Shown: one piece after another, positions 1 through 64,000 of the stretch
Position numbering within the stretch: position 1 is the first letter of the stretch
Layout of the letters: each line of letters starts with the position of its first letter
Assembly: GCA_030681195.1 (NCBI GenBank)
Contig: JAUXXJ010000008.1
Location: 124,001-188,000, forward strand
Length of the DNA stretch: 64,000 bases
DNA from: Rhodocyclaceae bacterium
GTDB taxonomy: Bacteria; Pseudomonadota; Gammaproteobacteria; Burkholderiales; Rhodocyclaceae
Direction of reading: 5' to 3'
Made by a program: the position numbers and the translations under genes
Notes under the pieces: generated by a model
The model's database searches: none
The model's input: the letters and a program-made list of their open reading frames with translations, nothing else
What the model was told of the DNA's origin: nothing

Positions 1-1094
1 ATCGCAGCCGGCAGGCCAAACTCCTTGAGAATGCCTGGTCGCAACTGGCGCGCGACACGGCTGGCGGTGCCCATGGCCTGGTCGAGCAGGTTCTCGATCG
101 AGCGGGCCTTGGGGCTGATATCCGGGGAAAGCTTGCTAGCCAGTAGCGTGGCCTCAATCTTCAGTCGCACCAGAATGCTGCCGAGTTCGTCATGGATGTC
201 GCGGGCGATGCGCTCGCGCTCTTCTTCCTTGGCGGATTCGAGGTGTGAGGAGAGTGCCGCCAGTTGAGCGCGCGATTCGCGCAGTTCGGCCTCCGTTTGC
301 TTCGATTGCGAGATGTCGGTGGCAATGCCAGTCCATTGCACGGTGCCTTCATCATTGCGGTAGGGTACTGAACGCATGTCGATCCAGCTGATGCCATTTT
401 TCAGGCGGCCCTCCCAGATCAGGGCGTTGCCGGTATAGGCAGAGCTTTCGAGTGCTTCAACGAGGCGGGCCCGGTCATCGGCGTGAATGGCATCGAAAAA
501 ACGTCGGGCGGTGCCGCGCAATTCATGCTGCTTGAGCCCCAGCAGGCGCAGCGACCCTTCACCGACATAGAGGAAGCGATAGCCGCCTTCCACATCGCGC
601 TGCAGGTGGAACACCAGTCCAGGCAGGTTGGAGGTCAGCGCACGCAGGCGGGCCTCGCTGTCATGCAGCATCTCAAGGGCGGCGCGGTGGTCGGCACGAT
701 GGCTTGCTTCGCGTACCTCGCGTTCAACGGCTGGCGCAAGCCGGGCGAGCCGGTCGATGAACACCACGTCATGCGCACCTGCGGACAAGGCCTTGATCGC
801 GGTACGCTGGTCAGCCGGGTCGGCAATGAGGATGAGCGGGGTGTCGAGATTGCGGTCGCGCAGGGTTTTCAGGCTGGTGGGGGGCGCACAACCCGCATGG
901 TTGAGCCAGTGCAGCACGGCATCCCAGCGCTTTTCTCGCAGTTGTGCGCGCAGTTGCGCGGCGCCGGGGACGATTTGAAATGCCGGGCGGCTGTTTTCGC
1001 TGTGCCAGCCGGTCGCCAGTTGCTCGGCCATGGCGGGCACAGTGCAAACTACCAGCAACTGGAGCGTGGCATCCTGAACAGGTTGAACGGACAC
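1..1094 (-). CDS. PAS-domain sensor histidine kinase (NarX/UhpB type), partial at the left edge
   Basis: The frame is open on the minus strand from a GTG at 1094 to the window edge, so the C-terminal ATPase part is missing. The N-terminal ~120 residues look like a receiver-like domain (a TPLILIADP strand and an SAGAHDVV segment). A PAS domain follows (GLVFHLQRDVEGGYRFLYVG, then a PAC-like end at WTGIATDIS). A HisKA_3 dimerisation segment comes next, with the phosphorylatable His in ERIARDIHDELGSIL. This fits a two-component sensor of the NarX/UhpB class that would pair with a LuxR-type regulator outside the window. GTG is preferred because the receiver-like fold begins close to it; an internal ATG at 1031 is the alternative. 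No ligand can be inferred. Confidence 0.85.
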   Translation of the reverse strand, partial: MSVQPVQDATLQLLVVCTVPAMAEQLATGWHSENSRPAFQIVPGAAQLRAQLREKRWDAVLHWLNHAGCAPPTSLKTLRDRNLDTPLILIADPADQRTAIKALSAGAHDVVFIDRLARLAPAVEREVREASHRADHRAALEMLHDSEARLRALTSNLPGLVFHLQRDVEGGYRFLYVGEGSLRLLGLKQHELRGTARRFFDAIHADDRARLVEALESSAYTGNALIWEGRLKNGISWIDMRSVPYRNDEGTVQWTGIATDISQSKQTEAELRESRAQLAALSSHLESAKEEERERIARDIHDELGSILVRLKIEATLLASKLSPDISPKARSIENLLDQAMGTASRVARQLRPGILKEFGLPAA

Positions 1095-1155
1095 AGTGAT
1101 TAGCTTTACTACAGGGAAAGGTGCATTCTATGAGAACAGGCGCGTAGTGCCTGGT

Positions 1156-1161
1156 TATAAT
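1156..1161 (+). promoter_or_regulatory. -10 box of the tRNA-Thr promoter
   Basis: A perfect TATAAT lies 12 bases before the tRNA 5' end. No convincing -35 hexamer is visible at 16-18 bp upstream. A C/G-rich discriminator (gcgccccgcg) follows, as in stringently controlled stable-RNA promoters. Confidence 0.6.
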
Positions 1162-1172
1162 GCGCCCCGCGT

Positions 1173-1248
1173 GCCGGCATAGCTCAGTTGGTAGAGCAAC
1201 CGCCTTGTAAGCGGTAGGTCACCAGTTCGACTCCGGTTGCCGGCACCA
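1173..1248 (+). tRNA. tRNA-Thr (anticodon TGT)
   Basis: All cloverleaf parts are visible. The acceptor stem GCCGGCA pairs with TGCCGGC, the anticodon stem ACCGC/GCGGT holds loop CTTGTAA with anticodon TGT, the T-arm has TTCGACT, and CCA is encoded. Its 3' 49 bases are the integration site of the adjacent element and the integration leaves it intact. Confidence 0.97.
1200..1248 (+). repeat. Left att repeat (tRNA-Thr 3' end)
   Basis: This is the first copy of a 49-bp perfect direct repeat, the second being at 19993-20041. It covers the anticodon arm through CCA of tRNA-Thr, the usual target of tyrosine integrases. Identity stops at both edges (a1199 versus g19992, and a1249 versus c20042). Confidence 0.95.
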
Positions 1249-1264
1249 ATGAATTCAAGCAATT

Positions 1265-1297
1265 AGCCCAACTCTCAAGGTTGGGCTTTTTGTTTTG
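1265..1297 (+). terminator. Rho-independent terminator after tRNA-Thr
   Basis: An 8-bp stem AGCCCAAC/GTTGGGCT with a 7-base loop is followed by a T-rich run (TTTTTGTTTT). It sits 17 bases after the tRNA. It lies inside the element end, so the element appears to bring its own terminator for the tRNA transcript. Confidence 0.85.
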
Positions 1298-1306
1298 TTG
1301 GGTTTG

Positions 1307-1323
1307 TGTAGGGGTCATGTAGG
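1307..1323 (+). repeat. Left pair of TGTAGG repeats, candidate integrase arm sites
   Basis: TGTAGG occurs at 1307 and again at 1318, 11 bp apart. The same hexamer pair with the same 11-bp spacing and orientation is present near the right end at 19847 and 19858. Tyrosine integrases bind short arm-type repeats inside each att end, so this pair is a good candidate. This is inference from position and geometry. Confidence 0.5.
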
Positions 1324-1363
1324 TTTTTCGGTCAATGCTGGTGCGCACTGTATGCTGCTTAGC

Positions 1364-1765
1364 ATGGACATCAGAGATGCTTTGAAGGCTACCACACCGC
1401 CCGAAGACGACCCCCGGTCAGCAGCTAACGTCGCCCGGCGCAGGTCATTGAGTATCGCCGAGCGCGACCCTCAAGGCAGACTGCTTCCCGGCAGCACTCT
1501 TCCCGGCGCTGGCCGTAGGGCCGAAGGCGTGACTGTCACCATGCTGGCCCGAAGCCATACCGACATTGCCGTCGCCCTGCTGGCCAAGGCTGTCGTGGAT
1601 GAAACGCAGCCGATGGCCGCGCGAGTGACTGCCGCCCAGGCTTTGCTGGATCGTGGCTGGGGGAAAGCGCCGATCCAAGTTGATGTCCAAGTGCGTGCCC
1701 GATTCGACTCGTTCTTGCGTGATGTTGGACTAGCGGCGCAATGGGAACGGGATCATCCAGCCTGA
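1364..1765 (+). CDS. Hypothetical protein of the element, possibly DNA-associated
   Basis: The product has 133 residues starting at MDIRDALK; upstream starts in the same frame are possible (1352, 1295) but have no better ribosome site. The segment from ALLAKAVVDE to LDRGWGKAP is a short helical stretch of the kind seen in small phage or island proteins of terminase-small-subunit-like character. The N-terminal half is polar and proline/arginine-rich. It is the only rightward gene of the element. I do not recognise a specific family. Confidence 0.55.
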   Translation: MDIRDALKATTPPEDDPRSAANVARRRSLSIAERDPQGRLLPGSTLPGAGRRAEGVTVTMLARSHTDIAVALLAKAVVDETQPMAARVTAAQALLDRGWGKAPIQVDVQVRARFDSFLRDVGLAAQWERDHPA

Positions 1766-1778
1766 TGGGGTAGCGGAT

Positions 1779-1954
1779 AAACGTGTCCGCTCCCGTTACA
1801 CGGTTCTAAGGATAGTAGATGGACGTGTCCGCCCCAGTTACGCGTCCTCAATGGTAGAGGATGCCGTGTCCGCCCCCGTTACAAGGCAGATCGATACGCC
1901 CTAATGTTGATGGATGGGGTGGTGGGTACGTTTGTCCGCTCCCGATACAAACGT
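1779..1954 (+). repeat. Array of four hairpin repeats with constant loop and covarying stems
   Basis: Four copies have an 8-base left arm, an 11-base loop close to CCGCTCCCGTT and an 8-base right arm. They lie at 1779-1805, 1821-1847, 1862-1888 and 1928-1954. The arm ends TGT and ACA are nearly constant but the outer arm bases differ and change together: GGACG pairs with CGTCC, TGCC with GGCA, ACGTT with AACGT. Copy 4 is a perfect stem. A short conserved spacer (near GGTAGNNGAT) separates units of 42-66 bp. No gene is seen between 1766 and 2266; the DNA from 2160 to 2266 is A/T-rich and holds nothing else I can name. Confidence 0.8.
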
Positions 1955-2266
1955 CCAAGGGTAGCCGAAGAGGTCGCGGTCAGGTCGGCCTGGGTCACGC
2001 TGTCCGGCATGCGGGATGGTGAGCTGCTGCCGGTGCGTCGGGCCTTCGTCCAGTCCGACCGCCCGACCGCCGACCAACTACCGCCCCCCCCCGGCCTGTA
2101 CCCCGAAACGCCAAACGGTCATGTTCTGAGTAGCCCCACCGACCCCAGTCCCAATTTTTGAAAATTTCTTGATTATCGGAATTACTTCTGGGTAAGTCGT
2201 GCCAAAAGTTATTTCATAAATATCGAGTCAGCAAGATAGGATTAAAAACAGTACGACGAGAGACGA

Positions 2267-3754
2267 TCATATAAATGCCAACTTAATATCATCGACTAGC
2301 TTGGCCGCAGCTTCACCGTTCTGATTCAGCCATGCAAGCGTCAATCTGTCGCGTAGTTTCTCAACGTCAATCCCCATTTCACTTGCCAGCGCAGGAAAGA
2401 CTTTTTTGGCCCACTTACTTCCTGTGTGGTCTATACCTGCAATCTTGGCTCGTCCGAATGCATCACCAATACCATGCATGAGTCCCTCAGCCTGCGCGAT
2501 ATTTTCATCGGATAGAAGCAACTCTTCTGGCGCCAAGTCACCTGGCAAGGAGAAAACATGGTCACCAGCAGCATTGCCAATATCAGCGTCTCTTACGCCG
2601 ACAGCCCGCACTCCCTCTCCCCGGAATGACTGAACCATTCTGTAAACATCATGTGTATTTCCAACAGGGACGATACTCGTATGGTGTAGAAGTGGCCTAT
2701 CAAATCGTTCAAGAATATCGATCAGGAATAGTTTCGCCACAGAGTCCTCGACCAATATCAAATCGTTATTTGATTTAACGACTGACGACAGTTCCCGTGC
2801 TGCTTGGATTGATGGAATGTTGGGCACAACGTCTACACCAGTCTTTCTCCGAGCCAGTAGGATTCGTGCCGATCCCGGTAACGCCTCAAACAGTTCAGCA
2901 GAGTGCGTCGTCAATATGATCTGGTGCCCTTTTCGTTTTGCCAAATTCATAAAGTACCAAGCTAGGCCACGTTGCGCATCTGGATGTAGCGTGATCTCTG
3001 GTTCTTCAATTAGAACTAATGACCTTTCCGGGAGGGCCTCCAAAGCACGCATCAGCCGGATTATCTTTTGTTCACCTGCCCCCATATGAGGCTCAGAATA
3101 GCCAAGGACACCACGTTTAACAAGTGGCAGAACGTCGTTCCAGCTACCCTTTTCCAATCCAACTGTTTGCATTACTCCCGAGTCATATGTAATGCCCAAA
3201 ACCTTCGACATGGAAGTGATTAGGTTCGCGTCGAATGGCGCACTGGCTTTCAGTTCGATCTGCGAACGGAACACATGAAGCCGATCCTTACGTTCTATGC
3301 GAGGAGCGAATGTGGAAATACCGAAAAACTGAACGAACCGTTCTGGATTGTTCCGACGAGGGTAATCCCAGCGAGTCCTATCCTTGCGATATGGAATGGG
3401 CACAACAGGGCAATCGTTCCAGAAACTGAAGCTGACAGATGAGTCTTCACCAAAGGCTGCTGTTTCGTCTTTCAACGCATTACGAACCCATTCGCCAATT
3501 TTGTAGTTTCGTCCCCCTTGGGCACTGACATACGCCGCCGAACAAAGCTGCAATATCGTCGTTTTTCCACTTCCGTTTGTTCCCGCGATTGCAGTCACCG
3601 GCCAAGAAAATTCAACGTCTGCATTTATTCCACGAATCGACCTTACAGCAATGCACTTCAAAATATTTCCGAAACGACCATTGCGAGCTGCCGGATTGCA
3701 CCAAATTTCCGACAAGTCCTCGATGGCGTTATTGAAGTCAGTCTGCGTGGTCAT
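2267..3754 (-). CDS. OLD-like AAA ATPase with TOPRIM-like C-terminus
   Basis: The product has 495 residues. An ABC/SMC-type ATPase fills the first ~320: Walker A GTNGSGKT at 58-65, Walker B SLVLIEEPEITLHP near 245-258, and an H-loop in ILTTHSAEL. The C-terminal part has ILVEDSVAK near 335 and VRDADIG near 387, resembling the acidic motifs of a TOPRIM nuclease, though the usual EGxxE is altered. OLD-family proteins act in phage defence, often with a partner. It starts 3 bases after the helicase stop, so it is the last gene of the defence operon. Its DNA is visibly more A/T-rich than the helicase and methylase genes, suggesting separate acquisition. Its target is unknown. Confidence 0.82.
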   Translation of the reverse strand: MTTQTDFNNAIEDLSEIWCNPAARNGRFGNILKCIAVRSIRGINADVEFSWPVTAIAGTNGSGKTTILQLCSAAYVSAQGGRNYKIGEWVRNALKDETAAFGEDSSVSFSFWNDCPVVPIPYRKDRTRWDYPRRNNPERFVQFFGISTFAPRIERKDRLHVFRSQIELKASAPFDANLITSMSKVLGITYDSGVMQTVGLEKGSWNDVLPLVKRGVLGYSEPHMGAGEQKIIRLMRALEALPERSLVLIEEPEITLHPDAQRGLAWYFMNLAKRKGHQIILTTHSAELFEALPGSARILLARRKTGVDVVPNIPSIQAARELSSVVKSNNDLILVEDSVAKLFLIDILERFDRPLLHHTSIVPVGNTHDVYRMVQSFRGEGVRAVGVRDADIGNAAGDHVFSLPGDLAPEELLLSDENIAQAEGLMHGIGDAFGRAKIAGIDHTGSKWAKKVFPALASEMGIDVEKLRDRLTLAWLNQNGEAAAKLVDDIKLAFI

Positions 3755-3757
3755 TGC

Positions 3758-6553
3758 TCACCATCCATGAGAAAGCAACTCCCTCATGCTCGATGCGTTT
3801 AGAACGGAAGCGCAGGTTTCCCAGTCGGCATCTTCCACCTTGCTGTATTTCGTATCAAACGGATTTCGTGTCGCGGTCGTCCGGTCGATGAGCTGATTGG
3901 CCGCTTGCTCGTCGTTGAGTGCCACCTGCACCCACACATCTTCCAGCGTGTCGGGAATCTGGCCAAACAGTCCGTGGATCGCCTCAAGACGGTCGGCCAG
4001 TACTTGATGGACACGATCCTCGACCGAGCCACGGTAGCGCAGATTGGCGATCCAGATTTCGCTGCGCGCCTGGCCAATGCGCTGGATGCGGCCCTTGCGT
4101 TGTTCCAGCCTGGTCGGGTTCCAAGGCAAGTCGATGTTAATCAGTGTGCCGAGACGCTGAAGATTCAGACCCTCCGAGGCCGCATCGGTGCCGAGCAAGA
4201 GTTTGAGATCACCAGCGCGAACGCGGGCTTTCAGCACATTCCGATCACAACGTTGAAACTTGCCGTCACGCCATAGCCCGGAGCGATTGCTGCCGGCATA
4301 CAGGCCGATGTCCATGCCTGCAAACTCGGCGCGCTTGGCCATTTCATCGCCGATCCAGCGCACTGTGTCGTAATACTGCGAAAACAGAATGCAGCCCAGA
4401 TCGAGCCAGCTACGGCTGACACCTGGATGAGTGCCGCGCAGATAGCCAATCAGCGCTTCCAGCTTTGGATCGTTATTGCCACCTTGTTTAAGCAGATCGA
4501 GGCAACGGCGCAATGAGGCTATTTCCGCGTCTGTGAAATTCTTGAAATCGCTGACGCCCTGCGGTGGCCGTCCGACCTGCGCCGGCATTTCTTCCTCGGC
4601 GTCATCCTCGTCCTCATCATCCAGCGTATCCGGCTCTTCGCCGAGCAGTTTGGCGACGGTACGGCGACCGGCTTCCATCGAGCTGCCCATGCGCCGCAAC
4701 AGCAGTGTCTTGAAAAACCCCGCGCCTTTAACCCTCTGCTGAAGCAACTGGGAAAACGCTTCCGCCTCTTGATACGCATCACGCAAATAACTGCCAAGAG
4801 TCAGCGCGCCCGTCTCATCTTCGCCGAATAGTTTCACCGTTACCTTGGGCAAGAAGTATCCGCCCGTCGCCGGATTGATCGTCGCTTCAAGATAAGCCCG
4901 CGTGCGGCGAACGATACAGCGCAGCAGCGGATTGAAGTTTTCGCCGTAGTTGGGCAATAGTCCGTTTTGAAGTTGAACACGGCGAATCGCAGGCGACAAG
5001 TTATCGAGACTCTCGGGAGTGAACTGCCAGCGCGTGTCGCTGGCATCCAGGCTGCGACGAATACGGTCAAATGCGGGGTCTTCAAACTTTGAGGGGAGCG
5101 GGTCGCGCACATACTCCCACCCTTCGCGGGCATCAGCGCTGGGCACGGTAGCGTCACCCGTTGCAATATCAAGGCAGCGGCTGGCCTGAAACCATGGGCT
5201 GGTATGTGTCCAGCCACCAAGCACGCCCTCATTGCCATGCGAAAGGGTATGCAGTAAATCCCACGCCTCGACCGGGTGCAGCTGCACCGGGGTCGCGGTA
5301 GCCAACAACATACTTTTGGTCTTCGGGCCAATCTCGCGCAGGAAAGTCATCAGCTTGTTCGGATCAGCGCGCTCGTTGATTTCATCGGCATTCGCCTCCA
5401 CCTTCGGCACCTTGCGGCGGCGAGCGCGGTGCGCTTCATCGACGATTACACAGGTGTAACGCCGACTCAGCAATTGACTTACCGCCTCCGACAAGCCGCG
5501 CACCACCAATCCCTGCGACACCAGCCCAATGCGGCGCGGGCACTTGCCGAGCGACTTTGCGCCATCCGACGGATATTCCAGATCGTTCTCGTCCACCCAA
5601 GCCCGCCCATTCCAGCGGGCCGAAGGCAGCAATAACAACTCCATCAACTCATCCTGCCACTGTTGCAGCAGTGGCTTGGGCGCCAGCACCAGAATCGGGC
5701 CGCCATCGGGATCGTCGAGCGCCATCAGCATCGCCGCCATCGCCAACTGAACGGTTTTCCCCAAGCCCACCTGATCGGCCAGAACCAGCCGCGCACCGCC
5801 CAGCCGATGCCGTTCCAGTGCCAAGCGGGCGAAATACTTCTGATGCGGCCACAGTCCCTGTTCGCGGCGATAGACCGGCGTTTCTACGGCGGCAGCGGCA
5901 GCGGCAGCCGTCGGGTCAACAATCGCTTGTAACTCGGTTGGTTCAATCACCTTGCGTGAAATGATCCGTTCCACGTCTTGCACGATGAATGGACAGCAGG
6001 CCAGATCGATAGCACGGGCATCGTTCCACAGCGCGTCAAATTCCTCCTGCACCCAGGCAATCGTTTCTGGATCGTCGTCTTCCCAGAGCAGCTCGTAATT
6101 CAGCTTCCAGGCCGAGAGGCTTTCATTGACGCTGCCCATGAAGGCCGTTGCCGAGCCATCGGCGCTGCGTACTACACCGGCTTTGCCATGGATCAGCCCG
6201 AAAGCGGAATCGGGCAACACCCGCACTTCCATCTTCTTGCTGGTCAGGGCGGCATACAGCGCCTGGTAACGCGGCAGCGCCGCAGGGGGCGCGTCTTCGG
6301 GCTTGCCCGCACACCAACTGCGGCGCAACGCCGCTTGAGCCGCCGCAGCGGTAATCAGGTCTTGCGGGTCAAGGTCAGAGTTGCAAATGATGCGTACCGG
6401 CCCGGCAACGCTGGCAATAGCTTCTCCGGCTATCTCAAACAGGCTGGAACGAAAATAGCCTGCGATGCGGTCGTAAGAAATTGCCCCCGTCAGGCGTTGT
6501 TTCAGTACGCTTTGATCGAGTCGGCTACGCCTGCTGGAATGGCGCTGAATCAT
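3758..6553 (-). CDS. PLD-domain SNF2-family helicase (defence-associated)
   Basis: The product has 931 residues. The N-terminus is phospholipase-D-like: GAISYDRIAGYFRSS, then IHGKAGVV near residue 122 and FMGSVNES, giving an HxK motif. An SNF2/helicase core follows: Walker A QVGLGKT near 263, DEAH in VIVDEAHRAR near 371, motif III LLATATP, and motifs V-VI in GTDAASEGLNLQ and RIQRIGQAR near 829. This architecture is common in DISARM-like and Hma-type loci, where it would translocate on or cleave foreign DNA. Its ATG follows directly on the stop of the BRO-N gene (TGAATG). An acidic low-complexity loop (DDEDEDDAEEE) lies in the middle. Confidence 0.9.
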   Translation of the reverse strand: MIQRHSSRRSRLDQSVLKQRLTGAISYDRIAGYFRSSLFEIAGEAIASVAGPVRIICNSDLDPQDLITAAAAQAALRRSWCAGKPEDAPPAALPRYQALYAALTSKKMEVRVLPDSAFGLIHGKAGVVRSADGSATAFMGSVNESLSAWKLNYELLWEDDDPETIAWVQEEFDALWNDARAIDLACCPFIVQDVERIISRKVIEPTELQAIVDPTAAAAAAAVETPVYRREQGLWPHQKYFARLALERHRLGGARLVLADQVGLGKTVQLAMAAMLMALDDPDGGPILVLAPKPLLQQWQDELMELLLLPSARWNGRAWVDENDLEYPSDGAKSLGKCPRRIGLVSQGLVVRGLSEAVSQLLSRRYTCVIVDEAHRARRRKVPKVEANADEINERADPNKLMTFLREIGPKTKSMLLATATPVQLHPVEAWDLLHTLSHGNEGVLGGWTHTSPWFQASRCLDIATGDATVPSADAREGWEYVRDPLPSKFEDPAFDRIRRSLDASDTRWQFTPESLDNLSPAIRRVQLQNGLLPNYGENFNPLLRCIVRRTRAYLEATINPATGGYFLPKVTVKLFGEDETGALTLGSYLRDAYQEAEAFSQLLQQRVKGAGFFKTLLLRRMGSSMEAGRRTVAKLLGEEPDTLDDEDEDDAEEEMPAQVGRPPQGVSDFKNFTDAEIASLRRCLDLLKQGGNNDPKLEALIGYLRGTHPGVSRSWLDLGCILFSQYYDTVRWIGDEMAKRAEFAGMDIGLYAGSNRSGLWRDGKFQRCDRNVLKARVRAGDLKLLLGTDAASEGLNLQRLGTLINIDLPWNPTRLEQRKGRIQRIGQARSEIWIANLRYRGSVEDRVHQVLADRLEAIHGLFGQIPDTLEDVWVQVALNDEQAANQLIDRTTATRNPFDTKYSKVEDADWETCASVLNASSMRELLSHGW

Positions 6554-7405
6554 TCACTCATCCGTTTTCTTCAATCGTTTTGCTGGGCCACTTTTTAACT
6601 GCTTGAAGTTCTCGGTCGAGATCACCGGCTTGCCACTCTGCTTCTCAATGTCCTTGCGTGTTCTGCCGGCTACCGCACCGCCATCCTTAGCGTCTTTTTT
6701 CAGCGGCGCGATACCCTGCGAATCACGGTCACGGTGCAATTTGGTGGTCGTTGCTTCTCCGAGCATGGTCAGGATCAACTCGATGTCGGTCATGTGGTCG
6801 CGCAAATTTTCTCGCGCCAGCGACTTCACCTGCTTGTATTCGTCCACTTTCAGATCGAAAGTGCCCTGCATGATCTCGTTGGTCAGAATGGCAAACTCCA
6901 CGCTGGAAGCAACGCCGCGCGCCTTCCACTCATCGGTCAAATCCTGCCGCACCGCGATACCGCGCAGGCGCTTGTCGATCCATTCCTTCGGGTAGCCCTT
7001 CTTTTCGTATAACTCCTGCATTCGCGCCATCGACAGTTCGGGGTTCTCGATTTCATCCAGACGCTCCTTGCCCACCTTGGCCAGCCAGCGCTTGAGCGGC
7101 TCCACCTTGGGCGACGGGATAGACTGAATCACCCGGAACAGGGTTTCGGTATTGGCGCAGTCCGTCAGTCGCTGCTTGCCGTCCGGGGCAAGCATTTTCA
7201 ACTGTCCGATTTTTTCGGACACTTCAAAATAACCCTCGGCAATGAGTTTCTTCTTGAGGTCGTTCCAGTACTTGCGCGGGCGGTCGCCCCCTACCAGCGC
7301 CTCAATCACGTCAATGATCGAAAACCACCATTCCCCCGCGTGCAGGGCTTTGCGTATCTCGCGCCCCTCAAATGCGGCCAGGTTTAACTTTTCTTCTTGA
7401 CCCAT
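6554..7405 (-). CDS. BRO-N domain protein embedded in the defence operon
   Basis: The product has 283 residues. The first ~110 match the BRO-N/antirepressor type (EWWFSIIDVIEALVGGDRPRKYWNDL, then a charged helix). The rest is helical and lysine-rich with a basic tail, like DinD-type proteins. BRO-N proteins bind DNA and are often phage antirepressors or SOS-linked factors. Here the gene sits between the methylase and helicase genes with a GAGAGGG ribosome site 13 bases after the methylase stop, so it is cotranscribed. A regulatory or sensing role is an inference from context. Confidence 0.78.
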   Translation of the reverse strand: MGQEEKLNLAAFEGREIRKALHAGEWWFSIIDVIEALVGGDRPRKYWNDLKKKLIAEGYFEVSEKIGQLKMLAPDGKQRLTDCANTETLFRVIQSIPSPKVEPLKRWLAKVGKERLDEIENPELSMARMQELYEKKGYPKEWIDKRLRGIAVRQDLTDEWKARGVASSVEFAILTNEIMQGTFDLKVDEYKQVKSLARENLRDHMTDIELILTMLGEATTTKLHRDRDSQGIAPLKKDAKDGGAVAGRTRKDIEKQSGKPVISTENFKQLKSGPAKRLKKTDE

Positions 7406-7418
7406 ATTGCCCTCTCAA

Positions 7419-10400
7419 TCAGGCGTGATCGTTACGCAGACGCCCCGCCAGAATGCGCGCGGCTTCTGAGTCGGCGATCCATTCGTTCATACCTTCCGCA
7501 TTACCCAGTGCGGCCATCCATTCAAGCAAGCCGACGAAGCCTTCGCGCTTGCCCCAATAGCCTTGGCCGAAGGTGTCACGCAAGTACTGGCGACCGGGTT
7601 CCGGGTTGTTGTCGGCGACGCTGGTTTCGCGGATGGCGAACATCAGGTGGCGCAGCGGCGCAGCGGCAAATGGGTGTGGGCCGGCTGTAGTGGCGCGTCC
7701 CCGGCGAGCAGGCAGCGATGAAGCATCAGCCTCCGCACCCTGAATCGCGCCGAGTAGGCCCGCCCCCAGGCCAGAAGGCGTGAACATGCGCACGCCGTTT
7801 GCCTTGTCGCTCTTGAGCAGCGGCTTGATGTCGGTGACGCCAAAACCCCGCGCCAGTTCTTCATACATGCCCTTGCGGCGTTCGCCCCGGCTTTCGATGT
7901 CCAGTGCCCGCAAGTAGTAGCGTTCCACCAGTGAGAGATCGCGCCATGAATTGTCCAGCCCTCGCGGCACCAGCGTATCGCAGGCGATGCCGAGCGCCCG
8001 TTCGATAACGATCTGGAAATCGCTCTTCTCGTTCTTGCCGCGCACGGCAAAGACTTCGTGCTCCACATCCTTGCCATCGAGGTTGCCGTATTGGGTCAGC
8101 ACCTTGAGCGCGGCGGCGTAGGCGGCAAGCTGGTAGTCGGCATCGTTGAAGTTGGGTTCGCCGCCTTCGTCGAGCGCCTGCATGGAGGCGATCTGGCGTT
8201 TCACTTCGTCTTCGACCAGCGGATATACCTCGTCGAGGAAACCGGGTTCGTTGGCCGTGCGTTTGCGCAGGACGAGGCAGACAGTGCCTTGGACGTAGTT
8301 GCCTTTCTTGATGCCCGCCGCTTCAGTTTCGGTGCTGATCGTCCACGCAGCGGTGGCTTTGAGTCCGGCGGCCCAAAGGATCATGCCGAGGTCGGCCCAT
8401 ACCGCCGGGTTTTGGTGGGTGAACATGACCATCTGCAAGCCGTTATCCGGCATGTGTTTGGCGAGGTTCTTGTATATCTCCACCATGGAACGGCGGAAGT
8501 CTTCGCCATCGCCGCGCACGGCAAGTTCGGCGCGGGCGTCAGGCGTCCATTCGGGGAAGGCTTTGACGAGTTGCTTGTCGTACCAGGCGAGGAAGAAGTC
8601 GCCGAGTTCGTGGTAGTTGACTGCGTCGGCGTAGGGCGGGTCGGTGATCCAGAGGTCGCAAGTTTCGCGGAGGTCGCGTGCGTCTGCTTGCGTCAGTTTG
8701 CCGAGTAGACCGAAGTTCTTTTCATTGGTGTCCGCAAGGATCGAAAATGTATCGCCCAACTTGCTAAGTGCTCGTGTCGCGTAGTTGAAATGGCAGTTCA
8801 GCGCTTGGTTATAGAAGACTTGGTTCCCCTTCTCATTTCCTGCATGAAACATCCAGGCACTGAGCCGCGAATTCCAGTCAGCCATTCGCCCAAGACCAAG
8901 CAAGCACGCGACGCGAGCATGTTTTGAGACAGCTAGACGTTTGCTGGATTCCGCCAGCAACCCATGCGTCAACAACTGCCGTGGCGTGAACAAATGGTGC
9001 CAGTGCGTCCAGCCGCGCTCGCGGTATAGGCGCGCGGTTTCGTCGCCGCTCTCGGGTATCGACATCGACGGAATAAACCCCTCGCGTTGCCAGTCCGCAA
9101 AACGTTCGTGCAGCAGTTCCAGCACCTTGGCTTCGCGGGCAAGGTCGGTCGCATCGGGGGCGGCATAGCGACGGATTTCTTTCGGTTTGCCATTCCTGAT
9201 GACGGTCTTTACCCAGCGGATGCAATAAAGCCGTTCCTGAAACACATCGCCGGACTGCGGTACGAGGTCTTCGTTCATCCAGCGCCGCAGTCCATCGGGG
9301 CCGCGCAAGGCTTCGACCGACCAGGTGCGGGTAGCGTCGAAGGGATCGACGACGCGGCTGTCGACCACCGTCGCGCCTTGCTTCTCCTTGTAAAGCTTCA
9401 GTTCGGCATCCGAAACCACTGCGATTTCCGGCGTTAGAAAGTCGGCGCTGGCGGGACGGCGCCAACGGGCGATGACCTTCGATTTTTCGCCGATCAGCCA
9501 ACTGGGTGCCAGCGGAATGAAATAGTCGCAGCCCTCCGGCTTTACTTCCACGCAGTAAAGGAAAGCATCGGCGCGCTCGCCCTGCTCATTGTGTTCGATA
9601 CCCCATTCGGTAACTTGTCGGTCGGCAGCGGCCAGCGCCTCGGCTTGCACGCGCATGACTTCTTTCTGCACGTCCTTGCCGCCGCCGAGCAGATTCAGGC
9701 TGGCCCAGGTCAGCAGCCCGGCCACGGGGTTGAGGTCTGAACCGAAGGCTTCGCAACCCATGCGGGCGGCCTCAAAGGGGATGGAGCCGCCACCGCAAAA
9801 ACTATCGCCGATACGCGGCGTATGGCCAAAGCTGCGATGACCGAGTTGTTCGACCAACTCAGTCAAGCAGGTCGCCGTGGTGCCCAAATGGGCATTGATC
9901 TCCGCCCAAGCACTCTCAGAAGGGCCTTCGACGTTCTCCGGGCGTTCGCAAAGGGTGAGTCTCTCAGTGTAACTGTGGCGCTGGAAGATGGCCCTCTGAA
10001 GTTTCTGGATGAAGTCATCCAGCGCCTTCCAGTGCCCCTCGACATCGCTCACTGCTTGGTCGATGGCCGCCCGCGCTTTTTCGACCGCCACGGCGTCGCT
10101 ACGGTCAACCCGATTGGAGGCTTCCCGGTGCAAGCGCACCCTTTCCCGCGCTAATTCCACGCGGCCATCTAGCTCGTTCCATTCCGCCCTTTCCTCTGGC
10201 GTCGCAAGGACACCCAACTCCGAAACAGTAAAGTGTTTGTCGTCCCGCCAGCGACCGATGGTTCCTGCATCATCCATAGTCAGAATCTTGAGGAAGATCT
10301 CGCGGTCTTTTTTTGCATCGTCTGAGGCGGGCATAAGCATGCCCAGGATGGAAGCCCGGACGAGAATCAGCGGTTTGCGCCCCCACCATTTGCCTAGCCG

Positions 10401-10493
10401 GGTGAGCGTCTGCCCGTTGTTTGCCTTGCGTTCCTTGTAAGACTCGGCAGAAAGTCGCGCAATGGGAAATTGGGTTTCAATGAAGCTAGGCAT
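7419..10493 (-). CDS. DUF1156 adenine-specific DNA methylase
   Basis: The product has 1024 residues. The N-terminus FIETQFPIARLSAESYKERKA is characteristic of DUF1156 (COG1743). An AdoMet-binding motif (DSFCGGGSIPFEAARMG) lies near residue 231 and the catalytic DPPY (WITDPPYADAVNYHEL) near 616. The enzyme would mark host DNA at N6-adenine so that the operon's effector genes spare it. I chose ATG at 10493 because MPSFIETQFP is the usual family start. A TTG at 10508 overlaps the previous stop and is the alternative. One copy of the window's interspersed repeat (9438-9463) lies in frame inside this gene. Confidence 0.9.
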   Translation of the reverse strand: MPSFIETQFPIARLSAESYKERKANNGQTLTRLGKWWGRKPLILVRASILGMLMPASDDAKKDREIFLKILTMDDAGTIGRWRDDKHFTVSELGVLATPEERAEWNELDGRVELARERVRLHREASNRVDRSDAVAVEKARAAIDQAVSDVEGHWKALDDFIQKLQRAIFQRHSYTERLTLCERPENVEGPSESAWAEINAHLGTTATCLTELVEQLGHRSFGHTPRIGDSFCGGGSIPFEAARMGCEAFGSDLNPVAGLLTWASLNLLGGGKDVQKEVMRVQAEALAAADRQVTEWGIEHNEQGERADAFLYCVEVKPEGCDYFIPLAPSWLIGEKSKVIARWRRPASADFLTPEIAVVSDAELKLYKEKQGATVVDSRVVDPFDATRTWSVEALRGPDGLRRWMNEDLVPQSGDVFQERLYCIRWVKTVIRNGKPKEIRRYAAPDATDLAREAKVLELLHERFADWQREGFIPSMSIPESGDETARLYRERGWTHWHHLFTPRQLLTHGLLAESSKRLAVSKHARVACLLGLGRMADWNSRLSAWMFHAGNEKGNQVFYNQALNCHFNYATRALSKLGDTFSILADTNEKNFGLLGKLTQADARDLRETCDLWITDPPYADAVNYHELGDFFLAWYDKQLVKAFPEWTPDARAELAVRGDGEDFRRSMVEIYKNLAKHMPDNGLQMVMFTHQNPAVWADLGMILWAAGLKATAAWTISTETEAAGIKKGNYVQGTVCLVLRKRTANEPGFLDEVYPLVEDEVKRQIASMQALDEGGEPNFNDADYQLAAYAAALKVLTQYGNLDGKDVEHEVFAVRGKNEKSDFQIVIERALGIACDTLVPRGLDNSWRDLSLVERYYLRALDIESRGERRKGMYEELARGFGVTDIKPLLKSDKANGVRMFTPSGLGAGLLGAIQGAEADASSLPARRGRATTAGPHPFAAAPLRHLMFAIRETSVADNNPEPGRQYLRDTFGQGYWGKREGFVGLLEWMAALGNAEGMNEWIADSEAARILAGRLRNDHA
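9438..9463 (-). repeat. Interspersed repeat copy A (inside the DUF1156 methylase gene)
   Basis: Reverse-strand copy of the window-wide repeat: GCCGTCC followed by GCCAGCGCCGACTTT. Read in frame as RRPASADF by the methylase. Confidence 0.6.
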
Positions 10494-10504
10494 AAACGAT
10501 GAAC

Positions 10505-11131
10505 TCAAAGTGAAAGGGAGAGCTGCGAATGACCCAGCAGCTCACGACGGGCTTTGGGCGACAAGCCTTCGCCTTTGACAAACGGGTTGTCGGCAATGGC
10601 GGCACGCAGCGCCTTCCGCCAGCCCAGCCCTTTTTGCATGGCCTGTCCGGTGGTCGCCACGGTCATGGTGTAGAGCCACCAGCGCTCTTCGGGGGCCAGC
10701 GCCTCCCAGTTGTGCAGGGCGTTCGGGATGTCATCCGGCGAGGCATCTTCCACCGCCCAACACAGGATGCATAACTCCTTGCCCAGCGACGGATGCACCG
10801 GCACGGGCTTGCCGGGATTTTTCTGGAACTTGGCGACCGGCAGGCCGTTGGCACGCAAGCGGCGATTGGCTTCCTCCCAAAATGTGGGCGCCAGTGCCAG
10901 CCAGCGGTTGCGGTCGATGACCACACGCAGCGACGGATCGTTGGGCGCAGGGGTATCCACTGTGCGCGCCCCCAAACGGTCAAGGTCGTTGCCCCGGTGC
11001 TCGGTGATGCAGATCATTTCACTGCTGCCGCTGCCCTTGGGAATGTCGATCAGAAAACCGTGGCGGGCTTCCTCAGGCAGAAAGCCAAGGCCGACGACCT
11101 TGCGGGTGGCGGGAGATGATGCGCGGGACAT
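10505..11131 (-). CDS. DUF3780 defence-associated protein
   Basis: The product has 208 residues from an ATG one base after the DUF499 stop (TAGCATG), starting MSRASSPATRKVVGLGF. DUF3780 proteins occur almost only beside DUF499 and DUF1156 genes. The segment FLIDIPKGSGSSEMICITEH is a mixed beta region, and the C-terminal half is helical with a WWLYTMTVATTGQAM segment. No catalytic motif is evident. The family function is unknown; tight coupling to the ATPase gene suggests a subunit of the same complex. Confidence 0.78.
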   Translation of the reverse strand: MSRASSPATRKVVGLGFLPEEARHGFLIDIPKGSGSSEMICITEHRGNDLDRLGARTVDTPAPNDPSLRVVIDRNRWLALAPTFWEEANRRLRANGLPVAKFQKNPGKPVPVHPSLGKELCILCWAVEDASPDDIPNALHNWEALAPEERWWLYTMTVATTGQAMQKGLGWRKALRAAIADNPFVKGEGLSPKARRELLGHSQLSLSL

Positions 11132-11132
11132 G

Positions 11133-14100
11133 CTACTGCACGACCTTGGCGGCGTTGAACGGCTGATTCGTGGCTCTGAGCCAGTCAAGCAATGCCTGCC
11201 CAGTGGGGAATGCCAGCGAACCAACGCTCATGCGCAAGCTACCGCTGCTGACAATTTCTTGTAGGCGCTCGGCAACGGTCTTGATAGCCGCCGCCGCATA
11301 GCCACCTTCCAGCGCGCCGGAATACTCGACGTTCTGCTGGCCATCGGGGCTTTCCGCCGTGAGGCTGATGTCGTGAGCCGTTACGCCGGTTGCCCCTTCC
11401 AGCCGCTGAAGGAAATCCCACACTGCGCCGGCGTCGTCACACTTGGTCTGCTGGTTCCAGCGTGCGGGGGTGGCGAGGTCAATCGGCGGACGGGCATCTT
11501 GGCCTTGCTGGGGGATGGGGATACGGATGTTGTCAGAGTTCAGCCCGTAGTCGGTGGCGACGGCGATGGCAGAGACAACGCGGCAATTCGCCGGGACGCG
11601 AAATTTGCCGTCGTAGGTAGCCGAGCCTGCGCTGGTGGGCGAAGAACCGTCGGTGGTGTAGCGGATGGTGATGCCGTTGGCTTTGGGCAGCGCGAGACAC
11701 TCGATCTCGTAATGATCGCCTCGATTGTGCAACTGGTATTTCAGTCGCAGCTTGGCTGTCCACTCCTTTACTGCGCTCACGCGCACCATGTCGGCGGGGT
11801 CAAAAGCGAGGAAACGATAGCGCAGTGCCGTGGCTTCAAAGCGGGTAGGCGTTGGCACCGGGCTTGAAGCTGGCGTGGGGTCGGTGTCGCCGGTTTCAAA
11901 AACAACAGCGGGTGCGTGCAGCGGTTCGATTTTCAGATAGGTAATGCCGTCGCCGTCTTCCTGTACCGAGAGTTCGCGTATCGACACTTCGGGCACGGGT
12001 GGCGGAAAGGGGCCACGGCGAACGTGGTTGCCTTCTTCGCGCCATAGGCCACGCCGCAGACAATCGGCTTTGAGGTCATCCAGTGCCGAGAGTTTGTGTA
12101 GCGGCCAGGTAGTATTAACGGCAGCGGCGCGTTTGAAGTCAGACCAGAGAACGACTTTGCTGTCACTTGAACCGAACAGGCGCGCCTCGGCACGGGTGCG
12201 GAAGCTGTCGTCGTCGATCTTGGTGGTGAATTTCTGCGCGCCTTCAAGGGTGTGCCGCAGGGTAGCTTCGCCATTCTGATTTCCGGCAAAGGCGAGGTCG
12301 GTACCGGTGGCACGCAAGGCAGCATTGATTGACGGATAGACGATCTGGTCGAAGGCTTCCTTCAGGGCGGCGGTGAATTGCAGGCCGACCCGGTCGCGCA
12401 GCGTATCGAGCGCCCGCCATTGCGGATCGTCGGCGGGGGTGTTCTCCGAGCGGAGTTCGTCGTCGATGCTTTGCAGGGCACGGGTCTGGCGGGCCGAGTC
12501 GAGCACCTTCTGAAAGGTATCCCGCGAGCCAGTAAGAAAGAGGACGCGGTTCTTGTATTGCTGTTGTTCCCACCATGCTTGCCAGTCGGCGGAAATCGGC
12601 AACTGATTGGCCTGCCCGCCTGGGCGAACGATGATGAGCGTGGTTTTTTCCTGCTCGACCTGCACTTCATCGGGCGGCGGCAGAACCTTGATGACCTGAT
12701 AACAGTCACGCAGCGAAGCCGAAAAGTAGTTTTCCAGATGCTCTCGCAGCATCCGTTCAACCGTTTCGCCATGCAACGAAAGCGCCGTGGAGCGCAGCTT
12801 GGCGGCGAGATTCTGTTGGTTTTTGAAGTACAGCCGACCGTCGGCGGAATTGTGCAAATACCAGGCGCGGGTGGCCAGTTTGTCGAGGACGTTAGCCTTG
12901 AAGGTGGAGAGGTCACGACCGGGGCGTTGCAGGCAATCGACCAACTGATATTCGCGCAAGCCGTGGATGGCGCCCGGTGTCGTGGAGAGCGAGGCGACGA
13001 GAATCAGGCGGGCGGCATCCGAGGCATCGGAGTTGCCGTTGGCCACGTCGATCTCTTCGACCTCCGCTGCGCCGGCGTGGGCGATGTCGTGGGCGATGGC
13101 TTCACTCAGCGACGGGTTGATGGTGCGGACTTCGGACGCGATTTCATCCAGATTCAGATCGAGATCGTAGGGGTGGATCAGGTCGATGCCTTCGGCACGT
13201 TTGGAATTCCATAGGCTTGCCACCACCATCTGCATCAAGCGAATGACGCCACGGGTTTGCTGGAAGCCCTCGTTCTCCTTGAACTTGCCGACGAGTTCGC
13301 GTAGATCGGGGTGGAAGGGGTAGGCGTCGGTGACGCGGGTGAACAAGGCTTCCGGGGAGGTCGTGGTCAGGTTCATCTTGACCGCATCGCGCAGCGCCTC
13401 ACGGTAAGCCTCGGCGACTTTCTGGATTTGCGCTGCTGGCGCAACGGTTTCAAACAGACGCTTGCGCAGGATGTGATACAGCTCGTCGCCATTTGGGTTG
13501 ACCGGCGTGATCGGCACGGCAATACGTCTCGCTTCGGCGGCGATGCCTTGAGTCGCACGGTTGAATGCAGCTTCCAGTGCGGCCTGCCCGCCGCCATAGT
13601 TCGACCCAGCAAGATCGGAGACGACGAGGCATACGTTGTCCATTTCAGCAACAGCAATGAATAAATTCGCCAGCGCGGTAGTGGTTACCACACCAAGATC
13701 GCCGTTACCCACCGGGACGGCAACGGCATTGGCCAAATAAGGAGGGAGTTCGTCGAGGAACAACACCAGCGGATCGCCGCCGAGCAATTGCTTCCAGGCC
13801 TCTGGCCCCGGCGCGTTAAGCAGCGGTGAGACGTAACGGGCGAACTGTTCAGCTTTGTTGAGTTGCTCGGCAATCGAACCCCAGATACCGCCGGGGGCGT
13901 CGGTGCTGCGGCCATTGAAGCCGGCGACACGGCAGCTTCCTAGATTCGGCGCAGGATTTTGCTCGCCAACAAGCACCTTTTTACGCAACTCAGGGTCGCG
14001 CGCCAACAGCCCCAGCGCGATCATGCTGTGCGTCTTACCGCCCCCCATAGCCTGCGAAAGCAGGAAGACCGAAGAACCCGCCCCTGCACCGCCCAAATGG

Positions 14101-14270
14101 CGGAATGCCCGATCCACCAAGGTAAGCATGCCGTTGGTGAAGTAGTTCTCATCGAAGAACTCACCGCCATCGACTTGGCCTTTGATGAAGGTGTCGAGGT
14201 TGAGTACTGTGGCACGGCGGTCAGCCGCAAAAACAGACTGGCGTGGCTTGCAAAGAGAATGAATGCTCAT
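11133..14270 (-). CDS. DUF499 AAA+ ATPase, first gene of the defence operon
   Basis: The product has 1045 residues and is close to the COG1483/DUF499 family, related in role to PglY/BrxC of BREX/Pgl systems. Walker A is MGGGKTHS near 75-82 and Walker B is LVLFLDELPPYL near 168-180. The N-terminal FDENYFTNGMLTLVDRAFRHL is typical. The C-terminal third carries a chitobiase-like beta segment (TIRYTTDGSSPTSAGSATYDGKF). It is the promoter-proximal gene of a six-gene leftward unit whose intergenic gaps are all under 15 bases, so all six are probably one transcript. Expected role: ATP-driven core of a helicase-methylase-ATPase defence complex. Confidence 0.9.
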   Translation of the reverse strand: MSIHSLCKPRQSVFAADRRATVLNLDTFIKGQVDGGEFFDENYFTNGMLTLVDRAFRHLGGAGAGSSVFLLSQAMGGGKTHSMIALGLLARDPELRKKVLVGEQNPAPNLGSCRVAGFNGRSTDAPGGIWGSIAEQLNKAEQFARYVSPLLNAPGPEAWKQLLGGDPLVLFLDELPPYLANAVAVPVGNGDLGVVTTTALANLFIAVAEMDNVCLVVSDLAGSNYGGGQAALEAAFNRATQGIAAEARRIAVPITPVNPNGDELYHILRKRLFETVAPAAQIQKVAEAYREALRDAVKMNLTTTSPEALFTRVTDAYPFHPDLRELVGKFKENEGFQQTRGVIRLMQMVVASLWNSKRAEGIDLIHPYDLDLNLDEIASEVRTINPSLSEAIAHDIAHAGAAEVEEIDVANGNSDASDAARLILVASLSTTPGAIHGLREYQLVDCLQRPGRDLSTFKANVLDKLATRAWYLHNSADGRLYFKNQQNLAAKLRSTALSLHGETVERMLREHLENYFSASLRDCYQVIKVLPPPDEVQVEQEKTTLIIVRPGGQANQLPISADWQAWWEQQQYKNRVLFLTGSRDTFQKVLDSARQTRALQSIDDELRSENTPADDPQWRALDTLRDRVGLQFTAALKEAFDQIVYPSINAALRATGTDLAFAGNQNGEATLRHTLEGAQKFTTKIDDDSFRTRAEARLFGSSDSKVVLWSDFKRAAAVNTTWPLHKLSALDDLKADCLRRGLWREEGNHVRRGPFPPPVPEVSIRELSVQEDGDGITYLKIEPLHAPAVVFETGDTDPTPASSPVPTPTRFEATALRYRFLAFDPADMVRVSAVKEWTAKLRLKYQLHNRGDHYEIECLALPKANGITIRYTTDGSSPTSAGSATYDGKFRVPANCRVVSAIAVATDYGLNSDNIRIPIPQQGQDARPPIDLATPARWNQQTKCDDAGAVWDFLQRLEGATGVTAHDISLTAESPDGQQNVEYSGALEGGYAAAAIKTVAERLQEIVSSGSLRMSVGSLAFPTGQALLDWLRATNQPFNAAKVVQ

Positions 14271-14746
14271 GGTCGGCTAGATTTTCAATAGTTCGATGAT
14301 TGTGGGTTGTTAAGGTCTTCTTGTGCATCGAGCAGGCGCGTGACACCGGGATTTTCCATTGTTAATGGATCGTGGGCAATTGGATTATGCAAGGCCGATC
14401 AGAAATTCTCAGAAACACCGGAAAATGCATGATAGTCATTGTCATTCAGCCTGGTCGCCCCCCATGGCTGGCGTGACAAGCCGGCGTTCGCAATGGCCTG
14501 GGCGAAGGGGGATTTAGATTGACCGCTGTCAGGGCAATCTAAATCTCGCCCACGTCTGCCAGCAGCGCCCCGTTCCTGCGGTGTAGCCTTTGCCAATTCC
14601 CTGTGAGCAGTTCGCCGCCCCGATGCTCGGCGCGTAGGCGTACATCGGATGGGTCGCCGGCGCGGGAATACCCCGAAATTCAGCATAACGGGGGGAGGGG
14701 GCGACAAATATCCCAGTCAAAGCGACGACGATTTGAAATAGCGATT
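14271..14746. other. Non-coding gap upstream of the defence operon
   Basis: The 476 bases between the defence ATPase start and the first small frame hold no convincing gene. Minus-strand frames here encode only low-quality arginine/proline-rich peptides. An imperfect palindrome around TTAGATTGACCG and CAATCTAAATC lies near 14514-14550 and could be an operator or hairpin. The defence-operon promoter must lie in the right-hand part of 14271-14400. Confidence 0.5.
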
Positions 14747-14968
14747 TCAGCGGGTCGTTATAGTCGCCCAGGCGTTTCTGCGCGCGATGGTGTGTGGATC
14801 GTCGGCGCGCAGCACGGCAGCCAGCAGCGCCTTGATCTTGGCCCTTGGTAGGCCAGAATGGAAAATGAAGCGGCGTAGTGCATCTTCGCAAGCGGCGAGG
14901 GTGATGCCGTATGGGACGATTAGGGGGGGTGGGAACCAATAAACCAGACAAACCAGACAAACCAACAA
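14747..14968 (-). CDS. Possible small protein next to the replication region
   Basis: Up to 73 residues. The last ~55 (from VPYGITLAACEDALRRF through WATITTR) look like a compact helical protein. The first ~15 are low complexity and come from the repeat region, so the true start is uncertain. No ribosome site stands out. It lies between the origin-like repeats and the defence operon. Weakly supported. Confidence 0.3.
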   Translation of the reverse strand: MLVCLVCLVYWFPPPLIVPYGITLAACEDALRRFIFHSGLPRAKIKALLAAVLRADDPHTIARRNAWATITTR

Positions 14969-15084
14969 AACCGAGCAAACCCAAGCGCCCCAATGGTTCC
15001 CACCCGGTTTTCACTGGTGCAGCAAGACAACGGCGCATTTTGGTATTTTGGTTTATCCGGTTTTCCGGTTTTCCGCCCCCCCTA
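14921..15084. repeat. Iteron-like and inverted repeats, candidate replication origin of the element
   Basis: A 12-bp perfect inverted repeat (GGGTGGGAACCA at 14927-14938, TGGTTCCCACCC at 14994-15005) encloses about five tandem 9-10-base units based on AAACCAGAC (14941-14985). On the other strand AAAACCGG repeats twice near 15055-15073, and a G7 run at 14923 is mirrored by a C7 run just before the primase stop. Tandem short repeats next to a P4-type primase-helicase gene are what an origin or its copy-control region would look like. Confidence 0.5.
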
Positions 15085-17124
15085 TCAGCAAAACGGATTT
15101 AGCTTGTAGATGTGGGCGTTATCCTCTTCGATACTGACATTCCAGAATTGATAGTTGGTAAAGGACTTGCCGGTATGGTCTTTCAGGGCACGCATCACTA
15201 CGCGTTTAGTGAGACATCCCGCCTCCATCGCCGCCTTGATGAGTTCAGTCTTCTTGTTTGTACCTGCCCGGATAGTCTCGCGTATTGCGGCAACCGCTTC
15301 TTCATTGCGCTTCAGCATCGCGTCCAATTCCCTTTTCTTCATCACCGACGCCTTTTCCTCATCGCTGATCGACCTGACAGAATCGAGCTTTCCTTGATAA
15401 CTCAGGTCTTCGCTAAAGTCGTATTCGTAGATGGCTTCTAATGCCACGTCGCCCCGATTCTTTAAGTTTGTGAACTTTACGGTACGAAGCCCGGTGGACT
15501 TATCCTTGCTGACCGTGTCAAGTGTATAGGCGCAGTCACAGTCATCCACCAAGTCTGTCGTGCCGGAGTAGACAACGTGCCCATCATCGTCCCGATGTTT
15601 GTTGACGTGTGCCAAGCCGATTACCGTTCCGCCATGCATTGAGAATCGACGAACAGTCTCGCCGAACTTTGTTCCCTTTTTCTTATCCATGATGTCAGCG
15701 AACTTTTTGACGGTGTCGAGAATGACCACCTTGCCTCGCGCAGACCCATTTTCGATCATCGCATCCAAGTACGAAGCCAGCAACTCCGGTTTGAATTCCA
15801 TGTATCCCGGTGCAATTACGATGAAACCATGTTTTTCGCCCAACTCAATTTTGAATGTCAGTCCCTTGTGGTTGTCGTCGGCATTGATGAAGTAGATATC
15901 TCTGGCGTCGATCTCACCACGCTTAATTGCGTCTATCAGCAGCCAAAGGATCAGCAGGGTTTTCCCTACATTCGGAGACGCATACCAAAAGGTAATTTGC
16001 CCAAGAATCGCCAATCTTCCGACGACAAATTTATCTGCAAGCATTTTTTTCCTCATTTCGGCGGCACTACCGTTAAGTGCAAAGCTGTCCAGATTGAACT
16101 GGTCTGGAATTGACGCGCTTTTGGGGGCAGGGAGAAGGGGGCGGTCTGCTGACACAATTGCATCCGCTATTAGGAGCCTCACCGCTTCCAGACCATGTAG
16201 CGCGTACAAATCATTGAAGTCGGTCGCGCCGTTCGGTCGGTCTGGGCCGAAGTCGGGAACAACCACCGTTGCGCCGACAGACTGGGCCGCAGTAGCGGCG
16301 TTAGTTCGGCCAGGATTACCTTCGGTGAGATGGTCGTCGTCGGCACAGAGGATAAGAGGTAAGTCCGGGAACTTGGCTCTAATGGCTTCCGAAACCGGCT
16401 TCAGATTGTTGGCATTGAAGGCCACGGCGACAGGGTGGCCGGTCGCTTGGTGAATCGACGCGCCGGTTGCAAATCCTTCGGCGATGCATAAGACGACAGC
16501 CCCATCCATCGTGCCAATCGGGAAAAAGCAGCCAGTCCGCCTGCCGCGATAAAGTCCTTTTTTGTCAAAACTTCCGTCTTCGGCTTTGACAGGCGTAACG
16601 CGCTCTACATTCCACAGCTTGCCTTCAATATCGAACATCGGGATCGCCAACCGCCCATCGGGGAGGATTTTCGTGCCATGAGGCAGAACACTTTTGCTCT
16701 TCAGATAGGGTTGATTCTCGGTCGCCGGAATTGCGGCATCCCAGATTGCGATAGCTTGAACCGACGCACTTTTATTGCCCCGCGCCTTATCTGCGTCGCG
16801 TTCCAGCCGCATAGCTTCGACCTTGGCACGGTGTGCAGTTTCTTCCTGGTGGTTGAGTGCGCGCCCAATGTCGGCCTTCCACGGATAGGAAATGCCCGTG
16901 CGCCAGTCTCCGAAAATTCCAGCAGAAACACCGTCAATGTGCAGTACATACCACCCAGCATCATCACCACGTTTGCTGTTAGTGGCAAAGCGGTGCAGCT
17001 TGCCGTCGGCCTCGATCACATCCGGCGGTGGCAGGCCTGCGGCCCTGATCGCATCTGAAAATTGAGCTACTGGATTGATTGGTGCCGACAACCGTGGCGG
17101 GAGGAATTGCGGAATGGCGACCAT
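15085..17124 (-). CDS. P4-type primase-helicase
   Basis: The product has 679 residues from MVAIPQF; AGGAAGG lies 6 bases before this ATG. An N-terminal zinc-less primase-like region (WYVLHIDGVSAGIFGDWRTG) is followed by a TOPRIM domain with CIAEGFATGASIH and ILCADDDH, the counterpart of EGYATG in the P4 alpha primase. A RepA/DnaB-like RecA-fold helicase follows, with Walker A YASPNVGKT and Walker B VVILDT. It would prime and unwind the element's own replication. The gene is more A/T-rich than the host average, as expected for imported DNA. It ends in the origin-like repeats. Confidence 0.88.
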   Translation of the reverse strand: MVAIPQFLPPRLSAPINPVAQFSDAIRAAGLPPPDVIEADGKLHRFATNSKRGDDAGWYVLHIDGVSAGIFGDWRTGISYPWKADIGRALNHQEETAHRAKVEAMRLERDADKARGNKSASVQAIAIWDAAIPATENQPYLKSKSVLPHGTKILPDGRLAIPMFDIEGKLWNVERVTPVKAEDGSFDKKGLYRGRRTGCFFPIGTMDGAVVLCIAEGFATGASIHQATGHPVAVAFNANNLKPVSEAIRAKFPDLPLILCADDDHLTEGNPGRTNAATAAQSVGATVVVPDFGPDRPNGATDFNDLYALHGLEAVRLLIADAIVSADRPLLPAPKSASIPDQFNLDSFALNGSAAEMRKKMLADKFVVGRLAILGQITFWYASPNVGKTLLILWLLIDAIKRGEIDARDIYFINADDNHKGLTFKIELGEKHGFIVIAPGYMEFKPELLASYLDAMIENGSARGKVVILDTVKKFADIMDKKKGTKFGETVRRFSMHGGTVIGLAHVNKHRDDDGHVVYSGTTDLVDDCDCAYTLDTVSKDKSTGLRTVKFTNLKNRGDVALEAIYEYDFSEDLSYQGKLDSVRSISDEEKASVMKKRELDAMLKRNEEAVAAIRETIRAGTNKKTELIKAAMEAGCLTKRVVMRALKDHTGKSFTNYQFWNVSIEEDNAHIYKLNPFC

Positions 17125-17125
17125 T

Positions 17126-17401
17126 TCACACCTTCCTTTCTTGCCGCCGATAACCGGCAGAAAATCCGTCACCCGTGACATCGTCGATGGCTTCATAAAT
17201 CGTTTGGAGATTCTTGACGATTGACGCCCCGATTTCTCGGTGCGCTTGGGTCTGCTGCATTATGGCCGCGACAAGTCGGTCAAGTTGAATGGCAATTTCA
17301 GGATGGGCGCAGCACGCTTTTGCTGCTGCTTGCGTATGATCGGAGTCAGCCGCCAAAGCTAACGCGCTCTCGATTGCATCTTGAGTGAGGGCGACGTCCA
17401 T
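17126..17401 (-). CDS. Small hypothetical protein in the replication module
   Basis: The product has 91 residues, mostly alpha-helical (LALAADSDHTQAAAKACCAHPE, then IQLDRLVAAIMQQTQAHREIG). It ends one base before the primase ATG and begins just left of the previous gene's stop, so the three genes form one leftward unit. No family recognised. Confidence 0.7.
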   Translation of the reverse strand: MDVALTQDAIESALALAADSDHTQAAAKACCAHPEIAIQLDRLVAAIMQQTQAHREIGASIVKNLQTIYEAIDDVTGDGFSAGYRRQERKV

Positions 17402-17620
17402 TTAATGCCCCCCCGTGAGCAAGGCCGCAATCTGCGCCACCGGCCAGAGAAGTCGGCCCCCAATCTTGACCGGACGGATGCCGAAGCACTCGCCAGTCAG
17501 GCAGTAGTTTTTACGGATGGTTTGACCGGCTCTATTTACTGCGTGAGCAAACTCGCCTGTGACGACATGGTCGCGGCCAGCGGCGATTGCAGCCAATGCT
17601 GCAAGGGTATCTTGGGACAT
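17402..17620 (-). CDS. Small excisionase/AlpA-like DNA-binding protein (putative)
   Basis: The product has 72 residues from MSQDTLAAL, with TAGGAG 8 bases upstream. The pattern VNRAGQTIRKNY then CFGIRPVKIGGRLLWPVAQIAALL resembles a winged-helix excisionase/AlpA regulator: a helix-turn-helix followed by a beta hairpin with arginine. Such proteins control excision or early transcription in P4-like islands. The assignment rests on this short pattern and the position before the primase. Confidence 0.55.
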   Translation of the reverse strand: MSQDTLAALAAIAAGRDHVVTGEFAHAVNRAGQTIRKNYCLTGECFGIRPVKIGGRLLWPVAQIAALLTGGH

Positions 17621-17729
17621 TTGATGTACTCCTAATTGAGCCGCTTCCACGGCAAGGAATACCTTGTCCCATCCCAACTATCATCCCCCGCAACCCTATC
17701 CCGTTGCCCCAGTTAGGGGTAGCGAGGGC

Positions 17730-18326
17730 TTATTTGGTGTCCTTGATCGCTCCTTGGTCACGCAGGCGTTGCCACGCCTTGTCGAATACCCTGGGGGACA
17801 TCCCCGTCGACTTCGTGCGGACGGCATTCTTGACGCCGGGCTTCCCTCGATTGCCAATGGGCAGCGCCAGTGGGTCATGTCCGATAAGCGTGATGACCTT
17901 CAATATTTCACGTTCCTGGAACGCTTGCCTCTGGATTGGCCCAACTGGTTTTCGCATTTGCCCAACTAGTTCGTCGTAGCCATCTGGTAAAACTTCAGGC
18001 CATTCCGCCGCCGCTACGAATTCACATAGCTGTAAGAGAGAGCATGGGAAGTTCAGCCGGCAGCCCAGCAACTTCAACGCCTGCTCTCTCGCATCCTTGT
18101 TGAGGATAGCCAGCATGTCGTCAGGGAGTACCTTCGGCAACACCCCTGCCTGCGTTACTATAAAGTCATCGTAAATGCCAATTCCGCATCCCGTGATGAT
18201 TTCAAAGTCAGCGGCGTTGAGCGATGCCTTGGCTTTGTAGGTCGCAATCTGCTCACCGGATAACGACAGGGCTGCTCCGATTACCACGTCTTTACATGCG
18301 CGGAAATATGTCGCTTTCTTGGTCAT
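17730..18326 (-). CDS. Hypothetical protein of the integrative element
   Basis: The product has 198 residues from MTKKATYF, with AAGGAG 7 bases before this ATG. Visible parts are an N-terminal RACKDVVIGAALSLSGEQIATYK segment and a helical C-terminus ending KAWQRLRDQGAIKDTK, which looks like a winged-helix tip. It sits between the integrase and the small regulator. No function can be given. Confidence 0.65.
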   Translation of the reverse strand: MTKKATYFRACKDVVIGAALSLSGEQIATYKAKASLNAADFEIITGCGIGIYDDFIVTQAGVLPKVLPDDMLAILNKDAREQALKLLGCRLNFPCSLLQLCEFVAAAEWPEVLPDGYDELVGQMRKPVGPIQRQAFQEREILKVITLIGHDPLALPIGNRGKPGVKNAVRTKSTGMSPRVFDKAWQRLRDQGAIKDTK

Positions 18327-18414
18327 GCCGCACTCCTTCATCATGCAACCCTCTATTGGGAACGCCAGGCAGGCGGGTGAAGGTGTCCCGCTAGTCTGGT
18401 GCTTACTCTGTCAG

Positions 18415-19809
18415 CTATGCCACCTCACGCAAGACCGGCTGCGCCAGTTCGTCTGTTCGCTTGAATTTAATGCCGGCCTGTTCAAGAGTCCACGTTTCGA
18501 TACGGGTATGCCACATACGCAGCAGGTCAAGAGGGCGCACCTTGTAGTGCTTTTCTGCCGTTGCGCTTGGCTTGTGTCCCATGATTTGCGCCACCACTCC
18601 GGCGGGACACTCCACCCACTCTGTCAGGGTGCCGAATGAGCGGCGCAGGCCATGCAGGGTTAGCATTGGCAGTCCGGCAGCGGTCAATGCTTTGTTATGG
18701 TTGATACGCGGCTCTTGCAGCCTGCCGGACTTGGCCGTCCGGCTGCTGAATACCCATTCTGGCGCTTTCCAGTTCTTGAGGTCGTTCTCTATCTTCTTGC
18801 CGTTCAAGATGCGGTAGCGGGGCGGTGGTGTGTCGTTCTTTTGCTTCAAGCCTGCCAGCAGGGATGCGAGGTAGGGTGTCAAGGGGATTGTGCGTTCCCC
18901 CTCTACCTTGTCGCGGATGGTCAAACTCTGCCACTTGAAGTCCACATCGTCCCAACGCAGGCCGGCCATTTCCTCGCGCCGCGCACCAGTGAGCAGAAGG
19001 GCTTGGAGATAGACCGATATGACCGGATTGCTAATTTTGCTTACTTCCTTGAACCACGCGGCCAACTGCTCACGCTGTAAGCAGTCTGTCTTGGCTTTTG
19101 CTTTCGGCAACACATCGCGGGCCATGCGGCGATTGCAGGCGTTCTCATGCACCAAGCCAATGTATTCGGGGCGGTCGGCGCACCATGCAATGAAAGCCCG
19201 CAGGGCGCGATAGGTCTGTGCAGCTTGGGTCGGTGTTTTCGCTGCCAGCGGTTCCAGCCAATCCCTAACGGCCTCAGCATCGAGTGCTGACATGCGCAGA
19301 GGAAGTAGGGGGGACAGTGGGCCGGGTTGGATAGTGTCCGGGTCGCCCTCCCGCTTGCCGCGTGTTCGCTTTTTGCCTCCCAGTTGCGCCATGTACTGGT
19401 GATTACGCAAGTGGCGTTCGCCCCATTTCGCGGTGCGGGCAGTGATATACACCTGCCACGCATCGCTCACTGTCAGGTCTTTGCGCAGTTCTGCTTGATT
19501 GGCAGCGTCGGCTGCGGCGGCGCGCTCCCGGCGCAACTGGCGCGGGTCAATGTCTTGGTCGGTTAGTGTCTTGAGTTCGGTCGCCTTCTCCTGCGCTTTG
19601 CCAACCGACCAAGTGCGGGTGTCGCCGATGGTGATTCGCACGGTTTTGCCGTGCAAGGACGATTCAAAGACAAAGGATTTGGTGCCTGCGGCGGTTACTC
19701 GCAAACCCAAGCCGGGCGTTTTGCCGTCCCAATAGATTGTTTGCTGCTTGCCGGGTTCGCATTGCAGTTTGGCTACCCGGCCCTCCGTGAAGTTTTCTTT
19801 CTTCGCCAT
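18415..19809 (-). CDS. int: Tyrosine integrase (P4/DUF4102 type)
   Basis: The product has 464 residues. The N-terminal MAKKENFTEGRVAKLQC and GLGLRVTAAGTKSFVFES match the arm-binding DUF4102 domain of P4-like integrases. The catalytic domain shows Arg in GARREEMAGLRW, HGLRRSFG, and the downstream HKPSATAEKHYK with His and the nucleophile Tyr. It would catalyse site-specific recombination at the tRNA-Thr 3' end. The gene starts 184 bases left of the right att repeat and reads inward; the TGTAGG repeats lie just upstream, where integrase could also repress its own promoter. Confidence 0.95.
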   Translation of the reverse strand: MAKKENFTEGRVAKLQCEPGKQQTIYWDGKTPGLGLRVTAAGTKSFVFESSLHGKTVRITIGDTRTWSVGKAQEKATELKTLTDQDIDPRQLRRERAAAADAANQAELRKDLTVSDAWQVYITARTAKWGERHLRNHQYMAQLGGKKRTRGKREGDPDTIQPGPLSPLLPLRMSALDAEAVRDWLEPLAAKTPTQAAQTYRALRAFIAWCADRPEYIGLVHENACNRRMARDVLPKAKAKTDCLQREQLAAWFKEVSKISNPVISVYLQALLLTGARREEMAGLRWDDVDFKWQSLTIRDKVEGERTIPLTPYLASLLAGLKQKNDTPPPRYRILNGKKIENDLKNWKAPEWVFSSRTAKSGRLQEPRINHNKALTAAGLPMLTLHGLRRSFGTLTEWVECPAGVVAQIMGHKPSATAEKHYKVRPLDLLRMWHTRIETWTLEQAGIKFKRTDELAQPVLREVA

Positions 19810-19830
19810 TCCTGCCGCCTTCCAAAACTG

Positions 19831-19863
19831 CCTACATGGAACTCCGTGTAGGGCCTATGTAGG
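19831..19863 (+). repeat. Right TGTAGG repeats, candidate integrase arm sites
   Basis: TGTAGG occurs at 19847 and 19858 (11 bp apart) and inverted as CCTACA at 19831. The direct pair repeats exactly the spacing and orientation of the pair at 1307/1318. The cluster lies in the integrase promoter region. The rest of 19864-19992 is A/T-rich with no gene. Confidence 0.5.
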
Positions 19864-19992
19864 AATATTAGTGCAACAATTGGGAATAGCAAGGAATCAT
19901 TGTTATGGGTAAAAAGGCTTGAAACACCGTACCAGCAAGGGATTTGTTAGTTTGATGGAATTTCAATCAACATGCGGGAATACCGTATTTCG

Positions 19993-20041
19993 CCGCCTTG
20001 TAAGCGGTAGGTCACCAGTTCGACTCCGGTTGCCGGCACCA
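19993..20041 (+). repeat. Right att repeat (tRNA-Thr 3' fragment)
   Basis: This is a 49-bp perfect copy of 1200-1248. It lacks the 5' half of the tRNA and is not a functional tRNA gene. It marks the right boundary of the element. Confidence 0.95.
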
Positions 20042-20089
20042 CCATCCCCTTGATTCAGTTTGAAACATTGCGGTTCGCACGCGCGACAT

Positions 20090-20521
20090 TCATCGCGTGT
20101 TGAACTTCTCGGCAAGCTGTTGAAGCTTGACCTGCTGCCTGGCCGCCTGCTTGGCTTGCCGTTCCTGCTCTTCCTTCTGTTGCTGCTCGGCCCGCTTGCG
20201 CTCTGCTGCCTTGCGAAAGCGTTCCTTGAGGCCGTCGAGTGCCTGTTGTTTCTGCTCCGCCGTAATTTCGCCGGCCGGGTTGCCGTCGAGATCGAAACGG
20301 GTATCGCTATTGGCCAATGCCTTGAGATAGCGGGTGGAGGCGGTATGCAACTTCAGCGCCAAACGCAGTTTTGCCGCATCGATCTCCGGCAGTCGTTCCT
20401 TGATCGTCTTGTGGATACCAATGGCTAGTGGCTGGGCATTGGCAAAAACCGGAAAGGCGGCAGCCAGTTGCTCCAGAACAGGATTGCCGGGACGACGGGG
20501 GGAGGGGCTGGGGATAGTCAT
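20090..20521 (-). CDS. ProQ/FinO-domain RNA chaperone
   Basis: The product has 143 residues from MTIPSPSPRRPGNP. The FinO core is clear: FPVFANAQPLAIGIHKTIKER, LRLALKLHTASTRYLKALA, then RFDLDGNPAGEIT. A long basic coiled tail (KERFRKAAERKRAEQQQKEEQERQ region) follows. ProQ proteins bind structured sRNAs and mRNA 3' ends. An upstream extension of the frame to 20755 exists but lacks family similarity and a ribosome site. The gene ends only 49 bases from the right att site. Confidence 0.9.
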   Translation of the reverse strand: MTIPSPSPRRPGNPVLEQLAAAFPVFANAQPLAIGIHKTIKERLPEIDAAKLRLALKLHTASTRYLKALANSDTRFDLDGNPAGEITAEQKQQALDGLKERFRKAAERKRAEQQQKEEQERQAKQAARQQVKLQQLAEKFNTR

Positions 20522-20641
20522 GGTGATGGTCAGGGCATTCGCAGCGAATGATCGTTTTAATTGAGCGGGATTTTGCCCTCTTTTTGCATTTATATGTTCA
20601 TGGACGCTGCCGATAAGGTGACTGTAACGAGGAGAAACGCA

Positions 20642-20857
20642 ATGGTCATCGAATCCGTCGAACTTATTTCCCTGCCGGGTGCCCCGTCCTATCAGGAGAA
20701 AATCTATCGTGCCCATATGGATAGCGGAGAGGACGTGCTGTTGTTCCAGGCCCATTGGGACGTCCCTTTGCCGCCCGAATCTCTGGTCGGCCTGACGATC
20801 GACGAGGCGCGCAAGCAGCGCGTGGAGCGCATGCTGGCCTGTGCAGGGATGGCCTGA
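20642..20857 (+). CDS. Small hypothetical protein
   Basis: The product has 71 residues from MVIESVELI, with GAGGAG 8 bases upstream; earlier in-frame starts lack this. It contains GEDVLLFQAHWDVPLPPESLVGLTIDEA split over two short segments. No membrane segment or catalytic motif is evident. Divergent from proQ. Confidence 0.6.
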   Translation: MVIESVELISLPGAPSYQEKIYRAHMDSGEDVLLFQAHWDVPLPPESLVGLTIDEARKQRVERMLACAGMA

Positions 20858-20945
20858 CTGAGCTGGTCTTGGTATCTCCGGGTCGTTGCGCTAAATCGAC
20901 CCAAGGCAAGCGATAATGCGTGAAACAAAAACTTGGGAGGAAGTC

Positions 20946-20984
20946 ATGTTCACGCAGTTATCCGTTGTGGGTGATCCGTCATGA
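20946..20984 (+). CDS. 12-residue leader peptide overlapping the exonuclease-kinase gene
   Basis: ATG at 20946 follows a strong GGGAGGAAG ribosome site and encodes MFTQLSVVGDPS. Its stop TGA overlaps the next ATG as ATGA at 20981-20984. The downstream gene has no good ribosome site of its own, so translation of the leader probably feeds it by reinitiation. Too short to be recognised by homology. Confidence 0.55.
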   Translation: MFTQLSVVGDPS

Positions 20985-23155
20985 ATGCCCGACTGCGATT
21001 TGTCGTTGCCATCGTCGTTCTGCTCCTGTTGATGACAGGACCATTCCTTCTGACGGGTATCGTTGTCTATTCCGATCTTAATGAGGCGCAGCGCGAGCTT
21101 TTCCTGCAGACCCTCGACCGTTGGCTACCGATCGGCGGTTTGCTGACCATCGTCGGATTATTCCTCGGCGTTCAGTTGCTGCGCGGCTTGTTCAAGCAAT
21201 ATGTGCAAGGTCTCATGGCCATGGCCGAGCATTTGCACCTGATGCTTGGGGCTAATCGCACGTTCCGGGTCACGCTGTCCGGCCCGCCTGAAGTGCAGGA
21301 ACTCGGGCAGGCGGCCAACGATTTGGCCGAGCAGCGCGACGCATTGCTCCGCGATGTGGATTTGCGCATCTTGCAGGCCAAGGCTGCCGTTGAGGATGAA
21401 AAGAACCGGCTCGCAGCACTGGTGGCCGAACTGCCGATGCCGGTGATCGTCTGCAATCTGGATGGCCGCATCCTGCTCTACAACAACCGTGCGCGCCTGC
21501 AGGCCAGTGCGCTTGTCCCCGCGACACAAACGGCCGGTTCGCTGATCGGCCTGGGCCGTTCCATCTATGGCGTCTTTGAGCGTGCCCTGATCGGCCATTC
21601 GTTGGAGACGCTCCAGCAACGGATTGAGCGCGAAGGCAGCCAGCCGCTTGCGCACTTCGTTACCACCACACGTGCCGGGCAGTTGATCCGGGTGCAGATG
21701 GCGCCGGTGATTACCCTAAGCTCGAACAGCGAAGATGAGGTCGGGAAACCCCGGCGCAGCATCGGCGGCTACGTGCTGGTGATGGAAAACATCACCAAGA
21801 TGCTCGAAAGTGGCGCGCAATGTGACCGTGCCGTACAGACGCTGGCCGATGACACGCGCTCCGCGCTGGCGGGAATCCGCGCCAGCCTGCAGGGCTTGCG
21901 TGGTGCGGCTGATGCCGAGCAGGTCGAGGCGGCGGCTGATGCGATCCATGATGAGATTCAGATTCTCACGGTGCAGCTCAACCGTTCGGCTCAAGCCTAT
22001 GCAAGCACGCTGGTCAGCCGCTGGCCGCTGGAAGAAATGCTCGGTGCCGACCTGGTCATGGCGGTGAGTCGGCGCATCGAGGCCCGTTTGAGCATCACGG
22101 CGAAGATCGACGACATCGCCAGCGATTTGTGGATCAAGGTGGATAGCTACTCCCTGTCGCAGGCCATGACTTTCCTGGCCTCAAAACTGGAGGAAAGCTT
22201 TGATATCCGTCTGGTGCGCTTACGGCTCACCCATGCCGGGCGCATGGCGTTTCTCGAATTGCGCTGGTCGGGTACCGCGATATCCACCGAGACCCTCCTC
22301 GGCTGGCAAATCGAGCCGATGACCGTGGCCGGCGAAACCTCGCCGCTGATGCTGCGCGACGTGACCGATCGTCACGGTGGCAAATTGTCTTTCGGGCGCG
22401 ATTCGTCCATCCAGCAGTCGTTCTTCCGCCTGGAAATTCCTTTGGCGGCGGCGCACGAGCGCGGCGAAAGCAGCGGGCTGGTGCAGGTCGAAAGCCGACC
22501 AGAGTTTTACGATTTTGACCTGTTCAGCCGTGCGGGCGAGGATCATGCGCGCGACGACACCTTGCTGTCCGATCTGACCTATACGGTGTTTGATACCGAA
22601 ACAACCGGCCTGTTGCCTGCCGAGGGCGATGAAATCATCCAGATTGGCGCGGTGCGCATCGTCAACAATCGTCTGTTGCGCCACGAGAATATCGACCAGA
22701 TCATCGATCCGCAACGCAGGTTGCGCCCGGAGGGCATCCCGATCCACGGCATTACCGAGGACATGGTGCGGGGCCAACCCATCATCGCGACCATCCTGCC
22801 GCAATTCCATGCCTTCTGCGAGGACACCGTGCTGGTCGCGCACAATGCCGCTTTCGATATGCGTTTCCTGCAGTTGAAAGAGGCTACGTTGGGCATTCGA
22901 TTCACCCATCCCGTACTCGATACGCTGTTGTTGTCTGCCGTGATCCATCCGAATCAGGAATCCCACAAGCTGGAGGCGATTGCCGAGCGCCTTGGCATCA
23001 CCATCATCGGCCGCCACACCGCACTGGGAGATGCCATCGTGACGGCCGAAGTGTTCCTGCGCATGCTGCCCCTGCTCGCCGACATGGGGATTCGTACCCT
23101 CGGCGAAGCGCGTGCCGCAGCCGAGAAAACCTACTACGCCCGCATCAAGTACTAA
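20981..23155 (+). CDS. Membrane histidine-kinase-like protein with C-terminal DnaQ-type exonuclease
   Basis: The product has 724 residues. Two N-terminal membrane segments (about 7-29 and 47-70) enclose a very short loop. A HAMP-like linker and coiled coil follow, then a PAS domain near 140-255 (VIVCNLDGRILLYNNRARL). Residues ~270-500 look like a degenerate kinase core ending in an ATPase-like DRHGGKLSFGRDSS and FFRLEIPL. The C-terminus from ~530 is a DEDDh exonuclease: FDTETTGLLP, HNAAFDMRFL near 620, HTALGDAIVTAEVF near 678. No canonical phospho-acceptor His box is seen. It may couple a membrane signal to nuclease activity; the substrate is unknown. Confidence 0.88.
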   Translation: MNARLRFVVAIVVLLLLMTGPFLLTGIVVYSDLNEAQRELFLQTLDRWLPIGGLLTIVGLFLGVQLLRGLFKQYVQGLMAMAEHLHLMLGANRTFRVTLSGPPEVQELGQAANDLAEQRDALLRDVDLRILQAKAAVEDEKNRLAALVAELPMPVIVCNLDGRILLYNNRARLQASALVPATQTAGSLIGLGRSIYGVFERALIGHSLETLQQRIEREGSQPLAHFVTTTRAGQLIRVQMAPVITLSSNSEDEVGKPRRSIGGYVLVMENITKMLESGAQCDRAVQTLADDTRSALAGIRASLQGLRGAADAEQVEAAADAIHDEIQILTVQLNRSAQAYASTLVSRWPLEEMLGADLVMAVSRRIEARLSITAKIDDIASDLWIKVDSYSLSQAMTFLASKLEESFDIRLVRLRLTHAGRMAFLELRWSGTAISTETLLGWQIEPMTVAGETSPLMLRDVTDRHGGKLSFGRDSSIQQSFFRLEIPLAAAHERGESSGLVQVESRPEFYDFDLFSRAGEDHARDDTLLSDLTYTVFDTETTGLLPAEGDEIIQIGAVRIVNNRLLRHENIDQIIDPQRRLRPEGIPIHGITEDMVRGQPIIATILPQFHAFCEDTVLVAHNAAFDMRFLQLKEATLGIRFTHPVLDTLLLSAVIHPNQESHKLEAIAERLGITIIGRHTALGDAIVTAEVFLRMLPLLADMGIRTLGEARAAAEKTYYARIKY

Positions 23156-23163
23156 ACCCGGAT

Positions 23164-23190
23164 GCCGTCCTGCCAACGCCGACTTTTCGC
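23164..23190 (+). repeat. Interspersed repeat copy B (exonuclease-rmuC gap)
   Basis: GCCGTCCTGCCAACGCCGAC then TTTTCGC. It fills most of the 35-base gap directly before the rmuC start. Confidence 0.65.
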
Positions 23191-24333
23191 ATGGAACTCC
23201 TGATCGTCTTTGTCGTTGGCCTGTTGGTTGGCGGCCTGCTGATGTGGGTGGCGCGTGGCGCCATTACCGATGCCTTCCGCTCGCTATCGGCCGAGGCGCT
23301 GCAGCGTAACAACCAGGCATTTCTGGATCTGGCCAAGACCACGCTGGAAAAACAGCAAGCGGGTGCGCAAGGCGAACTGGAAAAACGCCAGCAGGCGATT
23401 GGCGAACTGGTCGCGCCGATTCGCACCACGCTGGAGAAGTTCGAGCAACAGGTGCAGGGTGTGGAACGGGCGCGACTGGAGTCCTATGCCGGTCTGTTTG
23501 AGCAGGTGCGCGCCTTGCAGGAAGGCCAGGGCCAGTTGCGCAAGGAAACCGCCAACCTCGTGCGGGCCTTGCGCGCGCCGCATGCGCGTGGGCGCTGGGG
23601 CGAACTGCAACTTAAGCGTGTCGTCGAGATGGCTGGCATGCTCGATCACTGTGATTTCTACGAGCAGACTTCGGCGAATACCGAGGAGGGCAAACTGCGT
23701 CCCGACCTGATCGTGCGCCTGCCCGGCGGCAAACAACTGGTGGTGGATGCCAAGGCGCCGCTGGCAGCCTATCTGGATGCGATCGAGGCGGAGGACGATG
23801 AGACGCGGCGGCGCAAGCTGGTTGACCATGCCCGTCAGGTGCGCGAACACATAACCAAGCTCTCGCGCAAATCCTACTGGGAACAGTTCCAACCGGCGCC
23901 GGATTTTGTGGTCCTGTTCCTGCCCGGCGAAATGTTCTACAGCGCAGCGCTGGAAGCTGATCCGTCGCTGATCGAGACGGGGGTTGAGCAGCGTGTCATC
24001 CTGGCGACGCCGACCACGCTGATTGCGCTTCTGCGGGCGGCTGCCTACGGCTGGCAGCAGGAGGCGCTGACTGAGAATGCGCAGAAGATCTCGCAATTGG
24101 GCAAGGAGCTGTTCGAGCGCTTGGCGACACTGGGCGACCACTGGGCCGGGGTCGGAAAGAACCTCGGCGAGGCGGTGGCGGCCTATAACAAGGCGACCAG
24201 TTCCCTGGAGTCGCGTGTTATGGTCAGTGCGCGGCGCTTCCGTGAGTTGCAGGCGGTGACCGGTGACAAGGAGATTCGCGATCTGACGCCGATCGACGCA
24301 CTGCCACGCACACCGGCTGAGCGCGAACCTTAG
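23191..24333 (+). CDS. rmuC: RmuC DNA recombination protein
   Basis: The product has 380 residues. An N-terminal membrane segment (LLIVFVVGLLVGGLLMWVA) is followed by a long coiled coil. The conserved RmuC core comes next: RGRWGELQLKRVVEMAGM, KQLVVDAKAPLAAYL, FVVLFLPGEMFYSAAL, and the end SSLESRVMVSARRFREL. RmuC limits rearrangements at inverted repeats and is nuclease-like. It starts 35 bases after the exonuclease gene, and the gap is filled by one copy of the interspersed repeat, so both may share a transcript. Convergent with the ankyrin gene (3-base gap). Confidence 0.95.
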   Translation: MELLIVFVVGLLVGGLLMWVARGAITDAFRSLSAEALQRNNQAFLDLAKTTLEKQQAGAQGELEKRQQAIGELVAPIRTTLEKFEQQVQGVERARLESYAGLFEQVRALQEGQGQLRKETANLVRALRAPHARGRWGELQLKRVVEMAGMLDHCDFYEQTSANTEEGKLRPDLIVRLPGGKQLVVDAKAPLAAYLDAIEAEDDETRRRKLVDHARQVREHITKLSRKSYWEQFQPAPDFVVLFLPGEMFYSAALEADPSLIETGVEQRVILATPTTLIALLRAAAYGWQQEALTENAQKISQLGKELFERLATLGDHWAGVGKNLGEAVAAYNKATSSLESRVMVSARRFRELQAVTGDKEIRDLTPIDALPRTPAEREP

Positions 24334-24336
24334 TCG

Positions 24337-25413
24337 CTATTCGGCGCCTGCTTTGAGCTGGGCCGAGGCGGCGCGGAACAGCCGCAGCGCTTCGGCGCGA
24401 TTGCCGGTACGCTCGGCTTGCCGTGCCTGATCAAGCAGGCGCTCGACCAGTGTGTTTTCCTTTTCTGGTTTCTTTTCTTCGCCGAGGGTGACAGACAGGC
24501 CTTGCTGCTCGGGTTGATCGCGCCTGGCGCGGATGACCAAGCCTTTCACCTCGTTGGGGGCTGCACCTTTTTTCGGTGCCTGTTCGGCTTTCAAGGCCGC
24601 AATGGCGCGCTGATAGATGGCGGCGGCGTCTTTGCGCCGGCCGCGCGATTCGGCTAGGCGTGCCATGCGCAGCAGTTCGTCGACGCGGTCGGGTGCCGGG
24701 ATAGACCGAACGACTGTCTTGCGCTCTTTTTCCTCCAGGGCAGCCTGGCGAGAAAGCGCCGCAAAGTTCTCGGCACTGGTGAAGGATTTGGCAATGTCAA
24801 AGTTCTGCTGGCGCATCGCCCAGGCCACGGCGTCATCGTTGTAATCGTTCTGGATGGCAGGGTTGGCGCCCACCTCCAGCAAGCGCTTGGCCAAGGCGGC
24901 GTGACCTTCGCGGGCGGCCATCATGATGACGGTGGAGCCATTGGTCGAGCGGGCATTCGGGTTGGCGCCGGCGGCCAGCAGGTTCTCGACCAGCGTCGCG
25001 TTACCGGCAAAAGTGGCATAGTGCAGCGCCGTCCATTCACGCTCCGCGCGGTTGGGCTGGGCGCCCCGTTCGAGCAGCCACTGCATGGCCTCGGCGCGGT
25101 TTTTCCAGGCCGCCAGCATCAGGGCCGTTTCGCCAAAACGGTTGGTGCGATGGATGTCGGCGCCACGGGCGAGGAACAGTGCCATCAGCGGAATATTGCC
25201 CTCCCAGGCACCGATCATCAGGCCGGTACCGATCAGGTGCCCCTCAAAGTTGGGGTCCAGCCCTTCGTCGAGCCAGCGTTGTGCCTGCTTTACGTCGCCC
25301 AATTCGAGCGTTACGGAAAACTTGGTCGGGTCGGGCAGCTCGGCGTGCGCGGTAAGGGGCAGGGCACAGGCGAGCAGTAGGCTGCAACAGGCGATGGTCT
25401 TGTTCATGGTCAT
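24337..25413 (-). CDS. Periplasmic ankyrin-repeat protein
   Basis: The product has 358 residues. The N-terminus MTMNKTIACCSLLLACALPL is a Sec signal peptide cleaved near AHA-E. About four to five ankyrin repeats span 55-195 (GETALMLAAWKNRAEAMQWL, TALHYATFAGNATLVENLL, STVIMMAAREGHAALAKRLL). The C-terminal third is a TPR-like helical region (RKDAAAIYQRAIAALKAEQ; NRAEALRLFRAASAQL). Ankyrin domains mediate protein binding; the partner is unknown. GGGAAGG lies upstream of the start. Confidence 0.88.
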   Translation of the reverse strand: MTMNKTIACCSLLLACALPLTAHAELPDPTKFSVTLELGDVKQAQRWLDEGLDPNFEGHLIGTGLMIGAWEGNIPLMALFLARGADIHRTNRFGETALMLAAWKNRAEAMQWLLERGAQPNRAEREWTALHYATFAGNATLVENLLAAGANPNARSTNGSTVIMMAAREGHAALAKRLLEVGANPAIQNDYNDDAVAWAMRQQNFDIAKSFTSAENFAALSRQAALEEKERKTVVRSIPAPDRVDELLRMARLAESRGRRKDAAAIYQRAIAALKAEQAPKKGAAPNEVKGLVIRARRDQPEQQGLSVTLGEEKKPEKENTLVERLLDQARQAERTGNRAEALRLFRAASAQLKAGAE

Positions 25414-25447
25414 CAGTTTACCTTCCCTGCGGTAGCATTCGCGGCTT

Positions 25448-26002
25448 ATGAGTTTGCTTGCATTGCGCTTGGATTGGCCGGGCGTCCGGCTGGGCTGGGC
25501 GTTGGGGGCAAGCCTCGTCCTTCACCTTTTCGTGCTGGCGCCGGTCGGATGGTGGGCCTCGGTGCCACCGCCGCCCCAGCCGGCGCCCTTGAGGGTGCAA
25601 CTGCCGAAGCCAGAACTGGCACCGGCGCTTGCCCTAACGACGGTAGTGGATGAGGAGGCAGTAGAGCCTGTGCCGATAACCGCTGCCCCTGCCGTCCCGC
25701 CAGCGCCGACTTTTTCGGTGCAGAAGCCCAAACCGCTGCGTGGCAAGGCCTTGGCAACCGCCATGGCGGCCTTGAGTCAGGAGGAGTTCTACCCGCGTGA
25801 AGCGATCAAACTCGGGCTGGAAGGGAAGGTAATCCTGCTGTTGCATCTCGATTCGGCAGGCCAAGTGCAGGCCGCAGAGGTGGCCTCAAGTTCCGGCCAT
25901 GCCTTGCTCGACGCGGCTGCCGTGCAGGCGGCGGGCAGGATTTCGGCGATTACTGGAAACGCGCGCCAAGTGTTGTTGCCTGTTGACTTCCGACTCGACT
26001 GA
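25448..26002 (+). CDS. TonB-family energy transducer-like protein
   Basis: The product has 184 residues. One N-terminal membrane segment (LGWALGASLVLHLFVLAPVGWW) is followed by a proline-rich periplasmic linker. The C-terminal TonB fold includes YPREAIKLGLEGKVILLLHL and SSSGHALLDAAAVQAA. No ExbB/ExbD genes are adjacent, so it may be a specialised or orphan TonB. One copy of the interspersed repeat falls inside the linker, which tolerates insertions. Confidence 0.85.
   Translation: MSLLALRLDWPGVRLGWALGASLVLHLFVLAPVGWWASVPPPPQPAPLRVQLPKPELAPALALTTVVDEEAVEPVPITAAPAVPPAPTFSVQKPKPLRGKALATAMAALSQEEFYPREAIKLGLEGKVILLLHLDSAGQVQAAEVASSSGHALLDAAAVQAAGRISAITGNARQVLLPVDFRLD
25691..25715 (+). repeat. Interspersed repeat copy C (inside the tonB-like gene)
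   Basis: GCCGTCCCGCCAGCGCCGAC then TTTTT. Read as AVPPAPTF, a different frame from copies A and F. Confidence 0.6.
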
Positions 26003-26003
26003 C

Positions 26004-26345
26004 ATGATCGAAATTCACCTGCAGGCTGATGCACCCGAGAAGCCTGCCGTGGGCGCGCTGTGCAACGGCTGTGGGGTATGCTGCAGTTTCACGCCTTGCC
26101 CTTTGAGCCGTTTGTTGCTGCAACACCGCGTGGGAAGCTGCCCGGCCCTGTTGTGGCAGGCAATGGAGCAGCGTTATGGTTGTGGTCTGGTGATTCGCCC
26201 TGAGGATTATCTGGCTTGGCTGCCGCAAGGGCTATCTGGACTGGCAAGGCTTTTTGCCAAGCGCTGGATCGCGGCAGGTATTGGTTGCGATTGCGATGCC
26301 GAACCTGAAGTATCATCGGCCGTGAGTAAGGAGATCGAGCGATGA
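26004..26345 (+). CDS. Cysteine-cluster protein
   Basis: The product has 113 residues with a cysteine-dense N-terminal motif (CNGCGVCCSFTPC), a further Cys in SCPALLW and CGL, and a CDCDAE motif near the end. This resembles the YkgJ-type cysteine cluster that may bind zinc or an Fe-S centre. Its stop overlaps the STAS gene start (ATGA), implying coupled translation. Confidence 0.7.
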   Translation: MIEIHLQADAPEKPAVGALCNGCGVCCSFTPCPLSRLLLQHRVGSCPALLWQAMEQRYGCGLVIRPEDYLAWLPQGLSGLARLFAKRWIAAGIGCDCDAEPEVSSAVSKEIER

Positions 26346-26656
26346 GCGACAATTTGATGATTACTGTCCAAGAGGGCACCACCAGCACCCGAATTACCAT
26401 ATCCGGGCGACTTGACTTGCTGAGTGCCGAGAAGCTGCGCAAGGCGGTGCGCGGTTGCATGCGCCACACGGCGCGCGAGGTGGTCCTCGAAATGCGCGAT
26501 CTGACCTATCTCGACAGCATGGCGATGGGAGCGATTCTTTCCTGCCGCACGCTACTCGAAAATGAAGGCAAGAAACTGGTGCTGGCGGGCCCGCAAGGGA
26601 TGGTTATGGATGCCCTGCGCATTGCCAACTTCCATAAGTTGTTCGAGATTCGCTAA
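26342..26656 (+). CDS. STAS-domain anti-sigma-factor antagonist-like protein
   Basis: The product has 104 residues, a single STAS domain. RITISGRLDLLSAEKL is the N-terminal strand-helix. TYLDSMAMGAILSCRTL carries the Ser normally phosphorylated by an RsbW-type kinase (Ser within YLDS). No kinase or phosphatase partner is adjacent. It may act in a partner-switching or exopolysaccharide-control pathway. Confidence 0.88.
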   Translation: MSDNLMITVQEGTTSTRITISGRLDLLSAEKLRKAVRGCMRHTAREVVLEMRDLTYLDSMAMGAILSCRTLLENEGKKLVLAGPQGMVMDALRIANFHKLFEIR

Positions 26657-26662
26657 ACCCCT

Positions 26663-27091
26663 TTAGCAGGCCATGCAGCTCTCAGTCGGCAGTTTGCGCG
26701 CCAGCCAGCCGGGACCAGCACGGCTGCCGGCCATCCCTTCCTTGACGTTGTAAACCTGCGTGAAGCCTTGCCCCTGCAGGAAGCGTTGTACCTGCGTGGT
26801 GCGGTTGCCAGTGCGACAGATCAAGGCAATGGGGGCCGTCTTGTCACCGCCGACTTTTGCCTGCACCTCGTTGAGAAAGCCGGCGGCTCCTTGCGGATGG
26901 ATCATGTTGATGAGTGCCGCACCGGGGGCGACGCCGGTCTGCTTCCACTCGGGCGGCGTGCGGATGTCGATCAGGGTGAGCTTGCCATTTTTGACGGCTT
27001 CGTGGGCTTCTGCGGCGTTGATGTCCTGGGCAAGGGCCGGCAGGCTGGTCGTGGCTAGCAGAATCAAGAGGATGCGGAGATGGTGCGTCAT
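26663..27091 (-). CDS. Periplasmic rhodanese-like protein
   Basis: The product has 142 residues from MTHHLRILLILLATTSLPAL, a signal peptide cleaved after ALA. The rhodanese fold shows LIDIRTPPEWKQTG and the active loop ICRTGNRTTQ with the catalytic Cys. A C-terminal CMAC motif could be redox-active. Sulfurtransferases of this kind handle sulfane sulfur or thiols in the periplasm. A diverged copy of the interspersed repeat overlaps the coding region (26835-26860). Confidence 0.9.
   Translation of the reverse strand: MTHHLRILLILLATTSLPALAQDINAAEAHEAVKNGKLTLIDIRTPPEWKQTGVAPGAALINMIHPQGAAGFLNEVQAKVGGDKTAPIALICRTGNRTTQVQRFLQGQGFTQVYNVKEGMAGSRAGPGWLARKLPTESCMAC
26835..26860 (+). repeat. Interspersed repeat copy H, diverged (inside the rhodanese gene)
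   Basis: GCCGTC then a diverged middle and CCGCCGACTTTTGC. Lies antisense in the leftward rhodanese gene. The most degenerate copy. Confidence 0.4.
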
Positions 27092-27207
27092 AGGGATTTC
27101 CTTCGTTGTGATAGCTGTTTCAGCGTAGGGTGGATAATACAAAAAGAATAGAGGGTTTTTGGTAGGCGCCTGGAGCAACAGGCGCCCGCGTGACTGATTG
27201 GAACGAC

Positions 27208-27624
27208 ATGACAAGTAATACCCTGCGTGCTCATCTGGACTTCTCTTTCAAGGGCGAAGACTACCTGCTCGATACCACCGTTGATCTCGATCATTGTCTG
27301 GCGGCGTCGGGTGAGATGCCGAACTTCCATCACCTGCTTGCTCGGGCTGGCAATATCGACACCTATTCCTATCTCTACGAGGTGCTGGCCTCGTACGACA
27401 TTGCTTTTGATCAAGCCACCGGCCTGGCCGAGGCCTGCTGCAGCGACGGGATGTTTGACTGGCACGGTTTCGTACAGCAGGCAAGCGACCAACGTGATCT
27501 GCAGGCCGTGCGCGCGCTGGCTGTGCAGACCATGGAGATGAACGAGTTTGATGCGCGCCCGGAACTCCGTGCCGCGCTGCTGGCGGCATATCGAGCCGGC
27601 AAGACTGCACCAAGGGGAGCGTGA
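27208..27624 (+). CDS. Hypothetical protein
   Basis: The product has 138 residues from MTSNTLRAHLDFSF. It contains YLLDTTVDLDHCLAAS, an HHLLARAGNIDTYSYLYEVL helix pair, and an acidic helical end. No signal peptide or known motif. Divergent from the rhodanese and convergent with cbbR. Likely a cytoplasmic protein conserved in related bacteria, but I do not recognise the family. Confidence 0.65.
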   Translation: MTSNTLRAHLDFSFKGEDYLLDTTVDLDHCLAASGEMPNFHHLLARAGNIDTYSYLYEVLASYDIAFDQATGLAEACCSDGMFDWHGFVQQASDQRDLQAVRALAVQTMEMNEFDARPELRAALLAAYRAGKTAPRGA

Positions 27625-27626
27625 AT

Positions 27627-27642
27627 CCGGCGGCAGCGCCGG
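27627..27642. terminator. Hairpin between convergent genes
   Basis: A perfect 6-bp stem CCGGCG/CGCCGG with a 4-base loop GCAG lies in the 30-base gap between the convergent genes. No T-tract follows in either direction, so a role as a terminator is only probable. Confidence 0.4.
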
Positions 27643-27654
27643 CTGCGCTGTCGC

Positions 27655-28545
27655 TCAGCCTGCTTTGCGTTCCAGTAAATGCTCAAGGAATGCTTCCGCG
27701 ACAGCGGACAAGTGTTTGCCGGCCGGATAAGCGACATACCATTTGCGCCGCAGGGGAAACCCGGTGACATTGAGCGGTTGGAGCAAGCCATCCGTGCCAT
27801 CGAGGGCAAGCGCGTGTTGTGACAGCACGGAAACCCCCAGCCCTCCGGCGATGGCCTGTTTGATCGCCTCGTTGCTGCCAAGCTCCATGCGCACCTTGAA
27901 CGACAATTGATGCTCGGCGAAAAAGCGCTCGGTTGCCAGGCGGGTACCCGAGCCAGGTTCGCGCACGATGAAGGGTTCCTCGACGATTCGGGGCAGCGAA
28001 ATTAGCTTGTGCTGGGCCAGCGCATGATCGTTGCGAGCAATGACCACCAGCGGATTGTTGGCGATGGGAGTGGCCACGACATCCATTCCCTCGGGAGGGG
28101 CGCCGAGTATTGCGATGTCGTCCTCGTTGTTGGCGACGCGTGCCAGTACCTGTTCCCGGTTGGTGACGATCAGCGATGCCTCGATTCCGGGGTATTTGAC
28201 GCAAAACTCGCCCAGTAGGCGTGGGATCAGGTACTTGGCGGTGGTGACCATGGCGACGCGCAAACGCCCGCGTTTCAAGCCCTGCATGTCGGCCAGACGC
28301 ATTTCCAGTCGATCCAGCGCGCCGATTGTCTCGCGACTGGTGGCGAGCACTTCGTGACCGACAGCGGTCAGGTGAAGTTGCTTCCCGGTGCGCTCAAGCA
28401 GCGGAAGTCCGATGACTTCCTCAAGTTGCTTGATCTGCGCGAAGACCGCCGGTTGCGTCAGGTGCAGTTCTTCCGCCGCCCGCGTGTAGGAGAGATGGCG
28501 GGCGACGGCGTCGAAGATTTGTAGTTGCCTCAGACTGTAGCGCAC
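27655..28545 (-). CDS. cbbR: CbbR, LysR-type regulator of the CO2-fixation genes
   Basis: The product has 296 residues. The winged HTH is at the N-terminus (LRQLQIFDAVARHLSYTRAA, LTQPAVFAQIKQLEEVIG). The effector domain has IPRLLGEFCVKYPGIEASL and the recurring CbbR features GMDVVATPIANNPLVVIA and EPGSGTR. It is transcribed divergently from the SulP-cbbLS-cso operon with a 200-bp control region between. Known CbbR proteins activate cbb genes and respond to metabolites such as RuBP or NADPH. Confidence 0.92.
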   Translation of the reverse strand: MRYSLRQLQIFDAVARHLSYTRAAEELHLTQPAVFAQIKQLEEVIGLPLLERTGKQLHLTAVGHEVLATSRETIGALDRLEMRLADMQGLKRGRLRVAMVTTAKYLIPRLLGEFCVKYPGIEASLIVTNREQVLARVANNEDDIAILGAPPEGMDVVATPIANNPLVVIARNDHALAQHKLISLPRIVEEPFIVREPGSGTRLATERFFAEHQLSFKVRMELGSNEAIKQAIAGGLGVSVLSQHALALDGTDGLLQPLNVTGFPLRRKWYVAYPAGKHLSAVAEAFLEHLLERKAG

Positions 28546-28745
28546 GATTCAGGAATACATCAGGATTTATAGAAGTTCGAAGAATAGACCATTTTGCTTA
28601 TTCTTGGGTTGCGCCGCCTTCTATTCATTAAAGTCTATTGAAGGAATAAGATGAATTCATTTTTGGTTATGAATTGAATCGCAGATACTGACGCCCGAAT
28701 GGTCGCTGACAGATGCTTGCGGCTGGTTCTTTTCGGGAGGATTCC
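28546..28745. promoter_or_regulatory. cbbR-sulP divergent control region with candidate CbbR sites
   Basis: The 200-bp gap holds ATTCAT at 28623, a 10-bp palindrome ATGAATTCAT at 28651-28660 and another ATGAATT at 28669, spaced 18 bp. A CTTATTC/GAATAAG inverted pair spans about 28597-28650. LysR-type factors bind such T-N11-A dyads. The region is A/T-rich compared with flanking genes. Confidence 0.55.
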
Positions 28746-30995
28746 ATGCAGAAGCTGGAAAAGCCGCAAGGTGGGTTGGGTGGGCTCAAGTATTGGCGTT
28801 ACGATTTGCCGGCCGGGCTGCAGGTGGCTTTGCTGTGGCTGCCGTTTTCGCTGGGCGTGGCGCTGGCCTCGGGTGCGCCGGCGATTGCTGGCCTGATCTC
28901 GGCCATTGTCGCCGGTCTGCTTTACCCGTTTCTGGGGGGGTCGCATGTCACCGTCAGCGGGCCGGCGGCAGCGCTGGCGCCGGTGCTGCTGTGGGGCATG
29001 CTGCTGCTGGGCAACGGCGATCTGGCCACCGGCTATCCGCTGGTGCTGGTGGCCATCGTCCTCACCGGCGTGTTGCAACTGGTCCTAAGTTTCGTCCGTG
29101 CCGGGCAATATGCGTCGATGTTGCCGGCCACCGTGGTGGAGGCGATGCTGGCCTCGATCGGCATCATGATCATCCTGCGCCAGATTCCGGCACTGGTTGG
29201 CGCGCCGGCGATTCCCTCCCAGTCGGTTCTGGCCTCGCTGGCCAATCTGCCGCAGCAACTGGGGCAGGCTCAACTTCTGGTGGCAGCAGTCGGCCTGGCC
29301 AGTCTCGCGCTGATGTTTGCCTTGCGCAAGAAGAAAAGCGGCTGGTGGCGCTGGCTGCCGGCGGCGATTGTCGTTGCGGGGTTTGGCATCCTGGCTGGGC
29401 TGGTCGTCGATTTCGATGCGGCGCTGCGGATCTCCATGCCCGAATCGGTCAAAGATGGATTTCATCTGCCGGCCTTTGCCGTCATTATCACCAGCCCCGA
29501 CCTTTGGCTGACGATGGCGCTGGTGGTATTCACCTTCACCATGATCGATGGTGTCGAGTCGGTGGCGAGCGTCAAGGCGGTCGACAAGATTGATCCCTGG
29601 CATCGCAAATCCGACGCCAACAAGACGCTGCGTGCCATGGGCGTATGCAATCTGACCTCGGGCATGATCGGGGGGCTGACGGTGATTCCCAATGCCGTGC
29701 CCAGCCGCGCCAATATTGATGCCGGCGCACGCACGCTGTGGTCGAATCTCTACAGCGGACTGTTCCTGCTGCTGTTCGTGCTGGTGCTGCCCGATCTGCT
29801 GATACGCATTCCACTCGCAGCGATTGCCGCCATCCTGATCTACATCGGCTGGCGCCTGTGCGAGCCGGCCCTGTTCGTGCGCATGCTGTCGATCGGCTTT
29901 GATCGTTTCGTGGTGTTCGTCGGCACGGTGGTCGCGATCCTGCTCACCGACCTGCTGCTGGGCATGCTGATCGGCGTGGCCATCGAACTGTCGCTGCTGC
30001 TTTACCTCCTGATGCCCTCGCTGCGTTATGTGCTGACCGGGCGCCTCGATCCGCGTGCTGCGCTGACGCTGTTGTGGACCAACTTTTCCGGTCTGTTCAA
30101 GAGCCCGGTGATCAAGCACCGCAGCGAAGTGCGCGAGGGCCAAACCTGGCATGTGCTGACGATGGGGTCGCTGGTGGGCTTCAATCTGCTGCAGCTCGAA
30201 AAGCAGCTGGCGCGTCTGCCTGAAACGGAAGGGGTGTTGCTGCGCTTTACCGAGTCGGCACGCATCATCGACCATACGGCCGTCGAGTTTTTGCAGCACA
30301 TCGAGGAAGAAGCGGCGGCAGCGGGGCGTTGCTTCGTCATCGAGGGAACCGACAACTTTCAGACCTTCTCGGTCCATCCGCTGGCCTCGCGCATGCAGGA
30401 GGCCCAATTCGCCAAGAAGCGCGCCGAGCTCGATGAGCGCGCACAGAGGCTTGCCGCGCTGGCCGTTCGCCTCGGTCTGGAGTTTGCCCCGGCCACGAAG
30501 GCGACCATCAACCGCAACGATTTCGTTTATCTCCAGCGCGGCGATCAGCGCGAGGAGTGCAACGTGATTGCCGGTCCCTGGGCCGGCGGGCATATCCGCT
30601 TGTTTGATTACAGCCATGCCTCGGCCCCGGATTACCACTTGGCGCATCGCCATACGCTGATGATCTTTTCCTGGCCGGCAGCCGTGAATTCCCCGGATTT
30701 CGTGATCACGCCGGGTCACTACCTCGAACGTTACCTGACGCATTTGAGCGAGATCGCAGCGGCCGACGTGCCAGGCTTGCCGGTCGGTTACCGGCTCTAC
30801 AGCGTTGCGGGTGCGGATCTGCGGGAGGCCCTGCCGGAGCGGTTGCTGAATGGTCTGGCGACCCTCGGCCCGCTGTACTTCGAGTTGCGCGGCGGTATCG
30901 CGGTGGTATTCCGTCCGCAGTGTGCCCTGGAGGGGGAGGCCGAAATCGAAAAGTTCGCCGCCTGGGCAACGCATTTGATCGATACACGTAACTAA
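28746..30995 (+). CDS. SulP-family transporter (probable bicarbonate uptake) with extra C-terminal domain
   Basis: The product has 749 residues from MQKLEKPQ, with GGGAGG just upstream. The first ~440 form the SulP membrane core (LPAGLQVALLWLPFSLGVAL, AGLISAIVAGLLYPFLGGS, TFTMIDGVESVASVKAVDKI). A STAS domain follows near 455-560 (RIIDHTAVEFLQHIEEEA). The last ~160 residues are an additional soluble domain with several histidines (YHLAHRHTLMIFSW) that I do not recognise; it is not an obvious carbonic anhydrase. Position between cbbR and cbbL argues for bicarbonate supply to the carboxysome rather than sulfate transport. Confidence 0.85.
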   Translation: MQKLEKPQGGLGGLKYWRYDLPAGLQVALLWLPFSLGVALASGAPAIAGLISAIVAGLLYPFLGGSHVTVSGPAAALAPVLLWGMLLLGNGDLATGYPLVLVAIVLTGVLQLVLSFVRAGQYASMLPATVVEAMLASIGIMIILRQIPALVGAPAIPSQSVLASLANLPQQLGQAQLLVAAVGLASLALMFALRKKKSGWWRWLPAAIVVAGFGILAGLVVDFDAALRISMPESVKDGFHLPAFAVIITSPDLWLTMALVVFTFTMIDGVESVASVKAVDKIDPWHRKSDANKTLRAMGVCNLTSGMIGGLTVIPNAVPSRANIDAGARTLWSNLYSGLFLLLFVLVLPDLLIRIPLAAIAAILIYIGWRLCEPALFVRMLSIGFDRFVVFVGTVVAILLTDLLLGMLIGVAIELSLLLYLLMPSLRYVLTGRLDPRAALTLLWTNFSGLFKSPVIKHRSEVREGQTWHVLTMGSLVGFNLLQLEKQLARLPETEGVLLRFTESARIIDHTAVEFLQHIEEEAAAAGRCFVIEGTDNFQTFSVHPLASRMQEAQFAKKRAELDERAQRLAALAVRLGLEFAPATKATINRNDFVYLQRGDQREECNVIAGPWAGGHIRLFDYSHASAPDYHLAHRHTLMIFSWPAAVNSPDFVITPGHYLERYLTHLSEIAAADVPGLPVGYRLYSVAGADLREALPERLLNGLATLGPLYFELRGGIAVVFRPQCALEGEAEIEKFAAWATHLIDTRN

Positions 30996-31112
30996 AAAAT
31001 AGTTATAGAAGAACTAAAAAGTATTCAGTTTAATTTAGTCAAAGGCTTGCGCATACTTCGAACAGTCCCGTGCTTCTCGGGTACGTTTTCCAAACATAAA
31101 TAGGAGACAGGA
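30990..31112 (+). promoter_or_regulatory. Leader region of cbbL with AACTA repeats
   Basis: A 15-base dyad AACTA-AAAAA-TAGTT (30990-31004) overlaps the SulP stop. AACTAAAAA recurs 22 bp downstream at 31012. The 117-base gap is A/T-rich and ends in an AGGAGA ribosome site. It could hold a separate operator or promoter for cbbLS, needed because RuBisCO is made in far larger amounts than the transporter. Confidence 0.45.
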
Positions 31113-32534
31113 ATGGCTGTTAAGACCTACAACGCTGGCGTGAAAGATTACCGCCATACCTACTGGATGCCTGAGTACACGCCGTTGGACACGGACCTTC
31201 TGGCGGTTTTCAAGATCACCCCGCAGCCCGGCGTGGACCGCGAGGAGGCAGCCGCTGCCGTGTGCGCCGAGTCCTCGACCGGTACCTGGACCACGGTGTG
31301 GACCGATCTGCTGACCGACATGGATTACTACAAGGGCCGCGCCTATCGTATCGAGGACGTGCCCGGTGACGATAGCTGCTTCTACGCCTTCATCGCCTAC
31401 CCGATCGACCTGTTCGAAGAGGGTTCGGTGGTCAACGTGTTCACTTCCCTGGTCGGCAACGTGTTCGGCTTTAAGGCCGTGCGCGCCCTGCGTCTGGAAG
31501 ACATCCGCTTCCCGATCGCCTACGTCAAGACCTGCGGCGGTCCTCCGCTGGGCATTCAGGTCGAGCGCGACATCATGAACAAGTATGGCCGTCCGATGCT
31601 CGGCTGCACCATCAAGCCGAAGCTGGGTCTGTCCGCCAAGAACTACGGTCGCGCCGTCTATGAGTGCCTGCGCGGCGGCCTCGATTTCACCAAGGACGAC
31701 GAGAACGTCAACAGCCAGCCCTTCATGCGCTGGCGTCAGCGTTTCGATTTCGTGCAGGAAGCCATCCTCAAGGCCGAAGCCGAAACCGGTGAGCGCAAGG
31801 GCCACTACCTGAACGTCACCGCCCCGACGCCGGAAGAGATGTACAAGCGTGCCGAGTACGCCAAGGAAATCGGTGCACCGATCATCATGCACGACTACAT
31901 CACCGGCGGCTTCTGTGCCAACACGGGTCTGGCCAACTGGTGTCGCGACAACGGCATGTTGTTGCACCTCCACCGCGCCATGCACGCCGTGGTTGACCGC
32001 AACCCGCACCACGGCATTCACTTCCGCGTCCTCACCAAGATTGCCCGCCTGTCCGGCGGCGACCACCTGCACACCGGCACCGTCGTCGGCAAGCTCGAAG
32101 GCGACCGTCAGTCGACTCTGGGCTGGATCGATCTGCTGCGCGAATCCTTCGTGCCGGAAGACCGCAGCCGGGGCATCTTCTTCGATCAGGACTGGGGCTC
32201 AATGCCCGGCGCCTTTGCCGTGGCTTCCGGTGGCATCCACGTCTGGCACATGCCGGCGCTGGTCACCATCTTCGGCGACGATTCGGTGCTGCAGTTTGGT
32301 GGTGGCACGCTCGGTCACCCTTGGGGTAACGCCGCCGGCGCTGCCGCCAACCGCGTCGCGCTGGAAGCCTGTGTGCAGGCCCGCAACGAAGGCCGCCAGT
32401 TGGAGAAGGAAGGCAAGGACATCCTCAGCGCCGCTGCCGCCCACTCGCCCGAACTCAAGATCGCCATGGAAACCTGGAAGGAAATCAAGTTCGAGTTCGA
32501 TACCGTCGACAAGCTGGACATCGCGAACAAGTAA
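31113..32534 (+). CDS. cbbL: RuBisCO large subunit, form IA
   Basis: The product has 473 residues. It carries the carbamylated-lysine motif [16 protein letters not shown] near 190-205, [16 protein letters not shown], the loop-6 region [11 protein letters not shown] and GGIHVWHMP. It starts [18 protein letters not shown] as in alpha-carboxysomal form IA enzymes. It fixes CO2 onto ribulose-1,5-bisphosphate inside the carboxysome. Codon use is strongly biased to C/G-ending codons, consistent with very high expression. Confidence 0.98.
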
Positions 32535-32552
32535 ATAGAGAGGAAGACAGAC

Positions 32553-32879
32553 ATGGCCGTACAAGCTTACAAATCCACCAAGAAGTTCGAGACCTTCTCC
32601 TATCTGCCGCAGATGACGCCGGATCAGGTGCGTCGCCAGATCGCCTATGCCATCAGCCAGGGCTGGAACCCGTCGGTCGAGCACTCTGAAAAGGGCACCA
32701 CTGCACGCGTCAACTTCTGGTACATGTGGAAGTTGCCGATGTTCGGCGAGCAATCCATCGATACCGTGCTGGCCGAGCTCGAAGCCTGCCACCGCGAGTT
32801 CCCTGACCATATGGTGCGCTTCGTTGCCTATGACAACTATGCGCAAAGCCAGGGCATGGCGTTCGTCGTCTATCGCTGA
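32553..32879 (+). CDS. cbbS: RuBisCO small subunit, form IA
   Basis: The product has 108 residues; [20 protein letters not shown] and WNPSVEHSE are typical of form IA. It forms the L8S8 holoenzyme and, with CbbL, contributes to the binding site for CsoS2 N-repeats. It starts 18 bases after cbbL with a good ribosome site. A strong hairpin follows the stop. Confidence 0.97.
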
Positions 32880-32886
32880 TGTGACG

Positions 32887-32906
32887 GGGAGGGGGTGACC
32901 CCTCCC
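32887..32906 (+). terminator. Strong GNRA-capped hairpin between cbbS and csoS2
   Basis: An 8-bp perfect G/C stem GGGAGGGG/CCCCTCCC is capped by GTGA, a GNRA tetraloop. Only a weak TTT follows. It probably protects the 3' end of an abundant cbbLS mRNA or partly terminates transcription, letting RuBisCO exceed shell protein levels. Confidence 0.7.
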
Positions 32907-32973
32907 AGCCTTTCTGCAGCAAACCAGCCCGAAGCGCAGGAGTGCTCCGGGGACACAATGATTGAGGTATGTG

Positions 32974-35310
32974 ATGACACTAGCAAAAACTGCGGTGCAG
33001 ACGTTTCCCGGTGATGCCGTTGCCAGCGTGACCCTATCCGGGCGCGAACTGGCAATGCAGCGTCGTCAGGCCATGGCGCGGCTTGGAAAAGTCGGCGCTG
33101 GCAGGACGGCAGCCAGTTCGACCGCCACGGCGCAACTGCGCCAGACCGTGCAACGCGCACCGGCTGCTGCTGTGGCCCAATCCGCCCCCGCTTCCGCGCC
33201 AGCCCCCACCCCCAACCCTGCGCGGGCGCGCCGTGAGGCATTGAGCCGCATGGGCAAGGCGGCCCTGCCGGCCAGTGCGCAGCAGCAGGAAGCGGCGCGG
33301 CGCGCCGCACGCCAGGCCGAGCAGCAGGCGCATGCGCAGAGCATGCCCGCTAGCGCCATCACGACTGAAACACTTGCCGTGCAGCCCGCCGCCATGTCGG
33401 AGGCGTCCACAAGCGTGACGCCCGCGCCGGCCATGGCAATGCCGCTGGCCCGCCCGCCGGCACAAGCCAGCGGACGCGCCATGGCGCAGGCCCGCCGCGC
33501 GGTGCTGGCCCAGGAGGGCAAGAGCGGACTCAAGCGCGTGGCCCAAGCCACTCGCATCGCTGCCGTCATGCCCGAGCAGAATTGGCAGGCCGCCATCAGC
33601 CAGGGCGCAACCGGGCGTCAGGTGGCCATGCAGCGGCGTATCGTGCAGTCGCTGGTCGGTCGTGCCGGTGAATCGTCCGCCCCCGCCACCAAGCGTCCCA
33701 CCGGGCGTGTGCGGCCGACGGTCGCCAAGGGGGAAGCCCCGGCCAAAGTCGAGGAGGGACATACGCTCGGCGGTCAGCGTCTCACCGGCATGCTGCTCGA
33801 AGGCAGCAAGAGCACACTGGCAAGCGGCAAGTCGGTCACCGGCATGGAGGCGGGTGTGTCACGCGCCGTCACCGGCACCGAGTATCTGGGCGCCGAGCAC
33901 TATGCCCGCCACAACCAGCCCAAGCCGCCCCGTGCGCCGCAGAAAGTGATCATCAGCCAGTCGGACAAAGGCAAGACGCTCACCGGCACCCCGGTCGGGC
34001 GCTCGGCCAAGGTCACCGGCGATGAAAGTGGCGCCGACCGCAAACTGACCGGCACAGCCTACACCGCTGCCGCCGACGGTAGTCAGGCACCTGCCAAGGT
34101 GGCCGTTACGCATACCGCACAGGGCAAAACCGTGACCGGCACCCCAGTCGGACGCGCCACGAAAGTGACTGGCGACGACCGTGGCAACTGCCAGCGTGTC
34201 TCGGGCACCGAGTATTTGTCCGCAGAACAATTTCAGACCGAATGCAACACGCCCCTGACGGCCGCCGTCCCCAAGGTCAGCGTGATGTCATCACGGGCTG
34301 AGCAGTCCGTTTCGGGCACGGCCGTGGGGCGCTCATCGAAGGTGACCGGTGATGAGCCGGGCGCCTGCCGCCCGGTCACCGGCAGCCAGTACTACAACAC
34401 CCGCGACTTCGCCGATCTGTGCGCCACGCCCAGCCCGCGTCGGTCCGGCTCGGTAATGTCGACCGCCAGCCCGCGCGAAACGCGCGACGAGGGCCGCGCA
34501 TTCCCAAAAGCCAGCGGTGACATGACCGACGAGGCCGTCGTCGTCACCGCCCATCCCTTTGGCCTCGACCGCCGCTTGGCAGCGCAGATTGCCCCGGCAA
34601 GCACCGTCACCACCGCAGTTATTCCCGCCTATGCCGTCACCGGCGACCGGCCGGGCGCGGGCGGCAATGCGCTCACGGGCGACCATCGGGGTGCCTGCCT
34701 GCCGGTGAGCGGCTCACCGTATATTGGTGAAGACAACGCCTCCGCCTGTTCGCCGTCATCTGCGACACCGAGCGCGCGCTTCGTGGCGCGCACGCGCAGC
34801 TGGCAGGACGCCGAAGATGCGCAACGCCCTGAGCCACCGCTGGACTTCAGTATTCGTACGCCGGCGCGCGAGGCGCAGGAGAGCGGCGCGAACACGGTGA
34901 CCGGCGGTGATATGGGCAGCCAGCGCATCACCGGCCCGGCCAACAAGGCCAGCGGCCTGATCACCGGCACACCGGATTTTCGCCACCAGCGGGTGCAGCA
35001 TGCACCCAGTGCGGCAGCGACCACGGATGTGGTGACGACGGCACAGCACCTGACCGGTGAAGGCAGTCAGGCCGGCACGCGCGTTACCGGCGATGCCTGG
35101 CAGGAGCAGCGCCGCGTCACCGGCACCGAAGGCGCTTCCGCGCAGGCACGCAATCCCTCGCTGCGCGGCCAGTCGCGTGGCACCGGCATGAATGCCCAGC
35201 AATTCCGCGAGATCGAGCGTCCCCCTGTGCCCGAAAGCCGCATCACCGGCTCATCGGGCAGCACCAGCAAAGGGGCCATGGTGACCGTCTCGGGCGGCGC
35301 ACGGGCTTAA
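32974..35310 (+). CDS. csoS2: CsoS2, alpha-carboxysome scaffold protein
   Basis: The product has 778 residues from ATG at 32974 (GAGG 6-9 bases upstream). Four basic N-repeats that bind RuBisCO lie near 22-41, 81-97, 166-186 and 213-232 (such as SGRELAMQRRQAMARLGKVG). A middle region from ~259 has repeats of the GKxxTGTPVGRxxKVTGDE type ending in TGTEY/TGSQY. The C-terminal region from ~513 ends with the shell-anchoring FREIERPPVPESRITGS. A -1 frameshift site near codon 511 would also give a 515-residue short form. The protein is shorter than the Halothiobacillus one but keeps all three regions. Confidence 0.97.
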   Translation: MTLAKTAVQTFPGDAVASVTLSGRELAMQRRQAMARLGKVGAGRTAASSTATAQLRQTVQRAPAAAVAQSAPASAPAPTPNPARARREALSRMGKAALPASAQQQEAARRAARQAEQQAHAQSMPASAITTETLAVQPAAMSEASTSVTPAPAMAMPLARPPAQASGRAMAQARRAVLAQEGKSGLKRVAQATRIAAVMPEQNWQAAISQGATGRQVAMQRRIVQSLVGRAGESSAPATKRPTGRVRPTVAKGEAPAKVEEGHTLGGQRLTGMLLEGSKSTLASGKSVTGMEAGVSRAVTGTEYLGAEHYARHNQPKPPRAPQKVIISQSDKGKTLTGTPVGRSAKVTGDESGADRKLTGTAYTAAADGSQAPAKVAVTHTAQGKTVTGTPVGRATKVTGDDRGNCQRVSGTEYLSAEQFQTECNTPLTAAVPKVSVMSSRAEQSVSGTAVGRSSKVTGDEPGACRPVTGSQYYNTRDFADLCATPSPRRSGSVMSTASPRETRDEGRAFPKASGDMTDEAVVVTAHPFGLDRRLAAQIAPASTVTTAVIPAYAVTGDRPGAGGNALTGDHRGACLPVSGSPYIGEDNASACSPSSATPSARFVARTRSWQDAEDAQRPEPPLDFSIRTPAREAQESGANTVTGGDMGSQRITGPANKASGLITGTPDFRHQRVQHAPSAAATTDVVTTAQHLTGEGSQAGTRVTGDAWQEQRRVTGTEGASAQARNPSLRGQSRGTGMNAQQFREIERPPVPESRITGSSGSTSKGAMVTVSGGARA
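33087..33110 (-). repeat. Interspersed repeat copy D (inside csoS2)
   Basis: Reverse-strand copy (GCCGTCC, then GCCAGCGCCGACTTTT). Read through by csoS2 as KVGAGRTA directly after the first N-repeat. Confidence 0.55.
34503..34549 (+). promoter_or_regulatory. Programmed -1 frameshift element in csoS2
   Basis: The heptamer C CCA AAA (34503-34509) is in the correct zero frame for simultaneous slippage. A 5-base spacer leads to a stem CGGTGAC (34515-34521) pairing with GTCACCG (34543-34549). Inside it a second hairpin CGACG-AGGC-CGTCG lies at 34527-34540. In the -1 frame the fourth codon after the slip is TGA (34518-34520). Slippage would end the protein at the junction of the middle and C-terminal regions, producing CsoS2A; frameshifting in csoS2 is established in Halothiobacillus neapolitanus. 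Confidence 0.85.
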
Positions 35311-35325
35311 GGCGGAATCGCGAAA

Positions 35326-36831
35326 ATGGTCAATACACGCAAACGGATGGCAGCAATGCGACAGGCCGGCCACGGCACCAGCGCCGCTGTCGTGGGTGCG
35401 CGGGCGCCGCATGCCCAGCCGGCCAACCCGGCCTGTGTGATCGGCCCCGGTCAGCGTTGCACGCATGCGCTGGTGGATGGCGAGCTTAACCGCCGGCTGG
35501 ATGAGTACGAGGCGCGTGTGCGTGCCCGTTTTGGCGCTATCGTGCCGGTATTGCGCCAGATTTCCGCGCAGGAGCACGCCGAAGATTTCGTCTGGCGTGC
35601 CCAGGAGCTGGCGCGCGAGCGTCTCGGTTATGAACTGCCGGCGGCACTGCTCAAAAATGCCTGGGTGACCGGGCTGGACATGAGCGCGCTGTATTCGGAT
35701 GCCATCTTCAAGAGCTTTGCCGATTGTATCGAGCGTGCGGATGCCGACCAGGCGCCGTGGCGTGAAAGACTGCGGCTCGATGCCGATTTCTTCCGTGCCT
35801 GCGGCTATCACACCGTCGACATCACGCCCTGCGCGGATGGGCGCCTGCAGGGATTGTTGCCGTTTGTCCTGCGCATTGCCCCCGATGAGATGGTTAGCGT
35901 CAAGGCCTATGCCGGTGCCGTGCTGGATGTTGAAACCGACATGGCCGACTGGACGCAGCGCGAACTGGAACGCCTCTCCGGTGGCATGACTGGTTACGAG
36001 TCATGCAATTACCTGAAGATTGCCGTCTATCACTACAGCAGTTCCTGCCCGGTGGATCAGGGTTGCGCCGCGCATGGCAGCAATGACCTCAAGGCAGTGT
36101 CCTGCGCGCTCGGGCGTCTCGACGAACTGCGTGCCGCCATCGAAAACACCTTTGGTGCCGGTGCGGCACCGGACGTGCTGCTGATCGGCATCGACACCGA
36201 CATTGACTCGATCCGCATCCACGCACCCGATGCCCAGGGCCATGTCGCGGCGGCGCGCTATCTGGACAATGCCACCCTTTACCGTGACACACTTGGCCTC
36301 GATGCCGAAACGGCGCGTGCGCGCATCACGGCGGCGGTAACCGCCAGCGACTGCACACCGGGCATGCAAACCCTGATTGCCCATCTGCTGGAGGCAAATC
36401 TCTCGCAGATCGAATACGTGATTCAGCACCACGCCGGACGCTACGCGGTGATCGGGCACGACGAGAACTTCATTGTCGCCGGGGAATCCGTCTGCCCGAT
36501 GCAGTTGCGCAACATGTATTACTTTGCCCATCTCGATACGCTTGAGGAGGGCGCGCCTGACATGGATGTCGGCATCAAGATTTTCACCGGACTCAATCTG
36601 CAGTGCGGCTTGGCCGTGCCGATTCTGGTGCATTTTTGCTACGACGTGCGGGTGCCCGGGTCGCGCGAGCGTGCCGTGGCCCGTTGCCGTCGCGTTGCCG
36701 GGGCAATCGAGGCGCGCTATGCCGATCTGGCCGCGCGCGGCATGATCCACTGCCGCATGGCGGTGACCGATGTTCATGGGACGGAAATTGCCGCGCTGAT
36801 CGCCGACGAAGCCGTCGTAGAGGGTCATTGA
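35326..36831 (+). CDS. csoSCA: Carboxysomal carbonic anhydrase CsoSCA
   Basis: The product has 501 residues. Zinc ligands of this divergent beta-class enzyme are visible: Cys169 in ITPCADGR (with the Asp-Arg pair), His236 in AVYHYSSS and Cys247 in DQGCAAHGS. The spacing is close to that of the Halothiobacillus enzyme. The disordered N-terminus (MVNTRKRMAAMRQ) is expected to tether it to RuBisCO. It converts bicarbonate to CO2 in the lumen. It ends 1 base before csoS4A. Confidence 0.96.
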   Translation: MVNTRKRMAAMRQAGHGTSAAVVGARAPHAQPANPACVIGPGQRCTHALVDGELNRRLDEYEARVRARFGAIVPVLRQISAQEHAEDFVWRAQELARERLGYELPAALLKNAWVTGLDMSALYSDAIFKSFADCIERADADQAPWRERLRLDADFFRACGYHTVDITPCADGRLQGLLPFVLRIAPDEMVSVKAYAGAVLDVETDMADWTQRELERLSGGMTGYESCNYLKIAVYHYSSSCPVDQGCAAHGSNDLKAVSCALGRLDELRAAIENTFGAGAAPDVLLIGIDTDIDSIRIHAPDAQGHVAAARYLDNATLYRDTLGLDAETARARITAAVTASDCTPGMQTLIAHLLEANLSQIEYVIQHHAGRYAVIGHDENFIVAGESVCPMQLRNMYYFAHLDTLEEGAPDMDVGIKIFTGLNLQCGLAVPILVHFCYDVRVPGSRERAVARCRRVAGAIEARYADLAARGMIHCRMAVTDVHGTEIAALIADEAVVEGH

Positions 36832-36832
36832 G

Positions 36833-37099
36833 ATGAAGATCATGCGCGTTGAAAAAACCCTGGTCTCCACCAATCGCATCGACGCCTTTGGTCATCGTCC
36901 GCTGCTGGTGGTTCAGGAAAAGCTCGGCGGCCCGCGCAGCGTGGCGGTCGATCCGATCGGCTGCGTGCCGGGCGACTGGGTGCTGTGCGTGGGTTCGTCG
37001 GCCGCGCGCGATGCGGCAGGTGCCAAGGATTTTCCGTCCGACCTGACCATCGTCGGCATCATCGACCACTGGAACAGCGGCGAAGGCGGGGTGGCCTGA
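36833..37099 (+). CDS. csoS4A: Carboxysome vertex protein CsoS4A
   Basis: The product has 88 residues, a BMV-fold pentamer subunit (MKIMRVEKTLVSTNRIDAFG, VAVDPIGCVPGDWVLCVGSS, IVGIIDHW). Pentamers cap the vertices of the shell. The stop overlaps the csoS4B start (TGATG), indicating coupled translation. Confidence 0.95.
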   Translation: MKIMRVEKTLVSTNRIDAFGHRPLLVVQEKLGGPRSVAVDPIGCVPGDWVLCVGSSAARDAAGAKDFPSDLTIVGIIDHWNSGEGGVA

Positions 37100-37380
37100 T
37101 GGAGATCATGCGCGTCGTCGATGAACTGGTCTGCACTCGGCGCATGCCCGGTTTGCAGGCATGCGCCCTGCGTGTGCTGGAGAACCAGCAGGGCGCCATG
37201 TCGGTGGCGACCGATCCGGTTGGCGCACCGCCCGGCCAGTGGGTGTTCACCACCTCCGGCAGCGCGGCGCGTCTGGCCATGACAGATGCAACGACGCTGA
37301 CCGATCTGACGATCTGCGGCATCATCGATAACTGGGTACCAGAAGCAACGGTAGTGGCAGGGCAGCAGAGCAGGACTTAG
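37099..37380 (+). CDS. csoS4B: Carboxysome vertex protein CsoS4B
   Basis: The product has 93 residues and is a paralogue of CsoS4A with the same BMV core (MEIMRVVDELVCTRRMPGLQ, SVATDPVGAPPGQWVF, DLTICGIIDNW) and a longer polar tail. Last gene before an 84-base gap. Confidence 0.95.
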   Translation: MEIMRVVDELVCTRRMPGLQACALRVLENQQGAMSVATDPVGAPPGQWVFTTSGSAARLAMTDATTLTDLTICGIIDNWVPEATVVAGQQSRT

Positions 37381-37411
37381 GGGATGCGATCTCCCGGCGG
37401 TATCAACGGTC

Positions 37412-37425
37412 GTGTTTTTCAACAC
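37412..37425 (+). terminator. Weak hairpin in the csoS4B-csoS1 gap
   Basis: The stem GTGTT/AACAC with loop TTTC is followed by a T-rich stretch (TTGTTTTCTT). The 84-base gap could hold a partial terminator plus an internal promoter, suiting the much larger need for hexamer proteins than for vertex proteins. Confidence 0.4.
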
Positions 37426-37464
37426 TTGTTTTCTTAATTCTGTTTTGACAAAAGGAGCAACAAA

Positions 37465-37761
37465 ATGGCTGAACACATGGGTATCGCACTGGGCATGATT
37501 GAAACACGTGGTCTGATTCCCGCGATTGAGGCAGCGGACGCGATGACCAAGGCAGCCGAAGTGCGTCTGATCGGTCGTCAATTTGTCGGCGGCGGCTACG
37601 TCACGGTGCTGGTGCGTGGCGAGACGGGTGCAGTCAATGCGGCCGTACGTGCCGGCGCGGATGCGTGCGAGCGCGTTGGCGACGGACTGGTGGCTGCCCA
37701 CATCATCGCCCGCGTCCACAACGAAGTCGAAGGCATCCTGCCCACATCGCCGGCGGCCTGA
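37465..37761 (+). CDS. csoS1: Carboxysome shell hexamer CsoS1 (copy 1)
   Basis: The product has 98 residues, a single BMC domain (IALGMIETRGLIPAIEAADA, RLIGRQFVGGGYVTVLVRGE, VGDGLVAAHIIARVHNEVE). AAGGAG precedes the start. It is a major facet protein. The letter (A or C) cannot be fixed from sequence alone. Confidence 0.96.
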   Translation: MAEHMGIALGMIETRGLIPAIEAADAMTKAAEVRLIGRQFVGGGYVTVLVRGETGAVNAAVRAGADACERVGDGLVAAHIIARVHNEVEGILPTSPAA

Positions 37762-37811
37762 ATCATCACCCCCTGATTTACCACTTTCAATATTTTTTCG
37801 AGGAGACATTA

Positions 37812-38108
37812 ATGGCTAACGCAACAGGTATTGCCCTGGGCATGATTGAAACACGCGGTCTGGTTCCCGCGATTGAGGCAGCGGACGCGATGACCAAGGC
37901 GGCTGAAGTGCGCCTGATCGGTCGTCAGTTCGTCGGTGGCGGCTACGTCACGGTGCTGGTGCGCGGCGAGACCGGCGCAGTGAATGCGGCCGTACGTGCC
38001 GGCGCAGATGCGTGCGAGCGTGTGGGCGACGGACTGGTAGCGGCCCACATCATCGCCCGCGTGCATAACGAAGTTGAAGGCATCCTGCCGACCGCACCCG
38101 CCGCCTGA
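37812..38108 (+). CDS. csoS1: Carboxysome shell hexamer CsoS1 (copy 2)
   Basis: The product has 98 residues, differing from copy 1 mainly at the N-terminus (MANATG) and a few positions. Long DNA stretches are identical between copies, including synonymous sites, suggesting recent duplication or gene conversion. GAGGAGACATTA precedes the start. Confidence 0.96.
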   Translation: MANATGIALGMIETRGLVPAIEAADAMTKAAEVRLIGRQFVGGGYVTVLVRGETGAVNAAVRAGADACERVGDGLVAAHIIARVHNEVEGILPTAPAA

Positions 38109-38151
38109 GTGCGGTCGGACGCAATCACCGAGTTAACTGAAGGAGACTGAG

Positions 38152-38490
38152 ATGGCAAATGCGACGGGTGTTGCCCTGGGCATGATTGAAACACGCGGTT
38201 TGGTTCCCGCGATCGAGGCAGCGGACGCGATGACCAAGGCAGCCGAAGTGCGCCTGATCGGTCGTCAGTTCGTCGGCGGCGGCTACGTCACGGTGCTGGT
38301 GCGCGGCGAGACCGGCGCAGTGAATGCGGCCGTACGTGCCGGCGCGGATGCGTGCGAGCGCGTTGGTGACGGACTGGTGGCTGCCCACATCATCGCCCGC
38401 GTGCATAACGAAGTCGAAGGCATCCTGCCGACCACACCATCCGCTGGCGGCGGCGGTCGCGATGCCGAACTCTCCCCGGCGCAGAGCTGA
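38152..38490 (+). CDS. csoS1B: Carboxysome shell hexamer CsoS1 with C-terminal extension (CsoS1B type)
   Basis: The product has 112 residues. The BMC core is nearly identical to the two upstream copies. A tail of about 14 residues rich in Gly and Ser (PSAGGGGRDAELSPAQS) follows, as in CsoS1B of other alpha-carboxysomes. Confidence 0.94.
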   Translation: MANATGVALGMIETRGLVPAIEAADAMTKAAEVRLIGRQFVGGGYVTVLVRGETGAVNAAVRAGADACERVGDGLVAAHIIARVHNEVEGILPTTPSAGGGGRDAELSPAQS

Positions 38491-38516
38491 AGCGTAGCGG
38501 CGGAGGGGGCTGAGTC

Positions 38517-38948
38517 ATGAGCGCGGATCCACGCACCCTGGGCTGGCTGTCGCGTGCGCTGGCGCACGAGATGCGCGCGGTGCAGCAGTACCTGGCGCAG
38601 AGCGTGCTGGCACGCCTGTGGGGTGATGCCGCGCTTGCTGCCGAACTGCGCCGCGAGGCCGAAGAGGAGATGCAGCACGCCGCACGGCTCATGGAACGCC
38701 TGATCGAGCTGGGCGTGGCACCGGCGGCGGGCAGCATCCTGCCGGCGCGCCTCGGCCGCACGCCCGCCGACCTGCTCGCGGCCGACCGCGAGCTGGAAAT
38801 CGATGCCGTGCATTTGTACCGTGAAGCGGCCGCTCATGCCCGACGCGTGCGTGATAGTGACAGTGCGGCCCTACTCGAAGCGCTGCTGGAAGAAGAGCGC
38901 CGCCATGTCGAAGAGATTGATCAACTGCTGAGTGGAGGCAAACCATGA
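38517..38948 (+). CDS. Carboxysome-associated bacterioferritin-like protein
   Basis: The product has 143 residues, a four-helix ferritin-like bundle. Di-iron type residues are seen in LAHEMRAVQQY, EEEMQHAARLMERLIELGV, DRELEIDAVHLYREAA and EEERRHVEEIDQLL. A ferritin-like gene at this position is common in cso loci, but its role is not settled; redox or iron handling is possible. It overlaps the next gene by 4 bases. Confidence 0.85.
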   Translation: MSADPRTLGWLSRALAHEMRAVQQYLAQSVLARLWGDAALAAELRREAEEEMQHAARLMERLIELGVAPAAGSILPARLGRTPADLLAADRELEIDAVHLYREAAAHARRVRDSDSAALLEALLEEERRHVEEIDQLLSGGKP

Positions 38949-39223
38949 CGGATATTCCCGCAGGCTGGGAACTGCGCGGCAAGCCGCCCACGCTGTTCCG
39001 CCGCTTTGAATTTCCGCGTTATGCGGCGACGCGTGATTTTATGGATGCACTCGCTGCCCTGAGCGAGGCGCAGATGCTGCATCCGCAGAACATCAACTTT
39101 GGCAGCACCTACGTCAATGTCACGCTTGAAGTTGCGGGGGTCGACGGTGCCGCCGAACACGATTTCGCCGCGCGCATCAACACGCTTTACGCTGCAACGC
39201 CGTCTCCGTCTCCGTCTGCCTGA
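38945..39223 (+). CDS. acRAF, pterin-dehydratase-like RuBisCO assembly factor
   Basis: The product has 92 residues with the pterin-4a-carbinolamine dehydratase fold (GWELRGKPPTLFRRFEFPRY, FMDALAALSEAQMLHPQNI, NFGSTYVNVTLEVAG). The catalytic His set of true dehydratases is incomplete. Cso-locus members act as assembly chaperones for form IA RuBisCO. Confidence 0.88.
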   Translation: MTDIPAGWELRGKPPTLFRRFEFPRYAATRDFMDALAALSEAQMLHPQNINFGSTYVNVTLEVAGVDGAAEHDFAARINTLYAATPSPSPSA

Positions 39224-39234
39224 GGCCGAGCGAG

Positions 39235-39873
39235 ATGGCGACCTGGGTTACGGCGATCATCAACCAGAAGGGCGGCGCGGGGAAGACCACGCTGGCCATG
39301 AATCTGGCGGCGGGACTGGCGCGGCGCGCCGAGACCGTGGTGATCGACCTGGATCCCCAGGCCTCGTCGGTGCAGTGGGCCAGCCAGGGCAGCACCCCCT
39401 TCCCGGCCACCGTCAAACAGATCGCCGGGCGCTGGGATGCCCGCAGCCTGCACCAGAACTATCGCCACTACCGTTACATGGTGCTCGACTGCCCGCCCTC
39501 GCTGGAGAGTCATGCCTCGCTCCAGGCCCTGCGTGCCTGTGATCTGGCGCTGATCCCGGTATTGCCTTCGCCGGTGGATCTGTGGGCCAGCCTGCGTCTG
39601 CCGCAGGAGGTTGAGGCGGCACGTCGCGACAACCCGAAACTCAAGGCCTGTCTGGTGCTGAACCAGCAGGAACCGAAGAATGCCCTGTCGGCCGCCATGC
39701 AGGAAGCATTGGCAGAATTTGGCTTGCCGGTGCTGACGGCCGCCGTACGCCGCCGTGCCGCCTATCGCAGTGCTGCGCTCGAAGGCGTGTCGGTGTATCA
39801 GATGGGCCGCCGTGGCACCTTAGCCGTCGAAGAAATCGAATCCATCATCAACGAGGTGATCGCATCATCATGA
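39235..39873 (+). CDS. mcdA: McdA, ParA-type carboxysome-positioning ATPase
   Basis: The product has 212 residues. A deviant Walker A (NQKGGAGKTT) lies near residues 10-19, then DLDPQASSVQWA and DCPPSLESHA. It resembles ParA/MinD ATPases that use the nucleoid as a matrix to space carboxysomes. The next gene overlaps by 4 bases and encodes the matching McdB, making the assignment firm. Confidence 0.9.
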   Translation: MATWVTAIINQKGGAGKTTLAMNLAAGLARRAETVVIDLDPQASSVQWASQGSTPFPATVKQIAGRWDARSLHQNYRHYRYMVLDCPPSLESHASLQALRACDLALIPVLPSPVDLWASLRLPQEVEAARRDNPKLKACLVLNQQEPKNALSAAMQEALAEFGLPVLTAAVRRRAAYRSAALEGVSVYQMGRRGTLAVEEIESIINEVIASS

Positions 39874-40058
39874 CCAAGCTCAAAGACAAGCTCTCCGCCA
39901 GCGTGCGCACCGTCAAGGCTACCCAGCAGGTGGCGCGCCCAACCAATCAGGCGGCCGCCAAACCCGCGCCCTCGCGCGCCCCCGCCAAGCCTGCAGCGCC
40001 TAGCACGCCGCAGACCTCCACCAGCGCCCTGTTCCCCGATCGCGTCTGGCCCGATTGA
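39870..40058 (+). CDS. mcdB: McdB-like carboxysome adaptor
   Basis: The product has 62 residues, Ala/Pro/Lys-rich and predicted disordered, ending in LFPDRVWPD. The C-terminal RVWPD-type motif is typical of alpha-carboxysome McdB proteins, which link cargo to McdA. At 62 residues it is at the small end of the family. Translation is coupled to mcdA (ATGA). Confidence 0.85.
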   Translation: MTKLKDKLSASVRTVKATQQVARPTNQAAAKPAPSRAPAKPAAPSTPQTSTSALFPDRVWPD

Positions 40059-40088
40059 TCGTCACTCTTCAAGACCAAGGAAACCGCC

Positions 40089-41030
40089 ATGCGTAACGAC
40101 CCCTTCATGCGTACTTATTCGCCGCGCCAGGAAGCGATGGCCCGCGCCGCTGGCGCACAAAACACGGCGGCTGCCAGTACGCAGAGTGCTGCGGCGCTCA
40201 CTCGCCCGGTATCCGCGACGGGCAGCACCGCGGACCTGCTGGCACCCTATCTGGTGAAAAGCCAGCCCTATTACCGGTCGGTGGCTGACGAAGTCGAGCT
40301 TTACGAAGCCGCCTATTCGGTGCGCATGCCCATCATGCTCAAGGGCCCGACCGGTTGCGGCAAGACCCGCTTTGTCGAGTACATGGCCTGGAAACTCGGC
40401 AAGCCGCTGATCACCGTGGCCTGCAACGAGGACATGACCGCCTCCGATCTGGTTGGCCGTTTCCTGCTCGACGTCAATGGCACGCGCTGGCAGGATGGCC
40501 CGCTGGCGCTGGCCGCCCGTCATGGTGCGATCTGTTATCTCGACGAAGTGGTCGAGGCACGCCAGGACACCACCGTGGTGATCCACCCGCTGACCGATGC
40601 CCGACGCGTGTTGCCCCTGGAAAAGAAGGGCGAGCTGATCGAGGCGCACCCGGATTTTCAGGTCGTAATTTCCTACAACCCCGGCTACCAGTCGCTGATG
40701 AAAGACTTGAAGCAGTCCACCAAGCAGCGTTTTGGTGCGCTCGACTTCAATTATCCCGAGCATGAGGTCGAGGCCGAGATCGTCGCCCACGAATCTGGCA
40801 CCAGTCTCGAGGTCGCCAAGAATCTGGTGCACATCGGCGAGCGCGCGCGCAACCTCAAGGGACACGGTCTCGACGAAGGCTTGTCGACACGCATGCTGAT
40901 CTATGCCGGCTCGCTCATCGCCAAGGGGGTCGCACCGCTGGCGGCCTGCCGCGTCGCCCTGGTGCGCCCGATCACCGACGACCCGGACATGCGTGACGCC
41001 CTCGATTCGGCTGTCACCACCTACTTCTGA
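40089..41030 (+). CDS. cbbQ: CbbQ, MoxR-type AAA+ RuBisCO activase
   Basis: The product has 313 residues. Walker [10 protein letters not shown] near 84-92, Walker [11 protein letters not shown], and the sensor region [14 protein letters not shown] are all present. The N-terminus is longer than usual (about 40 Ala/Thr-rich residues). CbbQ hexamers with CbbO remove inhibitory sugar phosphates from RuBisCO and can bind shell proteins. Confidence 0.95.
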
Positions 41031-41032
41031 CC

Positions 41033-41063
41033 GGCGCCGTCTCGCCAGCGCCGACTTTTGCGC
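41033..41063 (+). repeat. Interspersed repeat copy E (cbbQ-cbbO gap)
   Basis: GGCGCCGTCTCGCCAGCGCC then GACTTTTGCGC, three bases after the cbbQ stop. GGCGC and GCGCC can form a short stem in this copy. Confidence 0.65.
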
Positions 41064-41089
41064 GGGTGTCGCCCTAACCGACCTGACTC

Positions 41090-43444
41090 ATGGCCATCCA
41101 TCTCGAGGAATATCAGGAACTGCTCGATGAGCTGCCCGGCGCCGCGCAAGAAGTGCTGCGCGCCGCCTGGAACGAAGCGGCGCGGGCATTCTCCGCGCGC
41201 GGCCTGGACAACTACCTCAAGGGCGCCGTCGCCCTGCACAGCCTGGGGCGTGGCGAGGAACTGGTCGTCACCTATCTGGAAACCATGCCCGAGGTGGCGC
41301 GCGCCATTGGCGAGGACGTGCTGCCCGACATCGTCAATTTCCTCCTCGGCATGGCCTCGAAGACCTCCGGGCAGGTGCTCACGCTGATCGCCGCCACGGC
41401 GCCGCTCGCCGCAGGGCGCCTCGGCGACGAAACGCTGTTCCGCAACTACCTCAGCGTGCTGTCCATCATGCTGACGCAGGCCGCGCGTGGCCTGCGGCCG
41501 ATGCTCGAAAACCTCGACCGGCTGCTCACCCAACTCACTCTGGGGGGGCTGCGGCGCTGGGTGCAGTGGGGCGCGCAGGCCTACAAGACCGATTTCGAGG
41601 GACAGGTTGCCTACTTTTCCCTGCAAAGTCCGGATGCGCTCTCGATACTGCAGCAGGAACGCAAGGGCACGCTGTTCGTCGATGTGCAACGCCGCCTCAA
41701 CATCTATCTACGTGCGATGTGGGGACGCGACTTCTTCCTGCGTCCCACTGCGGGCGACTACGAATTGCGCGAGGGCCTCAAACCCTACATCGAGCGCTAT
41801 GTCATTCATATTGCCGATGCTTACGATGACTACAGGTCGCACGGAGAGGACACGCCGCCGGCATTGCGCGTGTCGGGCCTCGAAATCTACCGTGCGGCCG
41901 CCAATCACTGCGCCGCGCATCTGGCCTTCAGCAAGGAACCGCTGTCGATGCAGATGCTCAACACCACGCAGATGGGCATCATCGAAACCATCGAGGATGC
42001 ACGGGTGGAAGCGCTCGCCTGCCGCCAGTTTCCCAACATGCGCGCCGCCTGGCTGGCGCTGCATCCGCCAGCGGATTACCGTGAGCCGACCAGCGTCGGC
42101 GATCTGTTGAATCGTCTGGCGCGCGCCTTGCTGGAGGAACACAGCGCCGATCCCCATCCCTGGGTGCAGCAGGGTGTGGCCCTGTTCAAGGCCGAAGCCG
42201 ATCTGTCGACCCACCAGGCCAGCTGGAATGTTGGCGTTGCGCTGGCCCACACCCTGGGCCAGATGCCCCTGCCCGAATACAACCTGCGGACCGATGCCCT
42301 GCGCGCGATCTACCGCGACGACAACCGCACGGTGTGGGAATCGGAAGAATACGACGAGCGCGAAGCACTGGAGGCGACCTGGCAGCCCCAGCAGATCCGC
42401 AAGAAGGTCAGCCTGATCGAGATGGTCAATGAGGTGAACAACGAATTCGCCGGTGACGACGCGGAGGAAATCTGGGTACTGCCCACCGAGTTCTATCTCG
42501 ATCAGGAGGGCGTCACCATCAACTCGCTGGAAGGGCGCGAACCCACCGCCGACCCGGTGCATTACCACGAGTGGGATTACCAGATCCAGCTCGAACGGCC
42601 GAGCTGGGTCACGGTGCTGGAACGCCGCCCGAAACTGGGCGAGCTGGAAAAGATCGAGCAGATCATCGAGGACCACAAGCCGGTCATCTCGCGCCTCAAG
42701 TACCTCATCGAATCGATGATTCCGCAGGCCATGCAGCGTATCCGCCGCATCGAGGATGGCGACGAGCTGGACATCAACGCCGCCGTGCGCGCCATGACCG
42801 ACATCCGCATGGGCCAGCAACCCGACACGCGCATCATGATGAAAAACAAGCGCAACGTGCGCGATCTGGCGGTGACGGTGCTGCTCGACATGTCGGAGTC
42901 GTCCAACGACAAGGTGCGCGGCCATGACTATTCGGTGATGGATCTGTCGCGCGCCGCCACGGTGTTGCTCTCCGATGCGCTCGACCGTATCGGCGATCCG
43001 TTTTCGCTGCACGGCTTTTGCTCCGACGGGCGGCATGATGTGCATTACTACCGATTCAAGGACTTTGGCCAGCCCTACAACGATCTGGTCAAGGCGCGCC
43101 TTGCCGCCATGCAGGGCAGCTATTCGACGCGCATGGGGGCAGCCCTGCGCCACGCCTCGGCGCTGCTCAAACAGCAGCCGCAGCGCAAGAAGATCCTCTT
43201 CGTCATCACCGACGGCGAACCGGCCGACAACGACGTGCGCGATCCGCAATACCTGCGCTTTGATACAAAGCGGGCGGTCGAGGAACTGACGCGCGACGGC
43301 ATCACCACCTACGCCTTGTCGCTTGACCCGCATGCCGACGAATACGTGTCGCGCATCTTCGGCGCGAAGAATTTCACCGTGATCGACCAGGTCGAGCGCT
43401 TGCCGGAGAAGTTGCCGATGCTTTACATGGGCTTGACCCGCTGA
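41090..43444 (+). CDS. cbbO: CbbO, von Willebrand factor A adaptor of the RuBisCO activase
   Basis: The product has 784 residues. The C-terminal VWA domain (from ~590) has an intact MIDAS motif DMSES (VTVLLDMSESSND) and ITDGEPADND. The large N-terminal helical region binds CbbQ. Its stop overlaps the next start (TGATG). Confidence 0.94.
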   Translation: MAIHLEEYQELLDELPGAAQEVLRAAWNEAARAFSARGLDNYLKGAVALHSLGRGEELVVTYLETMPEVARAIGEDVLPDIVNFLLGMASKTSGQVLTLIAATAPLAAGRLGDETLFRNYLSVLSIMLTQAARGLRPMLENLDRLLTQLTLGGLRRWVQWGAQAYKTDFEGQVAYFSLQSPDALSILQQERKGTLFVDVQRRLNIYLRAMWGRDFFLRPTAGDYELREGLKPYIERYVIHIADAYDDYRSHGEDTPPALRVSGLEIYRAAANHCAAHLAFSKEPLSMQMLNTTQMGIIETIEDARVEALACRQFPNMRAAWLALHPPADYREPTSVGDLLNRLARALLEEHSADPHPWVQQGVALFKAEADLSTHQASWNVGVALAHTLGQMPLPEYNLRTDALRAIYRDDNRTVWESEEYDEREALEATWQPQQIRKKVSLIEMVNEVNNEFAGDDAEEIWVLPTEFYLDQEGVTINSLEGREPTADPVHYHEWDYQIQLERPSWVTVLERRPKLGELEKIEQIIEDHKPVISRLKYLIESMIPQAMQRIRRIEDGDELDINAAVRAMTDIRMGQQPDTRIMMKNKRNVRDLAVTVLLDMSESSNDKVRGHDYSVMDLSRAATVLLSDALDRIGDPFSLHGFCSDGRHDVHYYRFKDFGQPYNDLVKARLAAMQGSYSTRMGAALRHASALLKQQPQRKKILFVITDGEPADNDVRDPQYLRFDTKRAVEELTRDGITTYALSLDPHADEYVSRIFGAKNFTVIDQVERLPEKLPMLYMGLTR

Positions 43445-44274
43445 TGCCTGCGATGCAAGTCGATTCGCTCGCCAAGCGACTGCTCTTCAACACGGTGCGT
43501 GTCGATACCGTGCTGGAGGATGGTAGCGAAGGCTCCGGTACTGCCTTCGTGGTGAGCCACAGCCACCCGCGCGGCAACTTCCTGTTCGTTGTTACCAACC
43601 GCCATCTGGTTGAAGGCGTGCGGCAGGGTGGCCTGGTGTTCACGCAAGGTAAGAATGGCCAGCCGCTGCTGGGCCAGCGCTTCCAGCTCAACATCGACGA
43701 GTTTCCGCATGCCTGGTTTTTGCATCCAGATCCGACCGTCGATCTGGCCATCGTGCCCATGCGACCGCTGGAAGCCGCAGCGCGCGAACGCGGCATCGAG
43801 CTCTACTACCAAGCCATTGACACGCGCCTGGTGCCCGATGCCCAGCGGCTGGCCGCGCTCGATGCGCTGGAAGATGTGCTGTTCGTCGGTTATCCGAGTG
43901 GTGTGTGGGATCAGGTGAATCTCATGCCGATCATGCGGCGCGGCACTACCGCCACGCCGATTGCACTCGATTTCGAGGGTCGTGCCGAGTTTCTGATCGA
44001 CGCGGCGGTGTATCCGGGATCAAGTGGTAGCCCGGTCTTTGTGATGTCCCCCGAAGCCATGCGGGCCAGCGGCGGCGGGCGCAAGTTCTTTTTCGCCGGC
44101 GTCGTGGCTGCGGTGTTCTTCCGTGAGGAAGCCAACCGCATCACCTCGATGCCGGTGCCGGCAAACCAGGGCGGAACGACGATCGGTTCAGAAATGATCG
44201 ACCTCGGACTCGTCATCAAATCACAGGCCGTCATCCATCTGATCGAGGCCTATCTCAAGAAATGGAAAGAATGA
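43444..44274 (+). CDS. Trypsin-like serine protease within the carboxysome operon
   Basis: The product has 276 residues. The likely triad is His54 (VVTNRHLVEG), Asp100 (TVDLAIVPM) and Ser196 (PGSSGSPVFV), in correct order and context for a chymotrypsin-fold peptidase. No signal peptide or PDZ domain is seen, so it is probably cytoplasmic. The gene overlaps cbbO and the following gene, so it is translated as part of the operon. Possible roles are maturation of CsoS2 or quality control of RuBisCO; neither is shown by the sequence. Confidence 0.85.
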   Translation: MPAMQVDSLAKRLLFNTVRVDTVLEDGSEGSGTAFVVSHSHPRGNFLFVVTNRHLVEGVRQGGLVFTQGKNGQPLLGQRFQLNIDEFPHAWFLHPDPTVDLAIVPMRPLEAAARERGIELYYQAIDTRLVPDAQRLAALDALEDVLFVGYPSGVWDQVNLMPIMRRGTTATPIALDFEGRAEFLIDAAVYPGSSGSPVFVMSPEAMRASGGGRKFFFAGVVAAVFFREEANRITSMPVPANQGGTTIGSEMIDLGLVIKSQAVIHLIEAYLKKWKE

Positions 44275-44576
44275 TGAAGATCCCCCCTGTTTACCCCGGT
44301 CTCGAAAACGACTCGCACGGCATCACCCAGCTGGGCCGCATCGTGCTCGACGCGCGAGTTTTCGGTCTGATCACGGACGAAGAGAACTGCGCCGGTTGGG
44401 ACTTGCAGCGCATGCAAGTGATCTCTAACCAGGTCGAGGCGCGCTGGGACGAGTTCGGCAATCTGCCCAGCCGCTTGCCCGACGACCTGCGCGCGCGCCA
44501 CACCGAAATCTATGCTCGTGCGACGGAGCGCGCGCGTGCGCGCGGCTGGGATCCGGAGCTTGGCGAAGACGAATGA
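44271..44576 (+). CDS. Hypothetical protein between the protease and SulP genes
   Basis: The product has 101 residues from an ATG overlapping the protease stop (ATGA). It includes VLDARVFGLITDEENCAGW and a basic helix (RARHTEIYARATERARARGW). It overlaps the SulP gene by 4 bases. No family recognised; strict coupling on both sides suggests a role with the protease or the transporter. Confidence 0.7.
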   Translation: MMKIPPVYPGLENDSHGITQLGRIVLDARVFGLITDEENCAGWDLQRMQVISNQVEARWDEFGNLPSRLPDDLRARHTEIYARATERARARGWDPELGEDE

Positions 44577-46669
44577 CGGCGATTTCCCTCAAGAAACTCC
44601 TGCCGTTTCTTGAATGGCTGCCCTTCACGGGCGGCCAGATGCGCGTCGACCTGATCGCCGGCATCACCGTTGCTCTGGTGCTGGTGCCGCAGTCGATGGC
44701 GTATGCACAGTTGGCCGGATTGCCGGCGTATTACGGCCTCTACGCAGCCTTCCTGCCGGTCATTATCGGGGCACTGTGGGGCTCGTCGCGCCAGTTGGCC
44801 ACCGGCCCGGTTGCGGTGGTGGCGCTGCTGACCGCGTCGGCACTCGCGCCGCTGGCGGCGGGCCCGGAGCACTATCTGACCTTGGCGATCCTGCTTGCCC
44901 TGATGGTCGGGGTCGTACAGTTTTCACTGGGGGTGTTCCGCCTCGGCGCAATCGTCAATCTGCTCTCGCATCCGGTCATTATCGGCTTCACCAACGCCGC
45001 CGCCATCATCATCGGCCTGTCTCAGCTCAACAAGCTGCTTGGCGTGTCGATGGGACGTTCTGACAACTTTCTCAACGACATCTATGGCGTCTTGCTGCAG
45101 GTCGGCGACACCCACTTGCCGACCTTGGCGATGGGACTGGGCGCGCTGGCCGGCATGTTCCTGCTCAAGCGTTTTTTGCCCAAGTTGCCGAACGTACTGA
45201 TTGTCGTGGCCGCCACTACGCTGGTCAGCTGGCAGATTGGTTTCGAGCAAAATGCCAAGGCTACACACGAGGAAATCGCCGATCCGACTGTGGCGGGGTT
45301 GATTGTGGGTTTCATCAACGGCGCGGCGAATATTCACAGCCTCAAGGAAGTTCAGGCTGCGCGCAGCGTGGAACTGCGTACGCTGGTCAAGGACAAGGAC
45401 GTTGCCGGTGTCGCCGAGAGCGAATATCAGTCCGAACTGATCAAGCTGGCCATCAGCAACCTCGAAAGCGAGAACAAGCTGCGGATGGCCAGCTTGCGTA
45501 AATTCAAGTTTGTGCGCGGCACCAATCCCGAGACGCAGGCGCCGCTGCTGTACCTCAGAAATCAAGCCCCGCAGGGCGGCACTGAGGATACGGTCTGGCG
45601 CATTGTGCGCATCGGCAAGGATGGCCAACTCCATCTCTCCGGCGGCGGCGAGGTGGTTGGCGCGATTCCCTCAGGCCTGCCGGAATTCAAGTGGCCGACG
45701 GTGACCTGGAGCGACATGACCCACCTGCTGTCAGTCGCCGTGGTGATCGCACTGGTGGCCTTCATGGAAGCGATTTCCATCGCCAAGGCGATGGCCGCCA
45801 GAACGCGCTCGCGGATTGATCCGGATCGGGAGTTGATCGGCCAGGGTCTGGCCAATGTCGCCTCGGCGTTTTCCCAGGGCTTTCCGGTCAGCGGCTCGTT
45901 TTCCCGTTCGGCGGTTAACCTCAATGCCGGCGCCGTTACCGGGTTGGCCTCGGTCATCTCCGGCCTGCTCGTCCTGCTGACCCTGCTGTTCCTCACGGGT
46001 CTGCTCTACCACCTGCCGCAAGCCGTGCTGGCGGCCGTGATCATGATGGCCGTTGCCGGCCTGGTGAATTTCGGCGCCATTCGTCATGCCTGGCAGACGC
46101 ATCGCCATGACGGCCTGGCCGCGACCATCTCCTTCGTTGCTACCCTGGCCTTTGCGCCGCACCTCGATCTCGGCATCCTGACCGGTGCCGTGGTCGCGAT
46201 CACGCTGTTCCTGCACCGCCGCATGCGGCCACGCGGCGAGATTGTCGGGCTACACCCGGACGGCGTGTTGGCCGGTCTCGACACCCACAATCTGAAGCCG
46301 ATCAGCGAGAAGTTTGTGCCGGTGCGCTTCGACGGCGAGCTGACCTTTGTCAATGTCGCCTATTTCGAAGACATCGTGCTCGAAACGCTGGTGCGCTTTC
46401 CCAACGCGCAAGCCATCCTCCTCATCGGCAGCAGCATCAACGAAATTGATGTCTCTGGCGAAGAGAAGCTGCGCGAGATCGCCAAGCGCCTCGATCAGAT
46501 GGGGATCAGCCTCTACGTCAGCGGCCTCAAGCGTCAGGTGATGGAGGTGCTCGAGCGCGCCCACATCCACGAAACCCTGCCGGCAGAACGCTTCTTCCGC
46601 TCCAAGGAGCAGGCGCTGCGCGACCTGCTGGCGAAGTACGACCCGGCGGTCACCCCGCCGAACAACTGA
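44573..46669 (+). CDS. SulP-family transporter 2, with large hydrophilic insertion
   Basis: The product has 698 residues. The SulP signature [22 protein letters not shown] begins near residue 28, and [16 protein letters not shown] is present. A C-terminal STAS domain holds [18 protein letters not shown]. Between membrane helices near residues 255-385 lies an insertion of about 120 polar residues ([36 protein letters not shown]). It is probably a bicarbonate transporter because it sits inside the cso operon, but sulfate cannot be excluded. Confidence 0.85.
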
Positions 46670-46676
46670 AAACGCC

Positions 46677-47318
46677 ATGCAAATCCATCTGCGCACCTAC
46701 GTGTTCATTGACGCCCTGCAGCCGCAGCTGGCGTCTCATATGGCGACCTCGTCGCAGGGCTTCCTGCCCGTGCCGGGCGACGCCTGCCTCTGGATCGAGG
46801 TCGCGCCGGGTATGGCGGTGCATCGCCTCACCGATCTGGCGCTCAAGGCCACTAACGTGCACCTGGGCGAGCAGGTGGTCGAACGCTCTTTTGGTTCGAT
46901 GGAAATCCACTATCGCAACCAGAGCGAAGTGATCGCGGCGGGCGATGCCATTCTGCACGCGCTCAACAGCCACGAGGAGCAGCGTCATCACTGTCGTATC
47001 ACCTGGCACGAGATCATTCGTGGCATCACGCCCGATCACGCCACGCTGATCAACCGCCAGCAGCGCAAGGGATCAATGATCCTGCCGGGCAAGAGCATGT
47101 TCATCATGGAGACCGAGCCGGCTGGCTACATCGTGCATATCGCCAACGAGGCTGAAAAGGCGGCACACGTGACGCTGGTTGACGTCAAACCCTACGGCAA
47201 CTTCGGTCGTCTGACGATGATGGGCAGCGAAGCCGAGATGGAAGAAGCGCTACGCGCAGCCGAGCGCGCCGTCGCCGCGATCAACCAACGCGCGCAAGGG
47301 CATGAACCCCTTGTCTGA
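46677..47318 (+). CDS. csoS1D: CsoS1D, tandem-BMC gated shell protein
   Basis: The product has 213 residues with two BMC-like halves ([40 protein letters not shown]). The second half ends [20 protein letters not shown]. Tandem-domain trimers of this type form stacked, gated large pores in alpha-carboxysome shells. Its location after a transporter gene rather than beside csoS1 matches satellite positions seen in other species. Confidence 0.9.
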
Positions 47319-47344
47319 AACCCTTAACTCACACAAAAGCCGTC

Positions 47345-48070
47345 ATGCCGCTGCAAACTGTAATTTTCGACGTCGATGGCACGCTTGCCGACACCGAGGA
47401 GGCGCACCGCCAGGCCTTCAATGCCACTTTCAATGAATTCTGCCTCCCATGGCACTGGGGTGTAGAACTCTACGTCGAACTGCTGGCGGTGACCGGCGGC
47501 AAGGAGCGCCTCGCGCACTACTGCCGTTGTGTCGATCCGACGCGCATGGTGCAGCCGGGCAGCATGGACTTCATCGCCCAGTTGCACCGGCGCAAGACGC
47601 GCGCCTATGAGCGGCGTGTCGACATGGGCGAGGTGCCGGCGCGGCCGGGCGTCGTGAGGCTGATCCGCGAGTTGGTCGACGCCGGTATTCGGCTTGCGAT
47701 TGCCACCACCACCTCGCGTGCCAACGTCGACGTGCTGCTCGCCACGACCCTGGCCGATCTGCCGCCCGACTGTTTCGAGGTAATCGGTGCCGGCGAGCAA
47801 GCTACCGCGAAAAAGCCGGCGCCCGACATCTACCGCTGGGTGCTCGGCGAACTTGGTTTGTCGGGAGCGGTTTGCCTTGCCATCGAGGATTCGAAAAACG
47901 GCGTGCGCGCCGCTTTGGGTGCGGGTATTCCGGTGCTGGTCACAGAGAGTTCCTGGACGCGCCGCGATGATTTCACCGGCGCCGTGGCTGTTCTGCCTGA
48001 CCTGGCTCAGATTGATCTTGCCCTGCTACGTCACTTTCATGCGGAGGAAAAATGCCACTCGTCAATCTGA
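47345..48070 (+). CDS. cbbY: CbbY-type HAD sugar phosphatase
   Basis: The product has 241 residues. The HAD nucleophile motif is FDVDGTLADTE, motif II is ATTTSRA, then AKKPAPDIY and IEDSKNGVRAALGAG. CbbY enzymes dephosphorylate xylulose-1,5-bisphosphate, a RuBisCO inhibitor, which complements CbbQO activation. Overlaps the next gene by 19 bases. Confidence 0.9.
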   Translation: MPLQTVIFDVDGTLADTEEAHRQAFNATFNEFCLPWHWGVELYVELLAVTGGKERLAHYCRCVDPTRMVQPGSMDFIAQLHRRKTRAYERRVDMGEVPARPGVVRLIRELVDAGIRLAIATTTSRANVDVLLATTLADLPPDCFEVIGAGEQATAKKPAPDIYRWVLGELGLSGAVCLAIEDSKNGVRAALGAGIPVLVTESSWTRRDDFTGAVAVLPDLAQIDLALLRHFHAEEKCHSSI

Positions 48071-48987
48071 AGGATATGCTGCGTCATGCACGCACCAACG
48101 GCTACGCCGTGGGCGCCTACGATGTCGTGGATTGCAGCTTCCTCGCCGCTGTCATTGCTGGCGCGGAAGCCGCTCAGGCCCCAGTCATTGTGAGCTTCTC
48201 GGAATCGCATTTTGCCCACTACGATTTTCAGGTGCTCATGGCTGCCGCCGAAGTTGCAACAAAAAAAGCGACGGTGCCCATCGCGCTGTTTCTCGATCAC
48301 GGCAGCAGCTTGGAATCCGCTGTCGCTGCAATCCGCTATGGCGCCAACGGCGTTATGGTCGATACATCGCACCTGTCTTTCGATGACAATCTCGCCGCGA
48401 TGAGCACAGCGGTTACCGTGGCACACGCCGTTGGTGTGCCGGTAGAAGGCGAGCTTGGGTGTGTCCCAGGCAACAAAGGTGAGGAAGCCGCATCGCATCG
48501 CGACGAGGTTCGCCTGACGTCCCCGGAAGAAGCGGCAATTTATGTCAGGAGCACCGGCGTCGATTTTCTCGCCGTATCGGTTGGTACGATACATGGCCGG
48601 TTACATAGCGAGCCTCACCTTGACTTTGACAGGCTCGCCGCAATTTCCGATGCGGTAGGCATACCGCTGGTCATCCATGGGGGTACCGGGTTGTCCGACG
48701 AACAGTTCCAGGCGCTGGCTGCGCGTGGCGTGGCGAAAATCAACTACTACACAGCGCTATCCGACCTTGCAACTGCCGCTGCGACTTCGGCAATGGAGTC
48801 CATCCAGGCAGGCTATACCGCCGGTATGGATGCCGTGCGCCTGGCGCTCGCCAACGAAGTATCTCGCACCTGCAAAGTCTTTGGTGCAGCCGGCAGAGCC
48901 GAAGCGGTACTGGCATCCTGCCACCCTTGGCTTGGGGTCCAGAACCTGCTCTTGTCCAAGGGGGCGGAAACAGCAGATCGTCGGTGA
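48052..48987 (+). CDS. Class II fructose/ketose-bisphosphate aldolase
   Basis: The product has 311 residues. Zinc and catalytic residues are visible in ALFLDHGSS, VEGELGCVPG, AVSVGTIHGRLH and VIHGGTGLSD. It resembles the GatY/KbaY/FbaA superfamily, shorter than long-type FbaA. In this operon it would serve the Calvin cycle (FBP and SBP formation). A GGAGGAAAA ribosome site lies within the end of cbbY. Confidence 0.88.
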   Translation: MPLVNLKDMLRHARTNGYAVGAYDVVDCSFLAAVIAGAEAAQAPVIVSFSESHFAHYDFQVLMAAAEVATKKATVPIALFLDHGSSLESAVAAIRYGANGVMVDTSHLSFDDNLAAMSTAVTVAHAVGVPVEGELGCVPGNKGEEAASHRDEVRLTSPEEAAIYVRSTGVDFLAVSVGTIHGRLHSEPHLDFDRLAAISDAVGIPLVIHGGTGLSDEQFQALAARGVAKINYYTALSDLATAAATSAMESIQAGYTAGMDAVRLALANEVSRTCKVFGAAGRAEAVLASCHPWLGVQNLLLSKGAETADRR

Positions 48988-49022
48988 ATGCATCAAATCA
49001 ATCACGTTAAGGAGATTGGGTC

Positions 49023-49538
49023 ATGTCGATATCAGGGCGCGTTCGCGACATCATGAAGCCTCTTCAAAGCTATCCGCATGTCGATGCGGATGCAACGCTG
49101 GGCGATGTTTTCGTTATCCTCAAGGAACGATACGATGCGGCTGAACAATTTCGCAGTGTTCTTGTGTTAGACAAGAGTCAACGATTGATCGGAAAAATCA
49201 GTCTGCATGATCTCCTTCATAGCTTGTTGCCAGATTACCTATTGCACATAGAACCTTCGCGTTTTGATAGCATTGACAGCAGTCTTGTTTCCCTGACGCT
49301 GCATTGGCAGGATGACAGCGAGGATCACTTTCGCAAGGTTGCAACTTACCGCGTTGGCGCTTACGCGAAACGTGCTGCGCCCCCGATTGCACCAGATGCC
49401 CCACTCACGCTTGCGCTGTATCTGTTTGCCAACTCGGATTACAACGTTATTCCGGTGGCCGAAAACGGTTGCATTGTCGGCGTCTTGCGCGTCGTTGATT
49501 TATTGGCCAGCATGACAGTATCTATCCGACCCGACTGA
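49023..49538 (+). CDS. Tandem CBS-domain protein
   Basis: The product has 171 residues with two CBS motifs: DIMKPLQSYPHVDADATLGD with VLDKSQRLIGKISLHDLLH, and PLTLALYLFANSDYNVIPVA with GCIVGVLRVVDLL. CBS pairs bind adenine nucleotides and may report energy state. AAGGAG precedes the start. It ends the contiguous carbon-fixation unit. Confidence 0.82.
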   Translation: MSISGRVRDIMKPLQSYPHVDADATLGDVFVILKERYDAAEQFRSVLVLDKSQRLIGKISLHDLLHSLLPDYLLHIEPSRFDSIDSSLVSLTLHWQDDSEDHFRKVATYRVGAYAKRAAPPIAPDAPLTLALYLFANSDYNVIPVAENGCIVGVLRVVDLLASMTVSIRPD

Positions 49539-49563
49539 TATTCCGTAACGTGCAGTATCTGCA

Positions 49564-49959
49564 TTGAATGCGCTTCCTGATAGAGATGCCACCTTGCGCG
49601 CCCTAGCGGTTGGCTGGTCTGCGCTGTTTGCCGCATTCGCCGTCTTGTGCGCTGCTGCCGGGATTTATTTTGTCCGTCACGCCCAGCCGCTGCCACCACC
49701 GGCGCACGGGAAAGGCCATATTCCCGAAAGCGACTGGGTGCCCGTGTGGTGCGACTACCTCTTGTGGCTGCACGTCGCGCATATTCGCGACGAGAACGAC
49801 AATCCGTTACTGAGGAACACCGACTGGGTCTTGGTCGCCCGCGATCCTGCCGCACTGGACCGGGCAGAAATCCGGCAACGCGCCAAACCGATTCCGCCCA
49901 TTCCTGGGCTGAAACCCTGGTCAGACGATTTCAACAATCTGTTCGCGATGTTGAAGTAA
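49564..49959 (+). CDS. Hypothetical single-span membrane protein
   Basis: The product has 131 residues with a TTG start; no ATG is available in frame after the upstream stop at 49546. One membrane segment (VGWSALFAAFAVLCAAAGIYFV) is followed by a soluble Trp/Pro-rich domain (ESDWVPVWCDYLLWLHVAHI). No recognisable ribosome site. Moderate support only. Confidence 0.55.
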   Translation: MNALPDRDATLRALAVGWSALFAAFAVLCAAAGIYFVRHAQPLPPPAHGKGHIPESDWVPVWCDYLLWLHVAHIRDENDNPLLRNTDWVLVARDPAALDRAEIRQRAKPIPPIPGLKPWSDDFNNLFAMLK

Positions 49960-50054
49960 GCGCTTGGTGATGTGGCAGGAGTTCGCGGAGATCAAGGCGT
50001 GGTAACTGATCGGCGGCCTGACCGAGTGCAGCGTTCGGGCGGGCGCCGACGGAG

Positions 50055-50168
50055 TCAGACGGCGAGTTTCACCCCCAGGCGCGTGGCGTAGTCGGTTTCG
50101 CGCATCTGCGCGTAGTCGTCGATGGTCTTGACGGCGTCTATTTTGCGGACAGTGACAAGTTTTTTCAT
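50055..50168 (-). CDS. 37-residue peptide gene
   Basis: ATG at 50168 with AGGAG 9 bases upstream. The peptide begins MKKLVTVRKIDAVKTI, is charged, and ends LGVKLAV. The start resembles the N-terminus of some RNA-ligase-family proteins (KLxTVRKIDxVxPI), but the rest of such a protein is absent, so it may be a remnant or a small protein. The rest of 49960-50277 holds no other gene. Confidence 0.45.
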   Translation of the reverse strand: MKKLVTVRKIDAVKTIDDYAQMRETDYATRLGVKLAV

Positions 50169-50277
50169 GGGTAGGAACTCCTGAATGTTGCGGATACGTG
50201 CGTGTATCCAAGAGGCCCTCCTGCCACGGACGTGAGGGTCGTCAGCAGGGCTGGGCGATAGAACGGTGAGAGCAGCT

Positions 50278-50622
50278 TCATTGCTGGATATCGTGGGGCT
50301 CGAAAGCGCGGCAAGGTCCGAGGATCGTCGCGATGACCACGGCGTTCTGCACCTCGCGTCGGCTGCCCATCAACGAGCTCCGGGAAAAGCGCCGTCGGGG
50401 CGGCGCAAGCGAAGTCTCGGGCGCCGCGTTGCGTCCGAATTGACTGGCGACCGAGGTAGATGCCACGGGCGCCGCCGGGGCGTCCTCCGGCGCCTCGGGA
50501 TTTTGCTCAAGACGCTCGTTCCAAGCGGGTTCCTGCGGCAAAAATCGCCTCATCAGGTGCTGGAACAGCACGACGACCAGAAACATCAGCACATAGAGCA
50601 GTTCCGTCGGGATATCTTTCAT
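50278..50622 (-). CDS. Hypothetical membrane-anchored protein downstream of floA
   Basis: The product has 114 residues. An N-terminal membrane segment (LLYVLMFLVVVLFQHLM) is followed by a Pro/Ala-rich linker and a basic C-terminal part. It begins 10 bases after the floA stop, so it is probably cotranscribed and may partner the flotillin. Confidence 0.6.
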   Translation of the reverse strand: MKDIPTELLYVLMFLVVVLFQHLMRRFLPQEPAWNERLEQNPEAPEDAPAAPVASTSVASQFGRNAAPETSLAPPRRRFSRSSLMGSRREVQNAVVIATILGPCRAFEPHDIQQ

Positions 50623-50632
50623 GGGACGGATC

Positions 50633-51622
50633 CTAGCCGGGTTGAGCGGCCAGCGGCGCGTTATCGGTGCCGGCGATCTCTTCGCGCATGCTGGTATCGG
50701 CCTGCAGGTTCTTCATGCGGTAATAGTCCATGATGCCAAGATTGCCCTGGCGGAAGGCCTCGGCCATGGCGCGCGGCACTTCGGCCTCGGCTTCGACGAC
50801 GCGTGCCCGCATTTCCTGCTCCAGGGCAACGGCCATGGCGCGGCGTTCCTCGGCCTTGGCCTGGGCGATCTGCTTGTCGGCATTGGCCTGGTCGATCTGT
50901 AGCTTGGCGCCGATGTTCTCGCCCACCGTTACATCGGCGACGTCGATCGACAGGATCTCGTAGGCCGTGCCGGCGTCGAGGCCCTTGGAGAGGACGTGCT
51001 TGGAGATGTGATCCGGACTTTCGAGCACACTCTTGTGGCTCGCCGAGGAACCGATGGTGCTGACCATGCCTTCGCCGACGCGCGCGATGATCGTCTCCTC
51101 GCCGGCGCCGCCCACCAGTCGGTCGATGTTGGTGCGCACCGTGACCAGGCAAACGGCGATGAGCTGAATGCCGTCCTTGGCCACGGCGGCAATTTTGGGC
51201 GTCTGGATCACCTTGGGCAACACCGACATCTGCACCGCCTCCAGCACGTTGCGTCCGGCCAGATCGATGGCCGCCGCGCGCTTGAAAGGCAGGGGAATGT
51301 TGGCCTTGTCGGCCGAAATCATGGCGTTGACTACCCTGACGACATTGCCACCCGCCAGGAAGTGGGCTTCCAGATCGTTGCTGGAAATGTCGAGGCCAGC
51401 CTTCACCGCGCTGATCCGCGCCGTGACCACCGTTGCCGGCGGCACGCGGCGCAGGCGCATGGCGATCAGGGTGAACAGTCCGACATAAGCCCCCGAAGCC
51501 CAGGCGGAAATCCAGAGCGGAATGGGCACCAGATACAGGAGAAAGGCCAGCCCCGCCACTACCACCATGAGCAAGCCCAGGCCGCCCGTCATACCCGTCA
51601 TGCCAATCAAGGTTTCGTTCAT
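50633..51622 (-). CDS. floA: Flotillin-like protein FloA
   Basis: The product has 329 residues. Two closely spaced N-terminal membrane segments are followed by the SPFH-type core typical of FloA ([57 protein letters not shown]). A coiled-coil tail follows ([20 protein letters not shown]). FloA forms membrane microdomain scaffolds. Confidence 0.92.
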
Positions 51623-52136
51623 TTCATATTCCTTTGTTGCTGATGTGCGGTATTCGCCGCACGACGATTGCCGCGGAAGCCGCGGCTACTTATTGCTGTT
51701 CATGAAGCCCCGCAGATGCAGCAAGCCCCCCTTGAGTTGATGACCCGCAGAATGGTAGGGGTAGCATATGCATCTTACAAATCGAATGTAACGACGTTAA
51801 ACATCGACTTTTGCGATGTCTAATGTGCTGGCGCCAGGATGACGAATACGCCCCCGCAAGTCGTGAGGAAGGGCGCTGACGAAGCGTGAGCACCGAGACA
51901 TTAAGGTTTTCTGGATCACTGGATATGTTTTATTCTGTTTTTCTTTTGTTTCAGAAATCACTATGCTTCATCGTGTTTTCGCCTATGCTCAGGGTGCTGG
52001 CAGGCATTCGGCAACGCCAATATGTATCCGACTGGGGGGGGTAGGTCGCGGATCATTCAGATTGCCGTGGGTTTAAATTGCGGCAACTGTGTTAACCCCC
52101 TGGTCTTTTCCTCTTCCCTGGTTTTCCGTTCCGCCC
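51623..52136. other. Intergenic region between divergent floA and the arsenosugar-type cluster
   Basis: The 514 bases hold no convincing gene. Near 51643-51700 there are two G/C hairpins (TGCGG/CCGCA and a GCCGCGG palindrome pair) in the floA leader. A G8 run lies at 52036-52043. The part from 51900 to 51990 is T-rich and could hold the promoter of the rightward cluster. Confidence 0.5.
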
Positions 52137-52703
52137 ATGGCCACCCGACTCGACGAACGCTCCGAACGTGACTTTCCCTGGTACGTACGCCTGGTTTTTG
52201 CCTACCAGAAGCGCAAATACGGGCAGGTACTGTCCCCGATGTGGGCTTGGGGGCGGCAGCCTGGGATCATGTTCGTTTTCCTCCTGTTGATCGGCCGCTT
52301 CAAACGGCTGTCCTCACCCGACGGCCTGCTGCGGACGCTGCTGAGCGTGCGCATTTCACAGATTAACCATTGCGCTTTCTGCGTGGACTTCAATGCCCAC
52401 AATTTCCTTGCCGCGCACGGCGCACATGAGAAGATCGACTTCATCGACCGCTGGCCGGATCACCCCGAGGTCTTCAGCGCGGAAGAGCGCGCGGCGCTCG
52501 CCTACGCCGAGGCGGTAACGCTGAATGACGCTGCCGGTACCGCCCACGCGATAAACGAACTCAAGCGCTTCTTCAAAGATGACGCGGTCGTCGCCATCAC
52601 GGCGTGGATCGGCGTGCAGAACCTTTCGAGCAAGTTCAATGACGCGCTGAGCATCCCCATGCAGGGGTTCTGCCGCGTCCCGCCCCGTTCATCCGACGAG
52701 TGA
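52137..52703 (+). CDS. AhpD/carboxymuconolactone-decarboxylase-like protein
   Basis: The product has 188 residues from MATRLDERS. The redox motif CAFC (Cys79, Cys82) with a following His88 (NHCAFCVDFNAH) is the AhpD-type active site. Proteins of this fold are recurrent neighbours of ArsS-type arsenosugar genes, where they are annotated as peroxidase-like. An earlier in-frame start at 52089 is possible. Confidence 0.8.
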   Translation: MATRLDERSERDFPWYVRLVFAYQKRKYGQVLSPMWAWGRQPGIMFVFLLLIGRFKRLSSPDGLLRTLLSVRISQINHCAFCVDFNAHNFLAAHGAHEKIDFIDRWPDHPEVFSAEERAALAYAEAVTLNDAAGTAHAINELKRFFKDDAVVAITAWIGVQNLSSKFNDALSIPMQGFCRVPPRSSDE

Positions 52704-52710
52704 GCCCGCT

Positions 52711-52962
52711 ATGCGATTTATTCAAGAATTTCCGTTTCCGATCCTGATCGTCATCACCGTGCTGATGCTTGGCGCGCCCTTCGTTCCCGAGCCGCACCTG
52801 GTCGAGAAGGCGCGCATGGCGATGAACGGCACGCTGACCCGCCCCATAGACATCTTTGACGTGGCCTGGCACTTGCTTCCGGCAGCGCTTCTGATATGGA
52901 AGACCGTGCTCTGGAGACGCGCTCGCGCGGCCGTGAAGGATCAAGGAAGCCGCCATGCATGA
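52711..52962 (+). CDS. Small two-helix membrane protein
   Basis: The product has 83 residues with hydrophobic stretches FPILIVITVLMLGAPFV and VAWHLLPAALLIWKTVLW. Its end overlaps the radical SAM gene by 8 bases. Function unknown; the coupling suggests an auxiliary role in the cluster. Confidence 0.65.
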   Translation: MRFIQEFPFPILIVITVLMLGAPFVPEPHLVEKARMAMNGTLTRPIDIFDVAWHLLPAALLIWKTVLWRRARAAVKDQGSRHA

Positions 52963-53944
52963 CACCCTGCCGCTATTGCGGGCCACCGATTTTCCCGTTC
53001 CGCGCCGCCAGCGGCTGACGACACTGCAAGTCAATCTGGGCTACCGCTGCAACCAGAGTTGCCTGCATTGCCATGTCAACGCCGGTCCGCAGCGCACCGA
53101 AATGATGGCTGACGCGAACCTCGATCTAATCCCGGCGGTGCTCGCGGCGCGGACCTTGACCACGCTCGACCTCACCGGCGGCGCACCCGAACTACACCCG
53201 CGCTTTCGCGCCCTGGTTGAAGCGGCGTGCGCCTTGGGTGTCAGGGTGATCGATCGCTGCAATCTGACGGTCCTGTTCGAACCGGGCTGTGAAGATCTGG
53301 CCGACTTCCTCGCCGCGCAACAGGTTGAAGTGGTGGCGTCGCTACCCTGCTATCTCGAAGACAACGTCGACCAGCAACGCGGCAAGGGCGTGTATGCGCT
53401 CAGTATCGCCGGCCTGCAACGCCTCAATCGGCTGGGTTACGGACAGCCGGGCAGCGGGCTGACACTGAATCTGGTTTATAACCCTGCCGGCCCCAGCCTG
53501 CCACCGGAGCAGGCTGGCCTGGAGGCTGCGTACAAACAGGAGCTGCTGCTGCGCCATGGCATCGTCTTCAACCGGCTCTACACCATCACCAACATGCCCA
53601 TCTTGCGTTTCGGCAGCACGCTGGTTTCCAAAGGCCAGTTTGCCGATTACATGGCATTGCTGAAACACAGCTTCAGCCGTGCCAATCTCGATCAGGTAAT
53701 GTGTCGCGAACTGATCAGCGTCGATTGGCAGGGCCATCTGTATGACTGCGACTTCAATCAAATGTTGGGCCTGGCCGCCGGCCTGAACGGCACGCCGCGC
53801 GCCCATCTGCGCGACCTGCTCAAGCACGATCCGGCCGGCGCGCCGGTGCGGGTGGCGGACCATTGTTACGGCTGTACCGCCGGACAGGGCAGCAGTTGTG
53901 GCGGGGCTTTGGGGCAGGAGCAGGCGCTCCGGCAGGCGGTCTGA
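52955..53944 (+). CDS. arsS: Arsenosugar-type radical SAM enzyme ArsS
   Basis: The product has 329 residues. The radical SAM cluster motif is Cys32-Cys36-Cys39 (YRCNQSCLHCHVNAGP), followed by LDLTGGAPELHPRFR. The C-terminal DUF3641-type region has more cysteines (CYGCTAGQGSSCGG), probably for auxiliary clusters. ArsS proteins attach an adenosyl-derived group to dimethylarsenite on the way to arsenosugars. No ArsM methyltransferase gene is in the window. Confidence 0.9.
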   Translation: MHDTLPLLRATDFPVPRRQRLTTLQVNLGYRCNQSCLHCHVNAGPQRTEMMADANLDLIPAVLAARTLTTLDLTGGAPELHPRFRALVEAACALGVRVIDRCNLTVLFEPGCEDLADFLAAQQVEVVASLPCYLEDNVDQQRGKGVYALSIAGLQRLNRLGYGQPGSGLTLNLVYNPAGPSLPPEQAGLEAAYKQELLLRHGIVFNRLYTITNMPILRFGSTLVSKGQFADYMALLKHSFSRANLDQVMCRELISVDWQGHLYDCDFNQMLGLAAGLNGTPRAHLRDLLKHDPAGAPVRVADHCYGCTAGQGSSCGGALGQEQALRQAV

Positions 53945-53983
53945 TCGCGTGTTATTGTCATGGAGGCCCACCGGGGAGACACC

Positions 53984-56149
53984 ATGTCCTTAAAAAGAAT
54001 TGTTCTGCTGCTGGTGATGGCGACGGCGATCGCGCTGTTCTTCGCCCTCGATCTCGGCCGTTATCTGAGTCTCGACTGGCTGAAGTCGCAACAGGAAACT
54101 ATCGCAGCCTGGCAGACGTCGCGCCCGCTGGCGGCGGCGGCGATCTTCTTCATGCTGTATGTCGGCGTGACGGCACTCTCCTTGCCCGGCGCGGCACTCA
54201 TGACCCTGGCCGGTGGCGCGGTTTTCGGTTTGTGGTGGGGCCTGCTGATTGTCTCCTTCGCTTCCAGCATCGGCGCAACGCTGGCTTTCCTCGTCTCCCG
54301 ATTCCTGCTGCGCGACTGGGTGGCGAGTCGCTTCGGCCAGCGTCTGGCAAGCATCGATGCCGGCATCCGGCGCGAGGGCGCCTTCTATCTGTTCACCCTG
54401 CGCCTGGTGCCGGTGTTTCCCTTCTTCCTCGTCAATCTGCTGCTCGGCCTGACGGCGATGAAGGCGCGCACCTTCTACTGGGTAAGCCAGTTGGGCATGC
54501 TCGCCGGTACGCTGGTGTATGTGAATGCTGGCACCCAGTTGGCCAGGATCGACTCACTGTCCGGCATCGTCTCGCCCGGTCTGCTGCTGTCCTTCGCCCT
54601 GCTGGGGATATTCCCCCTCATCGCCAAGAAAATCGTGGCACTGGTGCGCGCGAACAAGATATATGCCCGATGGACCAAGCCGGCACGTTTTGACCGCAAC
54701 TTGATCGTCATTGGCGGTGGCAGTGCCGGGCTGGTGACGGCCTACATCGCGGCGGCGGTGAAGGCGAAAGTGACACTGATCGAAAAGCACAAGCTCGGCG
54801 GCGACTGCCTGAACACCGGCTGCGTCCCCTCCAAGGCGCTGATCCGCTCGGCCAAGTTTCTTTCCCACCTGTCGCGCGCCGAAGCGTTCGGGTGCCGTCC
54901 CACCAGCGCCGACTTTTCGTTTGCCGAAGTGATGAAGCGGGTGCAAAAAGTGGTGCGGACCATCGCGCCCCACGATTCGGCGGAACGCTACACCGGGCTG
55001 GGCGTCGAGGTGATCGAGGGCGCGGCGAAGATCGTTTCGCCCTGGGAAGTCGAAGTCACCCGCCATGGCGGCGCCACCGAGACACTGAGCACGCGCAGTA
55101 TCGTCATCGCTGCCGGGGCGCGGCCCTGCGTACCACCGATTCCCGGTATTGAAGACACGGGTTATCTCACCTCCGATACGGTCTGGAACCTGCGCGAACT
55201 GCCGCGCCGGCTGGTGGTGCTGGGTGGCGGGCCAATCGGCTGCGAGTTGACGCAGACCTTCGCGCGGCTTGGCGCCCAGGTAACGCAGGTGGAAATGGCG
55301 CCGCGCATCATGATCCGTGAGGACGTGGATGTGTCGGAACTTGTCACCCAGCGTTTTCGTGCCGAGGGCATCGACGTGCTGGTCAATCACAAGGCCAAAC
55401 AGTTTGTCGTCGATAACGGCGAGAAGCTACTCGTCGCCGAACACGAGGGTCGCGATGTGCGCATTCCCTTCGACGCCGTGCTGGTAGCCGTGGGCCGGGT
55501 GGCCAATCTCTCCGGCTATGGTCTGGAGGACATCGGCGTCGCCACGTCGCGCACGGTCGAGGTCAATGAGTTCCTGCAAACCAACTACCCGAACATCTAT
55601 GCGGCCGGCGACGTTGCTGGCCCCTTCCAATTCACGCACACCGCCGCTCATCAGGCCTGGTATGCCGCCGTCAATGCCCTGTTCGACCCGCTGAAGAAGT
55701 TCAAGGCCGACTACTCGGTCATTCCCTGGGCGACCTTCGTCGAGCCAGAGGTGGCGCGCGTCGGCCTCAACGAGTTGGAGGCGAAAGAAAAGGGCATTCC
55801 CTACGAGGTGAGCCAATACGGCATCGACGACCTCGACCGCGCGATCGCCGACAGCGAAGCGCATGGCTTCGTCAAGGTGCTGACCGTGCCGGGTAAGGAT
55901 CGCATCCTCGGCGTAACCATCGTCGGCGAACACGCCGGCGACCTGATTGCCGAATACGTCCTGGCGATGAAGCATGGCATCGGCCTCAACAAGATTCTCG
56001 GCACCATCCATATTTACCCGACGCTGGCCGAGGCCAACAAATATGTGGCGGGCGTCTGGAAGAAGGCGCATGCGCCACAAAGGCTTCTCACCTGGGTTGG
56101 ACGTTTCCATGCCTGGCGGCGCGGACTGCCGCTTCCCGCCAACAAATAA
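53984..56149 (+). CDS. VTT (TVP38/TMEM64) membrane domain fused to a flavoprotein disulfide reductase
   Basis: The product has 721 residues from MSLKRIVLLL (GGGGAGA upstream). The first ~225 are a DedA/VTT membrane domain (LPGAALMTLAGGAVFGLWWG, FTLRLVPVFPFFLVNLLLGL). The rest is a glutathione-reductase-type enzyme: FAD motif IGGGSAGL near 243, redox Cys275/Cys280 in GGDCLNTGCVPSK, NAD site VVLGGGPIGCEL and the closing IHIYPTLAEA. It resembles mercuric reductase or dihydrolipoamide dehydrogenase but lacks the HMA domain. The substrate is unknown. An interspersed repeat copy lies inside the flavoprotein part. Confidence 0.9.
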   Translation: MSLKRIVLLLVMATAIALFFALDLGRYLSLDWLKSQQETIAAWQTSRPLAAAAIFFMLYVGVTALSLPGAALMTLAGGAVFGLWWGLLIVSFASSIGATLAFLVSRFLLRDWVASRFGQRLASIDAGIRREGAFYLFTLRLVPVFPFFLVNLLLGLTAMKARTFYWVSQLGMLAGTLVYVNAGTQLARIDSLSGIVSPGLLLSFALLGIFPLIAKKIVALVRANKIYARWTKPARFDRNLIVIGGGSAGLVTAYIAAAVKAKVTLIEKHKLGGDCLNTGCVPSKALIRSAKFLSHLSRAEAFGCRPTSADFSFAEVMKRVQKVVRTIAPHDSAERYTGLGVEVIEGAAKIVSPWEVEVTRHGGATETLSTRSIVIAAGARPCVPPIPGIEDTGYLTSDTVWNLRELPRRLVVLGGGPIGCELTQTFARLGAQVTQVEMAPRIMIREDVDVSELVTQRFRAEGIDVLVNHKAKQFVVDNGEKLLVAEHEGRDVRIPFDAVLVAVGRVANLSGYGLEDIGVATSRTVEVNEFLQTNYPNIYAAGDVAGPFQFTHTAAHQAWYAAVNALFDPLKKFKADYSVIPWATFVEPEVARVGLNELEAKEKGIPYEVSQYGIDDLDRAIADSEAHGFVKVLTVPGKDRILGVTIVGEHAGDLIAEYVLAMKHGIGLNKILGTIHIYPTLAEANKYVAGVWKKAHAPQRLLTWVGRFHAWRRGLPLPANK
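54894..54919 (+). repeat. Interspersed repeat copy F (inside the flavoprotein gene)
   Basis: GCCGTCCCACCAGCGCCGAC then TTTTCG. Read as CRPTSADFS, the same frame as copy A. Confidence 0.55.
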
Positions 56150-56884
56150 ATGCCGTTGAACGACACACCGCATCTTTCCGTCATCGTCCCGGCGCTGAAC
56201 GAGGCAGACGGCATCGTGCCTTCCTTGCAGGCCCTGCAAGCGTTGCGGGGGCGCGGTGTGGAGATCGTTCTCGTCGATGGCGGCAGCACGGACGGCACGC
56301 CCGAGCTTGCCCGACCCTTCGCTGACCAGTTACTCGCGGCTTCGTGCGGGCGGGCGCGACAGATGAACGCCGGTGCAGCGCTCGCACGGGGCCGGGTGTT
56401 GCTGTTTCTGCACGCCGATACCCGCTTGCCCGCACTTGCGGATCAACTGATCCTCGCTGCGCTTGACGACGCCCCTGGCAGCCCGGTCTGGGGCCGCTTT
56501 GATGTCCTCATCGAAGGACGCTCGCCCTGGCTGAAACTCGTCGCCCGCATGATGAACCTGCGCTCGCGACTGACCGGTATCGCTACCGGCGATCAGGCGA
56601 TCTTCGTCAGCCACAATGCATTCTCGGTGGTGGGCGCCTACCCCGAGCAGCCGTTGATGGAGGACATTGAACTGTCCAAACGCCTGAAAAAACTCGCCCC
56701 GCCCGCCTGCCTGCGCGAGTGCGTGATTACCTCGGGACGGCGTTGGGAGGCGCACGGCGTATGGCGCACCATTTTGCTCATGTGGCGGCTGCGATTCGAC
56801 TATTGGCGCGGCGTGTCTGCGGTGCAGTTGGCGCGCCGCTATCGACCGCAAGGTAGTGCGCGAAAGGGCGCAGGCGCTCAATGA
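56150..56884 (+). CDS. Family 2 glycosyltransferase (TIGR04283 arsenosugar type)
   Basis: The product has 244 residues. The GT-A start is LSVIVPALNEADGIVP, and the nucleotide-binding region has IVLVDGGSTDGTPELA and LLFLHADTRLP. RARQMNAGAALARG is typical of this family. It begins directly at the flavoprotein stop and overlaps the next gene by 4 bases. Confidence 0.88.
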   Translation: MPLNDTPHLSVIVPALNEADGIVPSLQALQALRGRGVEIVLVDGGSTDGTPELARPFADQLLAASCGRARQMNAGAALARGRVLLFLHADTRLPALADQLILAALDDAPGSPVWGRFDVLIEGRSPWLKLVARMMNLRSRLTGIATGDQAIFVSHNAFSVVGAYPEQPLMEDIELSKRLKKLAPPACLRECVITSGRRWEAHGVWRTILLMWRLRFDYWRGVSAVQLARRYRPQGSARKGAGAQ

Positions 56885-57492
56885 GCATCACCCGGATTCT
56901 GATTTTCGCCAAGGCGCCCGTGCCCTGGCGCGTCAAGACCCGGCTCATCCCGGCCCTCGGGGCGGCGGGTGCCGCCCGGTTGGCCCGCCGTATGCTCGAA
57001 AACACGCTGGCTAACGCACTGGATGCCGTCATCGGCCCGGTGGAGTTGTGCGCCAGTCCGTTGATCAGCGCCCCTGACTGGGCGGGCATTCCGCTACCGC
57101 ATGGCGTGGAATGCAGCGCTCAGGGCGATGGCGATCTGGGCGAGCGCATGGCCCGCGCCAGCCAGCGGGCGTTCGCCCAAAATGACCGTGTGCTGTTGAT
57201 CGGCACCGATTGTCCTGGCTTGTCTGCCGGGCATCTGCGCGCGGCGGCGGCGGCGCTGGATGGCCACGCGGCCGCGATCTATCCGGCGGTGGATGGCGGC
57301 TATTCCTTGCTCGGTCTGCGCGCCTTCCATCCCAGCCTGTTCGAGGACATCCCCTGGAGCACCTCTTCTGTTGCCAAACTGACCCTGGCGCGCATGCAGG
57401 CGTTGGAATGGAGCGTCTGGCAGGGAGACGTGCTCACCGATATTGACGAACCCGCCGACCTCGTCCATTGGGCGCACCATCGTTCCGGGTGA
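56881..57492 (+). CDS. TIGR04282/DUF2064 glycosyltransferase-like protein
   Basis: The product has 203 residues. The nucleotidyl-like motif is FAKAPVPWRVKTRLIPALG, then LIGTDCPGLSAGHL and AIYPAVDGGYSLLGL. DUF2064 and TIGR04283 genes form a standard pair next to ArsS. It ends 131 bases before the group II intron. Confidence 0.88.
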   Translation: MSITRILIFAKAPVPWRVKTRLIPALGAAGAARLARRMLENTLANALDAVIGPVELCASPLISAPDWAGIPLPHGVECSAQGDGDLGERMARASQRAFAQNDRVLLIGTDCPGLSAGHLRAAAAALDGHAAAIYPAVDGGYSLLGLRAFHPSLFEDIPWSTSSVAKLTLARMQALEWSVWQGDVLTDIDEPADLVHWAHHRSG

Positions 57493-57623
57493 CTCATTGA
57501 CTCAACCAACCGACTGCTCGACTCAGAAAGCCGTCCTTCAGAGGCTTGCCAATTCATGGCAGCCAATGATTTCAGTCGCTGCATAGCTGGCGTTGAGCCT
57601 GAAAACCTGAAAGTCTCTTGAGG

Positions 57624-59606
57624 GTGTGCGCCGTGCAAAGGCGGCGCTTTTCCAGTGGGTGAAAGCCCCACCCGGCGAAATGCTCCAGCCGGAAGCAACC
57701 GGAGCAGCTATGGAGGTAACGAAATGGCTGAAGCCTTCGGATAAGCGGGCCACAAAATTCGGTGGCAGCGCGAGTGTGCAGGCCGTAACGCGAGTGAACG
57801 CTGAGTAAGCCTCGAAACAGACGATGTGCAGGCCGACCTGACGACCCTTTCGGGGAAGGCTGATACGGCGGAACGGATGAGCAAGGCAAGGCCGTCCGTC
57901 GCTGCACCGGGGTAGTGGCGACAGCATGTACACAAGGAAAGCGCACGCAACACGGGAAGCCCCTTGGCGTGGTCAGGGATGATCAACCGAAAGCTCGTGA
58001 GAGAAGGTTCGGGCGACTTGGGGTGGCGGAGAGGCCCGTAGTACCGTGGAAGCTGGGTAACGCCGGTGGAGGGAAGGGGCCTTGGTTCAAGACAGACGCA
58101 AGACGTAGGAAGGGCGTGGAGATTGGGCAACCTATCAACTCCGATTCATGTTCAGAAACTGCAGATGGCGTTACACGCGAAAGCGAAGACGGAGTCCGGC
58201 TACCGCTTCTACGCCCTGTACGACAAGATTTATCGTAATGACATTCTGGCGCACGCCTATGCACAGTGCCGCTCCAACAAGGGCGCACCGGGTGTAGACC
58301 GCCAGGATTTCGCCGACATCGAAGCGTATGGGGTGAAGCGATGGCTGGAGGAACTGGCGCTTGCGCTCAGAGAGGAGAATTACCGACCGGACCCGATTCG
58401 GAGAGTGTTCATCCCGAAAGCCAATGGCAAACTTCGGCCACTGGGTATCTCGACCCTGCGGGATCGGGTGTGCATGACAGCAGCGATGCTGGTGCTCGAA
58501 CCGATCTTTGAAGCCGACCTTCCATCCGAGCAGTATGCCTACCGGCCGGGCCGCAATGCCCAGCAGGCAGCGAGGGAGGTGGAGGAACGTCTGCACCGAG
58601 GCCACACGGACGTTGTAGATGCCGATCTCGCGGACTACTTCGGCAGCATTCCGCACACCGAACTGATGCTGTCGCTGGCGCGGCGCATTGTGGATCGGCG
58701 TGTGCTGCATCTGATCAAGATGTGGCTGGAATGTGCCGTCGAAGAAACCGATCAACGAGGGCGGAAGACACGGACGACCGAGGCCAAGGACAGCAGGCGA
58801 GGCATCCCGCAAGGCTCGCCAATCTCACCGCTGCTGTCGAGTCTATACATGCGGCGGTTTGTGCTGGCGTGGAAGAAACTTGGGTTGGAGCATAGTCTTG
58901 GCAGTCGAATCGTCACCTACGCGGATGATCTTGTGATCCTGTGCAAGCATGGCAAGGCAGAAGAAGCTTTGCAGCGGATGCGCGACATCATGGGCAAGCT
59001 GAAGCTGACGGTGAACGAGGAGAAGACACGAATCTGCAAGGTGCCGGAAGGGGAGTTCGACTTTCTGGGCTACACGTTTGGCAGGCGGTATTCGCCGAAG
59101 ACAGGGCGAGCCTACACAGCCTTGTGGTCGTCGAGGAAAAGTATCCGGTGCATGGTCGAAAAGATCCATGAGCTGACCGACCTGAAGACAGGATGGCAAG
59201 AAACCACGGAAGTGGTGGGTAAGTTGAATCGCATGCTGCGCGGCTGGGCGAACTACTTCAGTGTAGGGACCGTCAGCCGTGCCTATCGTGCGCTCGACAG
59301 CTACACCGCAACGCGGTTGCGTCGGTGGTTGCGCAACAAGTACAAGCTCAGGCGAAGCAAAGGCGGGACGTATCCACTCTCGCACCTTTACGGTTACTTT
59401 GGTCTTGCAAGTCTGAGCGGGCGCGACAAGTCGTGGGCGAAGGCGTGAGGTCTTGTCCGAGAGCCGGATGCGGGAAATCTGCATGTCCGGTTCGATGAGG
59501 GGGATGTGGAAACGGGGTTATGGCAAGGCTACTTGGGCACCGTCAGACGAAAGGGACGGATCGGACAAGCCAAACCTACTGCTACCGCGCCACATCTCTA
59601 CTCTAC
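57624..59606 (+). mobile_element. Group II intron
   Basis: The 5' end reads GTGTGCGCC at 57624. Structured RNA follows up to the reading frame. Domain V is recognisable at about 59459-59493 (GAGCCGGATGCGGG, AAAT, CTGCATGTCCGGTTC). A domain VI-like stem GGGGATGTGG/CCACATCTCT encloses an unusually long insertion, and the 3' end is near CTACTCTAC at 59599-59606. The intron lies between the arsenosugar cluster and nhaR without interrupting a visible gene. End coordinates are accurate to a few bases. Confidence 0.88.
58123..59448 (+). CDS. ltrA: Group II intron reverse transcriptase/maturase
   Basis: The product has about 441 residues from a TTG (58123) that includes the conserved [12 protein letters not shown], with AGGAAGG upstream; ATG 58165 is the alternative. 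RT motifs are [46 protein letters not shown] and the catalytic YADD. A maturase (X) domain follows ([18 protein letters not shown]). No HNH endonuclease domain is seen after it, so the intron probably moves by an endonuclease-independent route. Confidence 0.93.
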
Positions 59607-59620
59607 CGTAAGCTGCAATT

Positions 59621-59649
59621 CGCAAAAGTCGGCGCTGGCGGGACGGCGC
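59621..59649 (-). repeat. Interspersed repeat copy G (after the group II intron)
   Basis: Reverse-strand copy (GCGCCGTCC, GCCAGCGCCGACTTTTGCG) in the gap between the intron 3' end and nhaR. Confidence 0.65.
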
Positions 59650-59657
59650 GAGAGAGG

Positions 59658-60569
59658 TCAGTTTGATTTTTCAGTCTGCGCGAACAAGCCGCTGCGCGCA
59701 TGTTCGCTGACGGCACGCGCGGCGGGATGGGCCAGTCGTCGCTCGGCTGAAATCAGGAAGAAGCGCTCGCGTATCTCGTCCGTTTCGCCCAGGCTGACAA
59801 CCTGGTAGTGCGCCGTGACGTCGGCCACGCTGGCTGCTGGTGTGGGGAATGCCCCGGCGCCGGCTTCGCCAAAAACCTTCATCAAGGCACTGTCGTCGAA
59901 TTCACCCACAATGTGGGCGCGCTTTCCCTGCCGTTCCAACCAGCGTGGCAGGGTGCCGTGCAGGGCGCTGTCGCGACCGGGCAGCAGCAGCGGTGCGCCA
60001 TCCAGACAATCCGGGAAGCTCCCCGTCAGCCGTGCGGCCAGCGCGGGCGCGGCCATGAAGGCCACGCCTGTCTCGCCGAGCGGGTGGCTGTAGCCCTTGA
60101 TATCCGTGCCCGGCGGCATCGGTCGGTCGGCCAGTACCATGTCGAGGCGGTGCAGGGCCAACTCGGCCAGCAAGCGGTCGAGCCGGTCTTCCTCGCATAC
60201 CAGGCGTACTGGTTCGGCCAGATTCAGCACGGGGGCGAGCAGGCGGTGGGCGATGAATTTTGGCACGACGTCGGCGATGCCGACGCGGAAGGTGATGAAG
60301 CGCTGATCGGCACCATTTTTCAGCAGGTCTTCCAGTTCTGAGCCGGTCTGGAAAATTTCCTCTGCGTAGGAGAGCGCCAGTCGTCCCGCCTCGGTGAGCT
60401 CAAGGCGGCGGCCGACGCGATCGAACAAGGCGACGCCGAGGCGCTCCTCGAACTGGGCGATCTGGCCGGAAAGGGTCTGTGGTGTCAGGTGCAGACGTTC
60501 GGCGGCGCGGATGACGCCGCCGGCGCGGGCGACGCTGGCGAAGTAATGCAGATGTTTGAAGTTGAGCAT
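59658..60569 (-). CDS. nhaR: NhaR-like LysR-type regulator
   Basis: The product has 303 residues from MLNFKHLHYF, the typical NhaR start. The HTH is in GGVIRAAERLHLTPQTLSGQ. The effector domain has FRVGIADVVPKFIAHRLL and a central LVCEEDRLDRLLAELALH. NhaR activates Na+/H+ antiporter genes in response to sodium; no nhaA gene is adjacent. It is divergent from the RaiA-like gene. Confidence 0.85.
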   Translation of the reverse strand: MLNFKHLHYFASVARAGGVIRAAERLHLTPQTLSGQIAQFEERLGVALFDRVGRRLELTEAGRLALSYAEEIFQTGSELEDLLKNGADQRFITFRVGIADVVPKFIAHRLLAPVLNLAEPVRLVCEEDRLDRLLAELALHRLDMVLADRPMPPGTDIKGYSHPLGETGVAFMAAPALAARLTGSFPDCLDGAPLLLPGRDSALHGTLPRWLERQGKRAHIVGEFDDSALMKVFGEAGAGAFPTPAASVADVTAHYQVVSLGETDEIRERFFLISAERRLAHPAARAVSEHARSGLFAQTEKSN

Positions 60570-60685
60570 GATGGCGCAGAGGCTTGCTGTTCGCGATTTT
60601 CGAACAAAGAGCAAATTATTATCTGTTTGTATCGAACATTCAACTTGCCGACAATGGGGTGGTCTTCTCAACCCAAGGAGTCGTC

Positions 60686-61036
60686 ATGAATGTTCAGATC
60701 CACGCCAGTGACTTCACCCTGACCGACGGGCTGCGCGAGCATATCGCCTGGCGCGTCGCCTATGCCACGAATCACGGCCGCGACGAGGTTTCCCGCGTCA
60801 TCGTGCACCTTTCCGACATCAATGGGCCGCGCGGTGGCGTGGATAAGCGCTGCGGCGTAGAACTGCGCCTCAAGGGAGCGGAGTCGCTGGTCGTCGAGGA
60901 TGTGCAGGCCGACCTTTACGTTGCCATTGACCGCGCCTTTGAACGTATCGGCCGTTCCATGCAACGCCGCTTGGCACGGCGCCGCAAGTTCGTTGCCATG
61001 TCGGCGGCGTGCCAGGAACTCCCGGATGCAGTGTGA
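60686..61036 (+). CDS. HPF/RaiA-like ribosome-associated protein
   Basis: The product has 116 residues from MNVQIHASDFTLTDGL, with AAGGAG 7 bases upstream. The fold signature includes VSRVIVHLSDINGPRGGVDK and DLYVAIDRAFERIGRSMQRR. It is a short form likely to bind the small ribosomal subunit under stress. The stop overlaps the next start (TGATG). Confidence 0.85.
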   Translation: MNVQIHASDFTLTDGLREHIAWRVAYATNHGRDEVSRVIVHLSDINGPRGGVDKRCGVELRLKGAESLVVEDVQADLYVAIDRAFERIGRSMQRRLARRRKFVAMSAACQELPDAV

Positions 61037-61623
61037 TGAAACCTATCGGAATTCTCGCCTTGGCCGCGCAGTTCGCCCCCCGCTTAGTGCAAATCGGCCG
61101 TGGCACCTGGATTGCCATCAGCGTCGGTTTGCTGACCCTGTTCGTCCTGCTGATCTGGGCCACCATCGCGCTGTTCGGGTGGGCGTGGGGGCAAGGCAAA
61201 TCGCTTACCGATGGCGCGCCGGAGGCCGTGCGCATCATCACATCACAGGTTGAGCAGGCCGTTCCCGGTGCGCGCGAGGCACTCGGCGACCTGGTGCCAG
61301 CGCTCAAGCCCGAGCCGCCACCGCGCGATGTGTCAGGCAGCGACGTTGGGCCGGTGGGCCGCTATCCAGGCCTGCCGCGCTCGCACTGGCACCGCGATGG
61401 CCGCGAGATCACGGTACGCTATGAGGGGCGCGCCGACTACGTTGCTGTCCTCAACCACTACGCCCAATCATTCGTCGCGCAGGGCTATACGCAGAATGTC
61501 GTATCCGCCACGCCCGAAGGCGAGGCGCATGACTACCGCAAGGGCGGCGAACGGGTGCGCTTCAAGATCGCGCAATTACCGCAAGGCAAGGTCAAGGCGA
61601 CGATCATCGCCGGCCTGCCATAA
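61036..61623 (+). CDS. Hypothetical membrane-anchored protein
   Basis: The product has 195 residues from MKPIGILALA. One membrane segment (WIAISVGLLTLFVLLIWATI) is followed by a periplasmic domain with RSHWHRDGREITVRYEGRAD and VAVLNHYAQSFVAQGY. No specific family recognised. Translationally coupled to the RaiA-like gene. Confidence 0.7.
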   Translation: MKPIGILALAAQFAPRLVQIGRGTWIAISVGLLTLFVLLIWATIALFGWAWGQGKSLTDGAPEAVRIITSQVEQAVPGAREALGDLVPALKPEPPPRDVSGSDVGPVGRYPGLPRSHWHRDGREITVRYEGRADYVAVLNHYAQSFVAQGYTQNVVSATPEGEAHDYRKGGERVRFKIAQLPQGKVKATIIAGLP

Positions 61624-61644
61624 GCCACTTTTCAGGAAAAAAAC

Positions 61645-62595
61645 ATGACACCCCAGGAACAAAAAGCCATACTGGCCATCGCCATCCATGCCGCATTCGC
61701 CGATGGTGCGAAGGACGAACGCGAGCGTGAGGAAGTGCGCCGCGTCGCCGAGAACCTCGCCGAAGAGCGTAATGCGCCCGACCTGGCGCGCCTGTATCAG
61801 GACGTGCTGCTCAAACGCTTGCCGCTGGCCACGCTCGCGGCGATGCTGACCGATACCGGCCAGCGCCAGTTGGCCTACGAAATGGCTCTGTGCGTTTGCG
61901 AGGCCGATGGGCGACTGGCGGATGCCGAGCGCCGCTTTCTCGATGAACTGAAACGCCTGCTTGCCATGCCGGCGACGGAGACCGATCTGATCGAGGGCGA
62001 AGTCGAGGTGCTGGTCGAGCAGACCGAATTTGTTCCGCCGCAGCCAGCACCTATCGCCGCGCCGCCCATCCCGTCAACCGTTTCGACTGCCGAGCAGGAC
62101 AAGTCCATCCTCAACTACGCGTTGCTGGCCGGTGCGCTGGAGCTGTTGCCGCAGTCGTGGGCCTCGATGGCGATCATCCCGCTGCAGATTAAAATGGTCT
62201 ACGGTATCGGCAAAGCACATGGTGTCGCCCTCGACCAGGGGCACATCAAAGAATTCATTGCCGCTGCCGGGGTTGGGCTGACTTCGCAGTATCTTGAGCA
62301 ATTCGGTCGCAAACTGCTCGGCGGCCTGCTGGGCAAGGCGGCGGGCAAGACTGTCGGCAAAGTGGGTAGCGCGGCGACTGGCATGGCCTTCTCGTTCGCC
62401 TCCACCTATGCGCTCGGTCAGGTTGCTCGGCGCTACTACGCCGGTGGACGGATGATGAACACGGCCTTGCTGCGCGAGACGTTTCAGGACCTGCTCGGCC
62501 CCGCCAAACAGTTGCAGACGCAGTACCTGCCGCAAATTCAACAAAAAGCCGCGACTCTCGACGCTGGCCAGGTTATGGCGCTGATGCGCGCATGA
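61645..62595 (+). CDS. TerB-like protein with DUF697-type C-terminus
   Basis: The product has 316 residues. The N-terminal half is TerB-like helical (KAILAIAIHAAFADGAKDER, ALCVCEADGRLADAERRFL with acidic metal-binding residues). The second half has helical, partly hydrophobic segments (MAIIPLQIKMVYGIGKAHGV; TGMAFSFASTYALGQVARRY) as in DUF697 proteins. Followed closely by terC, so a joint stress or metal-related role at the membrane is plausible. Confidence 0.8.
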   Translation: MTPQEQKAILAIAIHAAFADGAKDEREREEVRRVAENLAEERNAPDLARLYQDVLLKRLPLATLAAMLTDTGQRQLAYEMALCVCEADGRLADAERRFLDELKRLLAMPATETDLIEGEVEVLVEQTEFVPPQPAPIAAPPIPSTVSTAEQDKSILNYALLAGALELLPQSWASMAIIPLQIKMVYGIGKAHGVALDQGHIKEFIAAAGVGLTSQYLEQFGRKLLGGLLGKAAGKTVGKVGSAATGMAFSFASTYALGQVARRYYAGGRMMNTALLRETFQDLLGPAKQLQTQYLPQIQQKAATLDAGQVMALMRA

Positions 62596-62605
62596 GGAAA
62601 GATTC

Positions 62606-63613
62606 ATGAACGATGCCACTACCGCTACTACCGTCAGCTTCGCCACCGGCCCAATGTGGGCCGGTTTTATCGCCTTCGTGCTCGCCATGCTGGCGCTCGA
62701 CCTGTTCGTCTTCGGCGGCCGCAAGGCGCACCGCGTGCATGTCAAGGAAGCGGCGGCCTGGGTCGCCGTGTGGGTGAGCCTTGCGCTCGCCTTTGCCGCC
62801 CTGCTCTGGTGGTATCTGAATGACACCCAGGGCCCCGAGATTGCCCGAACGAAGACGTTGGAGTTCCTTGCCGGCTACCTGATTGAGCAGTCCTTGTCAG
62901 TCGACAATATGTTCGTGTTCGTCATGATTTTCAGCTACTTCGCCGTGCCGCCGGAGCTGCAGCGGCGCGTGCTGCTGTACGGGGTGCTCGGTGCCATCGT
63001 CATGCGTGCCGGCATGATCCTCGCCGGTGTCTGGCTGGTGCAGCAGTTCGCCTGGATTCTCTATGTCTTCGGTGCCTTCCTCGTCATCACCGGCATCAAG
63101 ATGCTGATCTTCGCCGAATCCGAGCCCGATCTGGACAAAAACCCGCTTTTGCGCTGGGTGCGTGGGCACATGCGCATCACCCCGGAATTCCATGGCGAGA
63201 AGTTCTTCGTCCGCCAGAACGACATTCTCTGGGCGACGCCGATGTTCCTTGTGCTGATACTCATCGAGGCCAGCGACCTGGTATTTGCGGTGGACAGCAT
63301 CCCGGCGATCTTTGCGGTCACTACCGATCCCTTTATCGTGTTCACCTCGAACATCTTTGCCATCATGGGATTGCGCGCCCTTTACTTCCTGCTGGCGGAT
63401 ATGGCGGATCGCTTCCACCTGCTCAAGTATGGCCTGGCCATTGTGCTGGTGTTCATCGGCGGCAAGATGCTGGCAATGCCCTGGTTCCATATGCCGATTC
63501 AGTGGTCGTTGTCCATCGTCGCCAGCATCATCGTCATCTCGGTGGTAGCCAGTCTGGCACTCTCGAAACCAAAATTAACTCCGCAACCCGTCGCCGCAGG
63601 AGAAGAAGCATGA
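62606..63613 (+). CDS. TerC-family integral membrane protein
   Basis: The product has 335 residues with about nine membrane segments. Key TerC features are the acidic residues in LAMLALDLFVFGGRKAHRV, EQSLSVDNMFVFVMIFSYF and EASDLVFAVDSIPAIFAV. TerC/Alx proteins act in manganese homeostasis and metal resistance. It overlaps the next start (ATGA). Confidence 0.92.
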   Translation: MNDATTATTVSFATGPMWAGFIAFVLAMLALDLFVFGGRKAHRVHVKEAAAWVAVWVSLALAFAALLWWYLNDTQGPEIARTKTLEFLAGYLIEQSLSVDNMFVFVMIFSYFAVPPELQRRVLLYGVLGAIVMRAGMILAGVWLVQQFAWILYVFGAFLVITGIKMLIFAESEPDLDKNPLLRWVRGHMRITPEFHGEKFFVRQNDILWATPMFLVLILIEASDLVFAVDSIPAIFAVTTDPFIVFTSNIFAIMGLRALYFLLADMADRFHLLKYGLAIVLVFIGGKMLAMPWFHMPIQWSLSIVASIIVISVVASLALSKPKLTPQPVAAGEEA

Positions 63614-64000
63614 ACCTTACCCATGTGACGCCAACGCTCGCCGGCACAGAGCACGACAGCGACGGCCGCCTGGTTGGCCTCGTCTACGACAGCACGCCGC
63701 CACTGCCTGCGGCAGAAACCAATCCCTGGCTGGTGGCAGTGGATAGCTCGGACAACGCGCTGCGCGCCGTCACCCATGCTGCCCGTGAAGCCGCTGCAAT
63801 GAACGCCTGTGCGCTGCATCTGGTCCATGTGCAGCACTGGTTATCGAAGGAGGCTGCCGAGGTGGAGCTTGCGCATCGTGCATTGGAAACCACCGCAAGG
63901 GCGCGGGCGATGCTCGACACCGCCGGTTTACCTTGGCGACTGCATGTGGTGATGGGTGATCCCGCTGAACGCATTATCGAAAGATCTGTCCAGTTAGGGG
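63610..64000 (+). CDS. Universal stress protein-like, partial at the right edge
   Basis: At least 130 residues, running off the window. After a ~38-residue N-terminal extension the USP fold begins (NPWLVAVDSSDNALRAVTHA, ALHLVHVQHWL, LHVVMGDPAERIIE). Coupled to terC by a 4-base overlap. Confidence 0.8.
   Translation, partial: MNLTHVTPTLAGTEHDSDGRLVGLVYDSTPPLPAAETNPWLVAVDSSDNALRAVTHAAREAAAMNACALHLVHVQHWLSKEAAEVELAHRALETTARARAMLDTAGLPWRLHVVMGDPAERIIERSVQLG

What the first reader, a model, noticed from the sequence alone, without database searches (positions are those of the whole stretch)
1779..1954. Four tandem hairpins with a constant loop and compensating stem changes
The loop CCGCYCCMGWT and the flanking TGT/ACA are nearly fixed, while outer stem bases differ between copies and change in pairs (GGACG/CGTCC, TGCC/GGCA, ACGTT/AACGT). 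That pattern indicates selection for structure. The array sits at the element's left end between a small unknown gene and the defence operon. It could be a set of small RNAs or decoys, a recombination or replication site, or protein-binding hairpins. I know no named family with this loop.
Basis: seen in the sequence. Interest (0 to 1): 0.62.

Follow-up and report, generated by a model that had tools for sequence, protein, structure and literature searches.

The report
Four tandem hairpins, constant loop, orphan
A mobile DNA island in a bacterium carries four short hairpins in a row whose loops are nearly the same while their stems differ but still pair; no relative was found in the searches made, and what the array does is not known.

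Summary
The array is real and at the stated coordinates. The outer stem bases pair in 18 of 20 positions although the copies differ; 0 of 2,000,000 letter shuffles and 0 of 200,000 random quadruples reach that. Five of eight stem pairs change on both sides, slid partners pair far less, and differences show no codon-position bias. The array sits in an 18.8-kb tRNA-Thr element (49-bp att repeats) with integrase, primase and a defence-type operon, a layout like phage-inducible chromosomal islands, just after a small gene whose relatives weakly resemble terminase small subunits.

I found no relative: a covariance model hit only this genome convincingly (395 family, 200 order genomes, overlapping samples), DNA scans gave chance or coding hits, 25 stretches round related primases hold no such array, and a second att-flanked element of the same genome, with an 82% identical small gene, lacks it. 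Integrase arm sites (no copy near attR) and a replication origin (a better candidate follows the primase gene) became less likely. Whole-array RNA folding does not favour the hairpins. Best guess, at low confidence: a loop-presenting binding platform used single-stranded, probably the plus strand. A packaging site and neutral quasi-palindromes remain open.

The parts
1779..1805 (+). hairpin 1: stem 8 (one A.G mismatch), loop CCGCTCCCGTT 1787-1797
1821..1847 (+). hairpin 2: stem 8 (one U.G pair), loop CCGCCCCAGTT 1829-1839
1862..1888 (+). hairpin 3: stem 8 (one G.A mismatch), loop CCGCCCCCGTT 1870-1880
1928..1954 (+). hairpin 4: perfect 8-bp stem, loop CCGCTCCCGAT 1936-1946
1767..1778 (+). purine-rich box before hairpin 1 (similar boxes at 1810-1820, 1853-1861, 1916-1927 and a partial one at 1959-1964)
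   Evidence: seen in sequence; alignment A2; ungapped identity of this stretch among copies only 0.42
1367..1765 (+). small gene just upstream (132 aa, PHROG 15261 family, unknown function; terminase-small-subunit-like at best)
   Evidence: low-confidence fold
1200..1248 (+). attL: 49 bp of the tRNA-Thr 3' end, repeated at attR
19993..20041 (+). attR: identical 49-bp repeat, right end of the element
18418..19809 (-). tyrosine integrase of the element (Phage_integrase, Arm-DNA-bind_3)
15088..17196 (-). primase-helicase of the element (Toprim_3; AAA_25 below its curated cut-off)
14927..15084 (.). putative replication origin of the element: 12-bp perfect stem, 55-nt loop with AAACCAGAC repeats, GGTTTTCC repeats on the other side
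   Evidence: sequence only
2267..14270 (-). cargo: AAA ATPase, PLD helicase, BRO-N protein, DUF1156 methylase, DUF3780, DUF499 (defence-type operon)

Best explanation
A non-coding, structure-selected array on a phage-satellite-like island. Shown: four tandem short hairpins whose apical part (3 bp plus an 11-nt loop) is nearly constant while the lower stem changes sequence but keeps pairing. Inferred: the loop is what a partner recognises and the lower stem only props it up, so the array acts while single-stranded. I think the plus strand, read through as RNA from the small gene just upstream, is the likelier form: it would present four copies of one ligand site to a protein (of the element or of a helper phage) as a platform or decoy. 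Which partner, and whether RNA or single-stranded DNA, is not shown.
For: Compensated arms at the same 5+3 positions in the four copies. No sign of protein constraint: differences among copies fall 26/26/23 over codon positions, and the two open frames through the array have no family match above cut-off; the longer one (to 2161) has no convincing match in phages or plasmids (best E 8 and 4) and in the genome itself only a 25-aa tail beside the second small gene. The three non-Watson-Crick pairs are A.G, U.G and G.A on the plus strand, hence U.C, A.C and C.U on the minus strand, a weak strand hint. Cut out as 27-mers, copies 2, 3 and 4 keep the stem in their RNA MFE on both strands. Only 13 nt separate the array from the stop of a plus-strand gene. 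Constant top and free lower stem is the pattern of hairpins recognised through the loop (general knowledge, not tested).
Against: As RNA the four-hairpin structure scores -24.9 against an MFE of -77.4 kcal/mol, with mean pair probabilities 0, 0.41, 0, 0; plus-strand single-stranded DNA gives 0, 0.02, 0.48, 0.89. Of the plus-strand units with their boxes only copy 2 has the hairpin as RNA MFE; in copy 1 the purine box pairs with the loop. No promoter-like site and no terminator after the array were found at 1250-2400. The array is absent from the second element, so no cross-species covariation exists.
Confidence: 0.32

Rival explanations
1. Packaging or other double-stranded protein-binding site: four direct 17-bp sites next to a terminase-small-subunit-like gene, read like the R sites of a cosB; the paired arms would be secondary.
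For: The gene next door belongs to PHROG 15261, whose relatives in L165 and L166 match terminase small subunit PHROGs weakly (best E 5e-4 and 0.017); in the window and in the genome's second element it lies at the end opposite the integrase; in PICIs a terS homolog, where present, lies beyond the replication module on the side away from int (PMC6092414, passages read). Spacings 42, 41, 66 bp are 4.0, 3.9, 6.3 helical turns.
Against: Does not explain paired changes in the arms. The second element, with an 82% identical gene, has no array. The gene's own Pfam and NCBIfam matches are below cut-off and its fold was not resolved.
Confidence: 0.18
2. Neutral: a local tandem repeat whose quasi-palindromes were made symmetric by template-switch mutation, with no function.
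For: Convincing copies in one genome only in the scans made; folding does not favour the hairpins. Template switching is known to perfect quasi-palindromes (general knowledge).
Against: The core stays 0.87 identical while the arms fall to 0.3, which drift plus repair of the arms alone does not predict; consistent pairing stops at the same base in the four copies.
Confidence: 0.22
3. Replication origin or primase-loading hairpins of the element, as in pRN1 or RSF1010 ssi sites.
For: The element encodes a primase-helicase; 2150-2299 is 66% A+T; stem-loop origins or initiators with primases exist (PMC4234260, PMC4434180, passages read).
Against: The sequence just after the primase stop has an iteron-like stem-loop, and 11 of 22 primase loci (window, L165-L184, L191) have a perfect inverted repeat of 10 bp or more within 200 nt there, against 77 of 1320 random stretches of the same loci; PICI origins lie immediately 3' of the replication gene (PMC6092414). 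The primase relatives fetched lack the array.
Confidence: 0.1
4. Remnant of a repeat-bearing coding region; the core reads VR[SP][RS]Y in a frame open to 2161.
For: G+C by codon position 0.67/0.54/0.67 for 1850-2161 resembles coding.
Against: Copies 1-2 and 3-4 are in different frames; no codon-position bias in differences; no family or convincing database match; coding does not predict paired arms.
Confidence: 0.08
5. Type III antitoxin-like RNA repeats or attC-like recombination hairpins.
For: Tandem structured repeats of about 41 nt in a mobile element.
Against: No toxin gene follows the array; the next gene is a convergent AAA ATPase. attC keeps its foot constant and varies the top (recalled), the reverse of this array. 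No Rfam match.
Confidence: 0.04

Closest known systems
Phage-inducible chromosomal islands (PICI), PMC6092414 (passages read)
   Same: integrase at one end, primase gene, iteron-like origin just after the primase gene, specific attachment site, a possible terminase-small-subunit homolog beyond the replication module
   Different: no hairpin array of this kind is mentioned in the passages I read; the element carries a large defence operon; helper, excision and packaging untested
RSF1010 ssiA/ssiB primase hairpins, PMC4434180 (passages read)
   Same: about 40-nt units with a short hairpin, on a replicon with its own primase
   Different: ssi is one per strand; the solved complex shows contacts to its 5' tail and first base pair, not its loop; here four tandem copies with constant loops, 13 kb from the primase gene
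lambda cosB R sites (three TerS binding sites, PMC6092414)
   Same: several short direct sites near a terminase-small-subunit-like gene
   Different: R sites are not known to me to have compensated flanks (recalled)
CcsR1-4 tandem sRNAs of Rhodobacter (PMC7866481, passages read)
   Same: four related RNAs cut from one co-transcript
   Different: that their loops carry a CUCCUCCC motif is recalled; loops 2 and 3 here lack CUCC; no transcript shown here

Membership tests
PICI / phage satellite (the element) | attachment-site repeats with integrase | tested here: met
   49-bp repeats 1200-1248 / 19993-20041, integrase
PICI / phage satellite (the element) | primase-replication gene followed by iteron origin | tested here: met
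   (sequence only, no replication test)
PICI / phage satellite (the element) | terminase small subunit homolog (present in some) | tested here: inconclusive
   weak PHROG matches of relatives only; fold pLDDT 57
PICI / phage satellite (the element) | induction and packaging by a helper phage | not testable with these tools
   needs a lysogen and induction
Any Rfam RNA family (the array) | match at the gathering score | tested here: not met
   also no match on the array at E up to 5
Integrase arm-type sites | copies on both sides of the element (near attL and attR) | tested here: not met
   only the four copies in 64 kb at up to 3 mismatches
Iteron replication origin (the array) | lies beside the replication gene and recurs in relatives | tested here: not met
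   13 kb from the primase gene; absent from the relatives fetched
cosB / pac site | bound by the terminase small subunit | not testable with these tools
   needs a binding assay
Type III toxin-antitoxin | repeat array followed by an RNase toxin gene | tested here: not met
   the next gene is a convergent AAA ATPase
attC array | constant foot boxes, variable top, integron integrase (definition recalled) | tested here: not met
   arms variable and top constant; the element's integrase scores 16.7 bits against a cut-off of 265 for the integron integrase model

The most novel reading that the evidence does not exclude
An undescribed class of tandem hairpin array on phage-satellite-like islands: several copies of one loop are presented on freely drifting but pairing stems, as a multivalent decoy, sensor or packaging handle for a helper-phage or element protein.
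Probability: 0.25. Interest if true: 0.68.

Novelty: new variant of a known kind. Interest (0 to 1): 0.42.

Why it matters
If the array is functional it would be a case where structure, not sequence, is kept in a few tandem copies within one mobile element, and it would point to an RNA- or single-strand-based step in how a satellite-like island deals with its host or helper. As it stands it is a strong structural signal without relatives, so its value depends on a binding or deletion experiment.

Tried and rejected
Tried without result. Rfam. Array DNA against phages and plasmids (no match). Region 1250-2266 against plasmids (no match). Two-copy pattern in viral contigs (0) and in genome contigs (1 stretch, inside a coding repeat of an Oscillospiraceae protein). 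Looser two-copy pattern in viral contigs (19 stretches; none of their cores has more than 3 of 5 outer pairs). One of the four, L240, has two cores 33 bp apart (3 and 5 outer pairs) inside a 300-aa reading frame; I treat it as coding or initiator repeats, not as a relative. One-mismatch pattern in 101 genomes: 45 matches, 4 of them the array, against 58 for the reversed control (my count from the table); of the 41 others I looked at the sequence round two, single copies. Own genome, shorter pattern: the four plus one place with a mismatch on another contig. Model R1: 71 of 395 family genomes, this one included, have a match at E 0.5 or better (stricter filters that lose weak matches); apart from this genome the best is 27.7 bits against 47-57 for the array; I searched 24 of those loci again and read the 10 alignments shown; in the listing no other genome has two hits at hairpin spacing (G117 has three hits 1.4 kb apart). 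4 of 200 order genomes at E 0.05, this genome included; some of the 200 were already in the family sample. Detector: of three settings two find only this array and the strictest on stems (6 perfect pairs) finds nothing, the array included; one shuffle per locus and setting gave 0. Small gene in viral contigs: one 17-residue match, judged chance; in phages 12 records and in plasmids 3, all under 60% identity and partial. Primase and the 85-aa frame in viral contigs: no relative. DNA 1764-2266 in 395 family genomes: 34 genomes, this one included; outside this genome matches are at most 52 bp, treated as chance. Literature searches in the held library for such arrays listed nothing on point (listings only); that is no proof of absence. 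In related element L165 I looked for a second copy of the tRNA-Leu end and found none of 18 nt or more.

Full report
What is there. Four hairpins lie at 1779-1805, 1821-1847, 1862-1888 and 1928-1954 on the plus strand. Each has an 8-bp stem (5 variable outer pairs, 3 nearly constant inner pairs) and an 11-nt loop CCGCYCCMGWT. A purine-rich box precedes each; the spacing is 42, 41 and 66.

More than chance. 18 of 20 outer positions pair by Watson-Crick rules although the copies differ; 200,000 random quadruples reach at most 15 and 2,000,000 letter shuffles at most 16. On the alignment, 5 of 8 pairs change on both sides (5 of 500 shuffles do as well), 93.5% of 31 cells pair (0 of 500), and slid partners pair 19-58%. 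A generic detector of three or more tandem hairpins with constant tops and different arms finds only this array in 43 loci (737,209 bases, the window included; all loci over 7 kb held at that time) with two of three settings, and nothing in one shuffle of each; the third setting, which demands perfect 6-bp stems, does not find the array itself. Limits: four copies, one genome; the alignment was made without the structure, but one gap falls in a stem column of copy 3.

Not protein repeats. The core can be read as VR[SP][RS]Y in a frame that stays open to 2161 and has coding-like composition, but the first two and last two copies are in different frames, differences among copies show no codon-position bias (26/26/23), and no family or convincing database match was found, apart from a 25-aa tail in the genome's own second element.

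Where it sits. tRNA-Thr at 1173-1248; 49 bp of its 3' end are repeated at 19993-20041, which bounds an element with integrase, primase-helicase and a defence-type operon: DUF1156 methylase, DUF499, PLD helicase, DUF3780, BRO-N, AAA ATPase. The small gene 1367-1765 just before the array has an 82% identical copy in the same genome. That copy is part of a second element, about 11.3 kb long: the last 45 nt of a tRNA-Met recur beyond it (L062 6171-6215 and 17502-17546), an integrase lies at one end and the small gene at the other (L062 6553-7698 and 16898-17320). There the array is missing: 33 bp separate the two matching blocks against 327 bp in the window, and model R1 gives at most 15.3 bits in that stretch. 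So the array lies between backbone sequences, not in the cargo, and is not needed by every element with this gene. A further relative lies just after a tRNA-Ser, with an integrase gene on the other side, and is followed at once by a Mutator-family transposase gene, so its downstream side cannot be judged. In a third element (G238, L165) the small gene lies beyond the primase gene, away from the integrase.

Distribution. See Tried and rejected for the scans. Genome names are hidden, so I do not name the species.

Form and strand. The non-Watson-Crick pairs are A.G, U.G and G.A on the plus strand, a weak hint for that strand. Energy tells against a simple RNA reading: the four-hairpin structure scores -24.9 against -77.4 kcal/mol for the RNA MFE; as DNA -21.6 against -37.5 (plus strand). 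Cut out as 27-mers the stems of copies 2, 3 and 4 are in the RNA MFE on both strands; copy 1 keeps only its inner five pairs on the plus strand. With their boxes, only copy 2 of the four plus-strand units keeps the hairpin; in copy 1 the purine box pairs with the loop. No promoter-like site was found at 1250-2400 and no terminator after the array.

Which function. Integrase arm sites would need copies near attR; there are none. For an origin, the sequence after the primase stop is the better candidate: a perfect 12-bp stem with repeats in its loop. 11 of 22 primase loci (the window among them) have a perfect inverted repeat of at least 10 bp in the 200 nt after the stop, against 77 of 1320 random stretches (one locus gave only 164 nt). 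PICI origins lie immediately 3' of the replication gene (PMC6092414, passages), and pRN1 needs a stem-loop after its primase gene (PMC4234260, passages). A packaging site fits the neighbour gene, whose relatives match terminase small subunit profiles weakly, but not the compensated arms, and the single-sequence fold is poor (mean pLDDT 57). What remains is a structure whose constant part is the top: I commit to a loop-recognised platform in single-stranded form, confidence 0.32, with neutral quasi-palindromes (0.22) and a packaging site (0.18) close behind.

Verdict. Interest 0.42.

Noticed in passing
window 14927-15084; L165, L168, L170, L172, L175-L178, L181-L183: Directly after the primase stop there is an iteron-like stem-loop; position but not sequence recurs: 11 of 22 primase loci have a perfect inverted repeat of 10 bp or more within 200 nt (window, L168, L170, L172, L175-L178, L181-L183), against 77 of 1320 random stretches; L165 has nine GTGGGAC/GTCCCAC repeats within 700 nt there. 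Looks like the replication origin of this satellite-like family.
   Followed up: partly
L062 6171-17546 (own genome, contig C52): A second integrated element, bounded by a 45-nt repeat of the tRNA-Met 3' end, with an integrase and the 82% identical small gene at opposite ends and different cargo.
   Followed up: partly
window 37465-38490: Three tandem near-identical reading frames, the first with a BMC (bacterial microcompartment shell) domain; they cause the 340-bp tandem repeat.
   Followed up: partly
window 57653-59606: Rfam group II intron matches (RF02003 and RF00029).
   Followed up: no
L240 3620-3760 (reverse-complement coordinates), viral contig IMGVR_UViG_3300032332_000896: Repeats containing ATAGTGTC inside a 300-aa reading frame of a phage contig; possibly origin repeats within an initiator gene.
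   Followed up: partly
   Followed up: partly
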